Assembly (NCBI RefSeq): GCF_020886055.1
Contig: NZ_AP025184.1
Location: 620,001 to 684,000 of the forward strand
Direction of reading: 5' to 3'
Source of the DNA: Flavobacterium ammoniigenes
Lineage (GTDB): Bacteria; Bacteroidota; Bacteroidia; Flavobacteriales; Flavobacteriaceae
Length of the DNA stretch: 64,000 nucleotides
In this document: positions 1 to 64,000 of the stretch, one piece after another
Position numbering within the stretch: the stretch's first letter is position 1
How the letters are laid out: each line of letters begins with the position of its first letter
Translations under genes and position numbers: made by a program
Notes under the pieces: generated by a model
What the model was told of the DNA's origin: nothing
The model's input: only the letters and a program-made list of their open reading frames with translations
The model's database searches: none

Positions 1-657
1 TAACATTTTTGCAATTCCTGCAACAGTAGACGCTTTTTGCCCAATAGCAACATAGATACAAAATACAGGTTTTCCTGCATCGTAAAATTCTTTTTGATTT
101 AAGATCGTGTCGATACAAACAGTTGATTTACCTGTTTGACGGTCACCAATAACCAACTCACGTTGTCCACGTCCAACTGGAATCATTGCATCTACCGCTT
201 TAATTCCTGTTTGTAATGGTTCTGTTACTGGTTGACGGAATACAACTCCTGGCGCTTTTCTTTCCAAAGGCATTTCGTATAATTCCCCACCGATTGGTCC
301 TTTACCATCGATTGGCTGACCTAGTGTGTTTACCACACGTCCTAACATTTGCTCTCCTACTTTAAGAGACGCAATACGTTGTGTTCTTTTTACAGTTGAA
401 CCTTCTTTGATTCCTGTTGAAGCACCTAAAAGTACCACCCCAACATTGTCTTCTTCTAAGTTCAATACAATAGCCTCAAGACCATTTTCGAATTCTACTA
501 ACTCTCCGTATTGAACATTAGATAGCCCGTACACACGAGCAATACCATCTCCAACATTAAGTACTGTTCCTACTTCTTCTAGTGTAGCACCAGATTCAAA
601 ACCTTCTACTTGCTTTCTTAATATTGCTGAAATTTCAGCAGGTTTGATTTCCGCCAT
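1..657 (-). CDS. atpA: ATP synthase F1 subunit alpha, 3' part missing
   Basis: Subunit alpha of the F1 sector, which forms the alpha3-beta3 nucleotide-binding head at the cytoplasmic face of the membrane. The visible 219 residues start [10 protein letters not shown] and contain the N-terminal beta-barrel and the first part of the nucleotide-binding domain, with the Walker A motif GDRQTGKS at about residues 171-178. The reading frame is open to the window edge, so roughly the last 60 percent lies outside. It is the fifth gene of the atpB-E-F-H-A run, 36 bp after atpH. Identity is secure from the alpha-type P-loop and the operon context; the beta subunit would read GGAGVGKT. Confidence 0.98.
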
Positions 658-693
658 CTTACTTTATAATTTAGACACTTTTATGTGTAATAA

Positions 694-1227
694 CTAATTA
701 CTAAACTCTCTTTTTAATACTTGTAATCTATTAGCAACCGAAGCATTGTATTGCTTGTCGCCTATTCTTAAAATAAATCCTCCAATAATTGATGGATCTA
801 CGTTATTTTTAATTGTAATCTTCTTGTCTGAAAGAGTCGCTACTTTAGCCAAAACCTTAGCTTCTAATGCGGCATCCATTGGAATAGCTGTTGTTACTTT
901 AGCTATTTCAATTCCGTTCATCTCGTCAGATAATTTATTGTATTCTAAAGCAATTGCTTCAAGAATCTCGAATCGTTTGTTTTCAAATAACAAATGAAAC
1001 AATCCTTGTGTTACTCCATTCACACCAGAGAAAACTTCTAATAACGCTTTTTCTTTTACCTCAACAGTAGTTGTTGGGCTTTGAATAAAAGTGTTTAATT
1101 CTTCGTTTCCGTTGATTGTAGAAGCAATCAATTTCATATCGTTATTCACAGCCTCAGCTACTCCTTTTGAATTGGAGATTTCTAAGATTGCTTTTGCATA
1201 ACGAATTGCTGCTCTTGTACCTGCCAT
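694..1227 (-). CDS. atpH: ATP synthase F1 subunit delta
   Basis: Subunit delta (OSCP), 177 residues, the peripheral-stalk connector between the b subunits and the top of the alpha/beta head. It opens with AGTRAAIRYAKAI, typical of the delta N-terminal helical bundle, and ends with the conserved C-terminal segment containing DPSIIGGFILRIGD (about residues 144-157). Length is normal for the family. It sits 2 bp after atpF and 36 bp before atpA, so it is almost certainly cotranscribed. Confidence 0.97.
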   Translation of the reverse strand: MAGTRAAIRYAKAILEISNSKGVAEAVNNDMKLIASTINGNEELNTFIQSPTTTVEVKEKALLEVFSGVNGVTQGLFHLLFENKRFEILEAIALEYNKLSDEMNGIEIAKVTTAIPMDAALEAKVLAKVATLSDKKITIKNNVDPSIIGGFILRIGDKQYNASVANRLQVLKREFSN

Positions 1228-1229
1228 AA

Positions 1230-1730
1230 TTAGTTCAGTTTTACGTCACCTAATAGTTGGTCAACTAATTTAGTTTGAGATTCTTTGTTAGACAATTCGT
1301 CTTTCAATATTTTTTCTGCAATACTTAATGACAAAGTAGCAACTTGTGATTTCAAATCAGCCATAGCTGCATTTTTTTCACTTTCGATAGCTGCTTTAGC
1401 TTGGTCAATCATTTTTTGACCTTGCTCTTGTGCTTCGTTTTTAGCATCGGCAACCATTTTCTCTTTCATTTCACGAGCATCTTTCAACATCGCGTCACGT
1501 TCAGCTCTTGCTTCTTGAAGAATACGTTGGTTATCTGCTTGCAAGTTTTGCATTTCATTACGCGCGCTTTCAGCTGATTCCAAAGCATTTTTAATCCCTT
1601 GTTCTCTTTCGTTTACCGCATCCAAAATGGGTTTCCAAGCGAATTTTTTTAATAAGAATATTAATCCAACAAAGATGACTACTTGCCAAATAAATAAACC
1701 AAACGAAAAATCATTAATTAACTTCTCCAT
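1230..1730 (-). CDS. atpF: ATP synthase F0 subunit b
   Basis: Subunit b, 166 residues, the membrane-anchored peripheral stalk. One hydrophobic segment near the N-terminus (about residues 10-28) is followed by a long charged helix rich in A, E, K and Q that forms the right-handed coiled coil, including repeated Glu/Ala/Lys heptads at about residues 40-130. Standard length. It lies between atpE (117 bp upstream, with a strong hairpin in the gap) and atpH (2 bp downstream). Confidence 0.97.
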   Translation of the reverse strand: MEKLINDFSFGLFIWQVVIFVGLIFLLKKFAWKPILDAVNEREQGIKNALESAESARNEMQNLQADNQRILQEARAERDAMLKDAREMKEKMVADAKNEAQEQGQKMIDQAKAAIESEKNAAMADLKSQVATLSLSIAEKILKDELSNKESQTKLVDQLLGDVKLN

Positions 1731-1806
1731 TATATGTAATTATAAAATTGTAAACTTTTTTTTAATTGCGTGGCGCAATTGTATCTGTTTTAATTTTTAA
1801 AAACAA

Positions 1807-1831
1807 TAGTTACAACCAACCGTTGTAACTA
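1807..1831 (-). other. Stem-loop in the atpE-atpF gap
   Basis: A perfect 10-bp stem (TAGTTACAAC / GTTGTAACTA) with a 5-nt loop lies about 17 nt after the atpE stop in the direction of transcription. It is followed by a broken T-run, not a clean terminator tail. It could protect the 3' end of an atpB-atpE message or cause partial termination, which would suit the higher number of c subunits per complex. This function is inference. Confidence 0.5.
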
Positions 1832-1847
1832 CTGTTTTGTGTTTTAA

Positions 1848-2039
1848 TTAAGCAGCGAATAACGCAGCGAAACCAATACCTTCAATAAGTGCAGCTGCGA
1901 TAAGCATAGCTGTTTGGATTTTTCCTGAAGCTTCTGGTTGACGTGCAATTGCGTCCATTGCTGAACCACCAATTTTACCAATACCTAAACCTGCTCCGAT
2001 TACAATTAATCCTGCTCCTACAATAGTTGGAATTTGCAT
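1848..2039 (-). CDS. atpE: ATP synthase F0 subunit c
   Basis: Subunit c of the rotor ring, 63 residues, two transmembrane helices joined by a polar loop. The loop RQP is at residues 33-35, and the ion-carrying carboxylate is Glu53 in LIEGIGF in the second helix. The N-terminal helix has the Gly-rich GAGLGIGKIGG packing motif. It is short for the family but complete. It is separated by about 60 bp from atpB, a gap with a small hairpin at 2079-2092 (TTGGC AAAA GCCAA), and by 117 bp from atpF. Confidence 0.97.
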   Translation of the reverse strand: MQIPTIVGAGLIVIGAGLGIGKIGGSAMDAIARQPEASGKIQTAMLIAAALIEGIGFAALFAA

Positions 2040-2101
2040 AATATATATATTAAAAATTAAACATTCAATTTAAGGCATTTGGCAAAAGCCAATAGCCGTT
2101 T

Positions 2102-3208
2102 TTAATGGTGCTCAGCCCCTTCGTGGTGATGCTCTTCATTTCCAGCACCAAAATACAAAGCCGACAACATCGTGAAAATATACGCTTGTAAAAACGCTAC
2201 TAATATTTCTAGGATAGAAAGTGCAAATGCCAATCCAAATGACAAGGTACTTCCAATCCAACTTTTAAAAATAAACATCAATCCAATGATACTCATTAAT
2301 ACTACGTGTCCAGCCAAAATGTTAGCATACAAACGAATCATTAATGAAAATGGCTTGATAACTGTTCCTAACAATTCAATTGGAGCTAAAATAAATTTCA
2401 TTGGTGTTGGCACGCCTGGCATCCAGAAAATGTGTGCCCAATAATTTTTATTAGCAGAGAAAGTAGTAATCAAATACGTCAATAAAGCTAACGAAGCTGT
2501 AATAGCAATGTTACCTGTTACGTTAAATCCTAGTGGTGTTAATCCTAAAATATTCAAGAAAAACACAAAGAAAAAAATGGTAAGCAAATAGCTCATGTAT
2601 TTTTTGTAGTTTTTCTCTCCAATGTTTGGAATCGCAATTTCGTCTCTTACGTACAAAACCAACGGCTCAAAGAAACGTCCTGCTCCTGAGGCAATTCCAC
2701 CGTTTTTAGCATATGATTTTGCCAAACGGCTAAACAAGAAAAACATTAACAACGCCACAAACAAGATTCCAACAACACTTTTTGTAATTGATAAATCTAA
2801 GGGCTGAACATTCGTTGGATGACCTGATTTTTCATCTTCAGTTAATTTTCCTGAAGCATCCGTTTTATATATTTTTTCGTGGTGAATTACGTAATAGTTC
2901 CCATTGTGTTCCGCTACTTTTTCACCGTGGTGAAATTCACCAGAAGAAAAAACTTGCAATCCATTATCCCATAAAATAATTGGTAATGAGAAACCGTTGT
3001 GCTCGCCAGATTCTTTATCTGCGTTAAAAGTAAAGTCGTGAGCGTCAAGTAAGTGGTGATTAATAAACTCTTTTATTTCTGATTTTACATCTGTAGATTC
3101 TGTTGGAGTTGCTTCTTTTTTTTCAGTTGGGTTAGCAAAGCTTACAAAAGGAAGAATAGCTACTAAAGCTACCAGTATAAATTTAAGTGGTTTGTTTGAA
3201 ATCACCAT
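2102..3208 (-). CDS. atpB: ATP synthase F0 subunit a
   Basis: Subunit a, 368 residues with the start chosen here. It forms the proton half-channels against the c-ring. The first 25 or so residues look like a signal peptide (ILVALVAILPFVSFA), followed by a roughly 100-residue polar, His-rich extension and then five to six transmembrane helices. The essential arginine is in MIRLYANILAGH. A long N-terminal domain of this type is usual for Bacteroidota subunit a. A start 16 codons further upstream (3256) is open but falls inside a strong promoter at 3254-3281, so Met at 3208 is preferred. First gene of the atpB-E-F-H-A unit. Confidence 0.95.
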   Translation of the reverse strand: MVISNKPLKFILVALVAILPFVSFANPTEKKEATPTESTDVKSEIKEFINHHLLDAHDFTFNADKESGEHNGFSLPIILWDNGLQVFSSGEFHHGEKVAEHNGNYYVIHHEKIYKTDASGKLTEDEKSGHPTNVQPLDLSITKSVVGILFVALLMFFLFSRLAKSYAKNGGIASGAGRFFEPLVLYVRDEIAIPNIGEKNYKKYMSYLLTIFFFVFFLNILGLTPLGFNVTGNIAITASLALLTYLITTFSANKNYWAHIFWMPGVPTPMKFILAPIELLGTVIKPFSLMIRLYANILAGHVVLMSIIGLMFIFKSWIGSTLSFGLAFALSILEILVAFLQAYIFTMLSALYFGAGNEEHHHEGAEHH

Positions 3209-3253
3209 AACAGTTAAATATCTTCGTTTATTTTGGTTTCTAAAATTTAGGTG

Positions 3254-3281
3254 CAAAGGTACATTTTTTATTAATATTCAA
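3254..3281 (-). promoter_or_regulatory. Promoter of the atp operon
   Basis: On the minus strand TTG (3279-3281), 17 nt and TACCTTTG (3254-3261) match the flavobacterial consensus TTG-N17-23-TAnnTTTG exactly. Transcription would begin near 3248 and give a leader of about 40 nt before atpB at 3208. The ATP synthase core can therefore be transcribed independently of the upstream sprE-bactofilin-atpZ genes. Confidence 0.7.
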
Positions 3282-3330
3282 AAGAATATAAAAATTATTT
3301 TTCGTCTAAATCGTCACTTCTAAAGGTCAT

Positions 3331-3744
3331 TTATTGTTTTTCGTTTAATATGCGTATCGTAACTAGGGTTTCAATTGCCAAAAAGACAATAAATAGCATA
3401 AAAAAATTGATTTTTTCAATTCCAGAAGTCGACGATATGCTTTTCAAAATAGGGCGGACAAATACGAAACAAGTCATCATTTTTACAGTCGTAACTATTA
3501 AAAAAGACATCCCAACCAAATCAAAATTTTGAGAACGAACTTGGAACAAAACTACCCTAAGAACTATAGAAAATATTCCGAAAAAAAGATATAAACTCAA
3601 GAGCGAATAGGAAAAATCTTTTGTAGAAATTTCCATTAATTCAAATAAATACTGATGAACAAAATAGGAAAACGTCACTAAAGCTATCCATAGTGCTAGT
3701 CCTTTCTTTTGTTGTTGTGTGGGGGGAAAAAATTGAAAGCTCAA
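3331..3744 (-). CDS. Small membrane protein between atpZ and atpB
   Basis: 137 residues with four predicted membrane segments (about residues 17-35, 46-66, 77-98 and 113-130) and few charged residues. I do not recognise a named family. The position between atpZ and atpB is that of the AtpI-type assembly factor, so a role in F0 or c-ring assembly is plausible but inferred. The start is TTG, overlapping the atpZ stop as TTGA, which suggests translational coupling. It ends 73 bp before the atpB promoter, so it is probably the last gene of the sprE unit. Confidence 0.8.
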   Translation of the reverse strand: MSFQFFPPTQQQKKGLALWIALVTFSYFVHQYLFELMEISTKDFSYSLLSLYLFFGIFSIVLRVVLFQVRSQNFDLVGMSFLIVTTVKMMTCFVFVRPILKSISSTSGIEKINFFMLFIVFLAIETLVTIRILNEKQ

Positions 3745-3974
3745 TGGGAATCGGATTTATTGATTTCATTTACTTGACGGATCGTATTGTATAAGGCTAA
3801 AAAAACGCCGACTAACAAAACTATTTTGTGATAATAAAAAATAGTATTGGGATGTTTATCATCTAACCAACTGCCCAGATAGGAAAACAAAAAAATAATA
3901 ACCCCCATTTGAATAGGAATATTAATTAGGGCTAACCATTTATTGAATGGTTTCTTGTTGTTTTTATTCTCCAT
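3741..3974 (-). CDS. atpZ: AtpZ/AtpI family protein
   Basis: 77 residues with two hydrophobic segments (about 15-33 and 48-66) and a short polar linker SWLDDKHPN between them, the pattern of the AtpZ/AtpI family that precedes F0 genes in many bacteria and is linked to F0 assembly or Mg2+ transport. The gene overlaps the end of the bactofilin gene by 11 bp and the next gene by 4 bp, so it is tightly coupled to both. Family call rests on size, topology and position. Confidence 0.75.
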   Translation of the reverse strand: MENKNNKKPFNKWLALINIPIQMGVIIFLFSYLGSWLDDKHPNTIFYYHKIVLLVGVFLALYNTIRQVNEINKSDSH

Positions 3975-4344
3975 TTGACGTGGTAGGTGGAATCGTTTTC
4001 ATGGTGCAGGTTGCGCTAAAATCAGCGCCGGGTTCTACAGATAGCTTTCCAATCGTGACTTCGCCATAAATAGTAGCTGTGGCTTTTACATTAAGCAATT
4101 CGGCTACCTGTATTTTACCGCTATAACGCCCTTCGATGTCTGCATTTTTGCACAAAATATCTCCAACAACAATTCCGGCAGGCCCAATAACTATTTTCCC
4201 TTCACACTGAAAATTACCCGTTAATTCGCCGTCCAATCTAAAATCGGCTACCGAATAAATATTCCCTTTTATTCGGGTACCTTCAACTATTCGGTTCGTT
4301 TTTCCTAATAGATCGGTGTAGGATTTTGTTTTTTTATCAAACAT
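3964..4344 (-). CDS. Bactofilin family protein
   Basis: 126 residues. The centre (about residues 20-110) is a right-handed beta-helix of the bactofilin/DUF583 type, visible as short repeating strands such as IKGNIYSVADFRLDGELTGN and GEVTIGKLSVEPGA. Bactofilins polymerise without nucleotide into filaments or patches at the membrane and scaffold cell-wall or motility machinery. It follows sprE by 3 bp and overlaps atpZ by 11 bp. Linkage to a type IX secretion protein suggests a scaffolding role for the gliding/secretion apparatus, which is inference. Confidence 0.9.
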   Translation of the reverse strand: MFDKKTKSYTDLLGKTNRIVEGTRIKGNIYSVADFRLDGELTGNFQCEGKIVIGPAGIVVGDILCKNADIEGRYSGKIQVAELLNVKATATIYGEVTIGKLSVEPGADFSATCTMKTIPPTTSNGE

Positions 4345-4347
4345 AAT

Positions 4348-6945
4348 TTACTGCTTTTTAATGGCTAGATAGCTTTCTAAGTTCTTCTTAATTTGGATCA
4401 CTTTGTAATTATCGCTCGAAATGATAATTGCCGGTTGGGCAATTGTATATTGTTTATTAATCTTCATAAAGTTGATGATATCATTGGCGTAGGCCTCTGT
4501 TTTAATATTATGAAGCACAATAAAGTTTTCTTTGTCGGTGTACACATCATACGAATAGGAGCGTTGTTCTATTTTCTCGTCCTCAATGAAATTTTTGATT
4601 TTTTTCTCAAATTCAATCGTCAAAGGATCAGACTGCGCGCCTACTTTAAACAGTATTTTCCAGCTTTTGGCTGTGGTGGTAAAGTCTATTTTTTCCAAAG
4701 TAGGTATTTGATTGCTCACAATGTCTTTAGCTTGTTTGCCTTCGTCGGTGTTTGGATATTGCTCGGCAACAGCTTCTAGCGCTTTTTTATAGGCAACCAC
4801 CCCAAATAATTTCGCTTGGGTATTGGCTCGTAATAATTCTAATTTGGGAAGAATTGCATCGCCAGAAAACTGAATAATTGCAGTGTTTACTTTTGATAAA
4901 AGATCGACAAAATGCTCTTCTTGGAAAAGAGCATACAATTGATTGTAGGCTTTCTCAGGACTATCAATACTCAAATTATCGATCCCGGTATTATTAATTA
5001 TTTGCGCGTATCGAGAAGTTGGAAACTCAGAAACTATTCGATTTTTCATTGCCGCTGCTTTTGTAGCATCTGTAATTTGGTAAATTTTATACAAGTTGTA
5101 CAAGGTTGGTAAAATCAATTTTTCTGCGGGTTGTTGTTCCAATATCTTTTCTAATTTGGCTGTTGCCAAAGCGTATTCTTTGAACTTTTCTTTATAAATG
5201 ATTCCCAGTTGATAATACGCAAAATTGCGTTCCTGATTAATGCTGTCGATTACTTTTTGGTCTGTCGGAATTTGATTCAAATAATAGGCAATTGCATATT
5301 TATCATTCGTTTTTTCGGCTGTTTTTTGATTGGTATCAGCTCCAACAACTAAGTTGTCTGTCGTTGCTGAAATGCCTATGTCTCCTGTAGTGGTTGTAAT
5401 TCTCCAATATCCATTCGGATTGCGTTTTCCCCAATTTTTCTTAAATTCCAATTGACCAAAAGCGGCTGTAGTGGGGGTATAAAAATAAAACGAAGAAGCG
5501 GAATTTCCAGTATTTAATTTTGGGAGATTACGAACCGGAACATTCGGTTTTAATAATGTTTGCCCCGCAGGATTACTATTCCCCGATTGTTGAAAATTAG
5601 CTATCGCTTCTTGTTGTTTTTGGGCCAATAGCTTTTGTTTTTCTTCTGCTTTTTTAAGCGATTCGATATGATTGCCAAAATACACAATGCGTTCCGAATC
5701 AGAAAGTGCAACTACTTTTAAAATGCTGTCGGTAGTGTGTGCTAATGCATCGTACTTGATCACATCGTCCAAATTTTTTCTCAATTTTTCGATTTGGACA
5801 AACTCTCTGGTATTCTTGTCTAGCTTGACTAATGTGCTGTCGTAATATTTGGCCGCCAAAGGAAATTCGGCGCTTTTGAAATACATATTGCCTAAATTTC
5901 TATAATTAGAAACCGCCAAATAGGTATTGTCCTTAATTAGTTTTAAAGAACGGGTGTAATTTTTTAAAGCCAATTCTGGATCGTTACTTTTGTCATAATA
6001 CAAACCTATTTGATGGTAAATCAAATCCAAAAAAGGTCGGTTTTCACGATTTTCAACCAATTGGGTAAACATTTTTGTCAATTGCGTCCTGTCGCCATTT
6101 TGAAAATCAAACAGTTGTGCCTTTTTGGCGTAGGCCTGAATCACATATTCTCTATCTGCTTTTCGACGCATGTCAATTACAGATTGGAAACTCAATAGCG
6201 CACTGTCTCTTTTGCCTAATTCCTCGTACAACTGTCCCAAAATGAAGCGGTAACGTGCTTTTTCCGTGTTGATTAAAGTTAACTCTTGTGCCATTTTTAA
6301 TTTGGCCACCGCACTGTCTTTTTCTTCCAAATTCAAAAAGGCTTCAGCCAAAACAGCGTAGGCATTAGCCACATATTCGTCTTTCAATTTAAAGTCCTTA
6401 AGCAGTTTAGATAAATTTTTGATCACCAAAGCATCATTGCCCAATCGCATATTCGTTTTTTCGCGCCAAATCTTTGCTTCGTATATTTTATCGCTATTGG
6501 GGTGTTTGTACAAAATATAATTGAATGCATCCAATGCGGGCACAAAACGCTGACCATAATAACGAGCCTTTCCAAGCATTAAGTAGGCTTCGTCAGTTTG
6601 TTGATTGCGTTCTCTACCGCCTATATTCATGGAATGTTTTTGAATGGCTTTAGTTGCTTTTGTTTCGGCCAAATCAAAATTGGGGTTCTTAATTGTGTCG
6701 TTCAATGAACCGTCTGACAATTCCATTTTTTCTACCGGCAAACGCTTCCAAAAATTGTTTTTGCTTTTTTGATTTATATCCTTAACCCCTTTGTCAAAAC
6801 CAATCCCTCCATTGTATAAAATATTGTTTTGAGTGGTTAAGGCATGGTATTTTCGAGATACAAACGAATCCTTCTTGGTAGAACAAGCCACCAAAACCAA
6901 TAGGGTAATAAAACTAAGTGTAAATTGAGAGCAGTTGGTTTTCAA
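4348..6945 (-). CDS. sprE: SprE/PorW-like type IX secretion and gliding lipoprotein
   Basis: 865 residues. The N-terminus is a lipoprotein signal with lipobox LVAC (cysteine at about residue 21), followed by the conserved FVSRKYHALTTQNNILYNGG and NNFWKRLPVE segments seen in SprE of F. johnsoniae and PorW of Porphyromonas. Several TPR-like helical pairs follow at about residues 110-400 (for example EAYLMLGKARYYGQRFVPAL) and again at 575-720. SprE is needed for gliding and type IX secretion and acts in the periplasm or at the outer membrane. The start codon is TTG; no in-frame ATG precedes it. It heads a tight run with the bactofilin and atpZ. Symbol from recalled family features, not a search. 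Confidence 0.82.
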   Translation of the reverse strand: MKTNCSQFTLSFITLLVLVACSTKKDSFVSRKYHALTTQNNILYNGGIGFDKGVKDINQKSKNNFWKRLPVEKMELSDGSLNDTIKNPNFDLAETKATKAIQKHSMNIGGRERNQQTDEAYLMLGKARYYGQRFVPALDAFNYILYKHPNSDKIYEAKIWREKTNMRLGNDALVIKNLSKLLKDFKLKDEYVANAYAVLAEAFLNLEEKDSAVAKLKMAQELTLINTEKARYRFILGQLYEELGKRDSALLSFQSVIDMRRKADREYVIQAYAKKAQLFDFQNGDRTQLTKMFTQLVENRENRPFLDLIYHQIGLYYDKSNDPELALKNYTRSLKLIKDNTYLAVSNYRNLGNMYFKSAEFPLAAKYYDSTLVKLDKNTREFVQIEKLRKNLDDVIKYDALAHTTDSILKVVALSDSERIVYFGNHIESLKKAEEKQKLLAQKQQEAIANFQQSGNSNPAGQTLLKPNVPVRNLPKLNTGNSASSFYFYTPTTAAFGQLEFKKNWGKRNPNGYWRITTTTGDIGISATTDNLVVGADTNQKTAEKTNDKYAIAYYLNQIPTDQKVIDSINQERNFAYYQLGIIYKEKFKEYALATAKLEKILEQQPAEKLILPTLYNLYKIYQITDATKAAAMKNRIVSEFPTSRYAQIINNTGIDNLSIDSPEKAYNQLYALFQEEHFVDLLSKVNTAIIQFSGDAILPKLELLRANTQAKLFGVVAYKKALEAVAEQYPNTDEGKQAKDIVSNQIPTLEKIDFTTTAKSWKILFKVGAQSDPLTIEFEKKIKNFIEDEKIEQRSYSYDVYTDKENFIVLHNIKTEAYANDIINFMKINKQYTIAQPAIIISSDNYKVIQIKKNLESYLAIKKQ

Positions 6946-7107
6946 TTGGAAACGATTTATAGCATAAACTTCTATACGCCAGTTTTAGTATATAGTTGGG
7001 TAAAATTAAGATTATTCTTTGAAACTGAAATTGATTTTATAATTTGATTTTTATAATTACTATTACAAACCTGATTATTATCATTTTCTAAAAACACCCT
7101 AGTTTAG

Positions 7108-7115
7108 TATATTTG
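7108..7115 (+). promoter_or_regulatory. -7 promoter element of the PaaE-like gene
   Basis: TATATTTG matches TAnnTTTG; I find no good TTG at the expected distance. Transcription from it would start near 7121, just before the ATG at 7131. It overlaps an upstream in-frame ATG at 7113, which argues for the later start. Confidence 0.45.
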
Positions 7116-7130
7116 CCAAAAATTACAATT

Positions 7131-8183
7131 ATGTCTTCCTTTTTAAAATTAATTATTAAAGAAGTAAAACGCGAAACCAAAGACGCTGTTTCCATTCTTT
7201 TTTCAGTCCCAGAAGAATTACAATCCCAATATACTTTTATTGCCGGTCAATACATTAACCTGAAATTGACATTGGATAATCAAGAAATCCGTCGCGCCTA
7301 TTCGATTTGTTCAGCACCTCATAGTGGCGAATTACGCATTGCGGTAAAAGCGGTTTCTAACGGGCTTTTTTCGCAGTTTGCCAATACCAAGCTCAAAGCA
7401 GGTGATGTCCTTGAAGTAGGAAAACCAGAAGGAAAATTCACCTTTGAACCTCAGGCTGATCGCCAACGCAATTATGCTGCTTTTGTGGCCGGTAGCGGTA
7501 TTACTCCTGCTCTTTCTATTTTGAAATCGGTTTTGCAAAACGAACCAAAAAGCACTTTTGTTTTGGTATACGGAAACAAATCGCCAGAAGACACTATTTT
7601 CCACCAAGAATTACAGGATTTACAATCGCAATTTGTTGGACGATTATTTGTTCAATATGTGTATAGCCAAGCGAAAGCAGACGGAGCTTTGTCTGGACGT
7701 ATAGACAAAACTACCGTGAATTATATCTTGAAAGAAAAACACGCGAGTTTGGATTTTGACAAGTTCTATTTGTGTGGACCTGAAGAAATGATCAACACCG
7801 TTTCTGATGCTTTGAAAGAAAAAAATGTTAAAGAATCGGATATCAAGTTTGAATTATTTTCTAGTTCCACTAAAGAAAACACTATCGAACAATCCTTAGA
7901 TGGACATGCTCAAATTACCGTAATGGTAGATGATGAGGAAACTACTTTTGAAATGTCGGCAAAACAAACCATCTTGGATGCTGCTTTAAAACAAGGTATT
8001 GATGCTCCGTATTCTTGTCAAGGCGGAATTTGCAGTAGTTGTTTAGCGCGCGTTACTGAAGGAACTGCCGAAATGACTAAGAACTCTATTCTTTCCGAAA
8101 AAGAAGTGGCTGACGGACTGATATTGACTTGTCAAGCGCATCCTACTTCGGCTACAATTCGAGTAGATTTTGATGATGTTTAA
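7131..8183 (+). CDS. PaaE-like flavin reductase with 2Fe-2S domain
   Basis: 350 residues. An FAD-binding barrel (about 1-100, with RRAYSICSAP), an NAD(P)-binding domain (about 105-235, GSGITPALS, and CGPEEMI near its end) and a C-terminal plant-type 2Fe-2S ferredoxin domain (about 262-350) with cysteines in CQGGICSSC and a fourth in LTCQAHP. This is the architecture of PaaE, the electron-supply subunit of phenylacetyl-CoA epoxidase, and of related ferredoxin-NADP reductases. No paaABCD genes are near, so its oxygenase or ferredoxin partner is unknown. The start at 7131 is preferred over 7113 because the promoter element covers the earlier one. Confidence 0.88.
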   Translation: MSSFLKLIIKEVKRETKDAVSILFSVPEELQSQYTFIAGQYINLKLTLDNQEIRRAYSICSAPHSGELRIAVKAVSNGLFSQFANTKLKAGDVLEVGKPEGKFTFEPQADRQRNYAAFVAGSGITPALSILKSVLQNEPKSTFVLVYGNKSPEDTIFHQELQDLQSQFVGRLFVQYVYSQAKADGALSGRIDKTTVNYILKEKHASLDFDKFYLCGPEEMINTVSDALKEKNVKESDIKFELFSSSTKENTIEQSLDGHAQITVMVDDEETTFEMSAKQTILDAALKQGIDAPYSCQGGICSSCLARVTEGTAEMTKNSILSEKEVADGLILTCQAHPTSATIRVDFDDV

Positions 8184-8190
8184 TTTTTGC

Positions 8191-8213
8191 CGCAAAGGCA
8201 CAAAGTCGCAAAG
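8191..8213 (+). repeat. Short GCAAAG-type direct repeat
   Basis: Three near-identical units in a row: CGCAAAG, GCACAAAG, TCGCAAAG, just after the PaaE-like stop codon. It is GC-richer than the flanks. Similar GCAAAG-rich intergenic strings are, from memory, common in Flavobacterium; I cannot verify copy number here. Confidence 0.5.
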
Positions 8214-8230
8214 TTTACAATTGATATATA

Positions 8231-8262
8231 AAAAAACGAGAAGTGATTGCTTCTCGTTTTTT
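8231..8262. terminator. Bidirectional terminator
   Basis: Stem ACGAGAAG / CTTCTCGT with a 6-nt loop, flanked by six A on one side and six T on the other, so it serves both the PaaE-like gene (plus) and the GT9 gene (minus). Its right edge overlaps the GT9 stop codon. Confidence 0.8.
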
Positions 8263-9310
8263 ATTTTTTACTCCTAAGAACATCTTCCATTCGAGCCACC
8301 ACTTGCTCCGGAAGAATGGTTCGCATGGCGTTTTCATATCCCGCTACTCTTTTATTCCCGTACACCGAAGTAGGTAGGTTTGGGTATTGGTTTCTGTCGG
8401 AAACCAAAGCGTTGTCTAACGATTGATTAAACGGTAAAAATCCGGCAAACGGATGAGTAGCGCCCCAAAGTGTCACCACCGGAATACCCAAAATGGCGGC
8501 AATATGTCCGTTGCCCGAATCCATGGATAGCATCACGTCTAGATTACTGATCAAATTTAATTCTTCTTGAAACGGTATCTTTCCCGCCATATTCAAAACA
8601 TTCGTTTTGTTTCCAACGAGTGACTGCAATTGTTCTTTTTCTTTTTGGCCGCCGCCAAAGAGGAAAATAGTGCTGTTTTTATGGCTTGCCAATGCGTCAA
8701 TTACTTCCTGCATTAAATCTAGCGGATACACTTTAGAATCGTATTGGGCAAAAGGCGCAATCCCAATTACCGTATTGGATTGAGACACAATGGTAGCTAA
8801 TTCAGATTGGGAAATTTTTGCTTTTTCAGGAAATTGAGGTCGAGACAAATCGATTGGAAACCCCAAGGCTTCAAAAACCAATTGGTGTCTATCAAACATG
8901 GTGGTTAAGGGTTGGAAAATTTTATTTTCAACACGTGTTAGTGCTTTTTTCTCAGCGCGTCCTTTGTCTACAAAAGCTGTTTTTTTACCGCTTAAAGAGA
9001 ATAAAGTGCGAAGTACTTTGGAACGCAACACATTGTGTAAATCGGCAAAAGCATCGATATTAAAAGATTTCAAATCTTGAAACAAACGCCACAATCCTAC
9101 AATTCCTTTGTGACGTTCTTTTTCGTCAAAATGAAAAAAATGAAGATTCGGAATTCCATTATAAAAAGGCTGGAAAAACGAACGTGAAATTACTGTTATT
9201 TTTAGCTCGGGATATTGGTTTGCCAACGCCCTTACAACAGGAACCGTCATGGCGACATCTCCCATTGCGGAAAGTCTTATGACGGCTATATGTTGAATTT
9301 TGTGTGACAA
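8261..9310 (-). CDS. Glycosyltransferase family 9 (heptosyltransferase-like)
   Basis: 349 residues. The N-terminus IAVIRLSAMGDVAMTVPVVRAL is the hallmark of ADP-heptose:LPS heptosyltransferases (GT9, GT-B fold). The C-terminal nucleotide-sugar half contains FGGGQKEKE (about 217) and the D-S-G-N-x-H-I-A-A motif (about 265-273). It probably adds a sugar to lipid A core at the inner leaflet of the inner membrane; the sugar is not predictable. The gene follows DUF4254 by 15 bp and is likely cotranscribed with it. The start codon is TTG, because no in-frame ATG lies upstream and the next Met would delete the first strand. Confidence 0.9.
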   Translation of the reverse strand: MSHKIQHIAVIRLSAMGDVAMTVPVVRALANQYPELKITVISRSFFQPFYNGIPNLHFFHFDEKERHKGIVGLWRLFQDLKSFNIDAFADLHNVLRSKVLRTLFSLSGKKTAFVDKGRAEKKALTRVENKIFQPLTTMFDRHQLVFEALGFPIDLSRPQFPEKAKISQSELATIVSQSNTVIGIAPFAQYDSKVYPLDLMQEVIDALASHKNSTIFLFGGGQKEKEQLQSLVGNKTNVLNMAGKIPFQEELNLISNLDVMLSMDSGNGHIAAILGIPVVTLWGATHPFAGFLPFNQSLDNALVSDRNQYPNLPTSVYGNKRVAGYENAMRTILPEQVVARMEDVLRSKK

Positions 9311-9325
9311 ATTATTGTCTGTAGA

Positions 9326-9931
9326 TTACTTTTTGTTTTGGTAAAGCACCGGATTCAAATCATCATCATTGTACATTTTCATTTGTTTGTACACTTTCAT
9401 GAATTTATTTCCGTTTTCGATATCCGCCAACAAATCGTCAATGGCTGTCGACAAATCCGTTCTTTGTTCCAATAAAATATTGAGTTTTTCTTGGCATTTG
9501 TCTTTGTGTTCTTGCGATGCATCGGGACGACTTACCTCCTCTTGCATATGGTAAATTTTCAGTGCCAAAATAGACAAACGGTCAAAAGCCCAAGCGGGAC
9601 TTTCAGAGTTGATTTTAGCTTCTGGTTTGGCATTTACATGACTGTATTTTTGAAGAAAATAACTGTCAATGTATTCCACCATATCGGTGCGTTCCTGATT
9701 CGAAGCGTCAATTCGTCTTTTCAAAGTCAAAGCCGCCACGGGATCAATATTCGGGTCGCGAATAATATCTTCAAAATGCCATTGCACCGTATCGATCCAA
9801 TTTTTTAGGTACAATAAATGTTCGAATTGGTCCTTAGGAAAAGGATTATTGATGGGTTGGTCCACGTTATCAAATTGATGATAATCTTGGATACTTTTTT
9901 CGAATACAGAATAGGCTAATTTTGAAAACAT
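9326..9931 (-). CDS. DUF4254 family protein
   Basis: 201 residues, soluble, alpha-helical and strongly charged, with conserved-looking segments LKRRIDASNQERTDMVEYID and ESPAWAFDRLSILALKIYHM. This fits the DUF4254 family, frequently found beside glycosyltransferases in Bacteroidota. No catalytic motif is obvious. It is the first gene of a two-gene unit with the GT9 transferase 15 bp downstream, so a supporting role in LPS core or another envelope glycan is likely. That role is inference. Confidence 0.8.
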   Translation of the reverse strand: MFSKLAYSVFEKSIQDYHQFDNVDQPINNPFPKDQFEHLLYLKNWIDTVQWHFEDIIRDPNIDPVAALTLKRRIDASNQERTDMVEYIDSYFLQKYSHVNAKPEAKINSESPAWAFDRLSILALKIYHMQEEVSRPDASQEHKDKCQEKLNILLEQRTDLSTAIDDLLADIENGNKFMKVYKQMKMYNDDDLNPVLYQNKK

Positions 9932-9950
9932 CTCTTAGTAAATTGAAAGA

Positions 9951-9958
9951 CAAAGATA
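9951..9958 (-). promoter_or_regulatory. -7 promoter element of DUF4254-GT9
   Basis: TATCTTTG on the minus strand matches TAnnTTTG, about 20 nt before the DUF4254 ATG. No clear TTG lies at the proper distance. Confidence 0.4.
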
Positions 9959-10024
9959 CTTTTTTATACATTTATAGGATGGAAAAACGATTAAAGTTTT
10001 GCCTAAATACTCAAAATTGAAAGT

Positions 10025-10678
10025 ATGCAAATTCATCATCTGTCGGAAAATAATAGTGTTCTAAATCATTTCTTGGGTCAAATTCGCGATGTCAATATCC
10101 ACAACGATAGCCTCCGTTTTAGAAAAAACATGGAGCGCATTGGTGAAATTATGGCCTATGAACTGAGTAAAAATTTGGACTATCAAGCAGTTGTAATTCC
10201 AACTCCGTTAGGAACAAAAGCAACGCAGTATATAAAAAATTCATTGGTGATTTGCTCAATTCTTAGGGCAGGTTTAACACTACACAATGGGTTCTTAAAC
10301 TATTTTGACGCTGCCGAAAACGGATTTATTTCGGCTTACCGCCACCATCCTAATAACGATGATTTTTTCGAAATCATAGTACAGTACCAAGCGGTTGCAG
10401 ATATTACTAATAAAACGGTTGTAATTGTAGATCCAATGTTGGCTACTGGCCAATCTATAGTAGCCGTATTTAAACAATTAATGGAAAGAGGCGCTCCTGC
10501 TATAATTCATATAGCAGTCGTGATTGCCGCGCCTGAAGGAATTGCACATTTAGAAGCGGAACTCCCTGATAATTGCCATCTTTGGATTGCTTCAATAGAC
10601 GATCATCTCAACGAACACAGCTATATTGTCCCTGGATTAGGAGATGCAGGGGATTTGGCATACGGTATAAAATTATAA
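10025..10678 (+). CDS. upp: Uracil phosphoribosyltransferase
   Basis: 217 residues. Converts uracil and PRPP to UMP in pyrimidine salvage, in the cytoplasm. The PRPP-binding loop is VDPMLATGQS (about residues 135-144), with the uracil-binding C-terminal stretch YIVPGLGDAGDLAYG near residues 200-214. Both are typical of type I UPRTases and the length is normal. It converges with the DUF6427-like gene, and the two stop regions overlap by 6 bp. Confidence 0.95.
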   Translation: MQIHHLSENNSVLNHFLGQIRDVNIHNDSLRFRKNMERIGEIMAYELSKNLDYQAVVIPTPLGTKATQYIKNSLVICSILRAGLTLHNGFLNYFDAAENGFISAYRHHPNNDDFFEIIVQYQAVADITNKTVVIVDPMLATGQSIVAVFKQLMERGAPAIIHIAVVIAAPEGIAHLEAELPDNCHLWIASIDDHLNEHSYIVPGLGDAGDLAYGIKL

Positions 10679-11602
10679 TTGGCCCACAAAGGAAAATAAG
10701 CTACACAGCAGTACTAATCCAAACGCTATTTCTTGCTTGAATCTGGTTTGAGAATACTCAAGGTGCGCGCTTGCTAAAATGGCCAAAGGAGCGATAGTAA
10801 ACACTAAAAAATCACTGCTTTTATTTGCAGAAAGCACAAAAACAATGACACCAATAAAAAAGGAAGCGACCATTTTTTTATAGGAAGTTTGTGTCATTGA
10901 TGGACGATGCGATAACGAAATAAACATCGAAAACACAAAAAACAAGGCGACCGAAACATAAATTGAAAAGGCTAGGTTTTGATTGGAATTCGCAAAATAA
11001 TCAAGTGCTAGATCTACTTGCGTGCTTTTATTTAAATATTCCAAAGTATTGATTCCGAAAAAAGAAGTGAAAAACGCAAACAAAATTCCTACGGCAAATA
11101 AGGCAACAAAAGGCAAAACCCAATTCGTATAATCTCTTGAAACCAATAAAATAATCGAAATAAAAACTAATATCAAGAACAAAATGGCCCAAAAATGAAA
11201 AAGCGATGCTAAAATGATCCACAAAGAAGCATCAAATATTTTTTCTTTAGAGGCTTTCATGGACTGCAACGAAATCAAACGGCGCAGGGCTAATAAAACA
11301 AAAAAATTAGCCAACAAAATATTTAAATTGTTCAAAATAGAAGGGAAAAACAACAAAAGTAAGATGAAAAAAACCGCAGTATAACTGCTGTCTTTAGTCA
11401 ATCCATTGCGTTTTCCAATAAAACTTGTCAAGAAAACAGAAGCTAAAATAACTAGAAAAGTAAATCCTTTTTTTAGCAGTAAAACAACCGATGACATCCA
11501 AGAAGTATCTTGAATTTGGTAGATAAAAAAGAAAAACAACACTAAAAATACAATTAAAGCATAATTTAATGGTGTAGATTTTTTAAAAACACTTGCAATC
11601 AT
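10673..11602 (-). CDS. Polytopic membrane protein, DUF6427-like
   Basis: 309 residues, extremely hydrophobic, with about nine to ten membrane segments and short loops. A family with this profile (DUF6427) sits beside upp in many Flavobacteriaceae, and I assign it on size, topology and neighbourhood. No transport or enzymatic motif is visible. The gene converges on upp with a 6-bp overlap and diverges from the small membrane protein at 11738. Confidence 0.75.
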   Translation of the reverse strand: MIASVFKKSTPLNYALIVFLVLFFFFIYQIQDTSWMSSVVLLLKKGFTFLVILASVFLTSFIGKRNGLTKDSSYTAVFFILLLLFFPSILNNLNILLANFFVLLALRRLISLQSMKASKEKIFDASLWIILASLFHFWAILFLILVFISIILLVSRDYTNWVLPFVALFAVGILFAFFTSFFGINTLEYLNKSTQVDLALDYFANSNQNLAFSIYVSVALFFVFSMFISLSHRPSMTQTSYKKMVASFFIGVIVFVLSANKSSDFLVFTIAPLAILASAHLEYSQTRFKQEIAFGLVLLCSLFSFVGQL

Positions 11603-11622
11603 AAGGATATTTTATACTTTTG
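11593..11622 (+). promoter_or_regulatory. Promoter of the 76-residue membrane protein gene
   Basis: TTG (11593-11595), 19 nt, TACTTTTG (11615-11622): a full flavobacterial promoter. It implies a start near 11628 and a leader of about 110 nt that contains the palindrome at 11639-11655. Confidence 0.55.
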
Positions 11623-11638
11623 TCTCGGTAAATATACT

Positions 11639-11655
11639 ACTTGTTTAAAACAAGT
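11639..11655. promoter_or_regulatory. Palindrome in the leader of the 76-residue gene
   Basis: ACTTGTTT, one A, AAACAAGT: a perfect 8-bp inverted repeat 10-20 nt downstream of the predicted transcription start. It is too short in loop to be an RNA hairpin of full length, so an operator for a dimeric regulator is the simpler reading. Confidence 0.4.
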
Positions 11656-11737
11656 TCAAAAAAGATTCGTTTTCAAAATAGCTTTCTTTTTAAAGTACTT
11701 ACTCAAACGCTAAATAAAACTATAATTTTATATCATT

Positions 11738-11968
11738 ATGAAATCATTTTTCGAAGGAATTCAATTTTTATTTGTAGATGTGTTATTTGCTCCACTTGAT
11801 TTTTTAAGATCTTTAGAGTTGTCTTCATGGACTGCTGCTAATGCAATCAACTGGATCTTTATGATCGTTTGTGCTGCTGCTATTGTTTATTGGATCAAAC
11901 AATTACAAATTTTTGACGAAGCAGGTACAGAAAATCAAGATACTACTGCACATTCATTCTTGAAATAA
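11738..11968 (+). CDS. Small membrane protein, possibly DUF6341
   Basis: 76 residues. An amphipathic N-terminus (SFFEGIQFLFVDVLFAPLDFLRSLE), one clear transmembrane helix (about residues 37-55, AINWIFMIVCAAAIVYWI) and a polar tail. A family of this size and pattern (I believe DUF6341) occurs next to upp/purD in Flavobacteriaceae. Function unknown. It has its own promoter with a long leader and converges on purD. Confidence 0.75.
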   Translation: MKSFFEGIQFLFVDVLFAPLDFLRSLELSSWTAANAINWIFMIVCAAAIVYWIKQLQIFDEAGTENQDTTAHSFLK

Positions 11969-11970
11969 TA

Positions 11971-12009
11971 AAAAAAATATTGGAAACTACTTTAAGTCGT
12001 TTCCAATAT
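11971..12009 (-). terminator. Terminator of purD, spanning its stop codon
   Basis: An 11-bp perfect stem (ATATTGGAAAC / GTTTCCAATAT, 11977-12009) with an 11-nt loop, followed on the minus strand by seven T. The upstream arm is coding sequence for the last residues of PurD, so the stop codon at 11987-11989 sits in the loop. Confidence 0.7.
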
Positions 12010-13261
12010 CTCTTCTAAAATACATCTTATCAAATTGAAGCTTAGCGATATTTTGGTAAGATTTTTTTATGGCTTCTTCAAAGTTATCGCCATACGAAGT
12101 CACGGTTAATACACGTCCTCCATTGGATACCACTTGATTGTTTTCTAATTTCGTTCCTGCGTGAAACACAATCGAATCGGTTATATTTTCTAGTCCTGTA
12201 ATGACTTTTCCTTTTTCAAATTCTTCTGGATAACCTCCTGAAACTACCATAATCGTTGTAGCGCTTCTTTGGTCAACTTCTAACGCAATTTGGTCTAGCT
12301 TTTCATTGGCTACCGCCAAAAATAATTCGACTAAATCGGTTTTCAATCTTGGAATGACCACTTCAGTTTCTGGATCGCCCATTCGCACATTGTATTCAAT
12401 CACGATAGGCTCTCCCTTTACATTGATTAACCCAATAAAAACGAATCCTTTGTACGGAATCCCGTCTTTTTGAAATCCGTTAATAGTTGGTTTTACAATG
12501 CGGCTTTCGATTTTTTCCATCAAAATGGCGTCAACATAAGGAACCGGAGAAACTGCTCCCATACCGCCTGTGTTTAGGCCGGTGTCGCCTTCGCCAATAC
12601 GTTTGTAATCTTTGGCTGTTGGTAAAATTTTATAGCTCTTCCCGTCGGTCAAAACGAAACAACTCAATTCAATTCCGTCTAAGAATTCTTCGATTACTAC
12701 TTTGGCGCTAGCAGATCCAAATTTTTGGTGCACCAACATATTGCGCAATTCTTCTTTGGCTTCTGCCAAATCTTGAATAATTAACACGCCTTTTCCGGCA
12801 GCCAAACCATCTGCTTTCAATACATACGGAGGTTGTAGTGTTTCTAAAAATTGGCAACCTTGTTCCACTGTTTCGGCAGTAAAACTATCGTAAGCGGCTG
12901 TTGGGATATTGTGCCTGAATAAGAATTCTTTAGCAAATTCTTTACTTCCTTCTAATTGTGCACCAATAGTTGAGGGCCCAATTACAGGTATCTCTTTTAA
13001 GTCGGCATCGTTCAAGAAGAAATCATAAATTCCTTTTACCAATGGATCTTCTGGACCAACCACAACCATTTCCACTTTTTCTTTCAAGACAAAGTCTTTG
13101 ATAGCAGGAAAATCAGTTGGGTTGATGTTTATATTATTGGCTATTGCTGCAGTTCCCGCATTTCCGGGTGCTACAAAAAGGGTGTCGCAAAGCGGACTTT
13201 GAATCATTTTCCATGCAAATGCATGTTCTCTTCCGCCTGAACCCAATAGTAAAATAGTCAT
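11987..13261 (-). CDS. purD: Phosphoribosylamine-glycine ligase
   Basis: 424 residues. Catalyses ATP-dependent joining of phosphoribosylamine and glycine, the second step of de novo purine synthesis. An N-terminal Rossmann-like domain (ILLLGSGGREHAFAWKM, residues 3-19), the ATP-grasp domain with YVLKADGLAAGKGV (about 131-144), the metal-binding YNVRMGDPETE (about 290-300) and the C-terminal domain are all present. Length is standard. Monocistronic, with its own terminator. Confidence 0.97.
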   Translation of the reverse strand: MTILLLGSGGREHAFAWKMIQSPLCDTLFVAPGNAGTAAIANNININPTDFPAIKDFVLKEKVEMVVVGPEDPLVKGIYDFFLNDADLKEIPVIGPSTIGAQLEGSKEFAKEFLFRHNIPTAAYDSFTAETVEQGCQFLETLQPPYVLKADGLAAGKGVLIIQDLAEAKEELRNMLVHQKFGSASAKVVIEEFLDGIELSCFVLTDGKSYKILPTAKDYKRIGEGDTGLNTGGMGAVSPVPYVDAILMEKIESRIVKPTINGFQKDGIPYKGFVFIGLINVKGEPIVIEYNVRMGDPETEVVIPRLKTDLVELFLAVANEKLDQIALEVDQRSATTIMVVSGGYPEEFEKGKVITGLENITDSIVFHAGTKLENNQVVSNGGRVLTVTSYGDNFEEAIKKSYQNIAKLQFDKMYFRRDIGNDLK

Positions 13262-13285
13262 GTTGTAGTTGTATTAGTTGTGGTG

Positions 13286-13293
13286 CAAAAATA
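13286..13293 (-). promoter_or_regulatory. -7 promoter element of purD
   Basis: TATTTTTG on the minus strand, about 25 nt before the purD ATG; no TTG at the expected spacing. Confidence 0.35.
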
Positions 13294-13361
13294 ATGGCTT
13301 TTGAACGGAAATTATAATTAATTTTTAAAAATTATTCTTGTTCGAAAAGCCAAATCAATAG

Positions 13362-14345
13362 TTATTTAATATAATTCGAAAAATCTTTGTGTTCCTCTTT
13401 TGACAATTCTTCCGGAGAAAGGGATTTGAAATACTCATAGGTAATTTTCATTCCTTCGGCACGGCCCACTTTGGCTTCCCATCCTAATAATTCTTTGGCT
13501 TTGCTAATGTCGGGTTGACGCTGTAAAGGATCGTTTATGGGCAGCGGATGATACACCACTTTTTGATTGGTGCCTGTTAATTTGATGATTTCTTCAGCGA
13601 AATCCTTGATGGTAATTTCGTCTGGATTTCCAATATTCACCGGATACACATAGTCAGAATGCAAGAGTCTGTAAATTCCTTCCACCTGATCGTCCACATA
13701 ACAAAACGAACGCGTTTGCATCCCGTCGCCAAAAATGGTTAAATCCTCTCCGCGGATGGCTTGCCCTATAAAAGCCGGGATTACGCGTCCGTCGTTGAGG
13801 CGCATTCTTGGTCCGTAAGTGTTAAAAATTCGAACAATTCGAGTTTCTACACCATGAAAAGTATGGTACGCCATAGTAATCGATTCTTGGAAACGTTTGG
13901 CTTCGTCATACACGCCTCTTGGACCTATTGTATTTACGTTGCCGTAGTATTCTTCGGTTTGTGGGTGCACCAAAGGATCGCCATAGACTTCAGAAGTCGA
14001 AGCAATTAATATGCGTGCTTTTTTTACGCGTGCCAATCCCAACAAATTATGAGTGCCAAGCGAACCTACTTTTAAGGTTTGAATTGGAATTTTCAAATAA
14101 TCGATTGGACTTGCTGGCGAAGCAAAATGCAAAATATAATCTAACTTTCCTGGAACGTGAACAAATTTAGTAATGTCATGGTGGTAGAATTCGAAGTTTT
14201 CAAGCTTGAATAAATGCTCGATATTTTTCAAATCGCCCGTAATCAAATTGTCCATCCCGATAACAAAATAGCCTTCTTTGATAAATCGGTCACAAAGATG
14301 CGACCCTAAAAATCCCGCCGCTCCTGTTATCAATATTCGTTTCAT
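13362..14345 (-). CDS. UDP-glucuronate decarboxylase (UXS-type SDR)
   Basis: 327 residues, an extended SDR. NAD-binding motif [10 protein letters not shown] (about residues 8-17), the catalytic STSEVYGDP and YDEAKR (about 116-150), and the UXS-specific segments [11 protein letters not shown] and [10 protein letters not shown]. It converts UDP-glucuronate to UDP-xylose, a precursor of envelope polysaccharide, in the cytoplasm. UDP-xylose synthases and dTDP-glucose dehydratases are close relatives, but the [11 protein letters not shown] and [17 protein letters not shown] strings favour UXS. It follows the DUF6909-like gene by 17 bp and is probably in that unit. Confidence 0.9.
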
Positions 14346-14362
14346 AGTAAATTGGTATTGCC

Positions 14363-16039
14363 TTATTTTACATTAAAAATTTGTTCCAAAATTTTGATCG
14401 TAATCAAATAAGTTGGTTTTACTCCTGTAGTCCCTAAACCTCCTGAAGCCAATGTGCTTCCGGTTTCTAGTGGATTATCTGAAGCATAATAAGCATAGCG
14501 CACTTTGATGTCTTTGGGTACGCTTTTTCTAATTCTCGAAGCCGATTGAATGGCTTTTTGATAATAGGCGCCTTCCATTTCTAATCCGATGGCTCTCCAA
14601 GTCGATTCGTGGAAAAATTGCAACAAATCCCTGTTTTGCAATGAGGTCCCCAAAACCGTGACCATGGGTCCTGCAAAAACAGCAATGTCATTGCCTTCAA
14701 ACATATCGGCAGTTAATTCATTTTCAAAAAAGTAATTATCTGCCGTTCCTTCATTGATATGGGCATTCGGAATCATAATATCTCCCTTGCCTCCTTCTAA
14801 AATTCCGGCCTTTCCCATAATTGAAATCGACTGGGCGTTCAAGAAGGTATCTTTTTTGTACGGTTTGAACAACTCGTCTATCGTTTCGTAGGCTTGCTCG
14901 CCAAAGGCGTAATCCATAACAATTATTACGGGTTTTTCTTCGCCTAAATCAGCTTTTGGGAAAGATGTTTTGCTCCAATCTATTTTAGCCGTGTCAAAAA
15001 TTTGTACATCGATATTCGTTCCTGAAGTGTCGGGTAGCGAAATCATCCCTTGTTTCAAGGCAATCGCTTCGACTAGATCGCGAACTTCATTCGCACCTGA
15101 TTTACTTAATTCCTCATAAATAAAGAAATCGGTTTGGTTTTTGAATTTCGTTTTCAGGGCAGGAACCGCAAAAATAGAGTTCATCACCGAGTGCATATTG
15201 GCACTAATCACGTGGATAGGTCTGCCTAATAAATTGTTTTCTTTTAAAACTTCTTTGATATTGGTCGCCCAAATCTCTCCATGAATATGGTGTCCCAAAC
15301 GCTCTCTCAACACTGGGCTGAACGTAATGGTGCGTTTGTTATTTTCAACCATTTCTTCGATGGCTAATTTTCCTAACCAATAAATAACGTGTAAAAATCG
15401 ATCTGGAGTTGTCGCTGAGCCAAAGGCATCATAGATGTCTAAAATTTCTTCAAAAGTTCTGCCCAAAATATTAGCAGTATGAGAAATCGCTTTTTCTTTC
15501 TCTACTTGAGTTAGTTTTTTATTGTGCTGAACGGCAATTTCTAATTTTTTCCAATCGTGTGATACCTCTCCTGCTTCGTCCAACAACACTCTGTTTTTGA
15601 TCTTGTGCGATTCAATAAAAATGAAAGTCAGGTGGGTCAAAATATCATAAATATCGGAACGACCACGAGTAATCACTACGTTCATTTGGTCTTCGTCAAT
15701 ACGATAGCAATTACGGCGTCTTTTGGGAGGAACAATCGCTTTGAAGTGCGATTTTGCATAACCTTCTTCTGAAGTCAGGTTGATGAATCGGCATTCTTCG
15801 ATTCCAATTGGGAGGCGTTCAATAACGTACAAGAGTCCGTTAAGTTCTACTTTTTCATCGGCAATGTTTCCGTAAATTTCTGGGCGTAAAGCTAATAAAG
15901 CTTCTCGTAAAGTGTCTCCAGAAACTCCCATCGGCTTGTAAAAACCGCGGTTGAATAAATGCCTCATGGTAATGTACAGTCGTTCAATAGCTGCTGACGA
16001 CTCTTGCGCTCGTGAGCGCGAAATGTTTTTAGTATCCAT
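14363..16039 (-). CDS. Conserved protein with C-terminal nucleoside-phosphorylase-like domain
   Basis: 558 residues, possibly family DUF6909. The first 340 or so residues are helical and unassigned, with [29 protein letters not shown] and [10 protein letters not shown] as conserved-looking parts. From about residue 369 the sequence reads like an NP-1 phosphorylase: a hydrophobic strand ([13 protein letters not shown]), [12 protein letters not shown], then GLEMEGAYY (485-493), the ribose/phosphate signature of MTA/SAH nucleosidases and phosphorylases, and YYASDNP (517-523) in the place of the catalytic Asp. A nucleotide- or nucleoside-cleaving activity is inferred. It follows a GH3 adenylating enzyme by 35 bp and precedes UXS by 17 bp. 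Confidence 0.85.
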
Positions 16040-16074
16040 ACTTTTCTATTATTTAACCCGCAAAGATACTAGAT

Positions 16075-17562
16075 TTATTTTGGGTTTAGCGCATCGGCTA
16101 TTTTTCTATCGTTTGACAGTCGCGGGATTTTGTTCTGCCCTCCTAATTTCCCGATCGATTTCATATAGTCTTGAAAACCGTTTTTTGAGACGTTGGTAAT
16201 TACCAATGGCCGCAAAACATTCCCCACAATTAAATCGTCATAATAGACATTTTGCTTGCGCATCGCATCGTCAATTTGTAATGCAAATACAGCTAAATTA
16301 TCGGGGGCGTTTTCAAATTCAATTAGCCATTCATGGTAAGGCAATCCTTCGGTTGGGTTAATTTGAGGCGCGACTGTAAATTCATTAACGCGAATTGATG
16401 TCCCTTCCATAGCTTCTTGCAAAGCGCTTTCTACCTCTTTGCCAATCACATGTTCGCCAAAAGCGGAAATATAATGTTTGATTCGGCCCGAAACCACTAC
16501 TCGATAAGGTGCTAAACTGGTAAATTGAACCGTGTCGCCAATATTATAACCCCAAAGGCCCGCATTAGTTGATAGAATTAAAACGTAATTCACCCCCAAT
16601 TCGACTTCGCCAATGGTATAACGACGAGGGTTTTCGGCAGAAAATTCCTCGCTCTTAATAAATTCATAGAAAATTCCGGAATTCAATAACAACAACATGC
16701 CTTTCTCTTTTTGGGAATCTTGGTAGGCAAAAAACCCTTCAGAAGCAGGGAAAAGTTCAATTGAATCGACTTTTCGACCTATTAAATTTTCAAATTTAGC
16801 ACGGTACGGTTCGTAATTGACCCCGCCATAAATAAACAAATTGAAATTGGGGAAAATGTCTCCAACAGGCTTATTGGCTTTTTGTTGTAGTTTTTCGAAA
16901 TACATTTGAACCCAAGACGGAATTCCAGAAATGACCGACATGTTTTCGTTGAATGTTTCTTCCACAATAGCGTTGACTTTGGTTTCCCAATCTTCAATAC
17001 AATTGGTTTCCCATGAAGGCATGCGGTTTTTTTGTAAATATTTTGGAACAAAATGCGCTACAATTCCTGACAAACGGCCAAGATTAATTCCGTTTTTTTC
17101 TTCCAAAATCGGGCTGCCTTGCAAGAAAATCATTTTACCATCTACAAAATCAGCCTTGCCTGTTTCGTGAATGTAATGTAAAATAGCATTACGAGCTGCC
17201 TCGATATGATACGGCATGGATTCCTTGGTCAGCGGAATGTATTTGGCTCCCGAGGTAGTTCCTGAAGTTTTAGCAAAATACAACGGTTTGCCTTTCCAAA
17301 GTACGTTCTCCTCGCCTTTCACCACGCGATCAACATAGGGTTTTAATTGTTCGTAATCACGAACAGGAACTTGTTGAGCAAAATCAGACGGAGTTTGTAT
17401 TTGTTCAAAATGATGGTCTTTTCCAAATTGCGTGTTTTTCGCTTGACGAATTAATTCTTGGAAAACTTTGTTTTGGGTCGCAACTGAATTAGATGACCAG
17501 GCTTTGGTTTTTTTGACTACTTGACTTGCAAATAACCGGGCTGCAATTGATTTTATAGACAT
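16075..17562 (-). CDS. GH3-family acyl-adenylate-forming enzyme
   Basis: 495 residues of the GH3 auxin-responsive promoter family. ATP-binding motif YFAKTSGTTSGAKYIPLT (about residues 95-112), then SEGFFAYQD and the hinge region GRIKHYISAFGEHVIGKEVESAL (about 355-377). Plant GH3 enzymes adenylate carboxylic acids and join them to amino acids; bacterial members are common in Bacteroidota with unknown substrates. It is encoded 12 bp after a small membrane anchor and 35 bp before the phosphorylase-like protein. Family is secure, substrate unknown. Confidence 0.92.
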   Translation of the reverse strand: MSIKSIAARLFASQVVKKTKAWSSNSVATQNKVFQELIRQAKNTQFGKDHHFEQIQTPSDFAQQVPVRDYEQLKPYVDRVVKGEENVLWKGKPLYFAKTSGTTSGAKYIPLTKESMPYHIEAARNAILHYIHETGKADFVDGKMIFLQGSPILEEKNGINLGRLSGIVAHFVPKYLQKNRMPSWETNCIEDWETKVNAIVEETFNENMSVISGIPSWVQMYFEKLQQKANKPVGDIFPNFNLFIYGGVNYEPYRAKFENLIGRKVDSIELFPASEGFFAYQDSQKEKGMLLLLNSGIFYEFIKSEEFSAENPRRYTIGEVELGVNYVLILSTNAGLWGYNIGDTVQFTSLAPYRVVVSGRIKHYISAFGEHVIGKEVESALQEAMEGTSIRVNEFTVAPQINPTEGLPYHEWLIEFENAPDNLAVFALQIDDAMRKQNVYYDDLIVGNVLRPLVITNVSKNGFQDYMKSIGKLGGQNKIPRLSNDRKIADALNPK

Positions 17563-17572
17563 GGAACGGGAT

Positions 17573-18061
17573 TTATTTTTTCTTTTGTGAAGATTGTTCC
17601 TCTTCTTTATTTACTTGTTTTCGCAATTCTAATTCTTCTTTTGAGGCCGACAAATCACCCTCTATTTGGTTTTTTTCTACAGAAGATAGGATCGAATCTT
17701 TATTGAATTTGGCAAATTCTAATTCGCCCGTCAATACTTTTTTTAGCGATTTGATATAGGCTTCATTGTATTCTATTGCCCGTGTTAATGAATCCGATTT
17801 TAAAGCAAGTTCTGTAGCGGCTATTTTTAGTTTAGAAGAGGAATAGCCGGGAATAAACTCGCGTAATGGAGTAAAAGCGATGATAAAAGTAGTAACAAAA
17901 ATGATGAAAATAGCCCCTAAACCCAAGACCACAAAAACATTCATCAAGGTCAATTTTAACGAAAAAGTTTCTTCAAAAGTGTCTTCGTTCAAAATAATCA
18001 AACGCCTTTTGTTGAACAGATTTTCTTTTAATTGTTGTTTAAAGAGCCTTTTATCAAACAT
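17573..18061 (-). CDS. Membrane anchor resembling the N-terminus of an M23 peptidase
   Basis: 162 residues: a basic cytoplasmic start with KRRLIILNEDTFEETFSLKL, one transmembrane helix (about 43-65), and a periplasmic helical stretch with coiled-coil character ending in a KEEEQSSQKKK tail. From memory, proteins that start this way in related species continue into a C-terminal M23 (LytM) peptidase domain with H-x-H; none is present, and the next gene begins 10 bp later. A TTG-initiated version 7 codons longer is possible but overlaps a promoter element. Function uncertain, perhaps a regulator or degenerate relative of a cell-wall hydrolase. Confidence 0.75.
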   Translation of the reverse strand: MFDKRLFKQQLKENLFNKRRLIILNEDTFEETFSLKLTLMNVFVVLGLGAIFIIFVTTFIIAFTPLREFIPGYSSSKLKIAATELALKSDSLTRAIEYNEAYIKSLKKVLTGELEFAKFNKDSILSSVEKNQIEGDLSASKEELELRKQVNKEEEQSSQKKK

Positions 18062-18079
18062 GGATTTTAGTTTATTGAA

Positions 18080-18087
18080 CAAATATA
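18080..18087 (-). promoter_or_regulatory. -7 promoter element of the M23-like anchor and GH3 unit
   Basis: TATATTTG on the minus strand, 19 nt before the ATG at 18061. It overlaps the alternative TTG start, which supports the ATG. Confidence 0.4.
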
Positions 18088-18198
18088 AACAATTAAACGC
18101 TTTATGCTATGGCTATAATATGAAGGAACAAATGCTGTTTTGTCTCATTTTAATAGAATTTTAACGCATTTAAAAACAAATAATTCGTGAAAAAAGAA

Positions 18199-18227
18199 TT
18201 GCCATTCACTAATTCTATATACATTTG
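18199..18227 (+). promoter_or_regulatory. Promoter of tatA
   Basis: TTG (18199-18201), 18 nt, TACATTTG (18220-18227): full consensus. Predicted leader of about 40 nt. Confidence 0.65.
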
Positions 18228-18273
18228 TACTTCATTAAAAAACAAATTTGCTTCGGCATTAAAATAGTAAATC

Positions 18274-18447
18274 ATGGGAAGATTAGGTGTTACAGAAATC
18301 CTTGTTATTTTAGCAGTTGTATTATTGCTTTTTGGAGGTAAAAAAATTCCAGAACTTATGAAAGGTTTAGGAAGCGGAATTAAAGAATTTAAAAACGCTG
18401 CTAAAGACGATTCATCTGCAAAGAAAGAAGAAGATACTAAAGAGTAA
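18274..18447 (+). CDS. tatA: Sec-independent translocase TatA
   Basis: 57 residues, [20 protein letters not shown] then [22 protein letters not shown] short periplasmic start and one transmembrane helix, a GGKKIPEL hinge and an amphipathic helix are the standard TatA/E layout; the tail is charged. TatA forms the pore of the twin-arginine pathway for folded proteins. Monocistronic, with a strong promoter and a bidirectional terminator. tatC is not in the window. Confidence 0.95.
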
Positions 18448-18465
18448 TTTTTTAGACATTCTAAT

Positions 18466-18500
18466 AAAAAAACCCAAGTTAATCAACTTGGGTTTTTTTG
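18466..18500. terminator. Bidirectional terminator between tatA and tex
   Basis: A 10-bp perfect stem AACCCAAGTT / AACTTGGGTT with loop AATC, flanked by A7 and T7. It ends both tatA (plus) and tex (minus). Confidence 0.9.
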
Positions 18501-18503
18501 TTT

Positions 18504-20627
18504 TTATAATATCATTGTTAATTGAATGCGTTTTCGATCCTCGTCGACCTCAGTCACTTTTACCTCAACATGTTGGTGTAATTTGACTACTTCGTTTACA
18601 TCGCTTACAAAACCCGCTTTGAGTTGGGAAATATGAACCAAACCACTTTCTTTAATTCCGATATCTACGAAACAACCAAAGTTGGTAATGTTATTCACAA
18701 TGCCTGGTAAAATCATTCCTGATTTCAAGTCTTTAATCGATTTTACATTCGGGTCAAACTCAAAAACCTTAGCTGATTTTCTAGGGTCTAAACCTGGTTT
18801 TTCTAGTTCTTTAATAATGTCTTTCAAAGTTAAAATTCCTATTTCTGGCGTAGTATAATTTTCTGCTTTAATTAAGGCTGTTTTCTCTTTGTTTCCAATT
18901 AATTCTTGGACCGAAAGCTTTAAATCTTTGGCTATTTTTTCTACAATGAGATAGGCTTCTGGATGCACTGCCGAATTATCCAACGGATTTTTTCCGTCTT
19001 TAATTCGGATAAAGGCCGCGCCTTGTTGGAAGGCTTTTTCGCCCAAGCGAGGCACCTTTTTTAATTGTTTTCGGTCGTTAAACGGGCCGTTTTCGGAACG
19101 GTATTGCACAATGTTTTCGGCTAGCTTCTCTCCTATTCCACTCACATAACTCAATAAATGTTTGCTCGCTGTATTGATGTTGATTCCTACCGAGTTTACA
19201 CAACGAATTACAGTAACATCCAATTCTTCTTTTAATTTATTTTGATCCACGTCGTGTTGGTATTGGCCTACGCCAATGGCTTTTGGGTCAATCTTAACCA
19301 GCTCTGCCAAAGGATCACTTAGTCGTCGCCCAATAGAAACCGACCCTCGAACGGTAACATCGTAATTAGGGAATTCTTCGCGGGCGATTTTTGATGCCGA
19401 ATAGACCGAAGCGCCTGCCTCAGAAACCACAAAAACTTGAACCTCTTTGTCAAAAGCAATTTTTTTGACAAAAAATTCGGTTTCTCGGGAAGCGGTTCCG
19501 TTGCCAATAGCTATCGCATCAATTTTATAAGAATTGACCATGGAGCGGATTTTTTTCATCGCCATGGCGTCTTCATTTTGAGGTGCGTGTGGGTAAATCG
19601 TTTCGTTGTACAACAGATCGCCTTTTTCGTCCAAACACACTATTTTACATCCCGAACGATAGCCTGGATCAATCGCTAAAATTCGTTTTTCACCCAAAGG
19701 CGGTGCAAGTAAAAGCTGACTAAGATTGGTTGCAAAAACCTGAATAGAATTGGCATCGGCTTTAGCCTTAGCTTCTTGTAAGGTTTGGTTCGCAATAGCA
19801 GGAAGCAACAAACGTTTGTAACTGTCTTCAATCGCTAGTTGAATGTGGGGCGTGGTATAGTTTTGCGCTTTTAAAACCAATTCGTCAATAATGTCGTAAG
19901 CCTCATCGATATCTACCTCTATTTTTAGCTTGACAAAACCTTCGTTTTCGGCTCGCAGCATCGCCATCAATCGGTGCGGGGGAGTTTTGATTAACAATTC
20001 TGACCAGTCGAAATATTGTGTGAATTTTTGAGCCGCCTCGTCGTCTTTTTTGGTTTTAACCACCTTAGTGGTAATCGTAGCTTGTCGCTGAAACAAGCGT
20101 CGCAATTGTTGACGAACATGAATGTTTTCATTAATCCATTCAGCAATAATATCACGTGCGCCTTGCAAGGCAGCTTCTTCGTTGATAACATTTTCATTGA
20201 TGTACTGTGTCGAAATAAAATCAATGGCGTCGTTTTTTTGTGCGAAAATAATAGTTGCCAAAGCCTCTAGACCATTTTCTCGCGCCACATCGGCCTTGGT
20301 TTTTTTCTTCTTTTTAAATGGCAAATACAAATCTTCCAACTCTTGTAAATCGAAACTGTCTTGAAGTTTTTTTGCTAATTCAGGAGAAAGTTGTCCTTGC
20401 TCCTCAATGGTTTTAAGAATACTTTCTTTGCGTTTGATTAATTCGTCGTACTGCTTATTGAGTTTGGCAATTTGCTCAATTACCACCTCGTCTAAATTCC
20501 CTGTTTGGTCTTTTCGGTACCTAGAAATAAATGGGATGGTGCAATCTTCGTTTAATAGTTGAACCGTTTTTTGAATATTGATCGCCGCAGTCGCTACTGA
20601 TTTTCCTATGAATTGAATGTTGGTCAT
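18504..20627 (-). CDS. tex: Tex family RNA-binding transcription accessory protein
   Basis: 707 residues. Tex N-terminal helical region (FISRYRKDQTGNLDE), a YqgF/RNase H-like domain starting ILAIDPGYRSGCKI (about residue 319), the helix-hairpin-helix part SVGININTASKHLLSYVSGI followed by GEKLAENIVQYR, and a C-terminal S1 domain (about 632-705, GMILPGIVNNITNFGCFVDI). Tex binds nucleic acids and RNA polymerase and affects transcription and stress survival. Slightly short compared with the 720-780 usual. It diverges from the DUF1294 gene and ends at the shared terminator. Confidence 0.95.
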   Translation of the reverse strand: MTNIQFIGKSVATAAINIQKTVQLLNEDCTIPFISRYRKDQTGNLDEVVIEQIAKLNKQYDELIKRKESILKTIEEQGQLSPELAKKLQDSFDLQELEDLYLPFKKKKKTKADVARENGLEALATIIFAQKNDAIDFISTQYINENVINEEAALQGARDIIAEWINENIHVRQQLRRLFQRQATITTKVVKTKKDDEAAQKFTQYFDWSELLIKTPPHRLMAMLRAENEGFVKLKIEVDIDEAYDIIDELVLKAQNYTTPHIQLAIEDSYKRLLLPAIANQTLQEAKAKADANSIQVFATNLSQLLLAPPLGEKRILAIDPGYRSGCKIVCLDEKGDLLYNETIYPHAPQNEDAMAMKKIRSMVNSYKIDAIAIGNGTASRETEFFVKKIAFDKEVQVFVVSEAGASVYSASKIAREEFPNYDVTVRGSVSIGRRLSDPLAELVKIDPKAIGVGQYQHDVDQNKLKEELDVTVIRCVNSVGININTASKHLLSYVSGIGEKLAENIVQYRSENGPFNDRKQLKKVPRLGEKAFQQGAAFIRIKDGKNPLDNSAVHPEAYLIVEKIAKDLKLSVQELIGNKEKTALIKAENYTTPEIGILTLKDIIKELEKPGLDPRKSAKVFEFDPNVKSIKDLKSGMILPGIVNNITNFGCFVDIGIKESGLVHISQLKAGFVSDVNEVVKLHQHVEVKVTEVDEDRKRIQLTMIL

Positions 20628-20684
20628 GAATAGTAAATATAATACGTCACGAAAATAATATCTTTACCTCAGATATCTACTCTC

Positions 20685-20966
20685 ATGCCGCTTATATATT
20701 TTTATTTTTTACTGGTTTCTTTGATTTGTTTCATCTTGATAGGGTTCGACAAAAATGCCGCTCGAAACCGAAAAAGAAGAATTCCTGAAACCACCTTGTT
20801 AATATGGTGTTTGTTTGGAGGAAGTATAGGTGGGGGAATTGGAATGTGGGTATTTAAACACAAAACTTCCAAAAGAAGTTTCCTTTGGAAGTTGTATGGT
20901 GTTGTTTTATTTCAAATTTTAATAGGGCTAGTGCTCTATTATTATGAAGTTATTCGTGTTTATTGA
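20685..20966 (+). CDS. DUF1294 family membrane protein
   Basis: 93 residues. Two or three membrane helices with the DUF1294 landmarks: FILIGFDKNAARNRKRRIPE, then LLIWCLFGGSIGGGIGMWVFKHKTSK. Function unknown in all species. Converges on rpiB with a 7-bp overlap of the 3' ends. Confidence 0.9.
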   Translation: MPLIYFYFLLVSLICFILIGFDKNAARNRKRRIPETTLLIWCLFGGSIGGGIGMWVFKHKTSKRSFLWKLYGVVLFQILIGLVLYYYEVIRVY

Positions 20967-21391
20967 CAAGCGATTTTGTTCACGCGGTTTTGGTGTCTTC
21001 CACCTTCAAATTCAGTATTTAAAAACGTTTCAACCATTTCTACTGCTTGCGGAATAGAAGTATAACGAGCCGGAATACTGATCACATTCGCATCATTGTG
21101 TAAACGTGCTAAAGCTGCGATTTCTTTCATCCAACACAAAGCGGCACGCACTTTTTGATGTTTGTTTACCGTCATGGCAATTCCGTTTCCGCTTCCACAA
21201 ATCACGATTCCAAAATCAGCTTTTCCTTCTTCTACATCTTGAGCAACTGGATGCGCCATATCTGGATAATCTACCGCGTCGAAAGAATCGGTTCCGTAAT
21301 TAATGATTTGGTGTCCTTTTGCTTCAAGCATAGCCACAATTGCTTTTTTATACTCAGGGCCAGCGTGGTCGTTTCCAATAGAAATTTTCAT
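20960..21391 (-). CDS. rpiB: Ribose 5-phosphate isomerase B
   Basis: 143 residues. Interconverts ribose 5-phosphate and ribulose 5-phosphate in the pentose phosphate pathway. The N-terminal SIGNDHAGPEYK (residues 3-14), the active-site Cys in GIVICGSGNG (about 62-71) and RAALCWMKEIAALARLHNDANVI with its second-subunit histidine match RpiB. Length is normal. It reads away from the candidate replication origin. Confidence 0.95.
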   Translation of the reverse strand: MKISIGNDHAGPEYKKAIVAMLEAKGHQIINYGTDSFDAVDYPDMAHPVAQDVEEGKADFGIVICGSGNGIAMTVNKHQKVRAALCWMKEIAALARLHNDANVISIPARYTSIPQAVEMVETFLNTEFEGGRHQNRVNKIACQ

Positions 21392-21416
21392 GATTGTTGT
21401 ATGTTAAATTCGTGTT

Positions 21417-21424
21417 CAAAAATA
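21417..21424 (-). promoter_or_regulatory. -7 promoter element of rpiB
   Basis: TATTTTTG on the minus strand, 26 nt before the rpiB ATG; no TTG at the usual spacing. Confidence 0.4.
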
Positions 21425-21488
21425 AGGAAAGATTTTGAGTTAGAATTCATAAATAGTGTGGTTTCTTTGTTTCTTTTTAAGGTGAAAA

Positions 21489-21506
21489 GCTGTTTTAGTA
21501 AACAGC
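21489..21506. repeat. Inverted repeat at the left of the origin candidate
   Basis: GCTGTTT, TAGT, AAACAGC: a perfect 7-bp stem with a 4-nt loop and no T-run after it. Confidence 0.5.
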
Positions 21507-21876
21507 ATTCTAAATAGCAGTGAAACAACTAGTTGCTAAAAACCATATTTATAATACTTTATAATTTATTTAATAACGTTTGTAATTTAGTATCGAATTT
21601 GTTAAAATTTTGAATTGTTAATAGTGATTTGTAATCTGTTGATTTTCAGCTAACATTAAATTAACACATTGTGTTCATAACTCAAGATAGAAAATAAGAA
21701 CTTTTTGGTAGAGGAAAACAAAAATTATGTAATCCAAAACCGGGTTCAAAAAACCTAATTTAGTTTGTTTAATTTTTAGAAAAGTTATGAATAGAAAAAA
21801 GAAGTTTATCAACAGATTTTGAAAAATTAGTTATCTACAAAAAGAATAAATTTTAGGTTATAAACAACTGTTGATT

Positions 21877-21899
21877 AAAATAAAGAAAGTCTTTATTTT
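21877..21899. repeat. Inverted repeat inside the origin candidate
   Basis: AAAATAAAGA, AAG, TCTTTATTTT: a perfect 10-bp inverted repeat lying directly next to a DnaA-box-like site at 21869-21877. Confidence 0.55.
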
Positions 21900-21909
21900 T
21901 AAATCATTA

Positions 21910-21923
21910 CCTATAAAAATAGG
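21910..21923. repeat. Second inverted repeat inside the origin candidate
   Basis: CCTAT, AAAA, ATAGG: perfect 5-bp stem that abuts the DnaA-box-like site at 21924-21932. Confidence 0.45.
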
Positions 21924-22201
21924 TGTTGATAACTAAAAATAACTAGGGGTAACTTTATTTCAAATCCTTTTTTAAAAAATTTATAGTAACTATTAACACG
22001 CTATAATAACCATTAAAAAATTAATTTTAATTTCCTTTTCTTTTTGTTGTTTTAAATAGATGTTGACAACTTTGAAGTAATTAAAAACTATTTTTATAGA
22101 AAAACAGAGGTGAAGTAAAAGTTATATTTTTACTAAATATGAGTTTTAAAAAAGGTAATCTAATTTCTTATTTGTAATTTTAGGCGTTTAAGAAAAAAAT
22201 T

Positions 22202-24382
22202 ATGGGAAAGCGTTTAAGAAAACCGCTCAAAAAAGAGAAGACCTACTCTGAAAAAATTGTAAAAATACTATCTCAAAATGCTAATAAAGTATATAACTAC
22301 AAGCAAATAGCAGCTATATTAGATCTAGATGATACACAAAGTAGAAATCAAATTATAAAAGATTTAAAAATTTTAGCCGCTCAAAAAACAATCATTGAAT
22401 CAGAACCTGGAAAGTATTTAGTAAAAGCGATTAGTCAAGATTATTACGAAGGTAAAATTGATATGACAGGTCGAAAAACTGCTTATTTTGTTTGTCCAGA
22501 TTTAGAAGAAGATGTTTTTATTCCAACTAATAATTTAAATAGAGCTTTAGATAAAGACACGGTTAAAGTGTATATCTATAACCGAAGAAAAGGACGTCGA
22601 CCAGAAGGTGAAGTAATTGAAGTTATCGAAAGAAATAAAACCGATTTTGTAGGAGTAATTGATATTCAAAAGAATTTTTCTTTTGTATCAACAGCAAATC
22701 CAAAAATGTATACTGATATTTTTATTCCAAAAGATAAAATAGGAGAGGCAGAACAAGGAGATGTGGTTTTGGTTCATATTGAAGATTGGCCTAAAAGAGC
22801 TGATAGTCCTTTTGGAAAAGTGATAAAAGTACTAGGAAAACCAGGGGAACATAACACTGAAATTCACGCTATTTTAGCCGAATATGGTTTACCTTCTGAA
22901 TTTCCTATTGAAGTAGAAACCTATGCTCAAAAAATTGATACAACTATTCAAGCCTCTGAAATAGCAAAGCGTCGCGATATGCGTGATACTTTGACTTTTA
23001 CCATCGATCCAAAAGATGCAAAAGATTTTGATGATGCGTTGTCTTTCAAAAAGTTAGAAAACGGTAATTATGAAATTGGAATTCATATTGCTGATGTTTC
23101 TTTTTATTTAGAAGAAGGAACTATTTTAGATGATGAAGCCTATCAAAGAGCTACTTCTGTCTATTTAGTAGATCGAGTAGTGCCTATGTTACCTGAAGTA
23201 TTGTCAAATTTTGCTTGTTCTTTACGACCTCAAGAAGAAAAATATACTTTTTCAGCGGTATTTGAAATCAATGAAAAAGCTCAAGTGATGAATCAATGGT
23301 TTGGAAGAACAGTTATTTTTTCTGATCAACGTTTTGCTTACGAAGAGGCGCAATATATTATCGAAACTAAAGATAATACTATTCCTCAAGAAATATCTAT
23401 TACAGGAGAGTCGTATCAAGTTTCAGAACCAATTGTTGATGCTACTTTAAAACTACAAGAATTAGCTAAAATATTACGTAGAAATAGAATGAACGAAGGC
23501 GCTATTTCGTTTGATAAAGTAGAAGTAAAATTCAATTTAGATCAAGAAGGAGAACCAGCTGGAGTGTATTTCAAAATATCAAAAGATGCGAATCATTTGA
23601 TTGAAGAATTCATGTTGCTAGCGAATAGAAAAGTGGCTGAGTTTATTGGTAAACAAAAGAAAACGTTTATTTATCGTATTCACGATGAGCCTAATGAAGA
23701 TAAATTGATTGCGATGCAAACAGTTATTGCTAAGTTTGGTTATAAAATTGACTTTAGAAACAAAGGAGATATTTCCAAATCATTAAACAATTTATTAACT
23801 GAAGTTGTAGGTACTAAAGAGCAAAATCTAATTGATACACTAGCTATTCGTAGTATGAGTAAAGCTAAATATTCTACGGATAATATTGGTCATTACGGAC
23901 TAGCGTTTGATTATTATTCCCATTTTACTTCTCCTATTCGTAGATATCCTGATGTGATGGTGCATCGTTTGTTGCAATTTTATTTAGATGGAGGAAAATC
24001 AGCCGATGAAGAAAGTTATGAAGCGAAATGTTTACACTCATCTACAATGGAAGGTTTAGCTACCAATGCTGAACGGGATTCTATTAAATACATGCAGGTT
24101 AAATACATGCAAAACCATCAAGATCAAGAGTTTTTAGGAGTAATTTCAGGAGTAACCGAATGGGGAATTTACGTAGAAATTATCGAAAATAAATGTGAAG
24201 GTATGGTCCGAATTAGAGATATTAAAGAGGATTATTATACTTTTGACGAAAAGCAATATGCGTTAGTTGGTGCTACTTCTCATGGTTTATTACAATTAGG
24301 AGATGAGATTTATGTCAAAGTAAAAAATGCCGATTTAGTAAAAAAACAATTGGATTTTCACTTTATCAGAAGAAACGAATAA
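22202..24382 (+). CDS. rnr: Ribonuclease R
   Basis: 726 residues, a 3'-5' exoribonuclease of the RNB (RNase II) family that degrades structured RNA. An N-terminal winged-helix-like domain (about 14-75), cold-shock/OB domains, the RNB catalytic core with the acidic motif DPKDAKDFDDALS (about 269-281) and NIGHYGLAFDYYSHFTSPIRRYPD (about 560-583), and a C-terminal S1 domain (about 645-725). Length is normal. It is the first gene to the right of the origin candidate and starts a three-gene run with the head-GIN protein and LysE. Confidence 0.97.
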   Translation: MGKRLRKPLKKEKTYSEKIVKILSQNANKVYNYKQIAAILDLDDTQSRNQIIKDLKILAAQKTIIESEPGKYLVKAISQDYYEGKIDMTGRKTAYFVCPDLEEDVFIPTNNLNRALDKDTVKVYIYNRRKGRRPEGEVIEVIERNKTDFVGVIDIQKNFSFVSTANPKMYTDIFIPKDKIGEAEQGDVVLVHIEDWPKRADSPFGKVIKVLGKPGEHNTEIHAILAEYGLPSEFPIEVETYAQKIDTTIQASEIAKRRDMRDTLTFTIDPKDAKDFDDALSFKKLENGNYEIGIHIADVSFYLEEGTILDDEAYQRATSVYLVDRVVPMLPEVLSNFACSLRPQEEKYTFSAVFEINEKAQVMNQWFGRTVIFSDQRFAYEEAQYIIETKDNTIPQEISITGESYQVSEPIVDATLKLQELAKILRRNRMNEGAISFDKVEVKFNLDQEGEPAGVYFKISKDANHLIEEFMLLANRKVAEFIGKQKKTFIYRIHDEPNEDKLIAMQTVIAKFGYKIDFRNKGDISKSLNNLLTEVVGTKEQNLIDTLAIRSMSKAKYSTDNIGHYGLAFDYYSHFTSPIRRYPDVMVHRLLQFYLDGGKSADEESYEAKCLHSSTMEGLATNAERDSIKYMQVKYMQNHQDQEFLGVISGVTEWGIYVEIIENKCEGMVRIRDIKEDYYTFDEKQYALVGATSHGLLQLGDEIYVKVKNADLVKKQLDFHFIRRNE

Positions 24383-24404
24383 GTCAATTTAAATTACCAA
24401 TAGT

Positions 24405-25070
24405 ATGAAAAAAATTATATTTAGTTTATTATTAATCAGTTCATTAACCTTTGCCCAAACGGAAAAAAAAGTAGGAGATTTTCATAAAGTAACCGCTTTT
24501 GATCAAATTACAGTGGAGTTAATTGCTTCAGATGAAAATAAAGTCGAGCTTTCAGGGGTTAACTCAGACGAAGTAGAGCTTGTTAATAAAAATGGAGAAC
24601 TTAAACTAAGAATGCCTTTAACGAATTTATTGAAAGGAAATCAAGTAAAAGCAAAGGTATATTACACCGATTTGGATGCAATTGAAGCTAACGAAGGATC
24701 ACAAATTTCAAATAATGATGTTATTAAAGCTACTAATTTTGATATTATTGCAAAAGAAGGAGCTAAAATAGATATTAGTTTAGATGTTGCTAAAGCAACT
24801 GTAAAACTAACAAGTGGAGCTATAGTAAAAACATCAGGAACAGCTAAAAACCAAGATGTTTTAGTTTCTGCAGGCGCTATTTATAACGGAAAAGATTTAA
24901 CTACTGAACAAACTAGTATTAGCAGCAATGCTGGTGGAGAAGCAGAAGTTTTTGCAACTGAATTTATTGACGCAAAAGCAAGAGCAGGAAGCGATATTAT
25001 GATTTACGGAAACCCTAAACAAGTTACTAAAAAGACTTTTGCTGCAGGCCATATTAAAATAATTAAATAA
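24405..25070 (+). CDS. Secreted head-GIN domain (DUF2807) protein
   Basis: 221 residues with a cleavable signal peptide (KKIIFSLLLISSLTFAQ). The mature part is a DUF2807 putative auto-transporter adhesin head-GIN domain: a beta-rich solenoid starting KVGDFHKVTAFDQITVEL with regular strands of the type VKVYYTDLDAIEANEGSQI. These are abundant in Bacteroidota, probably exported to the periplasm or surface, function unknown. It lies 22 bp after rnr and 20 bp before lysE, so likely cotranscribed. Confidence 0.88.
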   Translation: MKKIIFSLLLISSLTFAQTEKKVGDFHKVTAFDQITVELIASDENKVELSGVNSDEVELVNKNGELKLRMPLTNLLKGNQVKAKVYYTDLDAIEANEGSQISNNDVIKATNFDIIAKEGAKIDISLDVAKATVKLTSGAIVKTSGTAKNQDVLVSAGAIYNGKDLTTEQTSISSNAGGEAEVFATEFIDAKARAGSDIMIYGNPKQVTKKTFAAGHIKIIK

Positions 25071-25090
25071 TTAGCTTACACCTAAACTTA

Positions 25091-25765
25091 ATGATAAACG
25101 ATATTTTAACAGGACTACCTTGGGGAATTTTCCTTAGTTTTATGATAGGTCCTGTATTCTTTATTCTAATTGAAACCAGCATCACTAAAGGATTTCGTGC
25201 TGCTCTTGCTTTTGATTTAGGGGTAGTTTTAGGAGATGTTTTTTTTATTGGAGTCGCTTATTTAGGAAGTTATCGTTTAATTTCAAGTCTAAAAGATAAA
25301 CCTGCTTTGTTTATTTTTGGTGGAATTGTAATGGTGGCGTACGGAATAATTTCATTTGTTAAATTAAAGAAACAAGCTAAAATTCAATACGAAGCGATTG
25401 AAGATGAAATTATAAAAAAAAATTACGGAAGCCTTTTTATTAAAGGGTTTTTCTTAAATGTGATTAATATCGGAGTTTTAGGATTTTGGTTGGCGATTAT
25501 CATTTCAGTAGGACCAAAATTAGATATGCAAACCCCAAGAATGCTAACTTTTTTTACTTCGGTAATTCTAACCTATTTACTAGTTGATTGTTTAAAAATT
25601 GTATTAGCTAAACAATTAAAATCTAAATTAACACCTCCTAATATTCTTAAAATTAAAAAAGGAATTAGTATTGTTTTAATTGTATTTGGATTGGCTTTAA
25701 TGGTTCAAGGTTGGTTTCCAAAAGAAAAAGAAATGGTTAAAAATGCCCTGGAGAAGATAGAGTAA
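25091..25765 (+). CDS. LysE family amino-acid exporter
   Basis: 224 residues with about six membrane helices. The N-terminal motif GLPWGIFLSFMIGPVFFILIETSITKGFRAALAFDLGVVLGD is the LysE/RhtB signature. Predicted to export amino acids or related metabolites across the inner membrane; substrate not predictable. Third gene of the rnr run. Confidence 0.9.
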   Translation: MINDILTGLPWGIFLSFMIGPVFFILIETSITKGFRAALAFDLGVVLGDVFFIGVAYLGSYRLISSLKDKPALFIFGGIVMVAYGIISFVKLKKQAKIQYEAIEDEIIKKNYGSLFIKGFFLNVINIGVLGFWLAIIISVGPKLDMQTPRMLTFFTSVILTYLLVDCLKIVLAKQLKSKLTPPNILKIKKGISIVLIVFGLALMVQGWFPKEKEMVKNALEKIE

Positions 25766-25842
25766 ACAAACCAACCCTTTTTTTCTTGACGTATCTTCAG
25801 ATTCAAACCATATCTGTACTTAATTTTCTAAAAAACAAACAC

Positions 25843-25868
25843 AAAAAAACCTCTCAAAAAGAGAGGTT
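25843..25868 (-). terminator. Terminator of the tRNA-Cys gene
   Basis: An 8-bp stem AACCTCTC / GAGAGGTT with an A5 loop, followed on the minus strand by seven T. It lies 8 nt after the tRNA 3' end. Confidence 0.8.
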
Positions 25869-25875
25869 AATTCAG

Positions 25876-25946
25876 AGGCATCGTCCGGATTCGAACCGGA
25901 GTAGGAGCTTTTGCAGAGCCCAGCCTAGCCGCTCGGCCACGACGCC
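25876..25946 (-). tRNA. tRNA-Cys (GCA)
   Basis: Full cloverleaf by eye on the minus strand: acceptor GGCGTCG / CGATGCC (one G-U), D stem GCC / GGC, anticodon stem GGGCT / AGCTC around the loop CTGCAAA with anticodon GCA, and T arm TCCGG TTCGAAT CCGGA. 71 nt with discriminator T. The CCA end is not encoded. Single gene with its own terminator. Confidence 0.96.
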
Positions 25947-26037
25947 AATTGTTATTGGGTTGCAAAGATAGCAAAAACTTTAATGTTTAAAAGTCTTCTG
26001 CTAAAAACTTTGTTTGAAATCAGATATCTTTTTAGGC

Positions 26038-26397
26038 TTAGTTTCGATATTCTTCTAATTCAATAGTAACTGCTTCAACATCACCACCAATAGGTGGATT
26101 AATTTTAGAAACACCTAGTTTAATTCTCGAAACAGATGGCGCTTCAGCAAAAATACGAACAATAATTCGGTGCGCCACATGTTCTAACAATTCTGAACGA
26201 ATCGCCATTTCCTCTTCCACGATTTGATTTAAAAGTACATAATCTACTGTATCGGCTAATTTATCGGAGATACACGATTGGCGTAAATCGGTTTTAATTT
26301 CTAAATCCACACGATAATCTGATCCAATTTTACTTTCTTCTACCAAACAACCGTGGTACGAAAAAGTGCGAATATTTTTAAGTTTGATGATCCCCAT
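26038..26397 (-). CDS. folB: Dihydroneopterin aldolase
   Basis: 119 residues. Folate biosynthesis: converts 7,8-dihydroneopterin to 6-hydroxymethyl-dihydropterin and glycolaldehyde. Landmarks are IKLKNIRTFSYHGCLVEESKIGSDYRVDLEI (about 4-34) with the conserved YHG, DTVDYVLLNQIV and the Lys/Pro region SKINPPIGGDVEAVTIEL near the end. Normal length. Divergent from glnS. Confidence 0.95.
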   Translation of the reverse strand: MGIIKLKNIRTFSYHGCLVEESKIGSDYRVDLEIKTDLRQSCISDKLADTVDYVLLNQIVEEEMAIRSELLEHVAHRIIVRIFAEAPSVSRIKLGVSKINPPIGGDVEAVTIELEEYRN

Positions 26398-26520
26398 TGT
26401 TATTTTTTTCTAGATAAATATTTATCGTTTTGATGGGTTAAAAGTACAAAATGTTTTGTTTTTTTAGTTTTAAAACCGAATAAACAAGGGTACAAATCGC
26501 CGAATCATCAACAATTTTGA

Positions 26521-26528
26521 TAACTTTG
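26521..26528 (+). promoter_or_regulatory. -7 promoter element of glnS
   Basis: TAACTTTG, 18 nt before the glnS ATG at 26547. The expected TTG is not clear. It overlaps an in-frame TTG at 26517, which argues against that start. Confidence 0.4.
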
Positions 26529-26546
26529 CCTTTCAAATTTTTTAAA

Positions 26547-28643
26547 ATGGCATCAGAAGAAAAATCATTGCATTTCATCGAACAAATTATAGAAGACAGT
26601 TTAGCCTCAGGTTTTCCTCAGGATCAATTGCGTTTTCGTTTTCCGCCAGAACCAAATGGGTATTTACACATTGGTCACGCAAAATCAATTTGTTTGAATT
26701 TTGGTTTGGGTTTAAAGTACAATGCGCCGGTTAATTTGCGTTTTGACGATACCAATCCCGCCAAAGAAGAGCAAGAATACGTAGATGCTATTAAAGAAGA
26801 TTTGAAATGGTTAGGATTTAATTGGACCGAAGAATTGTATTCGTCTGATTATTTCCAACAGTTATATGACTGGGCAGTTCAAATGATCAAAAACGGTAAG
26901 GCTTATGTAGATAGCCAAACTTCAGAAGAAATGGCCGCTCAAAAAGGAACTCCAACCCAATCAGGTGTTGACGGACCTTACAGAAACCGTTCAGTTGAAG
27001 AAAATTTAGCTTTATTCGAAGCTATGAAAAATGGAGAGTTTTCTGAAGGGACTCATGTTTTACGTGCTAAAATCGATATGGCTTCGACTAATATGTTGAT
27101 GCGCGACCCCTTGATGTATCGTATATTACACCGTCATCATCACAGAACCGCTAATGAATGGAAAATTTATCCGATGTACGATTATGCACATGGAGAAAGT
27201 GATTATTTGGAACAAATTTCACATTCGATTTGCACCTTAGAATTTGTAATGCACCGCGAGTTATATAATTGGTTTTTAGACCAAATTTATGACGCTAATC
27301 AAGTGCGCCCAAATCAATACGAATTTGCTCGTTTGAATTTGAATTATACTGTAATGAGCAAGAGAAAGCTGTTGCAATTGGTTCAAGAAAATTTTGTAGC
27401 CGGATGGGACGATCCAAGAATGCCTACAATTTCCGGTTTACGTAGAAGAGGGTATACCCCAAATTCCATTCGTAAGTTCTGTGATATTATTGGTGTTGCC
27501 AAAAGAGAAAATGTGATAGATTATTCACTTTTAGAGTTTTGCTTGCGCGAAGATTTGAATAAAACAGCGCCTCGAGTGATGGCGGTTTTAGATCCTGTAA
27601 AAGTGGTTATTACCAATTATCCACAAGGAAATGAAGAATGGCTGGATGCCGAAAACAACCAAGAAGACGAAAGCGCTGGTTATAGAAAAGTGCCTTTTTC
27701 TAGAGAATTATATATTGAAAGAGAAGACTTTTTAGAAGAAGCTCCTGCCAAGTTTTTCCGTTTAAGTATAGGAAAAGAGGTTCGCTTGAAAAACGCCTAC
27801 ATCATAAAAGGGGAATCTGTAGTTAAAGATGCAAACGGTAATATTACAGAAATTCATGTTTCGTATGACGAAGACAGCCGAAGCGGGAGCGGGAGTGAAG
27901 CCAGTCAACGAAAAGTATCAGGAACCTTGCACTGGGTTTCGATAAAACATGCCGTTGAGGCCGAAGTGCGCTTGTATGATCGTTTGTTTATTGACGAAGC
28001 ACCTGACAGTCATAAAGAGAAAAATTTCTTAGAATTTATGAATCCCAATTCGTTGCAAATTAGCACCGGATTTGTAGAACCAAGTTTACAAACGGTTCAA
28101 GCAGGCGATAAATTCCAGTTCCAACGGTTGGGTTATTTCAGCGTTGATAAAGATTCAACGTCTGAAAAGTTAGTTTTTAATAAAACTGTTGGGTTGAAAG
28201 ATGCTTGGGAAGAAAAAGGTAAGAAAGAAGAAAACGTATTAATGAATACTCAAAAAGAAATCAATAAATACGTTAAAGAAAAAGACGCTTCGGCTGCCAA
28301 AGCTATTTTGAAGACAATTATCGAAAACATCAAAACCATTGATAATTATAGTTTGGTCAATCAAACCATTGTAAAAAACATCAAAAACGACAACAATTCT
28401 TTATTGTTTGCTAATTTGATTTTAGAACATTCAGACAAAGTAAATCCATCCGACATTGATTCGGAGGCTTTATCAAAATTATATACTATGTCTTTAAAAA
28501 GCCAATTGGCTTTAGTGCGAATAGCAGTGTTACAAAATTTGATTCACGATGCGGTTAATTTAGAAAATTTCAAACCTACATTATTTGAATTAAAAGCAAC
28601 GGAAAAAAATGAATTGGTTATTTCACTTTTGAACCAAATTTAA
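26547..28643 (+). CDS. glnS: Glutamine-tRNA ligase with C-terminal extension
   Basis: 698 residues from ATG 26547. Class I synthetase charging tRNA-Gln. The HIGH motif is in PPEPNGYLHIGHAKS (about 33-47), the KMSKS motif appears as VMSKRKL (about 263-269), and the anticodon-binding beta barrels follow to about residue 550. About 140 further residues, mostly helical (NTQKEINKYVKEKDASAAKA onward), exceed the roughly 550 of the E. coli enzyme. In some bacteria GlnRS carries a YqeY-type tail that aids tRNA binding; I cannot confirm that type here. A terminator follows 22 bp downstream. Confidence 0.96.
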   Translation: MASEEKSLHFIEQIIEDSLASGFPQDQLRFRFPPEPNGYLHIGHAKSICLNFGLGLKYNAPVNLRFDDTNPAKEEQEYVDAIKEDLKWLGFNWTEELYSSDYFQQLYDWAVQMIKNGKAYVDSQTSEEMAAQKGTPTQSGVDGPYRNRSVEENLALFEAMKNGEFSEGTHVLRAKIDMASTNMLMRDPLMYRILHRHHHRTANEWKIYPMYDYAHGESDYLEQISHSICTLEFVMHRELYNWFLDQIYDANQVRPNQYEFARLNLNYTVMSKRKLLQLVQENFVAGWDDPRMPTISGLRRRGYTPNSIRKFCDIIGVAKRENVIDYSLLEFCLREDLNKTAPRVMAVLDPVKVVITNYPQGNEEWLDAENNQEDESAGYRKVPFSRELYIEREDFLEEAPAKFFRLSIGKEVRLKNAYIIKGESVVKDANGNITEIHVSYDEDSRSGSGSEASQRKVSGTLHWVSIKHAVEAEVRLYDRLFIDEAPDSHKEKNFLEFMNPNSLQISTGFVEPSLQTVQAGDKFQFQRLGYFSVDKDSTSEKLVFNKTVGLKDAWEEKGKKEENVLMNTQKEINKYVKEKDASAAKAILKTIIENIKTIDNYSLVNQTIVKNIKNDNNSLLFANLILEHSDKVNPSDIDSEALSKLYTMSLKSQLALVRIAVLQNLIHDAVNLENFKPTLFELKATEKNELVISLLNQI

Positions 28644-28665
28644 TTTATTCGCTTTTATAAATTCC

Positions 28666-28689
28666 AAACCCGCTTTATAGCGGGTTTTT
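28666..28689 (+). terminator. Terminator of glnS
   Basis: Stem AAACCCGCT / AGCGGGTTT with loop TTAT, then a T-run. Confidence 0.88.
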
Positions 28690-28740
28690 GTTATTATAAA
28701 TTGTCTTTATTGTAATTTCATTTTTTATTGATTTAAATAA

Positions 28741-28770
28741 TTAAAACCGGCTTAAATAAATCGGTTTTAA
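28741..28770. repeat. Inverted repeat upstream of the ytxH unit
   Basis: TTAAAACCG, 12 nt, CGGTTTTAA: a perfect 9-bp inverted repeat with a following weak T-run (AGCAATTTTTTT). It could be a second terminator or a regulator site; the 28690-28938 gap holds nothing else I can name apart from a TACCTTTA string at 28904-28911, a near match to the -7 box. Confidence 0.4.
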
Positions 28771-28938
28771 AGCAATTTTTTTCTTTTTATAGCACAATAC
28801 ATCTTTATTGTAAAACAAAAGCTTTAAAAGCAGCTGTGCGTTTTTTATCTTGCATTAAGACACTTTAACGAGTTCTTAAGGACAAAAAGAAAATTATTGT
28901 TGTACCTTTAATGGAGAAATCTTTAAATAAAAGAAATT

Positions 28939-29268
28939 ATGTCAAATACTTCAGGAAATTCTTTGTTGGCACTTTTAACAGGCGCATTGATTGGAGCGGG
29001 AATTGGAATTTTGTATGCTCCTGATAAGGGAACAAAAACAAGAGAAAAAATAAAAGACGGTTTTCAAGATGCCAAAGACGATTTGAAAACGAAACTTGAC
29101 GAAGTTTCAGAGCAATTAAAAAGCAAGTTAAATAACTCTAAAGACAATCTAGAAGATTCGTTTGAAGAGATGGTTTCCAACGCAAGTCACAAAACCGAAG
29201 ATTTAATTTTGTTTTTAGAACAAAAGTTGGCCGAGTTGAAAGAGCAAAATGCCAAACTTCAAAAATAA
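28939..29268 (+). CDS. YtxH domain protein
   Basis: 109 residues. A Gly/Ala-rich N-terminal membrane segment (LLALLTGALIGAGIGILYAPDKGTKTREKI) defines YtxH, followed by an amphipathic, charged helical tail (about 30-109) like DUF883/YqjD proteins. General-stress, membrane-attached, function poorly known. First of three small genes that look like the E. coli yqjD-yqjE-yqjK trio. Confidence 0.88.
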   Translation: MSNTSGNSLLALLTGALIGAGIGILYAPDKGTKTREKIKDGFQDAKDDLKTKLDEVSEQLKSKLNNSKDNLEDSFEEMVSNASHKTEDLILFLEQKLAELKEQNAKLQK

Positions 29269-29290
29269 GTTTCAACTAAAATATATCATT

Positions 29291-29641
29291 ATGGCTTTTG
29301 AAGAAATAAAAAATCAATCCGAACAAATTCAAGAACATGCCAAAGGTTATGTCGAATCTTATGTAGAATATTATAAACTTCAAGGTTTTAAAATCTTAAT
29401 GCAATCTACCACTATGATGGTTAAGTTTCTTTTAATCGGGATATGTTTGAGTATGGTTATTTTGTTTGGTTCCATTGCTGTAGCTTTTGCAATAGGTGCT
29501 TATTTAGACAATATCGTTTTAGGCTTTTTATCGGTGGGCGGTTTTTATTTACTAGTTACAGGCTTGTTGTTTTTGGTAAAAGACAAGATTGTTGAAGGCC
29601 CTATTTTAGAAAAATTTTCAACCATTTTTTTTAATGATTAA
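29291..29641 (+). CDS. Phage-holin-like (YqjE-type) membrane protein
   Basis: 116 residues from ATG 29291; a longer frame from 29249 would overlap ytxH. An amphipathic N-terminal helix (AFEEIKNQSEQIQEHAKGYVESYVEYYKL) and two transmembrane helices (about 42-65 and 71-93) with a glycine turn, matching the holin superfamily III/YqjE pattern. Not a prophage gene: the context is a stress/envelope trio. 2 bp before the next gene. Confidence 0.82.
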   Translation: MAFEEIKNQSEQIQEHAKGYVESYVEYYKLQGFKILMQSTTMMVKFLLIGICLSMVILFGSIAVAFAIGAYLDNIVLGFLSVGGFYLLVTGLLFLVKDKIVEGPILEKFSTIFFND

Positions 29642-29643
29642 GC

Positions 29644-29895
29644 ATGGCTAAAAAATATTCTTCCTACGACCAAATTAATGCCGACTTAGAAATGATTAAG
29701 TTGGAACGAGAAATTCATTTACAACATATTTTGTTGAATGTGGAAAAAACAAAAGAATCTATCCAACCCGAAAATTTATTTAAGGAAGCATTAAAATCGC
29801 TACAATTTAAATTGTCAAGTTCTTACGGAATGATTTTGCAAATAGCGATCCCGTATTTTATCAATTGGCTTATCCATAAAAAAAGAGGCGATTAA
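29644..29895 (+). CDS. Small protein of the ytxH-yqjE unit (YqjK position)
   Basis: 83 residues, charged and helical with one weakly hydrophobic C-terminal stretch (GMILQIAIPYFINWLI, about 62-77). It occupies the YqjK position and may be family DUF6327, from memory. Function unknown; probably membrane-associated with its two upstream partners. Its stop codon lies in the loop of a terminator. Confidence 0.75.
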   Translation: MAKKYSSYDQINADLEMIKLEREIHLQHILLNVEKTKESIQPENLFKEALKSLQFKLSSSYGMILQIAIPYFINWLIHKKRGD

Positions 29896-29904
29896 GCCTC
29901 TTTT
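29881..29904. terminator. Bidirectional terminator
   Basis: Stem AAAAGAGGC / GCCTCTTTT with loop GATTAA, spanning the stop of the 83-residue gene and serving gltX on the other strand. Confidence 0.8.
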
Positions 29905-29925
29905 CTATTTATATCAAATCCAGAA

Positions 29926-31431
29926 TTACAAACTAGCGATTGCTTTTTGAATTCGTTCAACGGTTGCTTCTTTTCCAATTAATTCAGCAATATCAAATAG
30001 GTGAGGACCTTTTAATGCGCCTACCAAACTCAAACGGAAAGGTTGCATCACTTTCCCCATTCCTATTTCGTTTGCCGTCATCCATTCTTTTACAATAGTT
30101 TCAATATTTGCCGCTTTAAAATCTTCAATTCCTTCTAAAACCGAAATCAAATTTTGCATTAAAGCAGGTGTTTCTTCTTTCCAGTTTTTGGTTGCTTTTT
30201 CATCATAGGAACTTGGTGCTTCAAAAAAGTAATCGCTCAACTCCCAAAATTCTGATACAAAATGAGCACGCTCTTTGATCAATGAAATAATGGTAATTAA
30301 TTTGATTTCTTCAAATGCAATTCCTTTTTCCTTCAAAATAGGAGCGAAGGCTTTCGCCAAATTAACATCTGTTTGTTGCATCAAGTAGTGGTGATTGAAC
30401 CATTTATTTTTTTCAGGATCAAATTTTGCCCCAGCTTTATGCACTCGGTTCAAATCAAAATTTTGAACTAATTCTTCCAAAGAAAACAATTCTTTTTCTG
30501 TCCCGTCATTCCAACCTAATAAGGCTAAAAAGTTAACTACTGCTTCTGGAAAAAATCCTTTTTCTCTATATCCCGATGAAAATCCTTCAGGAGTTTTCCA
30601 TTCCAACGGGAATACAGGGAAACCCATTTTGTCACCATCTCTTTTAGATAATTTTCCATTACCAATTGGTTTTAAGATCAAAGGTAAATGAGCAAATTCA
30701 GGGGCTTCCCAACCAAAAGCGCGATACAACAAAACATGTAAAGGCATGGAAGGCAACCATTCCTCACCACGAATTACGTGTGAGGTTTCCATTAAATGAT
30801 CGTCTACAATATTCGCTAAGTGATAGGTTGGCATCCCGTCGCTTTTAAACAATACTTTATCGTCTAATAGGTTGGTTTCAAATTTCACTTCTCCGCGAAT
30901 GATATCTTGTAAATATAAGGTTTCGTTTACAGGCGTTTTGAATCGGATCACATAGTCTTCGCCAGACGCAATTCTTTTCTCGGTTGCGTCTTTAGACAAT
31001 ACTAGTGAAGTATCTAATTTTTCTCTATTATGATGATTGTAGATAAATGTTTTGCCTTGTTCTTCGTGCTGTTTTCTTTGGGCATCTAAAGCTTCGGCAG
31101 TATCAAAAGCATAATAGGCATTACCTGAATTTATCAATTCATCTGCATATTGTTGGTACAGTTCTTTTCTTTCACTTTGGCGATATGGGCCAAACTTTTC
31201 ATTCTTCCCAACGGTTTCGTCAGGAGCAATTCCTAACCAATTTAAAGCTTCCAAAATGTATTCTTCAGCACCTGGAACAAAACGATTTTGGTCAGTGTCT
31301 TCTATCCGTAAAAAGAAGGTTCCGTTGTTTTTTTTGGCAAACAAATAATTAAATAATGCGGTACGAACCCCGCCTATATGTAATGGTCCTGTTGGACTTG
31401 GTGCAAAACGCACGCGGATTGGCTTTGACAT
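29926..31431 (-). CDS. gltX: Glutamate-tRNA ligase
   Basis: 501 residues. Class I synthetase charging tRNA-Glu. HIGH motif in APSPTGPLHIGGVRTAL (about 9-25), KMSKS motif as GKLSKRDG (about 260-267), C-terminal helical anticodon-binding domain. Normal length. The presence of glnS in the same window means Gln-tRNA is made directly, so this should be a discriminating GluRS. Confidence 0.97.
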   Translation of the reverse strand: MSKPIRVRFAPSPTGPLHIGGVRTALFNYLFAKKNNGTFFLRIEDTDQNRFVPGAEEYILEALNWLGIAPDETVGKNEKFGPYRQSERKELYQQYADELINSGNAYYAFDTAEALDAQRKQHEEQGKTFIYNHHNREKLDTSLVLSKDATEKRIASGEDYVIRFKTPVNETLYLQDIIRGEVKFETNLLDDKVLFKSDGMPTYHLANIVDDHLMETSHVIRGEEWLPSMPLHVLLYRAFGWEAPEFAHLPLILKPIGNGKLSKRDGDKMGFPVFPLEWKTPEGFSSGYREKGFFPEAVVNFLALLGWNDGTEKELFSLEELVQNFDLNRVHKAGAKFDPEKNKWFNHHYLMQQTDVNLAKAFAPILKEKGIAFEEIKLITIISLIKERAHFVSEFWELSDYFFEAPSSYDEKATKNWKEETPALMQNLISVLEGIEDFKAANIETIVKEWMTANEIGMGKVMQPFRLSLVGALKGPHLFDIAELIGKEATVERIQKAIASL

Positions 31432-31451
31432 GTTAACTTTTTTATCTTTTG

Positions 31452-31459
31452 CAAATATA
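31452..31459 (-). promoter_or_regulatory. -7 promoter element of gltX
   Basis: TATATTTG on the minus strand, 20 nt before the gltX ATG. The 288-bp gap between gltX and ybeY otherwise holds only the ybeY promoter element and an unlikely 63-codon frame. Confidence 0.4.
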
Positions 31460-31669
31460 GCTTCAAATTATGTATTTTTTAATTGATTTTTTTACGCACA
31501 TGTATTCTCTCAATTTTGTATCCCAAAATACTAATTCACCTGCCGGTTTTATTTATGGGTTACTGGAGTTATATGTGGAGCATCATGTAACTTCTCATCC
31601 TTATTTAGGCAGTAACTATTCCGTATTTAGAATATTGTACTCACATGAAAATATTAATTAGACAATCAT

Positions 31670-31677
31670 TACCTTTG
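31670..31677 (+). promoter_or_regulatory. -7 promoter element of ybeY-mnmG
   Basis: TACCTTTG, about 42 nt before the ybeY ATG; no TTG at the expected distance. Confidence 0.45.
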
Positions 31678-31719
31678 CGTTCGGATTTTAACTAAAAGAT
31701 TCATTTTTTTTATTACAAC

Positions 31720-32145
31720 ATGATTGATTTTAATTACGAAACGGAGTTTACAATAGAGAACGAAGAAGCAATTGCTACTTGGTTGTCTCGAGTAATTGTT
31801 TCTGAAAACAAAAAAGAAGGAGAGATTAATTACATTTTTTGTGATGATGAATACCTTTTAAAAATCAACTTAGAATACCTAAATCACGACACGCTCACGG
31901 ATATTATTAGCTTTGACTATTCCATGGGTAACGAACTCAATGGAGATATTTTTGTTTCGGTCGAAAGGGTTCGAGACAACGCAAACGATTTTAAAGTTTC
32001 GTTCGAAGACGAACTTAAACGCGTTCTAGTTCACGGGATATTACACTACTGTGGTTACAAGGACAAAACAGACGAAGAGGAAAAAATAATGCGTTCTAAA
32101 GAAGACGAAAAATTAGCAATGTTTCACGTGGAACACAAACAATAA
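31720..32145 (+). CDS. ybeY: Endoribonuclease YbeY
   Basis: 141 residues. Zinc-dependent RNase for 16S rRNA 3'-end maturation and ribosome quality control. The metal-binding motif H-G-x-L-H-Y-x-G-Y-x-D appears as VHGILHYCGYKD (about 107-118), with the family's SFDY and GDIFVS earlier. The last codons (FHVEHKQ) coincide with a parS-like 16-mer. 38 bp before mnmG, likely one unit. Confidence 0.95.
   Translation: MIDFNYETEFTIENEEAIATWLSRVIVSENKKEGEINYIFCDDEYLLKINLEYLNHDTLTDIISFDYSMGNELNGDIFVSVERVRDNANDFKVSFEDELKRVLVHGILHYCGYKDKTDEEEKIMRSKEDEKLAMFHVEHKQ
32120..32135. other. parS: parS site (ParB-binding) inside the 3' end of ybeY
   Basis: TGTTTCACGTGGAACA is the exact reverse complement of TGTTCCACGTGAAACA, which fits the broad bacterial consensus TGTTNCACGTGAAACA at every fixed position. 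It encodes Phe-His-Val-Glu-His of YbeY. About 10 kb from the origin candidate, where ParB/Spo0J would load for segregation. Confidence 0.85.
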
Positions 32146-32183
32146 AAATCAATCCCATCCCAATAGAATTAAACTTATAGAAA

Positions 32184-34055
32184 ATGTTTTTAAACGAGTA
32201 TGATGTAATTGTTGTCGGAGCAGGTCACGCTGGTTGTGAGGCCGCCGCCGCTGCTGCTAATTTAGGCTCATCCACTTTATTGGTAACCATGAGTTTGCAA
32301 AACATTGCGCAAATGTCTTGCAATCCCGCCATGGGAGGTATCGCAAAAGGACAAATTGTACGAGAGATTGATGCTTTGGGAGGATACTCTGGAATTGTAT
32401 CTGACAAGACCGCAATACAGTTTAAAATGCTCAATAAATCCAAAGGTCCTGCTATGTGGTCCCCGCGAGTTCAGAGCGATAGAATGCGTTTTTCTGAAGA
32501 GTGGAGATTGATGTTGGAAGCGACTCCAAATCTAGATTTTTACCAAGAAATGGTTAGTGGTTTACTCATTGAAAATGGAAAAATTAAAGGCATTCGATCT
32601 GCTCTTGGAATCGAAATTAAAGCTAAATCGGTTGTGCTTACTAATGGGACTTTTTTGAATGGATTGATTCATATTGGAGAAAAACAATTTGGAGGAGGAA
32701 GAGCAGGAGAGAGTGCTTCTTACGGTATCACGGAAGATTTAGTCAAAGCTGGTTTTCAAGCAGGGAGAATGAAAACAGGAACACCCCCACGTGTAGATGG
32801 ACGTTCTTTAGATTATTCTAAAATGAATGAAGAAAAAGGAGATGCTAAACCTGATAAATTTTCATATTCAGATGTAACTTCACCATTGATCCACCAAAGG
32901 TCGTGTCACATGACCTACACTTCGTTAGACGTTCACGATATTTTAAGAGAAGGATTTGATCGTTCTCCTATGTTCAATGGTAGAATTAAGAGTCTGGGGC
33001 CAAGATATTGTCCTTCTATTGAAGATAAAATTAACCGTTTTGCAGACAAGGAACGACACCAATTGTTTGTAGAGCCAGAAGGATGGAAAACTTGTGAAGT
33101 CTATGTAAACGGATTTTCTACCTCTTTGCCAGAAGACATCCAATTTAAAGCCTTGAGCTCTGTAGCAGGCTTCGAAAAGGTTAAATTTCTTAGACCTGGC
33201 TATGCTATTGAATACGATTATTTTCCACCAACACAATTAAAACACACCTTGGAAACTAAGCTGGTTGAGGGATTGTATTTTGCTGGACAAATAAACGGAA
33301 CAACCGGTTATGAGGAAGCTGCCTCACAAGGGTTAATGGCCGGAATCAATGCGCATTTAAAAGTACATGAAAAAGCACCGTTAATCTTGAAAAGAGACGA
33401 GGCTTACATCGGAGTTCTAATAGATGATTTGATTACCAAAGGAACAGAAGAGCCTTATAGAATGTTTACTTCCCGAGCTGAATATAGAACTTTATTACGT
33501 CAAGATAATGCCGATTTTAGATTGACACCTATGTCGTATGAGATTGGACTAGCTTCGGAAGCGCGTTTGCGCCGAATGGAATTTAAAAGAAATGAGTCTG
33601 AAAAAATGGTTGATTTTTTCAAAGACACAAGCGTTTCTGTAGCGGAAACGAATCCTATTTTGGAAGCAAAAGACACCGCTTTAATTACACAAGGAGATAA
33701 AATGTTTAAAATATTTTCACGTCCGCAAATTGATTTAGATGACATGTTGCGATTTGAAAAAGTAACTGCTTATATCGAAGAAAATAAATTAGATCAAGAG
33801 ATTTTGGAACAAGCCGAAATTCAGGTAAAATATTCAGGTTATATAGAAAAAGAAAGAAACAACGCTGATAAATTAACGCGTTTGGAAGATGTTAAGATAC
33901 CTGAAGATTTTGATTATAACAAAATCAAATCCATGTCTATTGAAGCTAAACAGAAACTTACTAAAATCAAACCTGCAACTATTGCACAAGCTTCACGAAT
34001 AAGCGGTGTGTCTCCGAGCGACGTTTCTGTATTATTAATTTATATGGGCAGATAA
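32184..34055 (+). CDS. mnmG: tRNA uridine-5-carboxymethylaminomethyl modification enzyme MnmG
   Basis: 623 residues. With MnmE it installs the carboxymethylaminomethyl group on wobble U34 of several tRNAs. FAD-binding DVIVVGAGHAGCEAA (about 8-22), the signature CNPAMGGIAKGQIVREIDALGG, GGGRAGESAS and the C-terminal helical MnmE-binding domain are all present. Length is normal. mnmG (gidA) is a classic neighbour of the replication origin. Starts 38 bp after ybeY and is followed by the second parS. Confidence 0.98.
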   Translation: MFLNEYDVIVVGAGHAGCEAAAAAANLGSSTLLVTMSLQNIAQMSCNPAMGGIAKGQIVREIDALGGYSGIVSDKTAIQFKMLNKSKGPAMWSPRVQSDRMRFSEEWRLMLEATPNLDFYQEMVSGLLIENGKIKGIRSALGIEIKAKSVVLTNGTFLNGLIHIGEKQFGGGRAGESASYGITEDLVKAGFQAGRMKTGTPPRVDGRSLDYSKMNEEKGDAKPDKFSYSDVTSPLIHQRSCHMTYTSLDVHDILREGFDRSPMFNGRIKSLGPRYCPSIEDKINRFADKERHQLFVEPEGWKTCEVYVNGFSTSLPEDIQFKALSSVAGFEKVKFLRPGYAIEYDYFPPTQLKHTLETKLVEGLYFAGQINGTTGYEEAASQGLMAGINAHLKVHEKAPLILKRDEAYIGVLIDDLITKGTEEPYRMFTSRAEYRTLLRQDNADFRLTPMSYEIGLASEARLRRMEFKRNESEKMVDFFKDTSVSVAETNPILEAKDTALITQGDKMFKIFSRPQIDLDDMLRFEKVTAYIEENKLDQEILEQAEIQVKYSGYIEKERNNADKLTRLEDVKIPEDFDYNKIKSMSIEAKQKLTKIKPATIAQASRISGVSPSDVSVLLIYMGR

Positions 34056-34057
34056 AT

Positions 34058-34073
34058 TGTTCCACGTGAAACC
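34058..34073. other. parS: Second parS-like site, just after mnmG
   Basis: TGTTCCACGTGAAACC matches TGTTNCACGTGAAACA except for the last base. It begins 3 nt after the mnmG stop, in the mnmG-methyltransferase gap, and is 1.9 kb from the first site. Confidence 0.75.
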
Positions 34074-34123
34074 ATATCACGAAGTCTTGTTTTTAAAAGG
34101 ATGTTTTAAAAGAATACAAATAA

Positions 34124-34972
34124 ATGAATATTTCAAACAAAAAATATTTTCTTACGGTTGAAGATCATTCGGTTTCTAAAGAAGTCTTCGACTTGTATTT
34201 AGATGAATCATTAGACATGTTGATTACACATCCACAACCTGGTTTGGACGTGTTAGGAAAATACTATGAAAGCGCCGATTATATATCGCACACCGATAGC
34301 AAACGCTCTTTGTTTGAAAAAGCCTACCATTTCGTAAAATCGATTGCTTTAAAAAACAAACTACATCTTATTAATTCGTTACAACCCAGCAAAGGAAAAA
34401 TTTTGGATATTGGAGCTGGTACTGGAGAGTTTCTTTCGGTAGCTAAACTAAATGGATGGGAAGTAACCGGGCTAGAACCGAGTGACAAAGCAAAACAAAT
34501 CGCGATAAATAAGGGGGTTTCTTTTGTAGAATCAATGGCTAAATTGGAAGATCATTCTTTTGATGTCATTACTATGTGGCATGTATTGGAACATGTTCCA
34601 GATTTGAATTTCCAAATAAAAGAATTAAAGCGTCTGTTAAAACCATCCGGATCATTAATTGTTGCCGTACCAAATTTCAAATCTTTCGACGCACAACATT
34701 ATGGAAAATTTTGGGCAGCTTATGATGTGCCGATACACTTTTGGCATTTCTCAAAAACAGCCATTCAAAAATTATTTCAAAAAGAGCAAATGGAATTGGT
34801 TAAAATTTTACCTATGAAATTTGATTCGTTTTACGTGAGCTTATTATCTGAAAAATACAAAACAGGAAGAATGAATTATGTGAAAGCATTTTTTGTCGGA
34901 TTGTGGTCGAATATCAAAGCAAAATCAGATTTAGAATATTCTTCACATATTTATGTGCTTAAAAACTGGTAA
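34124..34972 (+). CDS. Class I SAM-dependent methyltransferase
   Basis: 282 residues. Motif I ILDIGAGTGEFLSVA (about 90-104), then GLEPSDKA for ribose binding, DVITMWHVLEHVPD (about 148-161) and LKRLLKPSGSLIVAVPN (about 169-185). The first 85 residues (HPQPGLDVLGKYYESADYISHTD) resemble the UbiG-like Bacteroidota family with an extra N-terminal part. Substrate unknown. 51 bp after the parS and probably the last gene of the ybeY-mnmG unit. Confidence 0.88.
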   Translation: MNISNKKYFLTVEDHSVSKEVFDLYLDESLDMLITHPQPGLDVLGKYYESADYISHTDSKRSLFEKAYHFVKSIALKNKLHLINSLQPSKGKILDIGAGTGEFLSVAKLNGWEVTGLEPSDKAKQIAINKGVSFVESMAKLEDHSFDVITMWHVLEHVPDLNFQIKELKRLLKPSGSLIVAVPNFKSFDAQHYGKFWAAYDVPIHFWHFSKTAIQKLFQKEQMELVKILPMKFDSFYVSLLSEKYKTGRMNYVKAFFVGLWSNIKAKSDLEYSSHIYVLKNW

Positions 34973-35002
34973 AAATCATTTAAAGCGTTTTTAAAGCGTT
35001 TT

Positions 35003-35084
35003 TTTCTTATCAACCACCACATAACAAGATTTTAATAATTTCGCCTTTTATATCGTTTCTTATCAATTTGATTTTAATAATTTC
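35003..35084 (+). repeat. Two-part direct repeat upstream of the skp-like gene
   Basis: TTTCTTATCAA occurs at 35003-35013 and 35056-35066, and GATTTTAATAATTTC at 35028-35042 and 35070-35084, in the same order, so a two-part module is duplicated with a shorter spacer in the second copy. It lies in the 245-bp gap before the skp promoter. Confidence 0.6.
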
Positions 35085-35156
35085 AACTTATATGAATCGT
35101 AATTACGATAACAAAAACTGATATGCTAAATAATGCCGCATTTTTCTAAGTTTTTG

Positions 35157-35185
35157 TTGGGGCTGTCTATTTTTTTATATTTTTG
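35157..35185 (+). promoter_or_regulatory. Promoter of the skp-like gene
   Basis: TTG (35157-35159), 18 nt, TATTTTTG (35178-35185). Transcription near 35191, leader about 27 nt. Confidence 0.65.
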
Positions 35186-35217
35186 TCTCATACACTTAAA
35201 ATTTACAAATTCACAAA

Positions 35218-35781
35218 ATGAAAAAAGTATTAGTAATTATTGCACTTTCAATTTCGGTTATTGCATGTGACAAAAAAGCAGAAGTTAAAGAAGTTAAAAC
35301 CGCTTATGTTGACACTTCTAAATTAATGAGCGAATATACCGAGGCCAAAGACCTTGAAGCAAAATACAAAGCACAAGCCGAAGAAAAAGGAAGATTGTTA
35401 GAAGCTGAAATTAATCGTTTTAAACAAGAGGCTGGAAATTTTCAAGCGCAAGCACAAGCCAATGGACAAGCTTGGGCACAACAAAAAGGTGCTGAATTAC
35501 AAAAAAGAGAACAACAATTAGGTTACGCACAACAACAATTGTCTCAACAATTGCAACAAGAAAGCGGAAAAGAAATGGATTCTTTGGTTTCTGGAGTGAA
35601 AAAATTCATCAAAGCCTACGGTAAAGAAAAAGGATACTCCTATATCTTTGGAACAGGCGACGTGGCGTCAGTTTTATATGCCGAAGATCAATATGATATC
35701 ACTAAAGAATTAATTGCTGCTTTGAATGAAAAATACAAAGCAAGTGGTGCTAAAGAAGTAAAAGAACCAGCTAAAAAATAA
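35218..35781 (+). CDS. OmpH/Skp family chaperone, predicted lipoprotein
   Basis: 187 residues. A lipoprotein-type signal ending SVIAC (Cys17), then the OmpH/Skp pattern: a start like TAYVDTSKLMSEY, a long Ala/Gln/Glu/Lys coiled coil (about 40-120) forming the tentacles, and the C-terminal strand with KEKGYSYIFGTGDVASVLYAED. Skp holds unfolded outer-membrane proteins in the periplasm. Most Skp proteins have a cleaved signal rather than a lipid anchor, so membrane attachment is notable. Monocistronic, with promoter and terminator. Confidence 0.85.
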   Translation: MKKVLVIIALSISVIACDKKAEVKEVKTAYVDTSKLMSEYTEAKDLEAKYKAQAEEKGRLLEAEINRFKQEAGNFQAQAQANGQAWAQQKGAELQKREQQLGYAQQQLSQQLQQESGKEMDSLVSGVKKFIKAYGKEKGYSYIFGTGDVASVLYAEDQYDITKELIAALNEKYKASGAKEVKEPAKK

Positions 35782-35801
35782 ATTTTAGTTTGTTATAGTA
35801 C

Positions 35802-35837
35802 AATGCCTTCATCTTACTAGATTGAAGGCATTTTTTT
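35802..35837 (+). terminator. Terminator of the skp-like gene
   Basis: A 10-bp stem AATGCCTTCA / TGAAGGCATT with an 11-nt loop, then seven T. Confidence 0.85.
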
Positions 35838-35900
35838 GCCGTTTTCTTCTCAAAACACATTAATTTTCAATATTTTAGCAGTCTCAAATCTACACGCCCA

Positions 35901-38174
35901 ATGCAAACTATTTCCGAAGCGGCTGCTTACACTTTACGATTTATCAATCAGACGCAACGGTCTGTTTTTCTAACCGGAAAAGCGGGAACTGGTAAAACAA
36001 CCTTACTTCGAGAAATTATTGAAACCACCCACAAAAACACAGTTGTTGTTGCCCCTACAGGAATTGCTGCTTTGAATGCTGGCGGAGTTACTATTCATTC
36101 GATGTTTCAACTCCCTTTTGGCGGATTCATCCCGGATAATTCCGCTCCCAATTTTTCAGAGGGCTCCAAGTTTGAAACCAAAGTCAGCTTGCGACGCCAT
36201 TTTAAAATGAGTGCTTTGAAAAAATCAGTAATCAGGAATATGGAGTTGTTGATTATTGACGAAGTAAGTATGTTACGCGCCGATTTATTAGACGCCATGG
36301 ATTTTATGATGCAAACCGTACGCAAAAAAAACAATCCTTTTGGCGGTGTTCAGGTCTTGTTTATTGGTGATTTATTACAATTACCTCCTGTAATTCGAGA
36401 CGACGAGTGGCGTATTCTAAAGAATTATTACCAAGGAAAATTCTTTTTTCATTCCCATGTAGTGCAACAAAATCCACCGCTGTATATTGAATTGGATAAA
36501 ATTTTCCGTCAAACCGATGATGCGTTTATTTCGGTTTTGAATAATTTACGGAACAACCAAATTTCTAATGAAGATATTGCTGCATTAAATCAATACGTCC
36601 AACCTGATTTTGATTTGAAAGCGAATAAAGGTTACATCACCTTAACCACACATAATACCAAAGCAGACCTTATGAATACCGACGCTTTGGACTCATTAGA
36701 GGGTAAAGAATGGCTGTATTCTCCTGAAATAATAGGAGATTTCCCAGACAAGATTTTCCCAGTTGAGGAACAATTACGACTGAAAGAAGGTGCTCAAATC
36801 ATGTTTGTCAAAAACGATCTTTCTTTTGACAAAAAATATTTCAACGGAAAAATGGGCATAATCAAATCGCTTTCAGCAAAAGAGATTCTCGTCCATTTTC
36901 CTGAAGAAAACAAAACCATTGAAGTTGAAAAATACGAATGGCAAAACATTCGCTACAAAGTCAACAATACAACTAAAGAAATTGAAGAGGAGGTTTTAGG
37001 CACCTTTGTTCATTATCCGATCAAATTGGCTTGGGCCATCACCGTTCATAAGAGTCAAGGGTTAACTTTTGACAAAGCAGCTCTCGATGTTTCGCAAGTT
37101 TTTCTTCCTGGACAAGCCTATGTGGCTTTATCTCGTTTGCGATCATTACAAGGGCTTATTTTGCTTTCTCCGTTACAAATGAATGGTATTTCTAACGATC
37201 AAGACGTAATGGATTATTCCTTAAATAAAGCCACGGAAACCCATTTGGAAAATGCTTTGCATTTTGAAACTAAAAACTTCATTCATCAGTATTTAGTTGA
37301 AACTTTTGATTGGGCCGAATTAGCTCAAGAATGGCGCAACCATCAGTTTAGTTACAACGAGAAATCAGAGGTTTCTTCCAAAGCCAAATATTCCTATTGG
37401 GCTAAAGAACAAACGGAAAGAATGGAGAAAGTCGTTGAACCTGCTAAAAAATTTATACAGCAATTAAACGTTCTTTTTAGTCAGGAGACAGTCGATTTGA
37501 ATCACATTTCCGAGCGAATGCAAGCGGCGTATACTTATTTTTTTGCTCCAATGGACGAGTTGGTTTTCGAAATTTTATGGAAATTAGAAGAAGTAAAACG
37601 TCTTAAAAAAGCCAAGGCCTATTTTGATGAATTAGTATTCTTAGAAGAACTTCAAACCAAAGCAGTTTTGCGCTTGATGAAAGCCAAATTACTCATAGAA
37701 ACTGTTGTGGTGGGAGAAACAATTTCGAAAGAGAAATTAACATCTCCCGAAATTCAACTTTATATAAATAGAAAAGTGACTGCAATTCAAGCTACATTCA
37801 AAAAAGTAAACGCCAACTTAATTGAAGATGACTTGGATGAAGAGCGCTACCTTCCAAAAAAGAAATCAAAGTCTTCAACTAAGAAAACCACCATTGAAGA
37901 AACCTATGACTTGTGGAAACAAAACAATTCGATTGCCGAAATTGCTTCGATTAGAGTGTTAACCAAACAAACGATTTATGGGCATTTTGTCAAATTAATT
38001 CAGTCCGAGAAAGTTGCTATTGAAGACATTATTCCTTCGGATAAATTAGACGAGCTTGCCGCTGCCTTTAAAGGCTATAAAGACGAATCTTTGAACGCTT
38101 TGATGGAAAAACATAGTGACTTATTCAGTTGGGAAGAAGCGCGAATGTTTAAGGCCAGTTTGAATATACAGTAA
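35901..38174 (+). CDS. Pif1-like helicase with C-terminal HTH domain
   Basis: 757 residues. Superfamily 1 helicase of the Pif1/RecD kind: Walker A TGKAGTGKTTLL (about 25-36), VVVAPTGIAALNAGG, Walker B LLIIDEVSMLR (about 114-124), LLQLPPVI and the late motif AWAITVHKSQGLTFDKAALD (about 376-395) with AYVALSRLRSLQGL. After a helical linker the C-terminus holds a helix-turn-helix (about 670-710, EETYDLWKQNNSIAEIASIR) of the type found at the end of RecQ-like helicases (HTH_40). Probably a 5'-3' DNA helicase in repair or fork progression. Confidence 0.9.
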   Translation: MQTISEAAAYTLRFINQTQRSVFLTGKAGTGKTTLLREIIETTHKNTVVVAPTGIAALNAGGVTIHSMFQLPFGGFIPDNSAPNFSEGSKFETKVSLRRHFKMSALKKSVIRNMELLIIDEVSMLRADLLDAMDFMMQTVRKKNNPFGGVQVLFIGDLLQLPPVIRDDEWRILKNYYQGKFFFHSHVVQQNPPLYIELDKIFRQTDDAFISVLNNLRNNQISNEDIAALNQYVQPDFDLKANKGYITLTTHNTKADLMNTDALDSLEGKEWLYSPEIIGDFPDKIFPVEEQLRLKEGAQIMFVKNDLSFDKKYFNGKMGIIKSLSAKEILVHFPEENKTIEVEKYEWQNIRYKVNNTTKEIEEEVLGTFVHYPIKLAWAITVHKSQGLTFDKAALDVSQVFLPGQAYVALSRLRSLQGLILLSPLQMNGISNDQDVMDYSLNKATETHLENALHFETKNFIHQYLVETFDWAELAQEWRNHQFSYNEKSEVSSKAKYSYWAKEQTERMEKVVEPAKKFIQQLNVLFSQETVDLNHISERMQAAYTYFFAPMDELVFEILWKLEEVKRLKKAKAYFDELVFLEELQTKAVLRLMKAKLLIETVVVGETISKEKLTSPEIQLYINRKVTAIQATFKKVNANLIEDDLDEERYLPKKKSKSSTKKTTIEETYDLWKQNNSIAEIASIRVLTKQTIYGHFVKLIQSEKVAIEDIIPSDKLDELAAAFKGYKDESLNALMEKHSDLFSWEEARMFKASLNIQ

Positions 38175-38176
38175 AT

Positions 38177-38202
38177 AAAAAAACCGCCTTGATGGGCGGT
38201 TT
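38177..38202. terminator. Bidirectional terminator
   Basis: Stem AAACCGCC / GGCGGTTT with a 6-nt loop. Seven A on the left give the SPOR gene (minus) a strong T-tail; the plus side has a weaker one. Confidence 0.85.
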
Positions 38203-38208
38203 GAATTT

Positions 38209-39144
38209 TTATAATGATTCGATTAAAATCCAAGCTTGAGGATTTTCTTTAGCTCTAATTTCATTTTTCAATTTTTCAGCTTCAGCATAAGTAGTAAAAC
38301 TTCCATAAAGCACCGGGTACAATCCATATTTGTTGCGCTCAATTCGTTTTGCTTTGTATCCTTTTTCACTTAAATTCTCAAAAATACGTTGTGCATTTGT
38401 TTCGTCTCTAAATGCACCCGCCATAATGTGGTATGGTAATTTTCCTTCTTTAACTGTAAGGGTTACTGCAGGAATTGGACTTTCAATGAAGAATGTAGCT
38501 TCTTGTATTTTATTTTGAACCTGTCTTTGAACCGCAGTTTCTACAATGATTTTTTGAGTTTCTATTTCATTTTGGTAAATAGGATAACCTACAGTAGCGG
38601 TTAATCCCAAACCTAATACAAAAATAGCGGCATACTTTAAGAAAGTATATTTGTTTTTGTGTTCTGGTACTAATTGAATTGTATCGTTTTCTTCCAACGC
38701 TTCCAATTGTTGTTCGAAAATCTCTCTTTTAACAAGTGGAGAAACAAACGGACTTAATCCAAATGAACTACTCAAATAATTGGTTTGATCGTATGGGGTG
38801 AAAATTAAATTTCTATCGGCATTTAAGCAAAAATCACCTACGTTTTTGATAGAGAAAACACCAGTTTCCTGCAATGTTTTTTTCCAATTAAACACTTCGT
38901 ATTGAATTGCGCTAACGGCATATTCGTAGGAAGTTTTTTCAGTTTGTGCTATGTGGTTTGCCAATAACCCATCGTTGTTTTTTAGATAGGCATTGAAAGA
39001 AATTAATTTCTTCGGAGGAAAAAAGGAGTGTGAACTTTCTACTAATTGTGCAGATTGGATTTCAGTCAAAAAGGCTCCAAAACCAGGAACAGTTACACAT
39101 TGGTAACGGTATAAAAGTTGTGCGATGTAATTTTCGATTTTCAT
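38209..39144 (-). CDS. SPOR domain protein with HU-like N-terminus
   Basis: 311 residues from Met 39144. The N-terminal region (IENYIAQLLYRYQCVTVPGFGAFLTE) belongs to the Bacteroidota CCDC81-like prokaryotic HU domains, and about residues 170-190 (YAAIFVLGLGLTATVGYPIY) form a transmembrane helix. A SPOR domain (about 236-309, PYHIMAGAFRDETNAQRIFENL) that binds denuded peptidoglycan ends the protein. Likely an inner-membrane protein at the division septum. The 39162 start is rejected because it lies upstream of the promoter's -7 element. Confidence 0.88.
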   Translation of the reverse strand: MKIENYIAQLLYRYQCVTVPGFGAFLTEIQSAQLVESSHSFFPPKKLISFNAYLKNNDGLLANHIAQTEKTSYEYAVSAIQYEVFNWKKTLQETGVFSIKNVGDFCLNADRNLIFTPYDQTNYLSSSFGLSPFVSPLVKREIFEQQLEALEENDTIQLVPEHKNKYTFLKYAAIFVLGLGLTATVGYPIYQNEIETQKIIVETAVQRQVQNKIQEATFFIESPIPAVTLTVKEGKLPYHIMAGAFRDETNAQRIFENLSEKGYKAKRIERNKYGLYPVLYGSFTTYAEAEKLKNEIRAKENPQAWILIESL

Positions 39145-39149
39145 AGTAA

Positions 39150-39178
39150 CAAAGTTATGCAACCAAAATAGTTATCAA
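39150..39178 (-). promoter_or_regulatory. Promoter of the SPOR gene
   Basis: TTG (39176-39178), 18 nt, TAACTTTG (39150-39157) on the minus strand. It ends only 5 nt before the ATG, so the transcript would have almost no leader. Confidence 0.5.
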
Positions 39179-39361
39179 AATTTTATTCACAATTTTTATT
39201 AACAATCGGAATTATTTTTCCACCTATTTCTTTTCCAGGAAGTTAATAACTAACGGTTATTTTAAAAAAGAGTTCAAAATCAAATTTTGGCTTTATTTTT
39301 TATCAAAAACTAAATGCATTTCAGACATTATAACTACTTTTAATCTCCAAATTGACCCCCA

Positions 39362-40462
39362 ATGAATGACCAAGAATTATTTTATTTACTTGCTTTGCAG
39401 CGAGTAGAAGGCGTAGGCGATATTATTGCCAAAAAACTACTCACCCAATTTGGCTCTGTCGAAGCGGTTTTCCAAGCCAAAGTTTCGCAATTAAAAGCTA
39501 TTGACGGAATAGGATCTGTATTATTAAAAAATTTTAAAGATCAATCTATTTTTGCGAAAGCAGAACGTGAATTGGAATTTATTTCATCCAATTCAATTTC
39601 CATTACTACTTTTCAAGATGCTGATTATCCAGAACGATTGAAACATTGTTTTGACAGCCCATTGGTATTATTTAGTTCAGGCAACATTAGTCTGAAAAAT
39701 CAGAAAATGATAAGTATCGTGGGTACGCGTCAGATTACCTCTTATGGCTTGGATTTTTGTCGCAAATTCATTGCCGAACTAGCTCCTCTCAACCCAGTAA
39801 TCGTTAGTGGATTTGCTTATGGCGTCGATATTGTAGCACATCAATTTGCCATGGAAAACAACCTACAAACTATTGGCGTTGTAGCCCATGGACTGAACCA
39901 AATTTACCCCAAATCACACAAAAAATATGTCGCAAAAATGGAAGAAAATGGTGGTTTTATGACTGAATTTTGGAGTTCTTCCAATCCAGATAAAGAGAAT
40001 TTTGTGAGAAGAAATCGGATTGTCGCCGGAATGACGGAGGCGACAATTGTAATCGAATCGGCTGAGCGGGGAGGGTCTTTGATTACTGCTAATCTAGCCA
40101 ACGAATACAATCGGGATGTGTTTGCTGTTCCGGGTCGCGTATCCGATAAATACAGTCAAGGATGTAATACGTTGATTAAAACCCAAAAAGCAAATGTGTT
40201 GACTAGCGCTTCCGATTTGATTTATATGCTGAATTGGGATATTGAAAAAGAAGTTAAATCGGTGCAAAAACAACTCTTTGTAGCCTTAGATGATGACGAA
40301 CAAAAAATCTACGATTACCTTTTACAGTCAGGAAAAGAATTACTCGATGTTATTGCCCTGCGCTGCGATTTTCCGATTTATAGAATTTCTGGAATTTTAT
40401 TAAATATGGAATTAAAAGGCGTAATTCGACCCTTACCTGGAAAGTTATTTGAAGCAATTTAA
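39362..40462 (+). CDS. dprA: DNA processing protein DprA
   Basis: 366 residues. Binds incoming single-stranded DNA and loads RecA during natural transformation. N-terminal SAM/HhH-like part (LQRVEGVGDIIAKKLL), the Rossmann-like core with SIVGTRQITSYGLDFC (about 118-133), VSGFAYGVDIVAHQFA and ERGGSLITANLANEYNRDVFAVPG (about 237-260), and a C-terminal winged helix (about 310-365). Standard length. Converges on trpS with a 4-bp overlap. Confidence 0.95.
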   Translation: MNDQELFYLLALQRVEGVGDIIAKKLLTQFGSVEAVFQAKVSQLKAIDGIGSVLLKNFKDQSIFAKAERELEFISSNSISITTFQDADYPERLKHCFDSPLVLFSSGNISLKNQKMISIVGTRQITSYGLDFCRKFIAELAPLNPVIVSGFAYGVDIVAHQFAMENNLQTIGVVAHGLNQIYPKSHKKYVAKMEENGGFMTEFWSSSNPDKENFVRRNRIVAGMTEATIVIESAERGGSLITANLANEYNRDVFAVPGRVSDKYSQGCNTLIKTQKANVLTSASDLIYMLNWDIEKEVKSVQKQLFVALDDDEQKIYDYLLQSGKELLDVIALRCDFPIYRISGILLNMELKGVIRPLPGKLFEAI

Positions 40463-41433
40463 TTTTCGAAGCCCAGTTTTGCCCTTACTTTTGACAAAAC
40501 CCCGTTGGCCACCGAGCTTGCTTTTTGAGCTCCTTTTCGAAGCAATTCATCTACCTCAGTTAGGTTATTAATATAGTAATTGTATTGCGCTCTTTCAGTT
40601 TTGAATTTTTCCACAATCAATTCAAACAAAGCTTGTTTGGCGTGACCGTAACCATAATTTCCACCTAAATAATTGGCTTTCATAATTTCGATTTCACTTT
40701 CAGAAGCCAAGAGTTTATAAATAGCAAAGGCATTACAAGTCTCTGTATTTTTAGGATCTTCAAGCGGCGTGCTATCGGTTTCGATGCTCATGATTTGCTT
40801 GCGCAATGCTTTATCGTCTAGGAAAATGTTGATCACATTATTGGCTGATTTACTCATTTTTCCACCATTGGTACCCGGAATCAACATGCTATCTTCTTGA
40901 ATTTTAGCTTCAGGAATGACAAAAGTTTCGCCCATTTGATGATTGAAACGCGAAGCCACATCACGAGTAATTTCAAGGTGTTGCAATTGGTCTTTCCCTA
41001 CAGGAACAAACTCGGCGTCATACAATAAAATATCGGCCGCCATCAGCATGGGATACGAAAACAAACCAGCATTGACATCGTCTAAACGATCTGATTTATC
41101 CTTGAAAGAATGTGCTAAAGTCAAACGTTGGAACGGAAAAAAACAACTCAAATACCAAGACAATTCAGCCGTTTGAGGCACATCTGATTGTCTGTAAAAA
41201 ACTACTTTATCTACATTTAGTCCACAGGCTAACCATGCCGCTGCCGTACTGTATGTATTGGCACGTAAGGTTTCGCCGTTTTTTATTTGGGTAACCGAAT
41301 GCAAATCGGCAATAAACAGAAACGATTCGTTTGCCGGATTATTGGATAATTCTATTGCAGGAATGATTGCGCCTAATAAGTTTCCTAAATGGGGAGTTCC
41401 TGTACTTTGAACTCCTGTAAGTATTTTTGCCAT
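40459..41433 (-). CDS. trpS: Tryptophan-tRNA ligase
   Basis: 324 residues. Class I synthetase charging tRNA-Trp. The HIGH-type motif is GTPHLGNLLG (about 11-20) and KMSKS is in NGGKMSKSANN (about 190-200). The start MAKILTGVQ (41433) gives the usual length; a 16-codon upstream extension (MKMKQTL) has no family counterpart. Followed by a convergent dprA. Confidence 0.95.
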   Translation of the reverse strand: MAKILTGVQSTGTPHLGNLLGAIIPAIELSNNPANESFLFIADLHSVTQIKNGETLRANTYSTAAAWLACGLNVDKVVFYRQSDVPQTAELSWYLSCFFPFQRLTLAHSFKDKSDRLDDVNAGLFSYPMLMAADILLYDAEFVPVGKDQLQHLEITRDVASRFNHQMGETFVIPEAKIQEDSMLIPGTNGGKMSKSANNVINIFLDDKALRKQIMSIETDSTPLEDPKNTETCNAFAIYKLLASESEIEIMKANYLGGNYGYGHAKQALFELIVEKFKTERAQYNYYINNLTEVDELLRKGAQKASSVANGVLSKVRAKLGFEN

Positions 41434-41513
41434 GATTGTTTTTCTTGTGTGCAAATTTCGCAAAGTTTGCTTCATTTTCACAAGCTTTCTGTTCTTTTTT
41501 ATTTTTTAATCAA

Positions 41514-41930
41514 TCAACCGTTTTGTTGTAATTGTTTTTCAAAACCAAGACGATCAATTTGAATCCAGTATTCTGCAATTTTATTATTTTCTAGACGGTA
41601 TACACAACTTGCAATTTCAATTAAAGGATTTCCTGTTGGTTGGTAACCGTCTATTTCAGCAAGATGATTTCCTATTTGTTTCCATCGCGCATAAACTTTA
41701 TCCTCCTCTGCAATAAGATCGGTTATTTCAAAAGAGAATTGGCCAAACATTTGTACAAAATCTTCGATATGTTCTGAATAGTTTTGTGGTGTTCTGATTA
41801 CCGTCGTTTCATTTTCGGAGTTCATTTGGTGCGCAAGAATAGAATCGGACATATACAACCCTGCTTTTTCAGGAAATTTTCCTGAGCGAACCTGTTCTAA
41901 AAATTGTTTTACAATTTCTTTGTTTTTCAT
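41514..41930 (-). CDS. SnoaL-like (NTF2 fold) protein, ester-cyclase-like
   Basis: 138 residues with a cone-shaped NTF2-like fold pattern: an N-terminal helix (KEIVKQFLEQVRSGKF), FEITDLIAEEDKVYARWKQIG and the late strand IAEYWIQIDRLGFEKQL. This fits SnoaL-like/ester-cyclase proteins. Substrate unknown. Third gene of a unit with the M1 peptidase and DoxX, 26 bp after DoxX. Confidence 0.8.
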   Translation of the reverse strand: MKNKEIVKQFLEQVRSGKFPEKAGLYMSDSILAHQMNSENETTVIRTPQNYSEHIEDFVQMFGQFSFEITDLIAEEDKVYARWKQIGNHLAEIDGYQPTGNPLIEIASCVYRLENNKIAEYWIQIDRLGFEKQLQQNG

Positions 41931-41956
41931 ATGGGGTTGAATTTACTAACGATTTA

Positions 41957-42325
41957 CTAATGTTTCTCGATTAATTTGTGATAGTAAATGTAAGAAACGG
42001 CTAAAATCCCTAAAACTACTAAAGGGAAAAAAGTTTGTCCATTGACTCCGTCAACAGCTCCGTGAGAGATAGCTGCAAAAAGAAAGTCAAAAGCAAAACC
42101 CGCATATGCCCATTCTTTTACTCGTTTAGAAACTTGTGGAATTACAATGGCAAGGACTCCCAAAACTTTAAAGACCACCAAGACATTTCCAAAATACTCA
42201 GGATAACCTAAATGTCTAATTCCTTCTTTTGCTAATTCTGTTTGTGAGGTTAAGGCAGGCATTACTCCTTCCAACAAAGCAATGATTGTGGTTGCTGTCC
42301 AAAAAATTATTTTGTCTTTTTTCAT
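41957..42325 (-). CDS. DoxX family membrane protein
   Basis: 122 residues, four membrane helices, with GIRHLGYPEYFGNVLVVFKVLGVLAIVIPQ as in DoxX-like proteins (PF13564 type). DoxX proteins are linked to redox and quinone functions, but this subgroup is uncharacterised. 10 bp after the M1 peptidase gene. Confidence 0.85.
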   Translation of the reverse strand: MKKDKIIFWTATTIIALLEGVMPALTSQTELAKEGIRHLGYPEYFGNVLVVFKVLGVLAIVIPQVSKRVKEWAYAGFAFDFLFAAISHGAVDGVNGQTFFPLVVLGILAVSYIYYHKLIEKH

Positions 42326-42335
42326 TATAGTGGTT

Positions 42336-44207
42336 TTATTTCGCTATATAACTATTATTATCCAATTTCACATCTGCCATTAAACCGCTTGGATCAAGAG
42401 TAATTTTTTTAATGCTTGCTTTAGGTTTTGAAACACTAAATTCAAAAGTAGGATAGGCCCATGCCCAATCGTTTAAAACGGTTCTTTTAATGGCAGGAGT
42501 TGGGTTTTCTTTTTCAAAACTCATCATACGCAATGGGATATAGAAACTTTCTGTTGTGCCGTCGGTATATTCTATTAAAACGTCCATTGGCATTGGCATT
42601 CTACCGATTCGCTCTAGCGTTACCGTAGTTGCAGCTGCATTGTCTTTTACTTCTTTAATTCCGTAATCAATAGTGTTGGTTGTTTCAGTCCAATCTAACA
42701 GGTACCAATCTAAATTAGCGCCAGTAACACGCTCTGCAGAGCGTTTAATGTCATTTGGAGTTGGGTGTTTGAATTTAAAATCAGCATAGTATTTTTTCAA
42801 CGTTTTAAGTAAATTCTCTTTTCCAATAACATAGATTAATTGAGACAAGAACAATTCGCCTTTGCTGTAGGAAGTGATACTATATACTCTATTTTCATCA
42901 AAACGATCAGCATGTGTTCCTTGGGGCTGTTCTTTTCCAGAATTAGCCAACCAATTGTAACCTTTATAAGCTCCACCATATGGATTTTCTACTTTTTTAT
43001 CGGCAATTTCATTTAAACCATAATCTTCTAAAAATGAAGTGAAACCTTCGTCCATCCAGCCGTGTTTGGATTCGTTAGAAGCCAATACATGTTGGAACCA
43101 AGAATGCGCCATTTCATGAGCTGTAACCCCTAACAAACCATCCCAATCACCTTGCCCTAAAATCAACGTACACATGGCATATTCCATTCCGCCATCGCCG
43201 CCTTGAATAACAGAATATTGTTGGTAGGGATAATTTCCAACGGTTTTGTTGTACACCTCCATCAACTGCACTGTTTTTGGCTGAAGGTTTTTCCAGTTTT
43301 GAATGTACTTCGGATTGTTTTTGTACAAAAAGTGAATGTCTACATTATTGGGCCCTTTCGCCACGTCGTGAATGTACTCTTTGTCGGCTGCCCAAGTAAA
43401 ATCGTGTACCATCGGCGCCACAAAATGCCAAGTAAGCGTTTTGTTTTTCTTCGGATGAACTACCGTAATACCTGCGTCTTGGTAACCGTGACCAATTTCG
43501 TTTTTGTTTTGTAAATAGCCTGAACCTCCCAAAATATAGTTGGAATCAATGTTTATTTTCACATCAAAATTTCCCCAAACACCATGAAATTCTCTGGCGA
43601 TATAAGGATCAGCGTGCCAACCTTCAAAATCGAATTCGGCTAATTTTGGATACCATTGCGCCATGGATAATTCCACTCCTTCGGCGTTATTTCTTCCAGA
43701 ACGGCGAATTTGAATCGGAACTTGACCGTCAAAATCCAAGCTAAAAGTAGTTTTGGAATTTGGCAAAATGGGCTTAGCCAAAGTCACTTCTAATACTGTT
43801 CCTACTTCTTTTGCCAGAGCAGTTTGCCCGTCCTGTTTGAAATTAGAAATATGTAAATATCCAATTTCATTCGGTTTTAGGTTTTTGATGCGGCTCTCTT
43901 TCACTTCGGTTTCGCCTACTTTGACTTTGTGCACCATTCTTCCGTCAGGATCTTTAATACTCTGGATACGCGCATCCATTTCGCTGCCCGGTTGAAAGGC
44001 ATTATTGTACAAATGGTAATACACTTTTCGCAAGGTGTCTGGCGAATTATTAGTATACACCAATTCTTGTTTTCCTTTGTATTGATAGGTTTTGACATCC
44101 ATTTTCACGTCCATTTTATAATCGACATGTTGTTGCCAATAGGAAGTGTTTTGTGCGATTCCAGTTACTCCAAAAGAAAAAGCAGCGATTAAAAAGAGAT
44201 TCTTCAT
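42336..44207 (-). CDS. Secreted M1 family aminopeptidase
   Basis: 623 residues with a signal peptide (NLFLIAAFSFGVTGIAQ). The zinc site is HEMAHSWFQH (364-368 for the HExxH core) with the third ligand Glu387 in GWMDEGFTSFLE. The substrate-binding GAMEN-like stretch is GGMEYAM (about 339-345). A Zn-dependent aminopeptidase exported to the periplasm or outside, probably for peptide use. No T9SS C-terminal domain is apparent. First gene of the M1-DoxX-SnoaL unit, 57 bp after the S8 peptidase gene and its terminator. Confidence 0.93.
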   Translation of the reverse strand: MKNLFLIAAFSFGVTGIAQNTSYWQQHVDYKMDVKMDVKTYQYKGKQELVYTNNSPDTLRKVYYHLYNNAFQPGSEMDARIQSIKDPDGRMVHKVKVGETEVKESRIKNLKPNEIGYLHISNFKQDGQTALAKEVGTVLEVTLAKPILPNSKTTFSLDFDGQVPIQIRRSGRNNAEGVELSMAQWYPKLAEFDFEGWHADPYIAREFHGVWGNFDVKINIDSNYILGGSGYLQNKNEIGHGYQDAGITVVHPKKNKTLTWHFVAPMVHDFTWAADKEYIHDVAKGPNNVDIHFLYKNNPKYIQNWKNLQPKTVQLMEVYNKTVGNYPYQQYSVIQGGDGGMEYAMCTLILGQGDWDGLLGVTAHEMAHSWFQHVLASNESKHGWMDEGFTSFLEDYGLNEIADKKVENPYGGAYKGYNWLANSGKEQPQGTHADRFDENRVYSITSYSKGELFLSQLIYVIGKENLLKTLKKYYADFKFKHPTPNDIKRSAERVTGANLDWYLLDWTETTNTIDYGIKEVKDNAAATTVTLERIGRMPMPMDVLIEYTDGTTESFYIPLRMMSFEKENPTPAIKRTVLNDWAWAYPTFEFSVSKPKASIKKITLDPSGLMADVKLDNNSYIAK

Positions 44208-44213
44208 GGTATA

Positions 44214-44243
44214 AAATAAAAAAGGAAGGGCTTATACCCTTCC
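44214..44243 (-). terminator. Terminator of the S8 peptidase gene
   Basis: Stem GGAAGGG / CCCTTCC with a 6-nt loop, followed on the minus strand by T-rich TTTTTTATTTT. It overlaps the M1 leader region, so M1 needs its own start downstream of this hairpin. Confidence 0.82.
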
Positions 44244-44263
44244 GTGTTAGTTTTGTTTTCGAA

Positions 44264-45844
44264 TTATTTTTTTGACATTTTTTCAGCCATTTGTAAAGCG
44301 TTATAGGCATTTACAATTTTCCCTGATTTAGAAAGTGCTGAAAACGGACGTATATCTGCTGGTTTTCCACCCACAATAACATCGCTCTCAATAGCAACTC
44401 CTGAATCCATTAAAATGTGTTTCACTTGTTTAGCGGTTAATTTTGGATAATAAGAACGGATCAAAGCAGCTACTCCAGCTACGTTTGGTGCGGCCATTGA
44501 GGTTCCTTGTAAAAAGCTGTAGGTGTTTTTCGGGGTTGTAGCATAGATTTTTACTCCAGGTGCAAAAACATCTACGTTGATTTTTCCAATATTCGAAAAG
44601 CGCGCTACTAATTTGTTTCCATTTTCAAAGTTCAAAGCACCGACAGTGATCATATTGTCAGCAAATTCGGTTATTTTATCGTCTGAATCATTTGGAAAGT
44701 TATCATTATAATCAATGTCTTTGGCGTCATTTCCAGCAGCGTGAACAATTAATACGTCTTTCTTTTCGGCATATTTAATCGCATCATACACCCATTGTTT
44801 TTGAGGTGAAAATGGTTTTCCAAAACTACCGTTGATTACTTTAGCTCCATTGTCTACAGCATATCGAATTCCCAACGCGATGTCTTTGTCATACTCGTCA
44901 CCATCTGGAACAGCACGAACCGTTAAAATTTGAACATTAGAAGCAATTCCGTCTCCACCCATATTGTTATTGCGAACTTGAGCCACAATTCCCGCAACGT
45001 GTGTTCCGTGTCTTGCTTCTTCTTTGTCAGGTCCAAAAACAATATTATTTCCATATTTAATGTCGGTTATGTCATTTGGATTATCACCTACTACTTTACG
45101 GTAATCCGTTTTGAGATTGTCACCATTTAGCAAGGCATTAAAATCATCCAATTGTTTTTGCACCGCTTCTTTCAATTCCGAAACAGGCATTCCATAAGAC
45201 AGCATTTTTTGCATGTCAGCTTTGCTTTTTTGTAGTGCTGGATCAGTAGAAGTAATTGCGTTTACTTCTTCAACACTATAGCTTGACTTTCCTAATTGTT
45301 TACTTATAGCGGCATCACCTTCGGCAATTGTTGCCAACATTTGTTCTAAACGTGATTTTCCTTGAGCAGCTTCTGCTACTTTTTTATCGTTCATCGCTTT
45401 AGCGGCCAAATAGGTTTTTTCGTCCACCAACGATTTGTCTTTGATAATACGTTCGTATTCTACATTTTCCTTAGTGATGTTTCCCAAGAAATTCCATCCA
45501 TGAATATCATCGATATAGCCGTTTTTGTCATCGTCAATTCCGTTTCCGGCAATCTCTTTTTTATTAGTCCAGACTACTGATTTTAAGTCGTCGTGTTCAA
45601 TATCTACCCCCGAATCAACAATCCCAACAATAACGGTAACTCCCTTTTTACCTTTCAATAATTCGGCATAGGCTTTATCTACGCTCATTCCAGGAATCGT
45701 GTCTTTGGCTAAATCCAAATGACTCCATCGGTTCAATTCAGTTGCTGTAAGTTTTGCTTTTTTAGTAAGTGTTTGAGCTGTAGTCGAAAATGACAAACCA
45801 GCCATCACAACAAGTGATAATAGAGAAATATTTATTTTTTTCAT
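44264..45844 (-). CDS. Secreted S8 family serine peptidase (subtilase)
   Basis: 526 residues with a signal peptide (ISLLSLVVMAGLSFSTTAQ). Catalytic triad: Asp77 in VDSGVD, His279 in RHGTHVAG and Ser449 in GTSMAAP, with the oxyanion Asn in HAAGND (about 369-373). About 130 residues (125-255) of charged helical sequence are inserted between the Asp and His elements. Predicted to hydrolyse proteins outside the inner membrane. No propeptide-inhibitor or sorting domain is obvious. Confidence 0.95.
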   Translation of the reverse strand: MKKINISLLSLVVMAGLSFSTTAQTLTKKAKLTATELNRWSHLDLAKDTIPGMSVDKAYAELLKGKKGVTVIVGIVDSGVDIEHDDLKSVVWTNKKEIAGNGIDDDKNGYIDDIHGWNFLGNITKENVEYERIIKDKSLVDEKTYLAAKAMNDKKVAEAAQGKSRLEQMLATIAEGDAAISKQLGKSSYSVEEVNAITSTDPALQKSKADMQKMLSYGMPVSELKEAVQKQLDDFNALLNGDNLKTDYRKVVGDNPNDITDIKYGNNIVFGPDKEEARHGTHVAGIVAQVRNNNMGGDGIASNVQILTVRAVPDGDEYDKDIALGIRYAVDNGAKVINGSFGKPFSPQKQWVYDAIKYAEKKDVLIVHAAGNDAKDIDYNDNFPNDSDDKITEFADNMITVGALNFENGNKLVARFSNIGKINVDVFAPGVKIYATTPKNTYSFLQGTSMAAPNVAGVAALIRSYYPKLTAKQVKHILMDSGVAIESDVIVGGKPADIRPFSALSKSGKIVNAYNALQMAEKMSKK

Positions 45845-45867
45845 CGAATTGGTTTTTAATGATTATT

Positions 45868-45875
45868 CAAAAATA
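45868..45875 (-). promoter_or_regulatory. -7 promoter element of the S8 peptidase
   Basis: TATTTTTG on the minus strand, 24 nt before the ATG; the nearest TTG is too close at 13 nt spacing. Confidence 0.35.
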
Positions 45876-45891
45876 CTTTTATTTTGGGCAA

Positions 45892-45908
45892 TTAATCGTA
45901 ACGATTAA
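45892..45908. promoter_or_regulatory. Inverted repeat before the S8 peptidase promoter
   Basis: TTAATCG, TAA, CGATTAA: a perfect 7-bp palindrome 16 nt upstream of the -7 element and 2 nt after the MBL stop. A possible operator; no T-run supports a terminator. Confidence 0.4.
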
Positions 45909-45910
45909 CT

Positions 45911-46771
45911 TTATTTTAATATTTCGTCAGCAGAAAACGTATCTTTTAAACGAACGCCTCTTTCTGTTTTTTCCACCCTAATAATTTCGTTGTGCGCGTC
46001 ATGTTGTAAGAACAAATAGTAATTGTTTTCGGCTGCCGCATTCATAAACTTTGTTTTTTCAGGCATCGTTAATAAAGGTCGGGTGTCATAGCCCATAACA
46101 TAAGGAATTGGAATGTGTCCGGCTGTCGCCAATAAATCAGCACAAAAAACAATGGTTTTGTCTTGGTATTGGATGTGTGGAATCATTTGTTTTTCGGTAT
46201 GACCATCCACAAATAGAATTCCAAAACCCAATTCCGATTTTACTAAATAGTCGTCTTCTGGTCTTTGTACAAATCGAAGTTGGCCACTCTCTTGCATCGG
46301 GATAATGTTTTCCTTTAAGAAAGATGCTTTTTCTCTCACATTGGGTTCTGTTGCCCATTGCCAATGCTTTTCATTACTCCAGAAAACAGCGTTTTTAAAT
46401 GCAGGTTCGTAGCCAGTTCGGTCCTTGTTCCACTGAATACTTCCGCCGCAATGATCAAAATGCAAGTGGGTCATAAAAACATCGGTAATATCATCTCGGT
46501 GAAAACCGTATTTTGCCAAGGACTTGTCTAACGAATGTGTCCCCCAAAGCGAATAATAACCAAAAAATTTATCGGATTGTTTATTACCCATTCCGGTATC
46601 AATCAAAATTAATCGATTCCCATCTTCAATTAATAAACAACGCGCGGCAATATCAATCAAATTGTTGTCATCTGCGGGATTGGTTTTGTTCCAAATGGAT
46701 TTGGGCACCACGCCAAACATAGCGCCGCCATCGAGTTTAAAATTGCCAGTTTCTATAGGGTATAATTTCAT
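45911..46771 (-). CDS. Metallo-beta-lactamase fold hydrolase
   Basis: 286 residues. Two-metal site THLHFDHCGG (HxHxDH, about 106-115), a later His in DGHTEKQMIPH (about 191-201) and LFLQHDAHNE near the C-terminus. The layout resembles the quorum-quenching lactonase-like and glyoxalase-like MBL hydrolases. No signal peptide. Substrate unknown. It diverges from sufA. Confidence 0.85.
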   Translation of the reverse strand: MKLYPIETGNFKLDGGAMFGVVPKSIWNKTNPADDNNLIDIAARCLLIEDGNRLILIDTGMGNKQSDKFFGYYSLWGTHSLDKSLAKYGFHRDDITDVFMTHLHFDHCGGSIQWNKDRTGYEPAFKNAVFWSNEKHWQWATEPNVREKASFLKENIIPMQESGQLRFVQRPEDDYLVKSELGFGILFVDGHTEKQMIPHIQYQDKTIVFCADLLATAGHIPIPYVMGYDTRPLLTMPEKTKFMNAAAENNYYLFLQHDAHNEIIRVEKTERGVRLKDTFSADEILK

Positions 46772-46897
46772 CGATTTTTGAATTAAAACAGCTGCAAATT
46801 ACTAAATAGTTTGATTCCAATTCTTGAAATCAATTTTTTCTATACTAAGATTAGTTATAAAAATTTGAATGCGCATGGCATTTACTTTAAAAGGTAT

Positions 46898-46905
46898 TAT
46901 CTTTG
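46898..46905 (+). promoter_or_regulatory. -7 promoter element of the suf operon
   Basis: TATCTTTG; followed at 46911-46919 by TATTTAGAA, which is the left arm of the palindrome at the sufS promoter. The -33 TTG is not clear. Confidence 0.5.
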
Positions 46906-46945
46906 CGCTTTATTTAGAAAAAATAAAAATAACAAAATTCAACAC

Positions 46946-47275
46946 ATGATTAAAGTTTCAGATACTGCCAGTAAAAGGATCATCGACATGATGAACGAAG
47001 ACGGTTTTGATGCTGCCCAAGATTACGTTCGTGTGGGCGTGAAAAGCGGTGGTTGTTCGGGCTTGTCTTATGAATTGAAATTCGATAAAGAACTTACCGA
47101 AAACGACAAAGTTTTTGAAGACAATAATGTAAAGATTGCCGTAGAGAAAAAATCATTTTTGTACTTAGCAGGAACGATTTTAGAATTTTCGGGCGGTTTA
47201 AACGGAAAAGGATTTGTGTTTAACAATCCGAACGCAAGTAGAACTTGTGGATGCGGAGAATCTTTTTCTTTATAA
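46946..47275 (+). CDS. sufA: A-type Fe-S carrier SufA
   Basis: 109 residues from ATG 46946. A-type carrier that accepts an Fe-S cluster from SufBCD and hands it to apoproteins. Conserved cysteines in KSGGCSGLSY (Cys near residue 35) and RTCGCGESF (near 101-103). A 45-codon upstream extension is open but covers the promoter. First gene of the suf run. Confidence 0.95.
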   Translation: MIKVSDTASKRIIDMMNEDGFDAAQDYVRVGVKSGGCSGLSYELKFDKELTENDKVFEDNNVKIAVEKKSFLYLAGTILEFSGGLNGKGFVFNNPNASRTCGCGESFSL

Positions 47276-47309
47276 AAACCCCTCAAGGGTTTCAACCCAA
47301 ACAAGGGTT
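47276..47309 (+). other. Tandem short hairpins between sufA and sufB
   Basis: AAACCC, CTCAA, GGGTTT (47276-47292) then AACCC, AAACAA, GGGTT (47294-47309). The inner arms GGGTTT and AACCC could pair with each other instead, so alternative folds exist. No T-run follows. Confidence 0.4.
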
Positions 47310-47324
47310 AAACGATAAAAAATT

Positions 47325-48773
47325 ATGAGTAAATATACTGAAGACGATTTAAAAATCGAACTCGAAAACAAGGAGTACGAGTACGGATTTTATACTGAAC
47401 TTGATTCGGAAACTTTTCCGATCGGTTTAAATGAAGATATCGTTCGTGCTATTTCTAAGAAAAAAGAAGAGCCGCAATGGATGACCGATTGGCGTATTGA
47501 GGCCTTTCGCGCTTGGGAGCAAATGGAAGAACCTGAATGGGCTAATGTACATTATGAAAAACCTGACTTTCAAGCTATTTCGTATTATTCGGCACCCAAA
47601 AAAGCAGATCCAAACAAAACATTAGACGATGTCGATCCAGAATTGTTGGCGATGTACAAAAAGCTAGGGATCTCAGTCGATGAACAAAAAATGATGAACA
47701 ATGTGGCGATGGATATTGTAGTAGACTCTGTTTCAGTAGCTACCACTTTTAAGAAAACATTGGCCGAAAAAGGCATCATCTTCATGAGTATTTCTGAAGC
47801 GATTCGCGAATACCCAGACTTGGTTCAAAAATATTTAGGCACAATAGTTCCGCAAAAAGATAATTATTATGCCGCGTTGAATTCGGCTGTATTTTCAGAC
47901 GGCTCGTTCTGCTACATTCCGAAAGGAGTGAAATGTCCAATGGAATTGTCTACCTATTTCCGAATCAATCAAGCTGGAACAGGACAATTTGAACGTACGC
48001 TTTTAGTGGCTGATGCAGGTAGTTATGTGAGTTACTTGGAAGGATGTACGGCACCAAGTCGTGACGAAAATCAACTGCACGCAGCGGTAGTTGAATTAAT
48101 TGCCATGGAAGATGCTGAGATCAAATATTCTACCGTTCAAAATTGGTATCCTGGAAATAAAGAAGGTAAAGGAGGGGTGTATAATTTTGTGACTAAAAGA
48201 GGTTTGTGCGAGAAAAACGCTAAAATTTCATGGACACAAGTAGAAACCGGTTCGGCAGTAACCTGGAAATATCCTTCTGTAGTTTTAAAAGGCGACAATT
48301 CGGTAGGCGAATTTTATTCGATAGCTGTTACCAATAATTTCCAACAAGCCGATACTGGAACCAAGATGATCCATCTAGGTAAAAACACCAAATCGACAAT
48401 TATTTCTAAAGGAATTTCGGCTGGTAAATCACAAAACAGTTACCGCGGATTGGTTCAAATTAGCCCTAGAGCTGATAATGCGCGTAACTTTTCTCAATGC
48501 GATTCATTGTTGATGGGAAATAGTTGTGGCGCACATACTTTTCCATATATCGAAAGCAAAAACCCAACCGCTAAAATAGAACACGAAGCGACGACCAGTA
48601 AAATTGGCGAAGACCAAGTATTTTATTGCAATCAACGTGGAATTCCAACAGAGAAAGCCATTGCGTTAATAGTAAACGGATTTAGTAAAGATGTGTTGAA
48701 CAAGTTGCCAATGGAATTTGCTGTTGAAGCACAAAAATTACTAGAAATTTCGCTTGAAGGAAGCGTAGGATAA
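47325..48773 (+). CDS. sufB: Fe-S cluster assembly scaffold subunit SufB
   Basis: 482 residues, the larger scaffold of SufBC2D, a right-handed beta-helix protein that assembles clusters on a conserved Cys. Conserved stretches include [46 protein letters not shown] and [20 protein letters not shown] (about 388-407). Normal length. 49 bp after sufA and 45 bp before sufC. Confidence 0.98.
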
Positions 48774-48818
48774 CTGATATAAATCTTAATACCAAACGGT
48801 TTAAAATAAAAGAATAAA

Positions 48819-49568
48819 ATGTTAAAAATTAGCAATTTACACGCTTCAATCGGCGATAAAGAAATATTAAAAGGAATCAATCTTGAAGTAAAAGCAGGAG
48901 AAGTACACGCGATTATGGGACCTAACGGTGCCGGAAAATCCACTTTATCTTCTATCATTGCTGGAAACGAAAATTACGAAGTAACCGAAGGGGACATTGT
49001 TTTGGCGGGTGAAGATTTAGCCGATTTAGCTCCTGAAGAAAGAGCGCACAAAGGCGTATTCTTGTCGTTCCAATATCCAGTAGAAATTCCAGGAGTTTCG
49101 GTGACCAATTTCATCAAAACAGCCATCAATGAAAAACGCAAAGCTAACGGTCAAGACGAAATGCCCGCTAACGAAATGTTGAAATTGATTCGTGAAAAAT
49201 CAGAATTGTTAGAAATGGACAGAAAGTTTTTGTCACGTTCTTTAAACGAAGGTTTTTCGGGAGGAGAAAAGAAACGTAACGAGATATTTCAAATGGCGAT
49301 GTTGGAACCTAAAATTGCTATTTTGGATGAAACCGATTCTGGTTTGGATATCGATGCCCTACGAATTGTTGCTAATGGGGTTAACAAATTGAAAAACGAA
49401 AACAACGCGGTTTTAGTGATTACACACTACCAACGTTTGTTAGACTATATTGTTCCTGATTTTGTTCACGTATTGATGGACGGAAAAATCGTAAAATCAG
49501 GTACTGCAGCTTTGGCTTTGGAACTAGAAGAAAAAGGATACGACTGGATTAAGGAAGAATTAGTTTAA
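48819..49568 (+). CDS. sufC: Fe-S cluster assembly ATPase SufC
   Basis: 249 residues, ABC-type ATPase that drives conformational change of SufB-SufD. Walker [10 protein letters not shown] (about 34-42), signature [17 protein letters not shown] (about 143-159, with the SufC-type SGGEKKR), Walker [17 protein letters not shown] and switch His in VITHYQRL. Standard length. Confidence 0.98.
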
Positions 49569-49608
49569 ACTATTTTTTGGTTTCCGTTGCCCAACGGACG
49601 ACCGACAA

Positions 49609-50940
49609 ATGACAACCAAAAAAATGGAATTAAAAGAAAAATTACTATCGTCTTTTATGGCTTTTGAAGCGCGAGTGGATGTTCAAACAGAACTTCACGA
49701 CATGCGTACGGCAGCGATAAAAAACTTTGAACATAAAGGTTTCCCAACCAAGAAAGACGAAGCGTGGAAATACACCTCACTGAATACCATTCTAAAAAAA
49801 GACTTTAGTGTATTCCCTAAAAATGAAGCGACTATAGAATTCAAAGACGTAAAAAAATACTTTTTACACGAAATTGACACTCACAAAGTTGTCTTTATTG
49901 ACGGCGTTTTTGCTTCAAATTTATCTTCTACCACACATGACGGAATTGATGTTTGTTTGATGTCTTCGGCATTGACTAAACCCAAATACAAAATGGTGAT
50001 TGATACGTATTTCAATCAAATTGCAAACAAAGACGAAAGTTTGACTTCTTTGAATACGGCTTTCGCCAATGAAGGAGCGTATATCAACATTCCGAAAAGC
50101 AAAGTGGCGGACAAGCCGATTGAGATTATGTATTTCTCTACCGGATCTGAAGCGGCGCTTTTGGTTCAACCAAGAAACTTGGTAATTGTAGGCGAAAACT
50201 CGCATGTTCAAATCATTGAAAGGCACCAATGTCTGAATGAAAATGCTGTACTGACCAATTCGGTTACCGAGATTTTTGCCCAAAAAAGAGCGATTGTGGA
50301 TTATTACAAAATCCAAAACGACGCATTGGAAGCCAACTTGATTGACAACACCTATGTGTCTCAAAAACAAGAAAGCCACGTTTCGGTACAAACTTTTTCT
50401 TTTGGAGGAAACTTGACTCGAAACAATTTGAACTTTTATCATTTTGGTGAACGCTTGACGAGTACTTTAAACGGAATTACGATTATTGGCGACAAGCAAC
50501 ATGTAGATCATTATACTTTGGTACATCACGCACAACCGAATTGCGAAAGTTTCCAAGATTACAAAGGCATATTTTCTGACCGTTCGACAGGGGTGTTTAA
50601 CGGAAAAGTTTATGTAGAAAAAGAAGCGCAAAAAACTAATGCTTTCCAAAAAAGCAATAATATTTTATTGAGCGACAAGGCCACAATTAATGCGAAACCA
50701 CAATTAGAGATTTTTGCAGATGATGTGAAATGTTCTCATGGTTGTACGGTGGGTCAATTGGACGAAACCGCTTTATTTTATATGCAACAACGCGGTATCC
50801 CAAAGAAAGAAGCTAAAGCCTTATTGATGTATGCGTTTTCTAATGCCGTAATTGAAAACATCAAAATTCCGGAATTAAAAAACCGAATCACCGCTATTAT
50901 TGCTACTAAATTAGGAGTGAAATTAGGGTTTGATTTGTAG
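49609..50940 (+). CDS. sufD: Fe-S cluster assembly scaffold subunit SufD
   Basis: 443 residues (438 if the second ATG at 49624 is used). Paralogue of SufB that pairs with it. N-terminal helical part (KDEAWKYTSLNTILKKDF), beta-helix core and the C-terminal motif CSHGCTVGQLDETALFYMQQRGIPKKEAKALL (about 377-408). A hairpin (TCCGTTG / CAACGGA, 49583-49598) lies in the sufC-sufD gap. A strong terminator follows, so the first suf transcript ends here. Confidence 0.95.
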   Translation: MTTKKMELKEKLLSSFMAFEARVDVQTELHDMRTAAIKNFEHKGFPTKKDEAWKYTSLNTILKKDFSVFPKNEATIEFKDVKKYFLHEIDTHKVVFIDGVFASNLSSTTHDGIDVCLMSSALTKPKYKMVIDTYFNQIANKDESLTSLNTAFANEGAYINIPKSKVADKPIEIMYFSTGSEAALLVQPRNLVIVGENSHVQIIERHQCLNENAVLTNSVTEIFAQKRAIVDYYKIQNDALEANLIDNTYVSQKQESHVSVQTFSFGGNLTRNNLNFYHFGERLTSTLNGITIIGDKQHVDHYTLVHHAQPNCESFQDYKGIFSDRSTGVFNGKVYVEKEAQKTNAFQKSNNILLSDKATINAKPQLEIFADDVKCSHGCTVGQLDETALFYMQQRGIPKKEAKALLMYAFSNAVIENIKIPELKNRITAIIATKLGVKLGFDL

Positions 50941-50962
50941 TAAATAAAATTTTTTTAATAGT

Positions 50963-50999
50963 AAAAGAGCGCAATGTAATATACGTCGCGCTCTTTTTT
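50963..50999. terminator. Bidirectional terminator between sufD and the serine hydrolase
   Basis: Stem AAAAGAGCGC / GCGCTCTTTT, continued in the loop by ATGTA / TACGT. It serves sufD (plus) and the hydrolase gene (minus). Confidence 0.85.
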
Positions 51000-51002
51000 A
51001 TT

Positions 51003-52349
51003 TTACTTTTTGATGCTGCGAACAATTCCGCCCAGCAAACCATTAAAATCAAATTCAGGATCTTCCTTGAGTCCCATCCTAACGATAACTAAATCATGAC
51101 TCGGGAATATTGCGACCATTTGTCCTTGAAAACCACTGGCGAAATACAAATCCTTTGGCGCATCCGGAAAACGCCCACTGGAATTCAGCCAAAATTGACC
51201 TCCGTATTGTCCGTTGGATGTATTAGTTGGTGTGGCAACATATTTTGCCCAACTGGGTTTAAAAAGTTGTTCTCCGCGCCAATTGCCTTGGTGCAAATAC
51301 AACAAACCAAACTTTGCCCAATCGCGTGTGGTTGCCCATCCGTAAGACGATCCTACATAATTGCCTGCCATATCAGTTTCTACTAACATCGAGTGCATCC
51401 CAATTTTATCAATTAAGGCCGAATACCAAAAATCCAAGTATTCTTGATGGGTTTTGAACTGTTTTCTCAAAATGCCCGAAAGCAAATTAGTAGTTCCCGA
51501 CGAATAGTTCCAATGCGCATTGGGCTGGAAAGCCAATGGTTTTTCGAGTTGCGAACGCGTCATGTCTTCGGCTTGAAACAACATGGTAGTCACATCTGAA
51601 ATCGCTCCGTAATCTTCGTTCCATTCCAATCCGGAATTCATGTGCAATAAATCGTTGGTGGTGATTTTTTTGCGCTCGTCTTTTGCCCATTCCGGAATAG
51701 GAGCGGCTTGGTAAATGTTGTATTTCCCTTGTTTTTCCAGAATTCCAAAAAGAGTAGCTGTAATACTTTTAGTCATGGACCATCCTAAAATTTTACTGTT
51801 TTTTGTAAATCCCGTATCGTATTGCTCGGCAATAATTTTGTCTTTATAAATTACAATAACAGAACGCGTACGTTTGTTTTTTTGTCCTTTTTGGTCAAAA
51901 GCGTTGGCTACAGTTTGGTTCAATTGGTTGTAATCAATATTGGAAAAAACCGTGTCTTTTTGTTCGGCATCACCGTAAGGATAAACCAAGTTAACTTTTG
52001 ATCGATCTCTTTTTGGAACCAAATACGGTTTTGAAGTATCAAAATCATCGTTGATTAAAGTGGCGCCCAAACCTTCACGATAAATGGCTTTGCGTTCTTT
52101 TAAACCTTTAACCGAAGCTGTAACAAACAGACCCGCATCGTCAATGGTGTTTTGAGCCAAATCGATGAGGTCAATATCGTTGTCGCCTTGTTCAATCATT
52201 TGTTGTGAACGATGGTCTATAAAATGCCCAGAAGCAATACTTTTAGCGGAGAAACCTGAAATTAAATCGAGTTTTGGATAGGTGGTAAAGCCAAAATACA
52301 ACAGCCCGATAACTGCTGCAATACCAATTAATTGTACTACTTTTTTCAT
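51003..52349 (-). CDS. Beta-lactamase-family serine hydrolase (class C type)
   Basis: 448 residues from Met 52349. A membrane-anchor or signal helix (VVQLIGIAAVIGLLYFGF), then the beta-lactamase/penicillin-binding fold: SxxK as WSMTKSITATLFG (about 192-204), WNYSSGTTNLLSG as the Y-x-N-type motif, and a C-terminal YFASGFQGQMVAI. Likely an esterase, peptidase or PBP-like enzyme in the periplasm. It lies inverted between sufD and sufS with a terminator on one side and a GC-richer block on the other, so it interrupts the suf gene set. Confidence 0.88.
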   Translation of the reverse strand: MKKVVQLIGIAAVIGLLYFGFTTYPKLDLISGFSAKSIASGHFIDHRSQQMIEQGDNDIDLIDLAQNTIDDAGLFVTASVKGLKERKAIYREGLGATLINDDFDTSKPYLVPKRDRSKVNLVYPYGDAEQKDTVFSNIDYNQLNQTVANAFDQKGQKNKRTRSVIVIYKDKIIAEQYDTGFTKNSKILGWSMTKSITATLFGILEKQGKYNIYQAAPIPEWAKDERKKITTNDLLHMNSGLEWNEDYGAISDVTTMLFQAEDMTRSQLEKPLAFQPNAHWNYSSGTTNLLSGILRKQFKTHQEYLDFWYSALIDKIGMHSMLVETDMAGNYVGSSYGWATTRDWAKFGLLYLHQGNWRGEQLFKPSWAKYVATPTNTSNGQYGGQFWLNSSGRFPDAPKDLYFASGFQGQMVAIFPSHDLVIVRMGLKEDPEFDFNGLLGGIVRSIKK

Positions 52350-52416
52350 TTGGACTAATTTGAAATTCATGCAATGTAAATAAAAATTGGGAATTATTTC
52401 CAACCGAAAAAGTAGT

Positions 52417-52490
52417 TGCGTAGTCTAGCCCCGATAGCAGCGGCATCCTTTTTGGACTTTAGGCCAAAAAGATAAAGCGAATAGCGGGAC
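52417..52490. repeat. GC-rich intergenic block before sufS
   Basis: About 74 bp with a GC content clearly above its flanks: CTAGCCCCGATAGCAGCGGC, then a hairpin TTTTTGG / CCAAAAA (52449-52470), then GCGAATAGCGGG. It looks like a small interspersed element rather than single-copy spacer. I recall similar strings in other Flavobacterium intergenic regions but cannot check that here. Confidence 0.45.
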
Positions 52491-52542
52491 AAAATGCCTT
52501 TGAAAATCAAAACAAATGCTCCTAAAAACAAGCAAAATAATT

Positions 52543-52574
52543 TTGAAAAATCCACCGCAATTTTACTACTTTTG
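52543..52574 (+). promoter_or_regulatory. Promoter of the sufS unit
   Basis: TTG (52543-52545), 21 nt, TACTTTTG (52567-52574): full consensus. Transcription would begin near 52580, inside the palindrome that follows directly. Confidence 0.65.
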
Positions 52575-52595
52575 TATTTAGAAAAATTCTAAATA
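52575..52595. promoter_or_regulatory. Palindromic operator or leader hairpin at sufS
   Basis: TATTTAGAA, AAA, TTCTAAATA: a perfect 9-bp inverted repeat that begins next to the -7 element and ends one nucleotide before the sufS ATG. The left arm recurs at sufA (46911-46919). It is placed to block transcription start or to hide the ribosome site. Confidence 0.6.
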
Positions 52596-52596
52596 A

Positions 52597-53811
52597 ATGT
52601 TTGACATTCAAAAAATAAGAGCCGATTTTCCGATACTTTCCAGACAAGTAAACGGAAAGCCGTTGGTGTATTTTGATAACGGAGCGACCACACAAAAACC
52701 ACAGGTGGTGATTGACGCGATTGCGACCTATTATCAGGAAATCAATGCGAATATTCATCGTGGCGTACATACTTTGAGTCAGTTAGCCACCGATGCTTAT
52801 GAAGCGTCTCGAACTAAAATCCAAAATCACATTAATGCCCAATTTGCTCACGAAGTCCTTTTTACTTCGGGCACAACTCATGGGGTAAATTTGGTGGCCA
52901 ATGGCTTTGCTTCGCTTTTGAAAGCGGGCGATGAGGTGCTAGTTTCGGCTTTGGAACACCACAGTAATATTGTGCCTTGGCAAATGTTGTGTGAGAAAAC
53001 AGGTGCTGTTTTGAAAGTCATCCCGATGAATGAAAAGGGCGAATTGGTGATGACAGAATTTGACCAATTGCTTTCGGATAAAACGAAAATTGTAACCGTT
53101 AATCATATTTCGAATGCCTTGGGAACCATCAATCCAATTAAATACATGATTGACAAAGCGCATCAATTTGGCGCTGCCGTTTTCATTGATGGGGCGCAAG
53201 CGGTTCCGCATTTGAAACCGAATGTACAGGAATTGGATTGTGATTTTTATGCTTTTTCAGGACATAAAATATGCGGGCCAACAGGAACGGGAATTTTGTA
53301 CGGAAAAGAAGCGTGGCTCAATAAATTACCGCCTTACCAAGGTGGTGGCGAAATGATTAAGGAAGTTACTTTTGAGAAAACAACCTATGCTGAATTGCCG
53401 CATAAATTTGAAGCTGGAACACCTAATATTGCTGGCGGAATTGTGTTAGGAGCGGCTGTAGATTATATGAATTCTGTTGGTTTTGATAACATTCAGAAAC
53501 AAGAATTAGAATTATTGAATTACGCCACCGAGCAGTTATTAGCCATTGAAGGATTAAAAATTTACGGAACTGCCGAAGCCAAAACTTCGGTGATTTCATT
53601 CAATATAGACGGGATTCATCCCTATGATATTGGAACGATTGTGGATAAATTAGGCATTGCCGTTAGAACAGGACACCATTGCGCGCAACCGATTATGAAT
53701 TTCTTTGAAATTCCGGGAACGATTCGTGCTTCATTTGCGTTTTACAATACCAAAGAAGAAATTGATGTAATGGTCGAAGCGGTGAAAAAAGCTAAAATGA
53801 TGCTGTCTTAA
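52597..53811 (+). CDS. sufS: Cysteine desulfurase SufS
   Basis: 404 residues. PLP enzyme that takes sulfur from cysteine as a persulfide for Fe-S assembly. The PLP lysine is in FSGHKICGPTGTG (about 223-235), the N-terminal PLP/His region in SALEHHSNIVPWQ (about 118-130), and the catalytic Cys in RTGHHCAQP (about 355-363). Class II (SufS) rather than IscS by this short RxGHHC loop. 9 of its downstream partners' functions are SUF-related only in part; the next gene is a small lipoprotein 12 bp away. Confidence 0.97.
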   Translation: MFDIQKIRADFPILSRQVNGKPLVYFDNGATTQKPQVVIDAIATYYQEINANIHRGVHTLSQLATDAYEASRTKIQNHINAQFAHEVLFTSGTTHGVNLVANGFASLLKAGDEVLVSALEHHSNIVPWQMLCEKTGAVLKVIPMNEKGELVMTEFDQLLSDKTKIVTVNHISNALGTINPIKYMIDKAHQFGAAVFIDGAQAVPHLKPNVQELDCDFYAFSGHKICGPTGTGILYGKEAWLNKLPPYQGGGEMIKEVTFEKTTYAELPHKFEAGTPNIAGGIVLGAAVDYMNSVGFDNIQKQELELLNYATEQLLAIEGLKIYGTAEAKTSVISFNIDGIHPYDIGTIVDKLGIAVRTGHHCAQPIMNFFEIPGTIRASFAFYNTKEEIDVMVEAVKKAKMMLS

Positions 53812-53823
53812 TTTGACATACAA

Positions 53824-54246
53824 ATGAAAAAGACGATCGTTTTGTTGTTGACCCTTTTGTTTTTTGCGGCATGCGCAGGACAAAAAAGGACAGAAGACCA
53901 TTCGGTTAAATTGGAATACCAAGCTTATTCAAGAGGTTTTTACCAAATGATTCGAGTAGAAAAACAAATGGTTTTTGTAGCCAAAAGGAGAGAGGAAAAA
54001 CCAATAGGTTATAAAATTAATTATGCAGATTGGACTACTATAAATACAGCAATTGAACAATTGAATTTGGATTCGCTTACTCAAATGAAAGCACCTACCG
54101 ATAAACGATTGTATGACGGTGCGGCTTTCGCTAATTTGAAAATAACAAAACAAGGGAAAACAGTTGAATCCCCAAGTTTTGATCACGGCTATCCACCGGT
54201 AGCAATTGAAAAAATAGTGAATAAAATGCTTTCTTTTGTAAAGTAA
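53824..54246 (+). CDS. Small lipoprotein in the sufS unit
   Basis: 140 residues. Lipoprotein signal with lipobox FFAAC (Cys at about 18), then a soluble domain with alternating strands and YKINYADWTTINTAIEQLNLD. Not recognised. It sits between sufS (12 bp) and sufE (9 bp). A membrane lipoprotein in a cytosolic sulfur-transfer operon is unusual, and a direct role in Fe-S assembly is doubtful. Confidence 0.8.
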   Translation: MKKTIVLLLTLLFFAACAGQKRTEDHSVKLEYQAYSRGFYQMIRVEKQMVFVAKRREEKPIGYKINYADWTTINTAIEQLNLDSLTQMKAPTDKRLYDGAAFANLKITKQGKTVESPSFDHGYPPVAIEKIVNKMLSFVK

Positions 54247-54255
54247 AAAGCAAAA

Positions 54256-54681
54256 ATGGATATGACAATAAAAGAAATACAAGACGAGATAATTGACGAA
54301 TTCGCGATGTTTGACGACTGGATGCAACGGTACGAATACATCATTGAATTGGGAAAAAACCTCCCATTAATCAAAGAAGAATTTAAAACCGAAGACAACA
54401 TTATCAAAGGCTGCCAGTCTAAAGTATGGTTGCAGGGCGAACAACAAGGAGATACTGTTGCTTTTACAGCCGATAGTGATGCGATTCTAACCAAAGGAAT
54501 TATTGCTATTTTGATTCGGGTATTTTCGAATCAAAAACCAGCCGATATCTTGGAAGCCGATATGGATTTTATAGATGCCATTGGATTAAAAGAACATTTG
54601 TCACCTACTCGCGCTAACGGACTAGTTTCGATGATTAAAAATATTAAAATGTATGCTTTGGCATTCCAATCAAAAAACTAA
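54256..54681 (+). CDS. sufE: Sulfur acceptor SufE
   Basis: 141 residues (139 if the second Met is used). Accepts persulfide sulfur from SufS on its active-site cysteine and stimulates the desulfurase. The signature is IIKGCQSKVWL (Cys near residue 53), followed by SDAILTKGIIAILIRVFSNQ. Standard length. 5 bp before sufT-like. Confidence 0.96.
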   Translation: MDMTIKEIQDEIIDEFAMFDDWMQRYEYIIELGKNLPLIKEEFKTEDNIIKGCQSKVWLQGEQQGDTVAFTADSDAILTKGIIAILIRVFSNQKPADILEADMDFIDAIGLKEHLSPTRANGLVSMIKNIKMYALAFQSKN

Positions 54682-54686
54682 CAATT

Positions 54687-55010
54687 ATGACACAAGAAAT
54701 AGACACTAACGAATTAGGAGAAGCGATTGTAAAAAAATTAAAAACGATTTACGATCCTGAAATTCCCGTTGATATTTACGAATTAGGATTGATTTACGAC
54801 GTTATGGTGAATACCGATTATGAAGTAAAAATCTTGATGACTTTAACCTCTCCCAACTGTCCTGTAGCCGAAAGTTTACCAAGGGAAGTAGAAGAAAAAG
54901 TGAAGTCAATTGAAAACGTTAAATCGGCAGATGTTGAGATTACTTTTGATCCACCATGGAGCAAAGATTTGATGAGCGAAGAAGCAAAATTAGAGTTGGG
55001 AATGCTATAG
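54687..55010 (+). CDS. SUF-associated DUF59 (SufT/MIP18-like) protein
   Basis: 107 residues. DUF59/MIP18 domain with TIYDPEIPVDIYELGLIYDV (about 18-37) and the cysteine in LTSPNCPVAESLPREVE (about 53-69). Relatives act in Fe-S cluster maturation. Length and position fit the Suf-system assembly protein found in most Bacteroidota suf operons. Confidence 0.92.
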   Translation: MTQEIDTNELGEAIVKKLKTIYDPEIPVDIYELGLIYDVMVNTDYEVKILMTLTSPNCPVAESLPREVEEKVKSIENVKSADVEITFDPPWSKDLMSEEAKLELGML

Positions 55011-55069
55011 TAAAAGTGTTCATTAATCAGTTTTTAGTGTTCAGTTAAAGACTAAACAATAAATTCAGC

Positions 55070-55576
55070 ATGGAAGAAATTATCAATAAGGTCGCGCAAA
55101 GTTCGTTAGTCGTTTTCGATTTAGAAGATTACTATCCAGACGATCATGTAGTGGACTTGGATGTTTCGCAATGGTTGGCCGAAGGATTTCTCTTAAGAGA
55201 AACTGATTTTAGAGCCCAATTAAAAGCAATGGATTGGACTCCGTACGAAGACAAATACGTGGCATTGTATTGCGCTACTGATGCGATATTGCCGGCTTGG
55301 GCGTTTGCTTTGGTCGCGGTTCATTTAGCCCCATTGGCTTTAAAAATTATTCATGGATCTAAAGAATTGGCCATTATTGAATGGTACCAAGACATTTTAA
55401 ACAAACTCGATTATACGGACTATTTTGAAAAACCAGTTATCTTAAAAGGCTGTTCGAAAAAAGCTGTTCCGAATCAAGTGTATACTTTGGCAATTCAAAA
55501 ATTGATCAAAGTTTCTAAAAGCGTAATGTTTGGCGAAGCTTGTTCGGCAGTGCCACTATATAAGGCTAAAAAATAA
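55070..55576 (+). CDS. DUF2480 family protein
   Basis: 168 residues, soluble. Distinctive parts are VVFDLEDYYPDDHVVDLDVSQWL, LYCATDAILPAWAFALVAVHLAP and a C-terminal KGCSKKAVPNQVYTLAIQKL. DUF2480 proteins are restricted to Bacteroidota and commonly end suf operons; their role is unknown, perhaps in Fe-S handling given the Cys residues (GCS and EACSAVPLY). The 59-bp gap to sufT-like includes two AGTGTTCA copies. Confidence 0.88.
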   Translation: MEEIINKVAQSSLVVFDLEDYYPDDHVVDLDVSQWLAEGFLLRETDFRAQLKAMDWTPYEDKYVALYCATDAILPAWAFALVAVHLAPLALKIIHGSKELAIIEWYQDILNKLDYTDYFEKPVILKGCSKKAVPNQVYTLAIQKLIKVSKSVMFGEACSAVPLYKAKK

Positions 55577-55592
55577 GGAGTAAAAAATATAT

Positions 55593-55630
55593 AAAAAAGC
55601 CCTTTTGATTTTTCAAAAGGGCTTTTTTTT
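55593..55630. terminator. Bidirectional terminator
   Basis: A 10-bp stem GCCCTTTTGA / TCAAAAGGGC with a T4 loop, flanked by A6 and T8. Ends the sufS unit (plus) and hflX (minus). Confidence 0.92.
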
Positions 55631-56855
55631 ATTCTTCTTTTTCGATAGCATCTTTGTAATCAGGATACAAGAACTTGTTGTAAGGGAAACGCGTAATGTG
55701 TATTTGTCGGACTGCTTCGTACACTCGCTCTCTAAATTCCTCAAAATTTTCTTTTTGAGTAGCCGAAATAAACAAGGCATTTTGTTCTCCTAATCGGCTC
55801 ATCCAAGTCGATTTCCATTCGTCTAATGTATAATGGCGAGTTGTTTTCTCAGTAATTAAATCATCTTCGTCAATGGTCAAATGTTGGTAGGAATCAATTT
55901 TATTGAACACCATAATCACCGGTTTATCATTGGCCTTGATGTCCTGTAAAATTTGGTTGACCGCTTCAATATGATCTTCAAAATCAGGGTGCGAAATATC
56001 CACAATATGCAATAACAAATCGGCTTCGCGTACCTCATCCAGTGTACTTTTGAACGAATCTACAAGTTGCGTTGGCAATTTTCGAATAAACCCTACGGTG
56101 TCTGAAAGTAAGAACGGCAGGTTTTTAATCACCACTTTACGAACGGTAGTGTCCAAGGTGGCAAACAATTTATTTTCCACGAATACTTCGCTTTTTCCCA
56201 CTGCATTCATCAAGGTCGATTTCCCCACATTGGTATAACCCACCAAAGCCACGCGTACCATGGCGCCACGGTTGCTTCGTTGAATGCCCATTTGTTTGTC
56301 AATGGTTTTGATTTTATCTTTCAAAAGGGAAATACGATCACGCACAATACGACGGTCCGTTTCAATTTCGGTTTCTCCAGGCCCACGCATTCCGATACCT
56401 CCTTTTTGACGCTCTAAGTGCGTCCAAAGTCCGGATAAGCGGGGTAATAAATAGATACATTGTGCTAGTTCTACCTGGGTTCTTGCATAAGAAGTTTCGG
56501 CTCGTTGTGCAAAAATGTCTAGGATTAAATTGGTTCGGTCTAGAATTTTACAATCTATAATTCTTGAGATGTTTTTTTGTTGCGACGGCGTTAATTCGTC
56601 GTCAAATATTACCGTTGAAATTTCGTTTTCTTTGACATACAAATTGATTTCGTCTATTTTTCCGGTACCCAAAAAAGTTTTTGGATTTGGCTTGTCCATT
56701 TTTTGCCAAAAACGCTTCACCACTTGTCCTCCAGCGGTAAAGGTTAAAAACTCTAATTCGTCTAAATATTCCGTTAATTTATCCTCGGATTGGTTCTGAG
56801 TAACAATCCCAACGATGGCGGTTTTTTCGAAATTTAATACTTCTTTTTCTAGCAT
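55629..56855 (-). CDS. hflX: GTPase HflX
   Basis: 408 residues. Ribosome-associated GTPase that rescues or splits stalled ribosomes under stress. N-terminal HflX domain, the basic glycine-rich linker RQKGGIGMRGPGETEIETDRR (about 155-175), then the G domain with G1 GYTNVGKST (about 206-214), G3 DTVGF, and G4 NKID (about 316-319). C-terminal tail typical. Normal length. Monocistronic. Confidence 0.96.
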   Translation of the reverse strand: MLEKEVLNFEKTAIVGIVTQNQSEDKLTEYLDELEFLTFTAGGQVVKRFWQKMDKPNPKTFLGTGKIDEINLYVKENEISTVIFDDELTPSQQKNISRIIDCKILDRTNLILDIFAQRAETSYARTQVELAQCIYLLPRLSGLWTHLERQKGGIGMRGPGETEIETDRRIVRDRISLLKDKIKTIDKQMGIQRSNRGAMVRVALVGYTNVGKSTLMNAVGKSEVFVENKLFATLDTTVRKVVIKNLPFLLSDTVGFIRKLPTQLVDSFKSTLDEVREADLLLHIVDISHPDFEDHIEAVNQILQDIKANDKPVIMVFNKIDSYQHLTIDEDDLITEKTTRHYTLDEWKSTWMSRLGEQNALFISATQKENFEEFRERVYEAVRQIHITRFPYNKFLYPDYKDAIEKEE

Positions 56856-56890
56856 AACTTTGAATGAGCGACAAATTTAATCATTTGCTT

Positions 56891-58246
56891 TTACTTATCT
56901 CCATAAATCTGCACATCGTCAATTTGAAAAGCCCCGTCAAGGGTTACCGTTTTTCCCGAACCTATATATCGAAAACCAATAGTGACTTTCCCCGTGAACG
57001 AAGACAAGTCAATTCCGCCTGAACCCACAAATTGATACCAAGGCGTGGCTTGCGTTGGCAATTTTGCATTGAGCGGAATCCAGGTTGCAGTTGCCACATT
57101 AATTCCGTCAAAATCGTTCGAAATAAAGACATCTAAGGCGTTTAACGGCGAATCGGCGTCCAAGTGGTGTTGTGCTGCGCGGAACGTTAATAGTTCGTTC
57201 TTGTATTCGTCTAAATCAATTTTGGGAGTGATTAACCAGCCAATATTGGAAGCTACTTTAGTTCCGCTAATGGCATATTCGGCACAACCATTACCTGAAA
57301 AAACAGCGCCTTGCCAGTACAAACTTCCTGCTTGAATTATATTTACCCAACCCGCTAAGTTGATATTAATATTGTTTTCAACGGTTTCAAAATTTTCTCT
57401 AAAAAAAGGGGAATTGCGTTTACTATTTAAATTGACATCCTTTTCGGATCGAGCCACTAATTGATAATCGGTTCCGTATTTTGTCAAAATTCCCTTTACC
57501 GTTCCGCTGCCAATAGGAATTTCTTTGGTCGAAAAATCTGCAAAACTACTAGTTCTAAAATACATTTTATTGCCCAATTTATCTTCTAAATTCCAGTTGG
57601 TGCCCCCACCGACATCATTGCTGCTTTCGTAATAATGTCTGCCCATTGCTTCTCCTGAAAATTGGACATCTACCACTTCGACTAGAGTGTTCAGATAAGA
57701 ATCGTTCATTAGTTCACTAAGAGTAATTTTTTTGGTTAAAACCTGATCACTCAGTTGGGTGCAAGAGGCAATCAATACTTTTTTATAGGCATTTTGCGAA
57801 AGCCGACCCACTCCTCCTTCGTTATAAGAATTGACATAAATAGTCCCAATTCGCAGCCCTCCAAAATAAATATCCGTGTATTGATCTTTGAGATTTATGT
57901 ACACTTTGCTACCCAATCGGTAATCAATGTAGGTGTTGCTTACGTCTACGGGAACACTAAAACCAATAGCAGGTTGCGCGGCTGTTGCCAAAGTTTGAAA
58001 CGAAATGGTTTTGAAGAAGTTGCCATTTTCGTCTGTCGATACTACATATGCCTCAATAATGTCATCGTATTTGTACTGTGTCACAATCGCATCGGCCGCA
58101 TCGCGGACTTCGGCCACCGTTCGGTTGGTTTTCAAATAGGGCTGGTTACATTCTAAAGGAGGAAGTGCCGGCTCCTCTTGAACACAACTTGCGAAAAGCA
58201 CTGTCAAAAATATACTTAACGAGAGGCTGGTAAAAGGAATTTTCAT
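56891..58246 (-). CDS. DUF5689 lipoprotein partnered with a TonB receptor
   Basis: 451 residues. Lipoprotein signal with lipobox FASC (Cys about 21). DUF5689 region at about 40-270 (from RTVAEVRDAADAIVTQYKYDD; includes GILTKYGTDYQLVARSEKDVN), followed by a beta-sandwich of the choice-of-anchor J/MAM-like type (about 290-450) with ISGTKVASNIGWLITPKIDLDEY and GKTVTLDGAFQIDDVQIYG. Such lipoproteins are surface-exposed partners of TonB receptors, in the manner of SusD. 13 bp after the receptor gene. Substrate unknown. Confidence 0.88.
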   Translation of the reverse strand: MKIPFTSLSLSIFLTVLFASCVQEEPALPPLECNQPYLKTNRTVAEVRDAADAIVTQYKYDDIIEAYVVSTDENGNFFKTISFQTLATAAQPAIGFSVPVDVSNTYIDYRLGSKVYINLKDQYTDIYFGGLRIGTIYVNSYNEGGVGRLSQNAYKKVLIASCTQLSDQVLTKKITLSELMNDSYLNTLVEVVDVQFSGEAMGRHYYESSNDVGGGTNWNLEDKLGNKMYFRTSSFADFSTKEIPIGSGTVKGILTKYGTDYQLVARSEKDVNLNSKRNSPFFRENFETVENNININLAGWVNIIQAGSLYWQGAVFSGNGCAEYAISGTKVASNIGWLITPKIDLDEYKNELLTFRAAQHHLDADSPLNALDVFISNDFDGINVATATWIPLNAKLPTQATPWYQFVGSGGIDLSSFTGKVTIGFRYIGSGKTVTLDGAFQIDDVQIYGDK

Positions 58247-58259
58247 GATTATTTGGGAT

Positions 58260-61097
58260 TTATAAGTTAATAGACAGGCTTACAAAAAAGGTTCTTCCGT
58301 AGCCACAAAAATAGCTGTTGCCAAAGTTGGGTGTTCCGCTTGAAACGTCTTGATTTCGTTGCCTAAAATTGGCATTACGAGCCTGTTCGAAACCGCCAGT
58401 TTTGAAAGAAGTATTCAAAAGATTATTAATGCTACAAAACAAATTCAAGTTCTTTTTGAATATCCGCCACGATTTTCCTCCAACCAAATTCAATAATAAA
58501 ACAGGGTCCAATTCTTCTTGACGTAGCAACTCTCGTCCTCGTTCCTTTGTGGCTTCTGGAAAAGGCAATCCGTTTGCTGGATTGGTAAAAAATACAGAAG
58601 TCCTGGCGATAGGCGAGATGTCGATATAGCGATTAGCTAAATAATTTATATTGGTACTTATCCACCAATATTTTGGATTTCGGTATTCCAATCCAAATGA
58701 ATAGGCTTGTTGAGGCGTTCCTGCTTGACGGTAGTTTTTGAGTGTTGCGGTGCCAAAATCAAAAACAGGCAGGCTGTTTTCGGCAGACGCTTTGGCATCG
58801 TTAGTAATAGTTACATTGGGATTACTAGCGTAACGATAATCGCCAAAACCCGCTGCCAAAGTAGTTTTTAAAGTGGGGTTTATTTGGTATTCCCAACTCA
58901 GTTCGGCTCCCCAATTGACTTTGTCCAAATGGGTTAGTGTTTGGCTTACAAACGCATTGGTACTGTTGTTACCTGTGTCGTTTTGAAAAATTCCTTCCGC
59001 ATAAAAAAAGGAGTTTTCTGTTGCCTTTTTAATTTGACTATAATAACCGGTGAGGCGCATTTTTAACTTTGGCGAACGATAAACATAATTGATATCCAAA
59101 CTACTATTGGTTTCGCTTTCTATGCCGTCAACAATAGTATTATTGATTCGGGAATTTGGAAAAACAGCTCTCAAATTTGGGGCTTTAGAAGCATGGGAGC
59201 CATTGAACAGCAATAATTGTTTTCCGGATAATTTCCAAGTGAGCCCACTTTTAAAACCAAAGTTTTCAAACCTAATTATGGGGCTTTTGCCAAAGGAATT
59301 GATTGGATAAATCCCGTTTTTATACAACCCTTGTCGTTGATAGGAAGTGGCCGCATATTCCTGAGCTAAGTAAAAATCAACTTTTTGGTATCGAAATTGA
59401 AATTGGGTAAAGCCTTCTAATCGAGCAGCCCTTGTATTAAAATTATATCCGTAGGCATCGCCTACTTTTACACGTCGATTTGGTTGGTTCAAATCCGATT
59501 GTGCTTGATCGCCTTTGTAAAAAAGATCGAGATCTTCAAAATACAATCCACCTAATAAATCCAAGACGTTTTGGTAATTATGGGAGTGTACTTTATTAAA
59601 AGAACCACCCACATTAAGCCGAATATTTTCGGTCAGTTCTGTATTCAAAAGCGCATTGAAAGCTAGGTTTTGATCGTCGGTTCGGTCTTCGTAAAGAATG
59701 TACTTGCTTTGAGCGGGCTCATAACCTAAAATTTTCCCATAGTCATTTACAATCGGACTTTGATTTGCCTGATATAGTGCCGCCCAATTGATTTGCGATT
59801 GTGCTAAAAATTGCGTTTTGTTAAGTTCGGCATTCGCCAAATCGGGTGTAAAAGCCCCCGAAAACTCCCCCTTATCTTGGGCGTATAACGAACTAAAATA
59901 ACTCGGCATTTTTCGATAATAAGAGGGAGTGGGGCTATTGGCATTTTGGTAATCAAGATTGCTGTTGCCGATTTTTCCAAATTGATATAAGACCCCTAGA
60001 TTGAGTTGGGTGTTAGCATTAATTTTCAAATAATCATTTAGCATTATGACTGGTTCTTCAACAGTTTTGATTCTAGAATTGCGTTGTTTTCCGTTTTGAA
60101 AACCCCAATACGAATTGTATTTTGTAGAGGTTAATGCTGTTATCTCATCGGTATTGGGTGAATTTTTCCCGCGGGAATTTGGGGTGTACAATACCGTGAA
60201 GTTGATTGAATTTCGATTGGTGAGTTTTTTTTCGACGCTGGCAAATAACGAATTCGCATCATACATTGCACCGTCAAAATAGCCTTCCTTAGCGTAGCGC
60301 TTTCCTACTGAGAAAACCAATGCCCAGCCTTTTTCATTCATTTCCGAGGCATAGGTAATCATAGCTCTTCCTTGGTAGTTGGTGTTGGTTCCTGACAAAG
60401 ATATCCGAGTCCCTTTTCGATAAGTTGAGGCTTGTGTACTTATATGTTGCGTGCCTAAAACACCTCCAAATGCATAATCGGAAGGGCTGGTGCCAATGGC
60501 AATCTCTTGATTTCGCAACACGTCGTTGATCCCGCCAAAATCGCTCCATTGCGGTCTGCCGTCATATATTTTATTCATCACAAGGCCGTTAATCATCAGC
60601 TTTGCGTATTGGCTGTCAAGGCCTCGTATTCGAAAACGAGCTTGCCCCCAATTGAATGCGGCCGCTTGTTGAAACGCATCTTTAGAAGCGAGCAACATAC
60701 CCGAAGTGCTTTCGGAACCACCATTGTCTTCGTCCAAATCAGTATCTACGATTGAAATAACGGCTGCTTGTTCAAGGGTTTCGGTATCTTCCTCCAAAGG
60801 AATTGTTCCTAAGTCAATTAATTGTTCTTTGAAAATTTGAATAGGAATTAGCTTGTCTTTGTATCCTTGATTATGAAAAAGGATAAAGTGCTTTCCTTGT
60901 ACATCTGATTTGAATTGGAATTTTCCATCGGGAGAGGAGAGTTGCAGGCTATTCGTATTTTGAATACTCACAACAACACTGGCTAATGGATTTTGTGATT
61001 TGGAATCAATAATTTTTCCAGAAATGACCGTTTCTTTTTGAGCAAAAAGCAAACAAGGGCATATCAGAAAAAACAGCTTGGGGCAGAAGTTTTTCAT
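58260..61097 (-). CDS. TonB-dependent outer-membrane receptor
   Basis: 945 residues. Signal peptide (LFFLICPCLLFAQ), a CarboxypepD-like N-terminal beta-sandwich (about 23-105, SGKIIDSKSQNPLASVVVSI), a plug domain (about 110-240, with RFRIRGLDSQYAKLMINGLVMN) and a C-terminal 22-strand barrel ending in alternating aromatic residues (YGRTFFVSLSINL). Imports a large or scarce nutrient with energy from TonB-ExbBD. Upstream of and cotranscribed with the DUF5689 lipoprotein. Neither a siderophore gene nor a peptidase or glycosidase marker is adjacent. Confidence 0.93.
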   Translation of the reverse strand: MKNFCPKLFFLICPCLLFAQKETVISGKIIDSKSQNPLASVVVSIQNTNSLQLSSPDGKFQFKSDVQGKHFILFHNQGYKDKLIPIQIFKEQLIDLGTIPLEEDTETLEQAAVISIVDTDLDEDNGGSESTSGMLLASKDAFQQAAAFNWGQARFRIRGLDSQYAKLMINGLVMNKIYDGRPQWSDFGGINDVLRNQEIAIGTSPSDYAFGGVLGTQHISTQASTYRKGTRISLSGTNTNYQGRAMITYASEMNEKGWALVFSVGKRYAKEGYFDGAMYDANSLFASVEKKLTNRNSINFTVLYTPNSRGKNSPNTDEITALTSTKYNSYWGFQNGKQRNSRIKTVEEPVIMLNDYLKINANTQLNLGVLYQFGKIGNSNLDYQNANSPTPSYYRKMPSYFSSLYAQDKGEFSGAFTPDLANAELNKTQFLAQSQINWAALYQANQSPIVNDYGKILGYEPAQSKYILYEDRTDDQNLAFNALLNTELTENIRLNVGGSFNKVHSHNYQNVLDLLGGLYFEDLDLFYKGDQAQSDLNQPNRRVKVGDAYGYNFNTRAARLEGFTQFQFRYQKVDFYLAQEYAATSYQRQGLYKNGIYPINSFGKSPIIRFENFGFKSGLTWKLSGKQLLLFNGSHASKAPNLRAVFPNSRINNTIVDGIESETNSSLDINYVYRSPKLKMRLTGYYSQIKKATENSFFYAEGIFQNDTGNNSTNAFVSQTLTHLDKVNWGAELSWEYQINPTLKTTLAAGFGDYRYASNPNVTITNDAKASAENSLPVFDFGTATLKNYRQAGTPQQAYSFGLEYRNPKYWWISTNINYLANRYIDISPIARTSVFFTNPANGLPFPEATKERGRELLRQEELDPVLLLNLVGGKSWRIFKKNLNLFCSINNLLNTSFKTGGFEQARNANFRQRNQDVSSGTPNFGNSYFCGYGRTFFVSLSINL

Positions 61098-61240
61098 TCG
61101 ATTTGGGATTAAAATATAAACTAAACTTCTCAGAACAATTAGGGCATTACTGTCTTGAAAAGCAAATACTTAAAAAGGAAACGGTTTTATCCTTTCCAAT
61201 TTGAAGTTAAAAATAGTAAAAATATGGATTCGTTTATTTT

Positions 61241-62452
61241 TTACTCTGCCGTTTTGATTTTGGAGACCATAAACGAAATGAACACCCCAAAAACCCCAAT
61301 GAAAGCAAAAGAAAATTGCAATCCAAAAGCTTCGGCGATGTAGCCAATAATTGGCGGACCCATTAAAAAACCTAAGAAACTTACGCTTGAAACCGCAGTT
61401 AAGGCTTCGCCTGTAGGAATTTCAGGATGCTTGCCGGCAATACTGTAGAGCGTAGGAATAATGGTGGAAACACCCAATCCTACAAACATAAACGCAAGGG
61501 TGCAAGGAACAATATAGGGAAAAAATACGGCTGTAAATAGACCTGCAGAAATGACTACGCCACTAATTTGCATCACTTTTTTTCGACCAAATTTTAAAAT
61601 AAATCGATCGCCTAAAAAACGACCACTGGCCATCATAATCATAAAGGAAGTATAACCTAAAATTACCAAGGGTCCCGGTGCTTTGACTACGTCTTTGAAA
61701 TACACTCCGCTCCAGTCGAACATCACCCCTTCGCTCGCCATGCAACAGAAACCGATGATGCCTAACCACAGCAACATTTTGTCGGGTTTTCTGAATCCTT
61801 TCTCTTTTTTAGGTTGCGGTTTTTCAACGGCTTTGATGAGGTATTTGATATTGAACGAAATCAACGATAAAACAAGAATGCCTACAATAGCAAAGTGTTG
61901 AAAAGGGGTTAGTTGTAAGGCCAACATTCCGAGTCCAACAAAGGCACCTGTGAAACCGGCCAAACTCCACATTCCGTGAAAAGACGACATGATGGTTCTC
62001 TTGAACAAGCCTTCGGTATAAACACCTTGGGTGTTTACCGAAATATTGGATAAGTTGCCAAAAACACCAAAAAAGAACAAGCCTAAGGCTAGGGTCCAAG
62101 GATTGGAAGCCAAACCTAAGTTGGTTAAGCTGATGGCATACATGATAATAGCAAAAAGGAGGGTGCGATGACTTCCAAAACGAGTAACTAATTTTCCAGA
62201 AACGGGCATCATTACCAATTGACCTACAGGTACTGCAAATAGGATAGAACCCAAAGTCGCTTCGCTAAGATGTAAAGTAGTTTTGATGTCTGGAATTCGG
62301 CTGGCCCAAGAGGCAAAACACAAACCCATTCCGAAATAAAAGGAACCCACACCTAATCGGATTCTATTTAAGTACGACGCTTTGGCTTCGCGGTAGCTTT
62401 TTTTGTATTTCCCTTTGCCTTTGAATCGGCCTAAAAAGTTTAAATCTATCAA
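61241..62452 (-). CDS. Major facilitator superfamily transporter
   Basis: 403 residues, twelve predicted helices. After a basic start, GLCFASWASRIPDIKTTLHLSEATLGSILFA is typical of the MFS subgroup near YbjJ and fucose/galactose permease-like proteins, with GKLVTRFGSHRTLLF as the helix 2-3 signature. Substrate not predictable. The start appears to be TTG at 62452; the only ATG options are far inside helix 1. The 143-bp gap to the TonB receptor holds nothing clear. Confidence 0.88.
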   Translation of the reverse strand: MIDLNFLGRFKGKGKYKKSYREAKASYLNRIRLGVGSFYFGMGLCFASWASRIPDIKTTLHLSEATLGSILFAVPVGQLVMMPVSGKLVTRFGSHRTLLFAIIMYAISLTNLGLASNPWTLALGLFFFGVFGNLSNISVNTQGVYTEGLFKRTIMSSFHGMWSLAGFTGAFVGLGMLALQLTPFQHFAIVGILVLSLISFNIKYLIKAVEKPQPKKEKGFRKPDKMLLWLGIIGFCCMASEGVMFDWSGVYFKDVVKAPGPLVILGYTSFMIMMASGRFLGDRFILKFGRKKVMQISGVVISAGLFTAVFFPYIVPCTLAFMFVGLGVSTIIPTLYSIAGKHPEIPTGEALTAVSSVSFLGFLMGPPIIGYIAEAFGLQFSFAFIGVFGVFISFMVSKIKTAE

Positions 62453-62479
62453 AATGGTGTTTTTAGGGTTTCATTGTGT

Positions 62480-62487
62480 CAAAAATA
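62480..62487 (-). promoter_or_regulatory. -7 promoter element of the MFS gene
   Basis: TATTTTTG on the minus strand, 27 nt before the TTG start. Confidence 0.35.
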
Positions 62488-62591
62488 CAAAAACCCCGGA
62501 TTCCATAGCGATAAATTTGAAATGACGCAGAATTACAACGTTATTTGTTTATAAGTAGTGGTTTTTGAACACCCATTCAGAATTTGAATAT

Positions 62592-63635
62592 TTAGTCTAT
62601 CGCAATCACTTTTTGTTGGGCATTGCTTTCAAGTGCAGCCTCAATAATTTGCATCACATGAGTCCCTTCTTGAGCGGTTACCGGTTCGGGTTTGTTTTCT
62701 ACTATCGAATGATATACCCCGTCAAAATAATCGTAATAATTGCCTTGCAGCGTTGGGATTTTTTCGCGGAAAATAGAGCCGTTTACCTCCGTATGCAATA
62801 GACCTTCTTTTTCTTTGGGTTCGGTTCCCCAAGTGGTTAAGTTGGGTTTTTTTTCGAGTTTTAATTCGTCTTCTTGTACATCGCCACGGGGTTTTAAGAA
62901 AGACCCTTTTTTGCCATGAAGGACAAAAGACGGATTGGCTTCGCGCACAAAAAACCCCGCTTTCAAACGCACTCTTTTATCAGAATAATACAATAAGATA
63001 TCAATGTAATCGTCAACGATGGAATTTTCTCGCGTGATGCGAATATCAGCAAAAACGCTTTTGGGCATCCCAAACAAACACAAGGCTTGATCGATCAAAT
63101 GCGGACCTAAATCTTTTAGTATTCCAGCGCCAGCATTGGCGGTTTCTTTGTGAATTTTTGGACTTAAAATAGGATTGAAGCGATCAAAATGAAACTCGGC
63201 TTCAACAATGTCGCCCAAGAGTTTTTCATTCACTATTTTTTGAACGGTTTTGAAATCACTATCCCAACGTCTGTTTTGAAACACGGCTAGTTTTAACCCT
63301 TTGGCTTTAGCCAAAGCAGTCAATTCCTGCGCTTCGGCAACAGTGGTGGTAAAGGCTTTTTCGACCAAAGCATGTTTGCCGGCCAGCAATACTTGTTTAG
63401 CATAGTCAAAATGGGTTCCAACAGGCGTATTCACCACGATTAATTCGGCATCCGATTCTAAAACCGACTCTAAACTAGGATAGCTCGTCACTTCTGGATA
63501 ATCCAATTGAATCAATTTTTTGCTTCTTTCCCAAGAGCCTTGTAATTCAAATCCTGGATGCAGATTCAAAAAAGGTGCGTGAAAGACTTTGCCAGACATG
63601 CCATAAGAGAGTAGGGCGGTTTTGATTTTTTGCAT
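62592..63635 (-). CDS. Gfo/Idh/MocA family oxidoreductase
   Basis: 347 residues from Met 63635. Rossmann domain (KTALLSYGMSGKVFHAPFL, about 4-22) and the EKxx catalytic region KHALVEKAFTTTVAEAQEL (about 88-106), with the C-terminal domain motif DLGPHLIDQALCLFG (about 175-189). NAD(P)-dependent oxidation of a sugar or inositol-like substrate; substrate unknown. The ORF start 9 codons upstream (MHLHSKQQI) is less likely. Confidence 0.9.
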   Translation of the reverse strand: MQKIKTALLSYGMSGKVFHAPFLNLHPGFELQGSWERSKKLIQLDYPEVTSYPSLESVLESDAELIVVNTPVGTHFDYAKQVLLAGKHALVEKAFTTTVAEAQELTALAKAKGLKLAVFQNRRWDSDFKTVQKIVNEKLLGDIVEAEFHFDRFNPILSPKIHKETANAGAGILKDLGPHLIDQALCLFGMPKSVFADIRITRENSIVDDYIDILLYYSDKRVRLKAGFFVREANPSFVLHGKKGSFLKPRGDVQEDELKLEKKPNLTTWGTEPKEKEGLLHTEVNGSIFREKIPTLQGNYYDYFDGVYHSIVENKPEPVTAQEGTHVMQIIEAALESNAQQKVIAID

Positions 63636-63714
63636 GATTTGTTGTTTTGAATGCAAATGCAAAGTAAAGTTTTTTTTCCGCCGCTAAGGGGTAAAATGAA
63701 GAAGATTTTGAGAT

Positions 63715-63756
63715 TCGTGATTCGTGATTCGAAAATCGTGATTCGTGATTCGAAAA
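63715..63756. repeat. 21-bp tandem duplication between Gfo/Idh and rseP
   Basis: Two perfect 21-bp copies of TCGTGATTCGTGATTCGAAAA at 63715-63735 and 63736-63756. Each copy holds two GTGATTC heptamers, so it is a nested repeat. It lies in the divergent intergenic region. Confidence 0.9.
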
Positions 63757-63813
63757 TAGAACTTAGTTAATTGAATTAACAAACTTTTAGCAGCCTATGG
63801 CTTTTTAAAGTAT

Positions 63814-63842
63814 TTGAAATAGAAAAGAAAACCCTATTTTTG
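63814..63842 (+). promoter_or_regulatory. Promoter of rseP
   Basis: TTG (63814-63816), 18 nt, TATTTTTG (63835-63842): full consensus; leader about 24 nt. Confidence 0.6.
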
Positions 63843-63871
63843 TGCATCAAAATTAGAATTAAACCCACATC

Positions 63872-64000
63872 ATGGATATAGTTATCAAGCTTTCACAATT
63901 TTTAATGAGTTTATCATTACTAATTATTTTACACGAATTAGGACATTTTATCCCAGCTAAATTATTCAAAACAAGAGTAGAGAAATTCTACTTGTTTTTT
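63872..64000 (+). CDS. rseP: Site-2 protease RseP, 5' part only
   Basis: The first 43 residues, in frame to the window edge. An opening hydrophobic helix with the zinc motif HELGH in IILHELGHFIPAKLF (His at about residue 21) and the following FKTRVEKFYLFF fit the RseP intramembrane metalloprotease family (S2P), which cleaves anti-sigma factors in envelope stress. Full length is about 440 residues, so ten percent is visible. Confidence 0.9.
   Translation, partial: MDIVIKLSQFLMSLSLLIILHELGHFIPAKLFKTRVEKFYLFF

Follow-up and report, generated by a model that had tools for sequence, protein, structure and literature searches.

A predicted replication origin between rpiB and rnr, distant from dnaA, in Flavobacterium ammoniigenes

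The rpiB-rnr gap and its sites

The stretch of DNA analyzed here (hereafter the window, 64 kb in length) spans positions 620001-684000 of a genome assembled as a single contig of 2,263,087 bp, the sequence record of which starts at dnaA. Within the window, the divergent genes rpiB and rnr are separated by a gap, 21392-22201, that runs exactly from the start of the one to the start of the other and is located at 641.4-642.2 kb of the chromosome. The first-pass annotation had remarked that dnaA was not adjacent, and indeed 641 kb separate the two. The DnaA family has one match in the genome, a 475-codon frame in which the recognition-helix region is present. The features of the region, with counts referring to an alignment of 65 gaps described below, are as follows:

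20960..21391, minus strand: rpiB, ribose-5-phosphate isomerase B, flanking gene; across the order it stays nearer to parS than rnr does
21392..22201, no strand: predicted oriC, the gap between divergent rpiB and rnr; 810 bp, 21.7% GC; 75/80 relatives have a divergent rnr no more than 4 kb from rpiB
22202..24382, plus strand: rnr, ribonuclease R, flanking gene
21536..21635, no strand: least stable 100 bp of the window, a candidate unwinding element; near-equal minima at 21822, at 22078 and, outside the gap, at 6983
21600..22100, no strand: conserved core; identity to 63 relatives has a median of 0.70 (somewhat inflated by free alignment) versus 0.39 at rnr fourfold sites
21672..21680, minus strand: box-like site TTATGAACA; TTATNAACA in 64/65 aligned gaps
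21730..21738, plus strand: TAATCCAAA, identical in 64/65 aligned gaps; candidate site for DnaA or another factor
21785..21793, plus strand: box-like site TTATGAATA; mostly TTATCAAT in relatives (48/65, scored as the 9-mer from 21784)
21806..21814, plus strand: DnaA-box-like TTATCAACA; the same in 8/65, TTTTCAACA in 42/65
21831..21839, plus strand: DnaA-box-like TTATCTACA; identical in 44/65, TTATTTACA in 20/65
21858..21866, plus strand: DnaA-box-like TTATAAACA; the same in 5/65, TTGTCAACC or TTGTTAACC in 38/65
21869..21877, minus strand: DnaA-box-like TAATCAACA; the same in 2/65, TAATTAACA in 50/65
21924..21932, minus strand: DnaA-box-like TTATCAACA, exactly 93 bp from the 21831 site; identical in 48/65
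22061..22069, minus strand: DnaA-box-like TTGTCAACA; identical in 46/65
32120..32135, plus strand: parS-like site with one mismatch, the only match in the genome at that threshold (≤1 mismatch)
34058..34073, plus strand: parS-like site with two mismatches, directly after mnmG; one other two-mismatch site lies at 1128 kb of the chromosome

The description of the gap as the large gene-free stretch of the window, and as its most AT-rich part, holds. Mechanically called frames of at least 60 codons leave nine gaps of 150 bp or more, among which it ranks first in length (the runner-up has 421 bp), and the 12 lowest-GC 500-bp segments, taken in 50-bp steps, all begin at 21401-21951. Two further gaps may be hidden by short frames (11603-11986, 384 bp, and 31432-31719, 288 bp); both are shorter and less AT-rich, and neither has a site with ≤1 mismatch to the DnaA box. 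The flanking atp genes (694-3256) and mnmG (32184-34055) were both located. A switch in gene orientation at the gap, for which 19 of 24 genes leftward on the left and 23 of 38 rightward on the right had been counted, was recounted with similar results: among frames of at least 60 codons, 18/23 read leftward to the left and 24/39 rightward to the right, the right side being barely biased. The corresponding figures for frames of at least 100 codons are 16/18 and 21/36. The leftward genes at 11987-20627, from purD to the gene before rpiB, have the third-position GC skew of the other replichore. The window also contains the type IX secretion lipoprotein PorW/SprE (4348-6945, NF052312) and a Flavo-1 RNA (52423-52495, Rfam RF01705, 70.6 bits).

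All six 9-mers that had been listed at one or two mismatches from the DnaA box are present (21806, 21831, 21858, 21869, 21924, and 22061), and the gap has further two-mismatch sites at 21672 and 21730. No perfect TTATCCACA was found in the gap, the sites being variants. Between 21806 and 22069, there are six sites with ≤2 mismatches against a mean of 0.94 in 1000 dinucleotide shuffles, none of which reached six, and three with ≤1 mismatch against a mean of 0.06, again reached in 0/1000. Over the whole gap, eight sites with ≤2 mismatches compare with 3.04 in shuffles, 7/1000 of which had as many, so that these loosest sites, taken alone, are only modestly unusual. Three sites within one mismatch of TTATCCACA in 300 bp form the densest cluster in the 704 kb sampled for box density (31% of the 2.26-Mb genome), where the maximum elsewhere is two (226 sites). 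Across the entire window, TTATNNACA showed no clear excess (20 versus 15.2 expected, 11/100 shuffles), and genome-wide TTRTYWACA was not over-represented (359 matches versus 466 for the reversed pattern), so that its clustering alone stands out.

The two perfect inverted repeats said to abut boxes were confirmed at 21877-21899 (arms of 10, loop of 3) and 21909-21924 (arms of 6, loop of 4), and, as judged by eye, they are not kept in the consensus of the relatives. A structured RNA in the gap was considered and rejected, with no Rfam match and a fold of 21900-22201 at z -1.25. Promoter-like matches in the gap were about as frequent as in shuffles (8 versus 6.4).

Strand composition around the gap

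To tell the effect of replication strand from that of gene orientation, we scored G against C at third codon positions, reading every gene on its own strand. The sample consisted of the window and 40 further stretches of 16 kb each, with 495 frames of 150 codons or more. A two-switch model placed the origin at 630-635 kb and the terminus at about 1715 kb (plateau 1710-1770 kb), while an origin at dnaA (0 kb) was 108 overdispersion-scaled quasi-log-likelihood units worse. Bootstrapping of genes over 60 rounds, with the origin searched between 400 and 900 kb in 10-kb steps, returned a median of 630 kb (2.5-97.5% range, 538-640 kb). For raw GC, a coarse cumulative curve interpolated from the sample had its minimum at 636 kb and its maximum at 1796 kb; for third positions, these lay at 608 and 1750 kb. 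Moreover, all three 16S genes are co-directional with forks leaving 642 kb; the leading strand carries only 55% of the sampled genes. The GC-skew minimum, which had been proposed as a check on the gap, did not refute it when located in this sample (630-635 kb for the switch versus 641.4-642.2 kb for the gap) and led to the rejection of dnaA.

The best switch in this single genome nevertheless lies 10-11 kb to the left of the gap, which fits 2.3 to 5.3 units worse. The displacement arises because the genes from purD to the one preceding rpiB have right-hand-type skew (0.00 to +0.15). This offset is a real mark against an exact placement of the origin at the gap; it may reflect local codon-usage noise or a recent rearrangement. 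Highly expressed genes favor certain third bases and can shift an estimate made from a single genome.

For a pooled test, we used stretches around rnr from this genome and from five other single-contig Flavobacterium genomes (G158, G090, G170, G109, and G040). In G158, G090, and G170, the gap was ≤0.8 units from the genome's own best point, G109 was uninformative, and G040 favored -7 kb, with the gap 3.3 units worse. When all six were pooled, the best switch fell 1.5 kb to the left of the rnr start, with tested points from -4 to +1 kb within 2.3 units, while -10 kb was 18.6 units worse and +11 kb, the place of mnmG in this genome, 28.1 units worse. The best point stayed between -4 and -1.5 kb when each genome was left out in turn, and 300 bootstrap rounds gave a median of -3.0 kb (2.5-97.5% range, -5.5 to -1.0 kb), with 92% in the interval from -4 to +1 kb. 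Since the gaps in these genomes are 0.8-2.8 kb long, the pooled estimate lies at the gap or slightly to its left. Two genomes from other genera of the family were kept outside the pool; G078 accepts the gap (0.4 unscaled units), and G028 prefers -37 kb, the gap being 6.7 unscaled units worse.

Conservation of the gap and of its neighborhood

The relatives examined were the 80 best RpiB matches in a species-genome collection, a set that leans to species near this one. The closest formally named species among them is Flavobacterium ammonificans GENT11 (RpiB 96% identical, chromosome of 2,271,028 bp), and three metagenome-assembled genomes are closer still (97-98%). A divergent rnr within 4 kb of rpiB was found at 75 of the 80 loci, with gaps of 708-2894 bp and a median GC of 24%; the five loci that were dropped comprise four with no rnr match, three of which are short loci, and one with rnr 4.7 kb off. 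The 75 gaps contain a mean of 2.4 boxes versus 0.40 in shuffles. Those of L044, L054, L081, and L091 (4/75), and that of G040, had no site with ≤1 mismatch to TTATCCACA, and many others had one. In L045, the gap of 2873 bp has four TTATCCTCA words at multiples of 168 bp, resembling a tandem repeat at an origin gap.

An alignment of 65 rows was built that included the window, leaving out 11 of the 75 relatives' gaps (at least 1450 bp), and entire blocks of it are near-invariant. The core at 21600-22100 was above the rnr fourfold sites in 63/63 relatives (the rnr frame was obtained for 63 of 64), with a median identity that would be 0.33 from base composition alone and that, coming from free alignment of AT-rich DNA, is somewhat inflated relative to the codon-anchored fourfold sites. 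Conservation reaches the rnr start. Four box-like sites hold nearly fixed positions across the 65 gaps: TTATNAACA at 21672 (64/65), TTATCTACA or TTATTTACA at 21831 (64/65), TTATCAACA or TTATTAACA at 21924 (60/65), and TTGTCAACA or TTTTCAACA at 22061 (63/65). At 21806, 21858, and 21869, the positions are kept and the spelling is mostly different. A spacing of exactly 93 bp between the 21831 and 21924 sites was seen in 44/76 gaps, that of the window included. A fairer measure of this exact pair than the best 80 relatives is an even draw of the genus, in which it occurs in 37/199 genomes including this one, once in each, and the reversed pattern in none; in the three others where its place could be checked (G019, G117, and G131), it lies just upstream of rnr. 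The spelling of TAATCCAAA at 21730-21738 is more constant than that of any DnaA-box-like site scored, and it is possibly the site of another factor.

The parS-like sites that had been reported 10-12 kb from the gap were found at 32120 and 34058. They stand at both ends of mnmG, and one overlaps the 3′ end of ybeY. At the looser threshold of ≤3 mismatches, 11/100 shuffles of the window give as many matches. We then considered 26 genomes of the order, defining a parS-like site as ≤1 mismatch to the parS consensus. Besides this genome and that of F. ammonificans GENT11, the set had 24 single-contig genomes, hand-picked over several families from a larger number. Such sites were present in 21/26 genomes, and 44/46 of them lie within 60 kb of rpiB (1.45 expected), whereas 0/46 lie within 60 kb of dnaA. 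In all 26 genomes, dnaA is at least 640 kb from rpiB, which amounts to 19-48% of the chromosome.

The association of rpiB with rnr varies across these genomes. A divergent rnr within 3.6 kb of rpiB was seen in 13/13 same-family genomes checked for both, while the two genes are in tandem within 1 kb in 6/7 genomes of family f4. In the five genomes of families f6, f3, and f12, rnr is 27-157 kb from rpiB, and parS (found in four of the five) lies within 45 kb of rpiB, which looks to be the better marker of the origin region in this order. The 800 bp upstream of rpiB have at least two sites with ≤1 mismatch in 5/7 f4 genomes (G186 has one, G144 none), and the 1 kb upstream of rpiB in the f6, f3, and f12 genomes has 1-4 such sites. 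These sequence patterns suggest that the f4 origin stays with rpiB. At the f4 loci L222, L223, L229, L230, and L231, box-like sites occur just upstream of rpiB, two genomes having a perfect TTATCCACA, and parS is about 3-6 kb away, with one more at 9.7 kb.

We also considered whether the box spelling co-varies with the DnaA recognition helix, and this was rejected. The helix RDHATVLHA is common to Flavobacterium and the other same-family genera looked at, yet a perfect TTATCCACA is present in the gap of five of seven other genera (G059, G069, G101, G121, and G198), so that a change in the helix does not explain the spelling. The recognition-helix patterns had no match in the five f4 loci.

The gap as the probable chromosome origin

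The pooled skew, the conservation, the geometry of the boxes, and the order-wide clustering of parS near rpiB agree in supporting the candidate origin of the first-pass annotation. We consider it highly likely that chromosome replication in this Flavobacterium starts bidirectionally from a single origin (oriC), the rpiB-rnr gap. Very probably it is an origin of an ordinary kind, sited where automatic annotation is prone to overlook it; the atp operon and the inverted repeats add little to this reading. Counting against it are the leftward displacement of the switch in this genome, in G040, and in G028, the presence of the exact 93-bp pair in only 37/199 genus genomes, the gaps without a site at ≤1 mismatch, and the lack of a perfect TTATCCACA in the gap itself. 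The classical DnaA-dependent origins of Escherichia coli and Bacillus subtilis combine a DnaA-box cluster with AT-rich DNA at the skew switch, with parS nearby in B. subtilis. The gap likewise has a box cluster, made up of variant sites, a skew switch to within a few kilobases with six genomes pooled (the single-genome best being 10 kb to the left), and parS-like sites in its neighborhood, and it is a single site in the chromosome in that the exact box pair occurs once in the whole genome and the box density is highest here within the 31% sampled. It differs from the classical origins in that dnaA is not nearby and in that the sites carry A or T at the second C of TTATCCACA. DnaA, supplied in trans from its gene 641 kb away, would bind the array (core near 21806-22069, with outer sites at 21672 and 21785) and open the neighboring AT-rich DNA, whereupon the replicative helicase would be loaded on both strands and forks would leave both ways toward a terminus near 1.71-1.77 Mb. 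Segregation of the new origins may then fall to ParB at the parS-like sites, which lie 10-12 kb rightward.

Other placements of the origin are less compatible with these data. An origin near purD (window 11.6-20 kb), as much as about 12 kb leftward of the gap, would make the gap merely a conserved regulatory region and would agree with the best fit of this genome (630-635 kb, or -11 kb from rnr) and with the plus-strand third-position skew of 0.00 to +0.15 in the genes at 11987-20627. However, the switch falls at -1.5 kb when only the five other Flavobacterium genomes are pooled, the influence of highly expressed genes on third bases can account for a shift of a single-genome estimate, no TTATNNACA occurs at 1151-17552 (single ones are at 17553, 18691, and 20960), and the gaps at 11603-11986 and 18083-18503 are without a site at ≤2 mismatches; we regard this placement as unlikely. 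An origin adjoining mnmG (32184-34055) has in its favor the flanking parS-like sites and the Ori-Finder predictions for Mariniflexile and Algorimicrobium (PMC11278836, PMC12843772). It is disfavored by the skew test, in which +11 kb is 28.1 units below the best point of the pool and fits less well than the gap in all six genomes taken singly, with mnmG itself located in this genome only. Furthermore, there is no listed gap of at least 150 bp between 28939 and 34972, the 288-bp gap under a short frame lacks a site at ≤1 mismatch, and TTATNNACA occurs once nearby (31038), all of which makes an mnmG-side origin very improbable.

The sequence record itself, by starting at dnaA, follows a convention, and dnaA adjoins oriC in many bacteria; nothing beyond this convention speaks for an origin there. 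The deficit of 108 quasi-log-likelihood units, strand-controlled skew without a sign change at dnaA, neither a box cluster nor an AT-rich gap on either side of it, and a 16S gene at 1338 kb that would be head-on leave such an origin a negligible probability, and skew and the missing box cluster already refute it as far as composition can. The remaining alternative concerns function rather than place, with the gap acting as a DnaA-binding control region, whether by titrating DnaA or through DnaA-regulated promoters of its two flanking genes. As these diverge, the gap is indeed expected to contain promoters for both, and the conservation extends to the rnr start, but the skew switch and the parS clustering fall in the same neighborhood, and neither an unusual RNA fold in 21900-22201 (z -1.25) nor an Rfam match in the gap was seen; a control region in place of an origin therefore seems hardly probable.

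Mariniflexile litorale is of the same family as this Flavobacterium. Its authors noted that the position of dnaA disagreed with the GC skew plot, and with Ori-Finder they placed oriC by mnmG, a displacement of about 10 kb given the gene order of this genome; the text and a figure legend disagree over which position is oriC and which is ter (PMC11278836). The origin of Algorimicrobium was likewise taken by mnmG, as its account of the genome states (PMC12843772). In the sister genus Tenacibaculum, the section on origins gives Ori-Finder 2022 predictions adjacent to rpiB in 6/7 circular chromosomes and near rpiB in the seventh (PMC9864904). These are likewise by rpiB and are software predictions; the text of the paper nowhere mentions rnr, and in that section neither a box array nor conservation is given (PMC9864904). 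Similar to the situation here, the origin of Elizabethkingia meningoseptica was predicted far from dnaA (740.7 kb versus 2613 kb), with three DnaA boxes in 649 bp counted with TTATCCACA, in the part of the report that deals with it, where the flanking genes are not named (PMC8994065). Ori-Finder 2022, as its description of defaults puts it, takes dnaA as marker, adjusted to the lineage entered, and TTATCCACA as box (PMC10225481). A further feature of bacterial oriC is the DnaA-trio motif, or BUS element (PMC8287927). In the open-licence literature, we found no report naming the rpiB-rnr gap as an origin and, in the portions of that literature covered, no experimental origin mapping in this family. 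The location of the origin is, then, a known kind of prediction in the family, to which the present analysis adds the site array with its box dialect as well as two tests, that of pooled skew and that of parS across the order.

On balance, we favor a broader proposal, in which Flavobacterium origins have their own DnaA-box dialect (approximately aGTTRTYWACA, with A/T for the second C of TTATCCACA) at eight or nine nearly fixed positions across the divergent rpiB-rnr gap, and in which the origin has been kept with rpiB and parS across Flavobacteriales. With dnaA 19-48% of the chromosome away in 26/26 genomes, origin and initiator gene would be uncoupled in the whole order. The true origin is needed for growth-rate estimates from read depth, for the orientation of assemblies, for studies of gene dosage and strand bias, and for replicating Flavobacterium vectors. 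It would be misplaced in records opened at dnaA and by predictions for which dnaA or mnmG serves as the marker. Finally, a conserved array with a different box sequence would provide a concrete substrate for work on DnaA binding outside the usual models.
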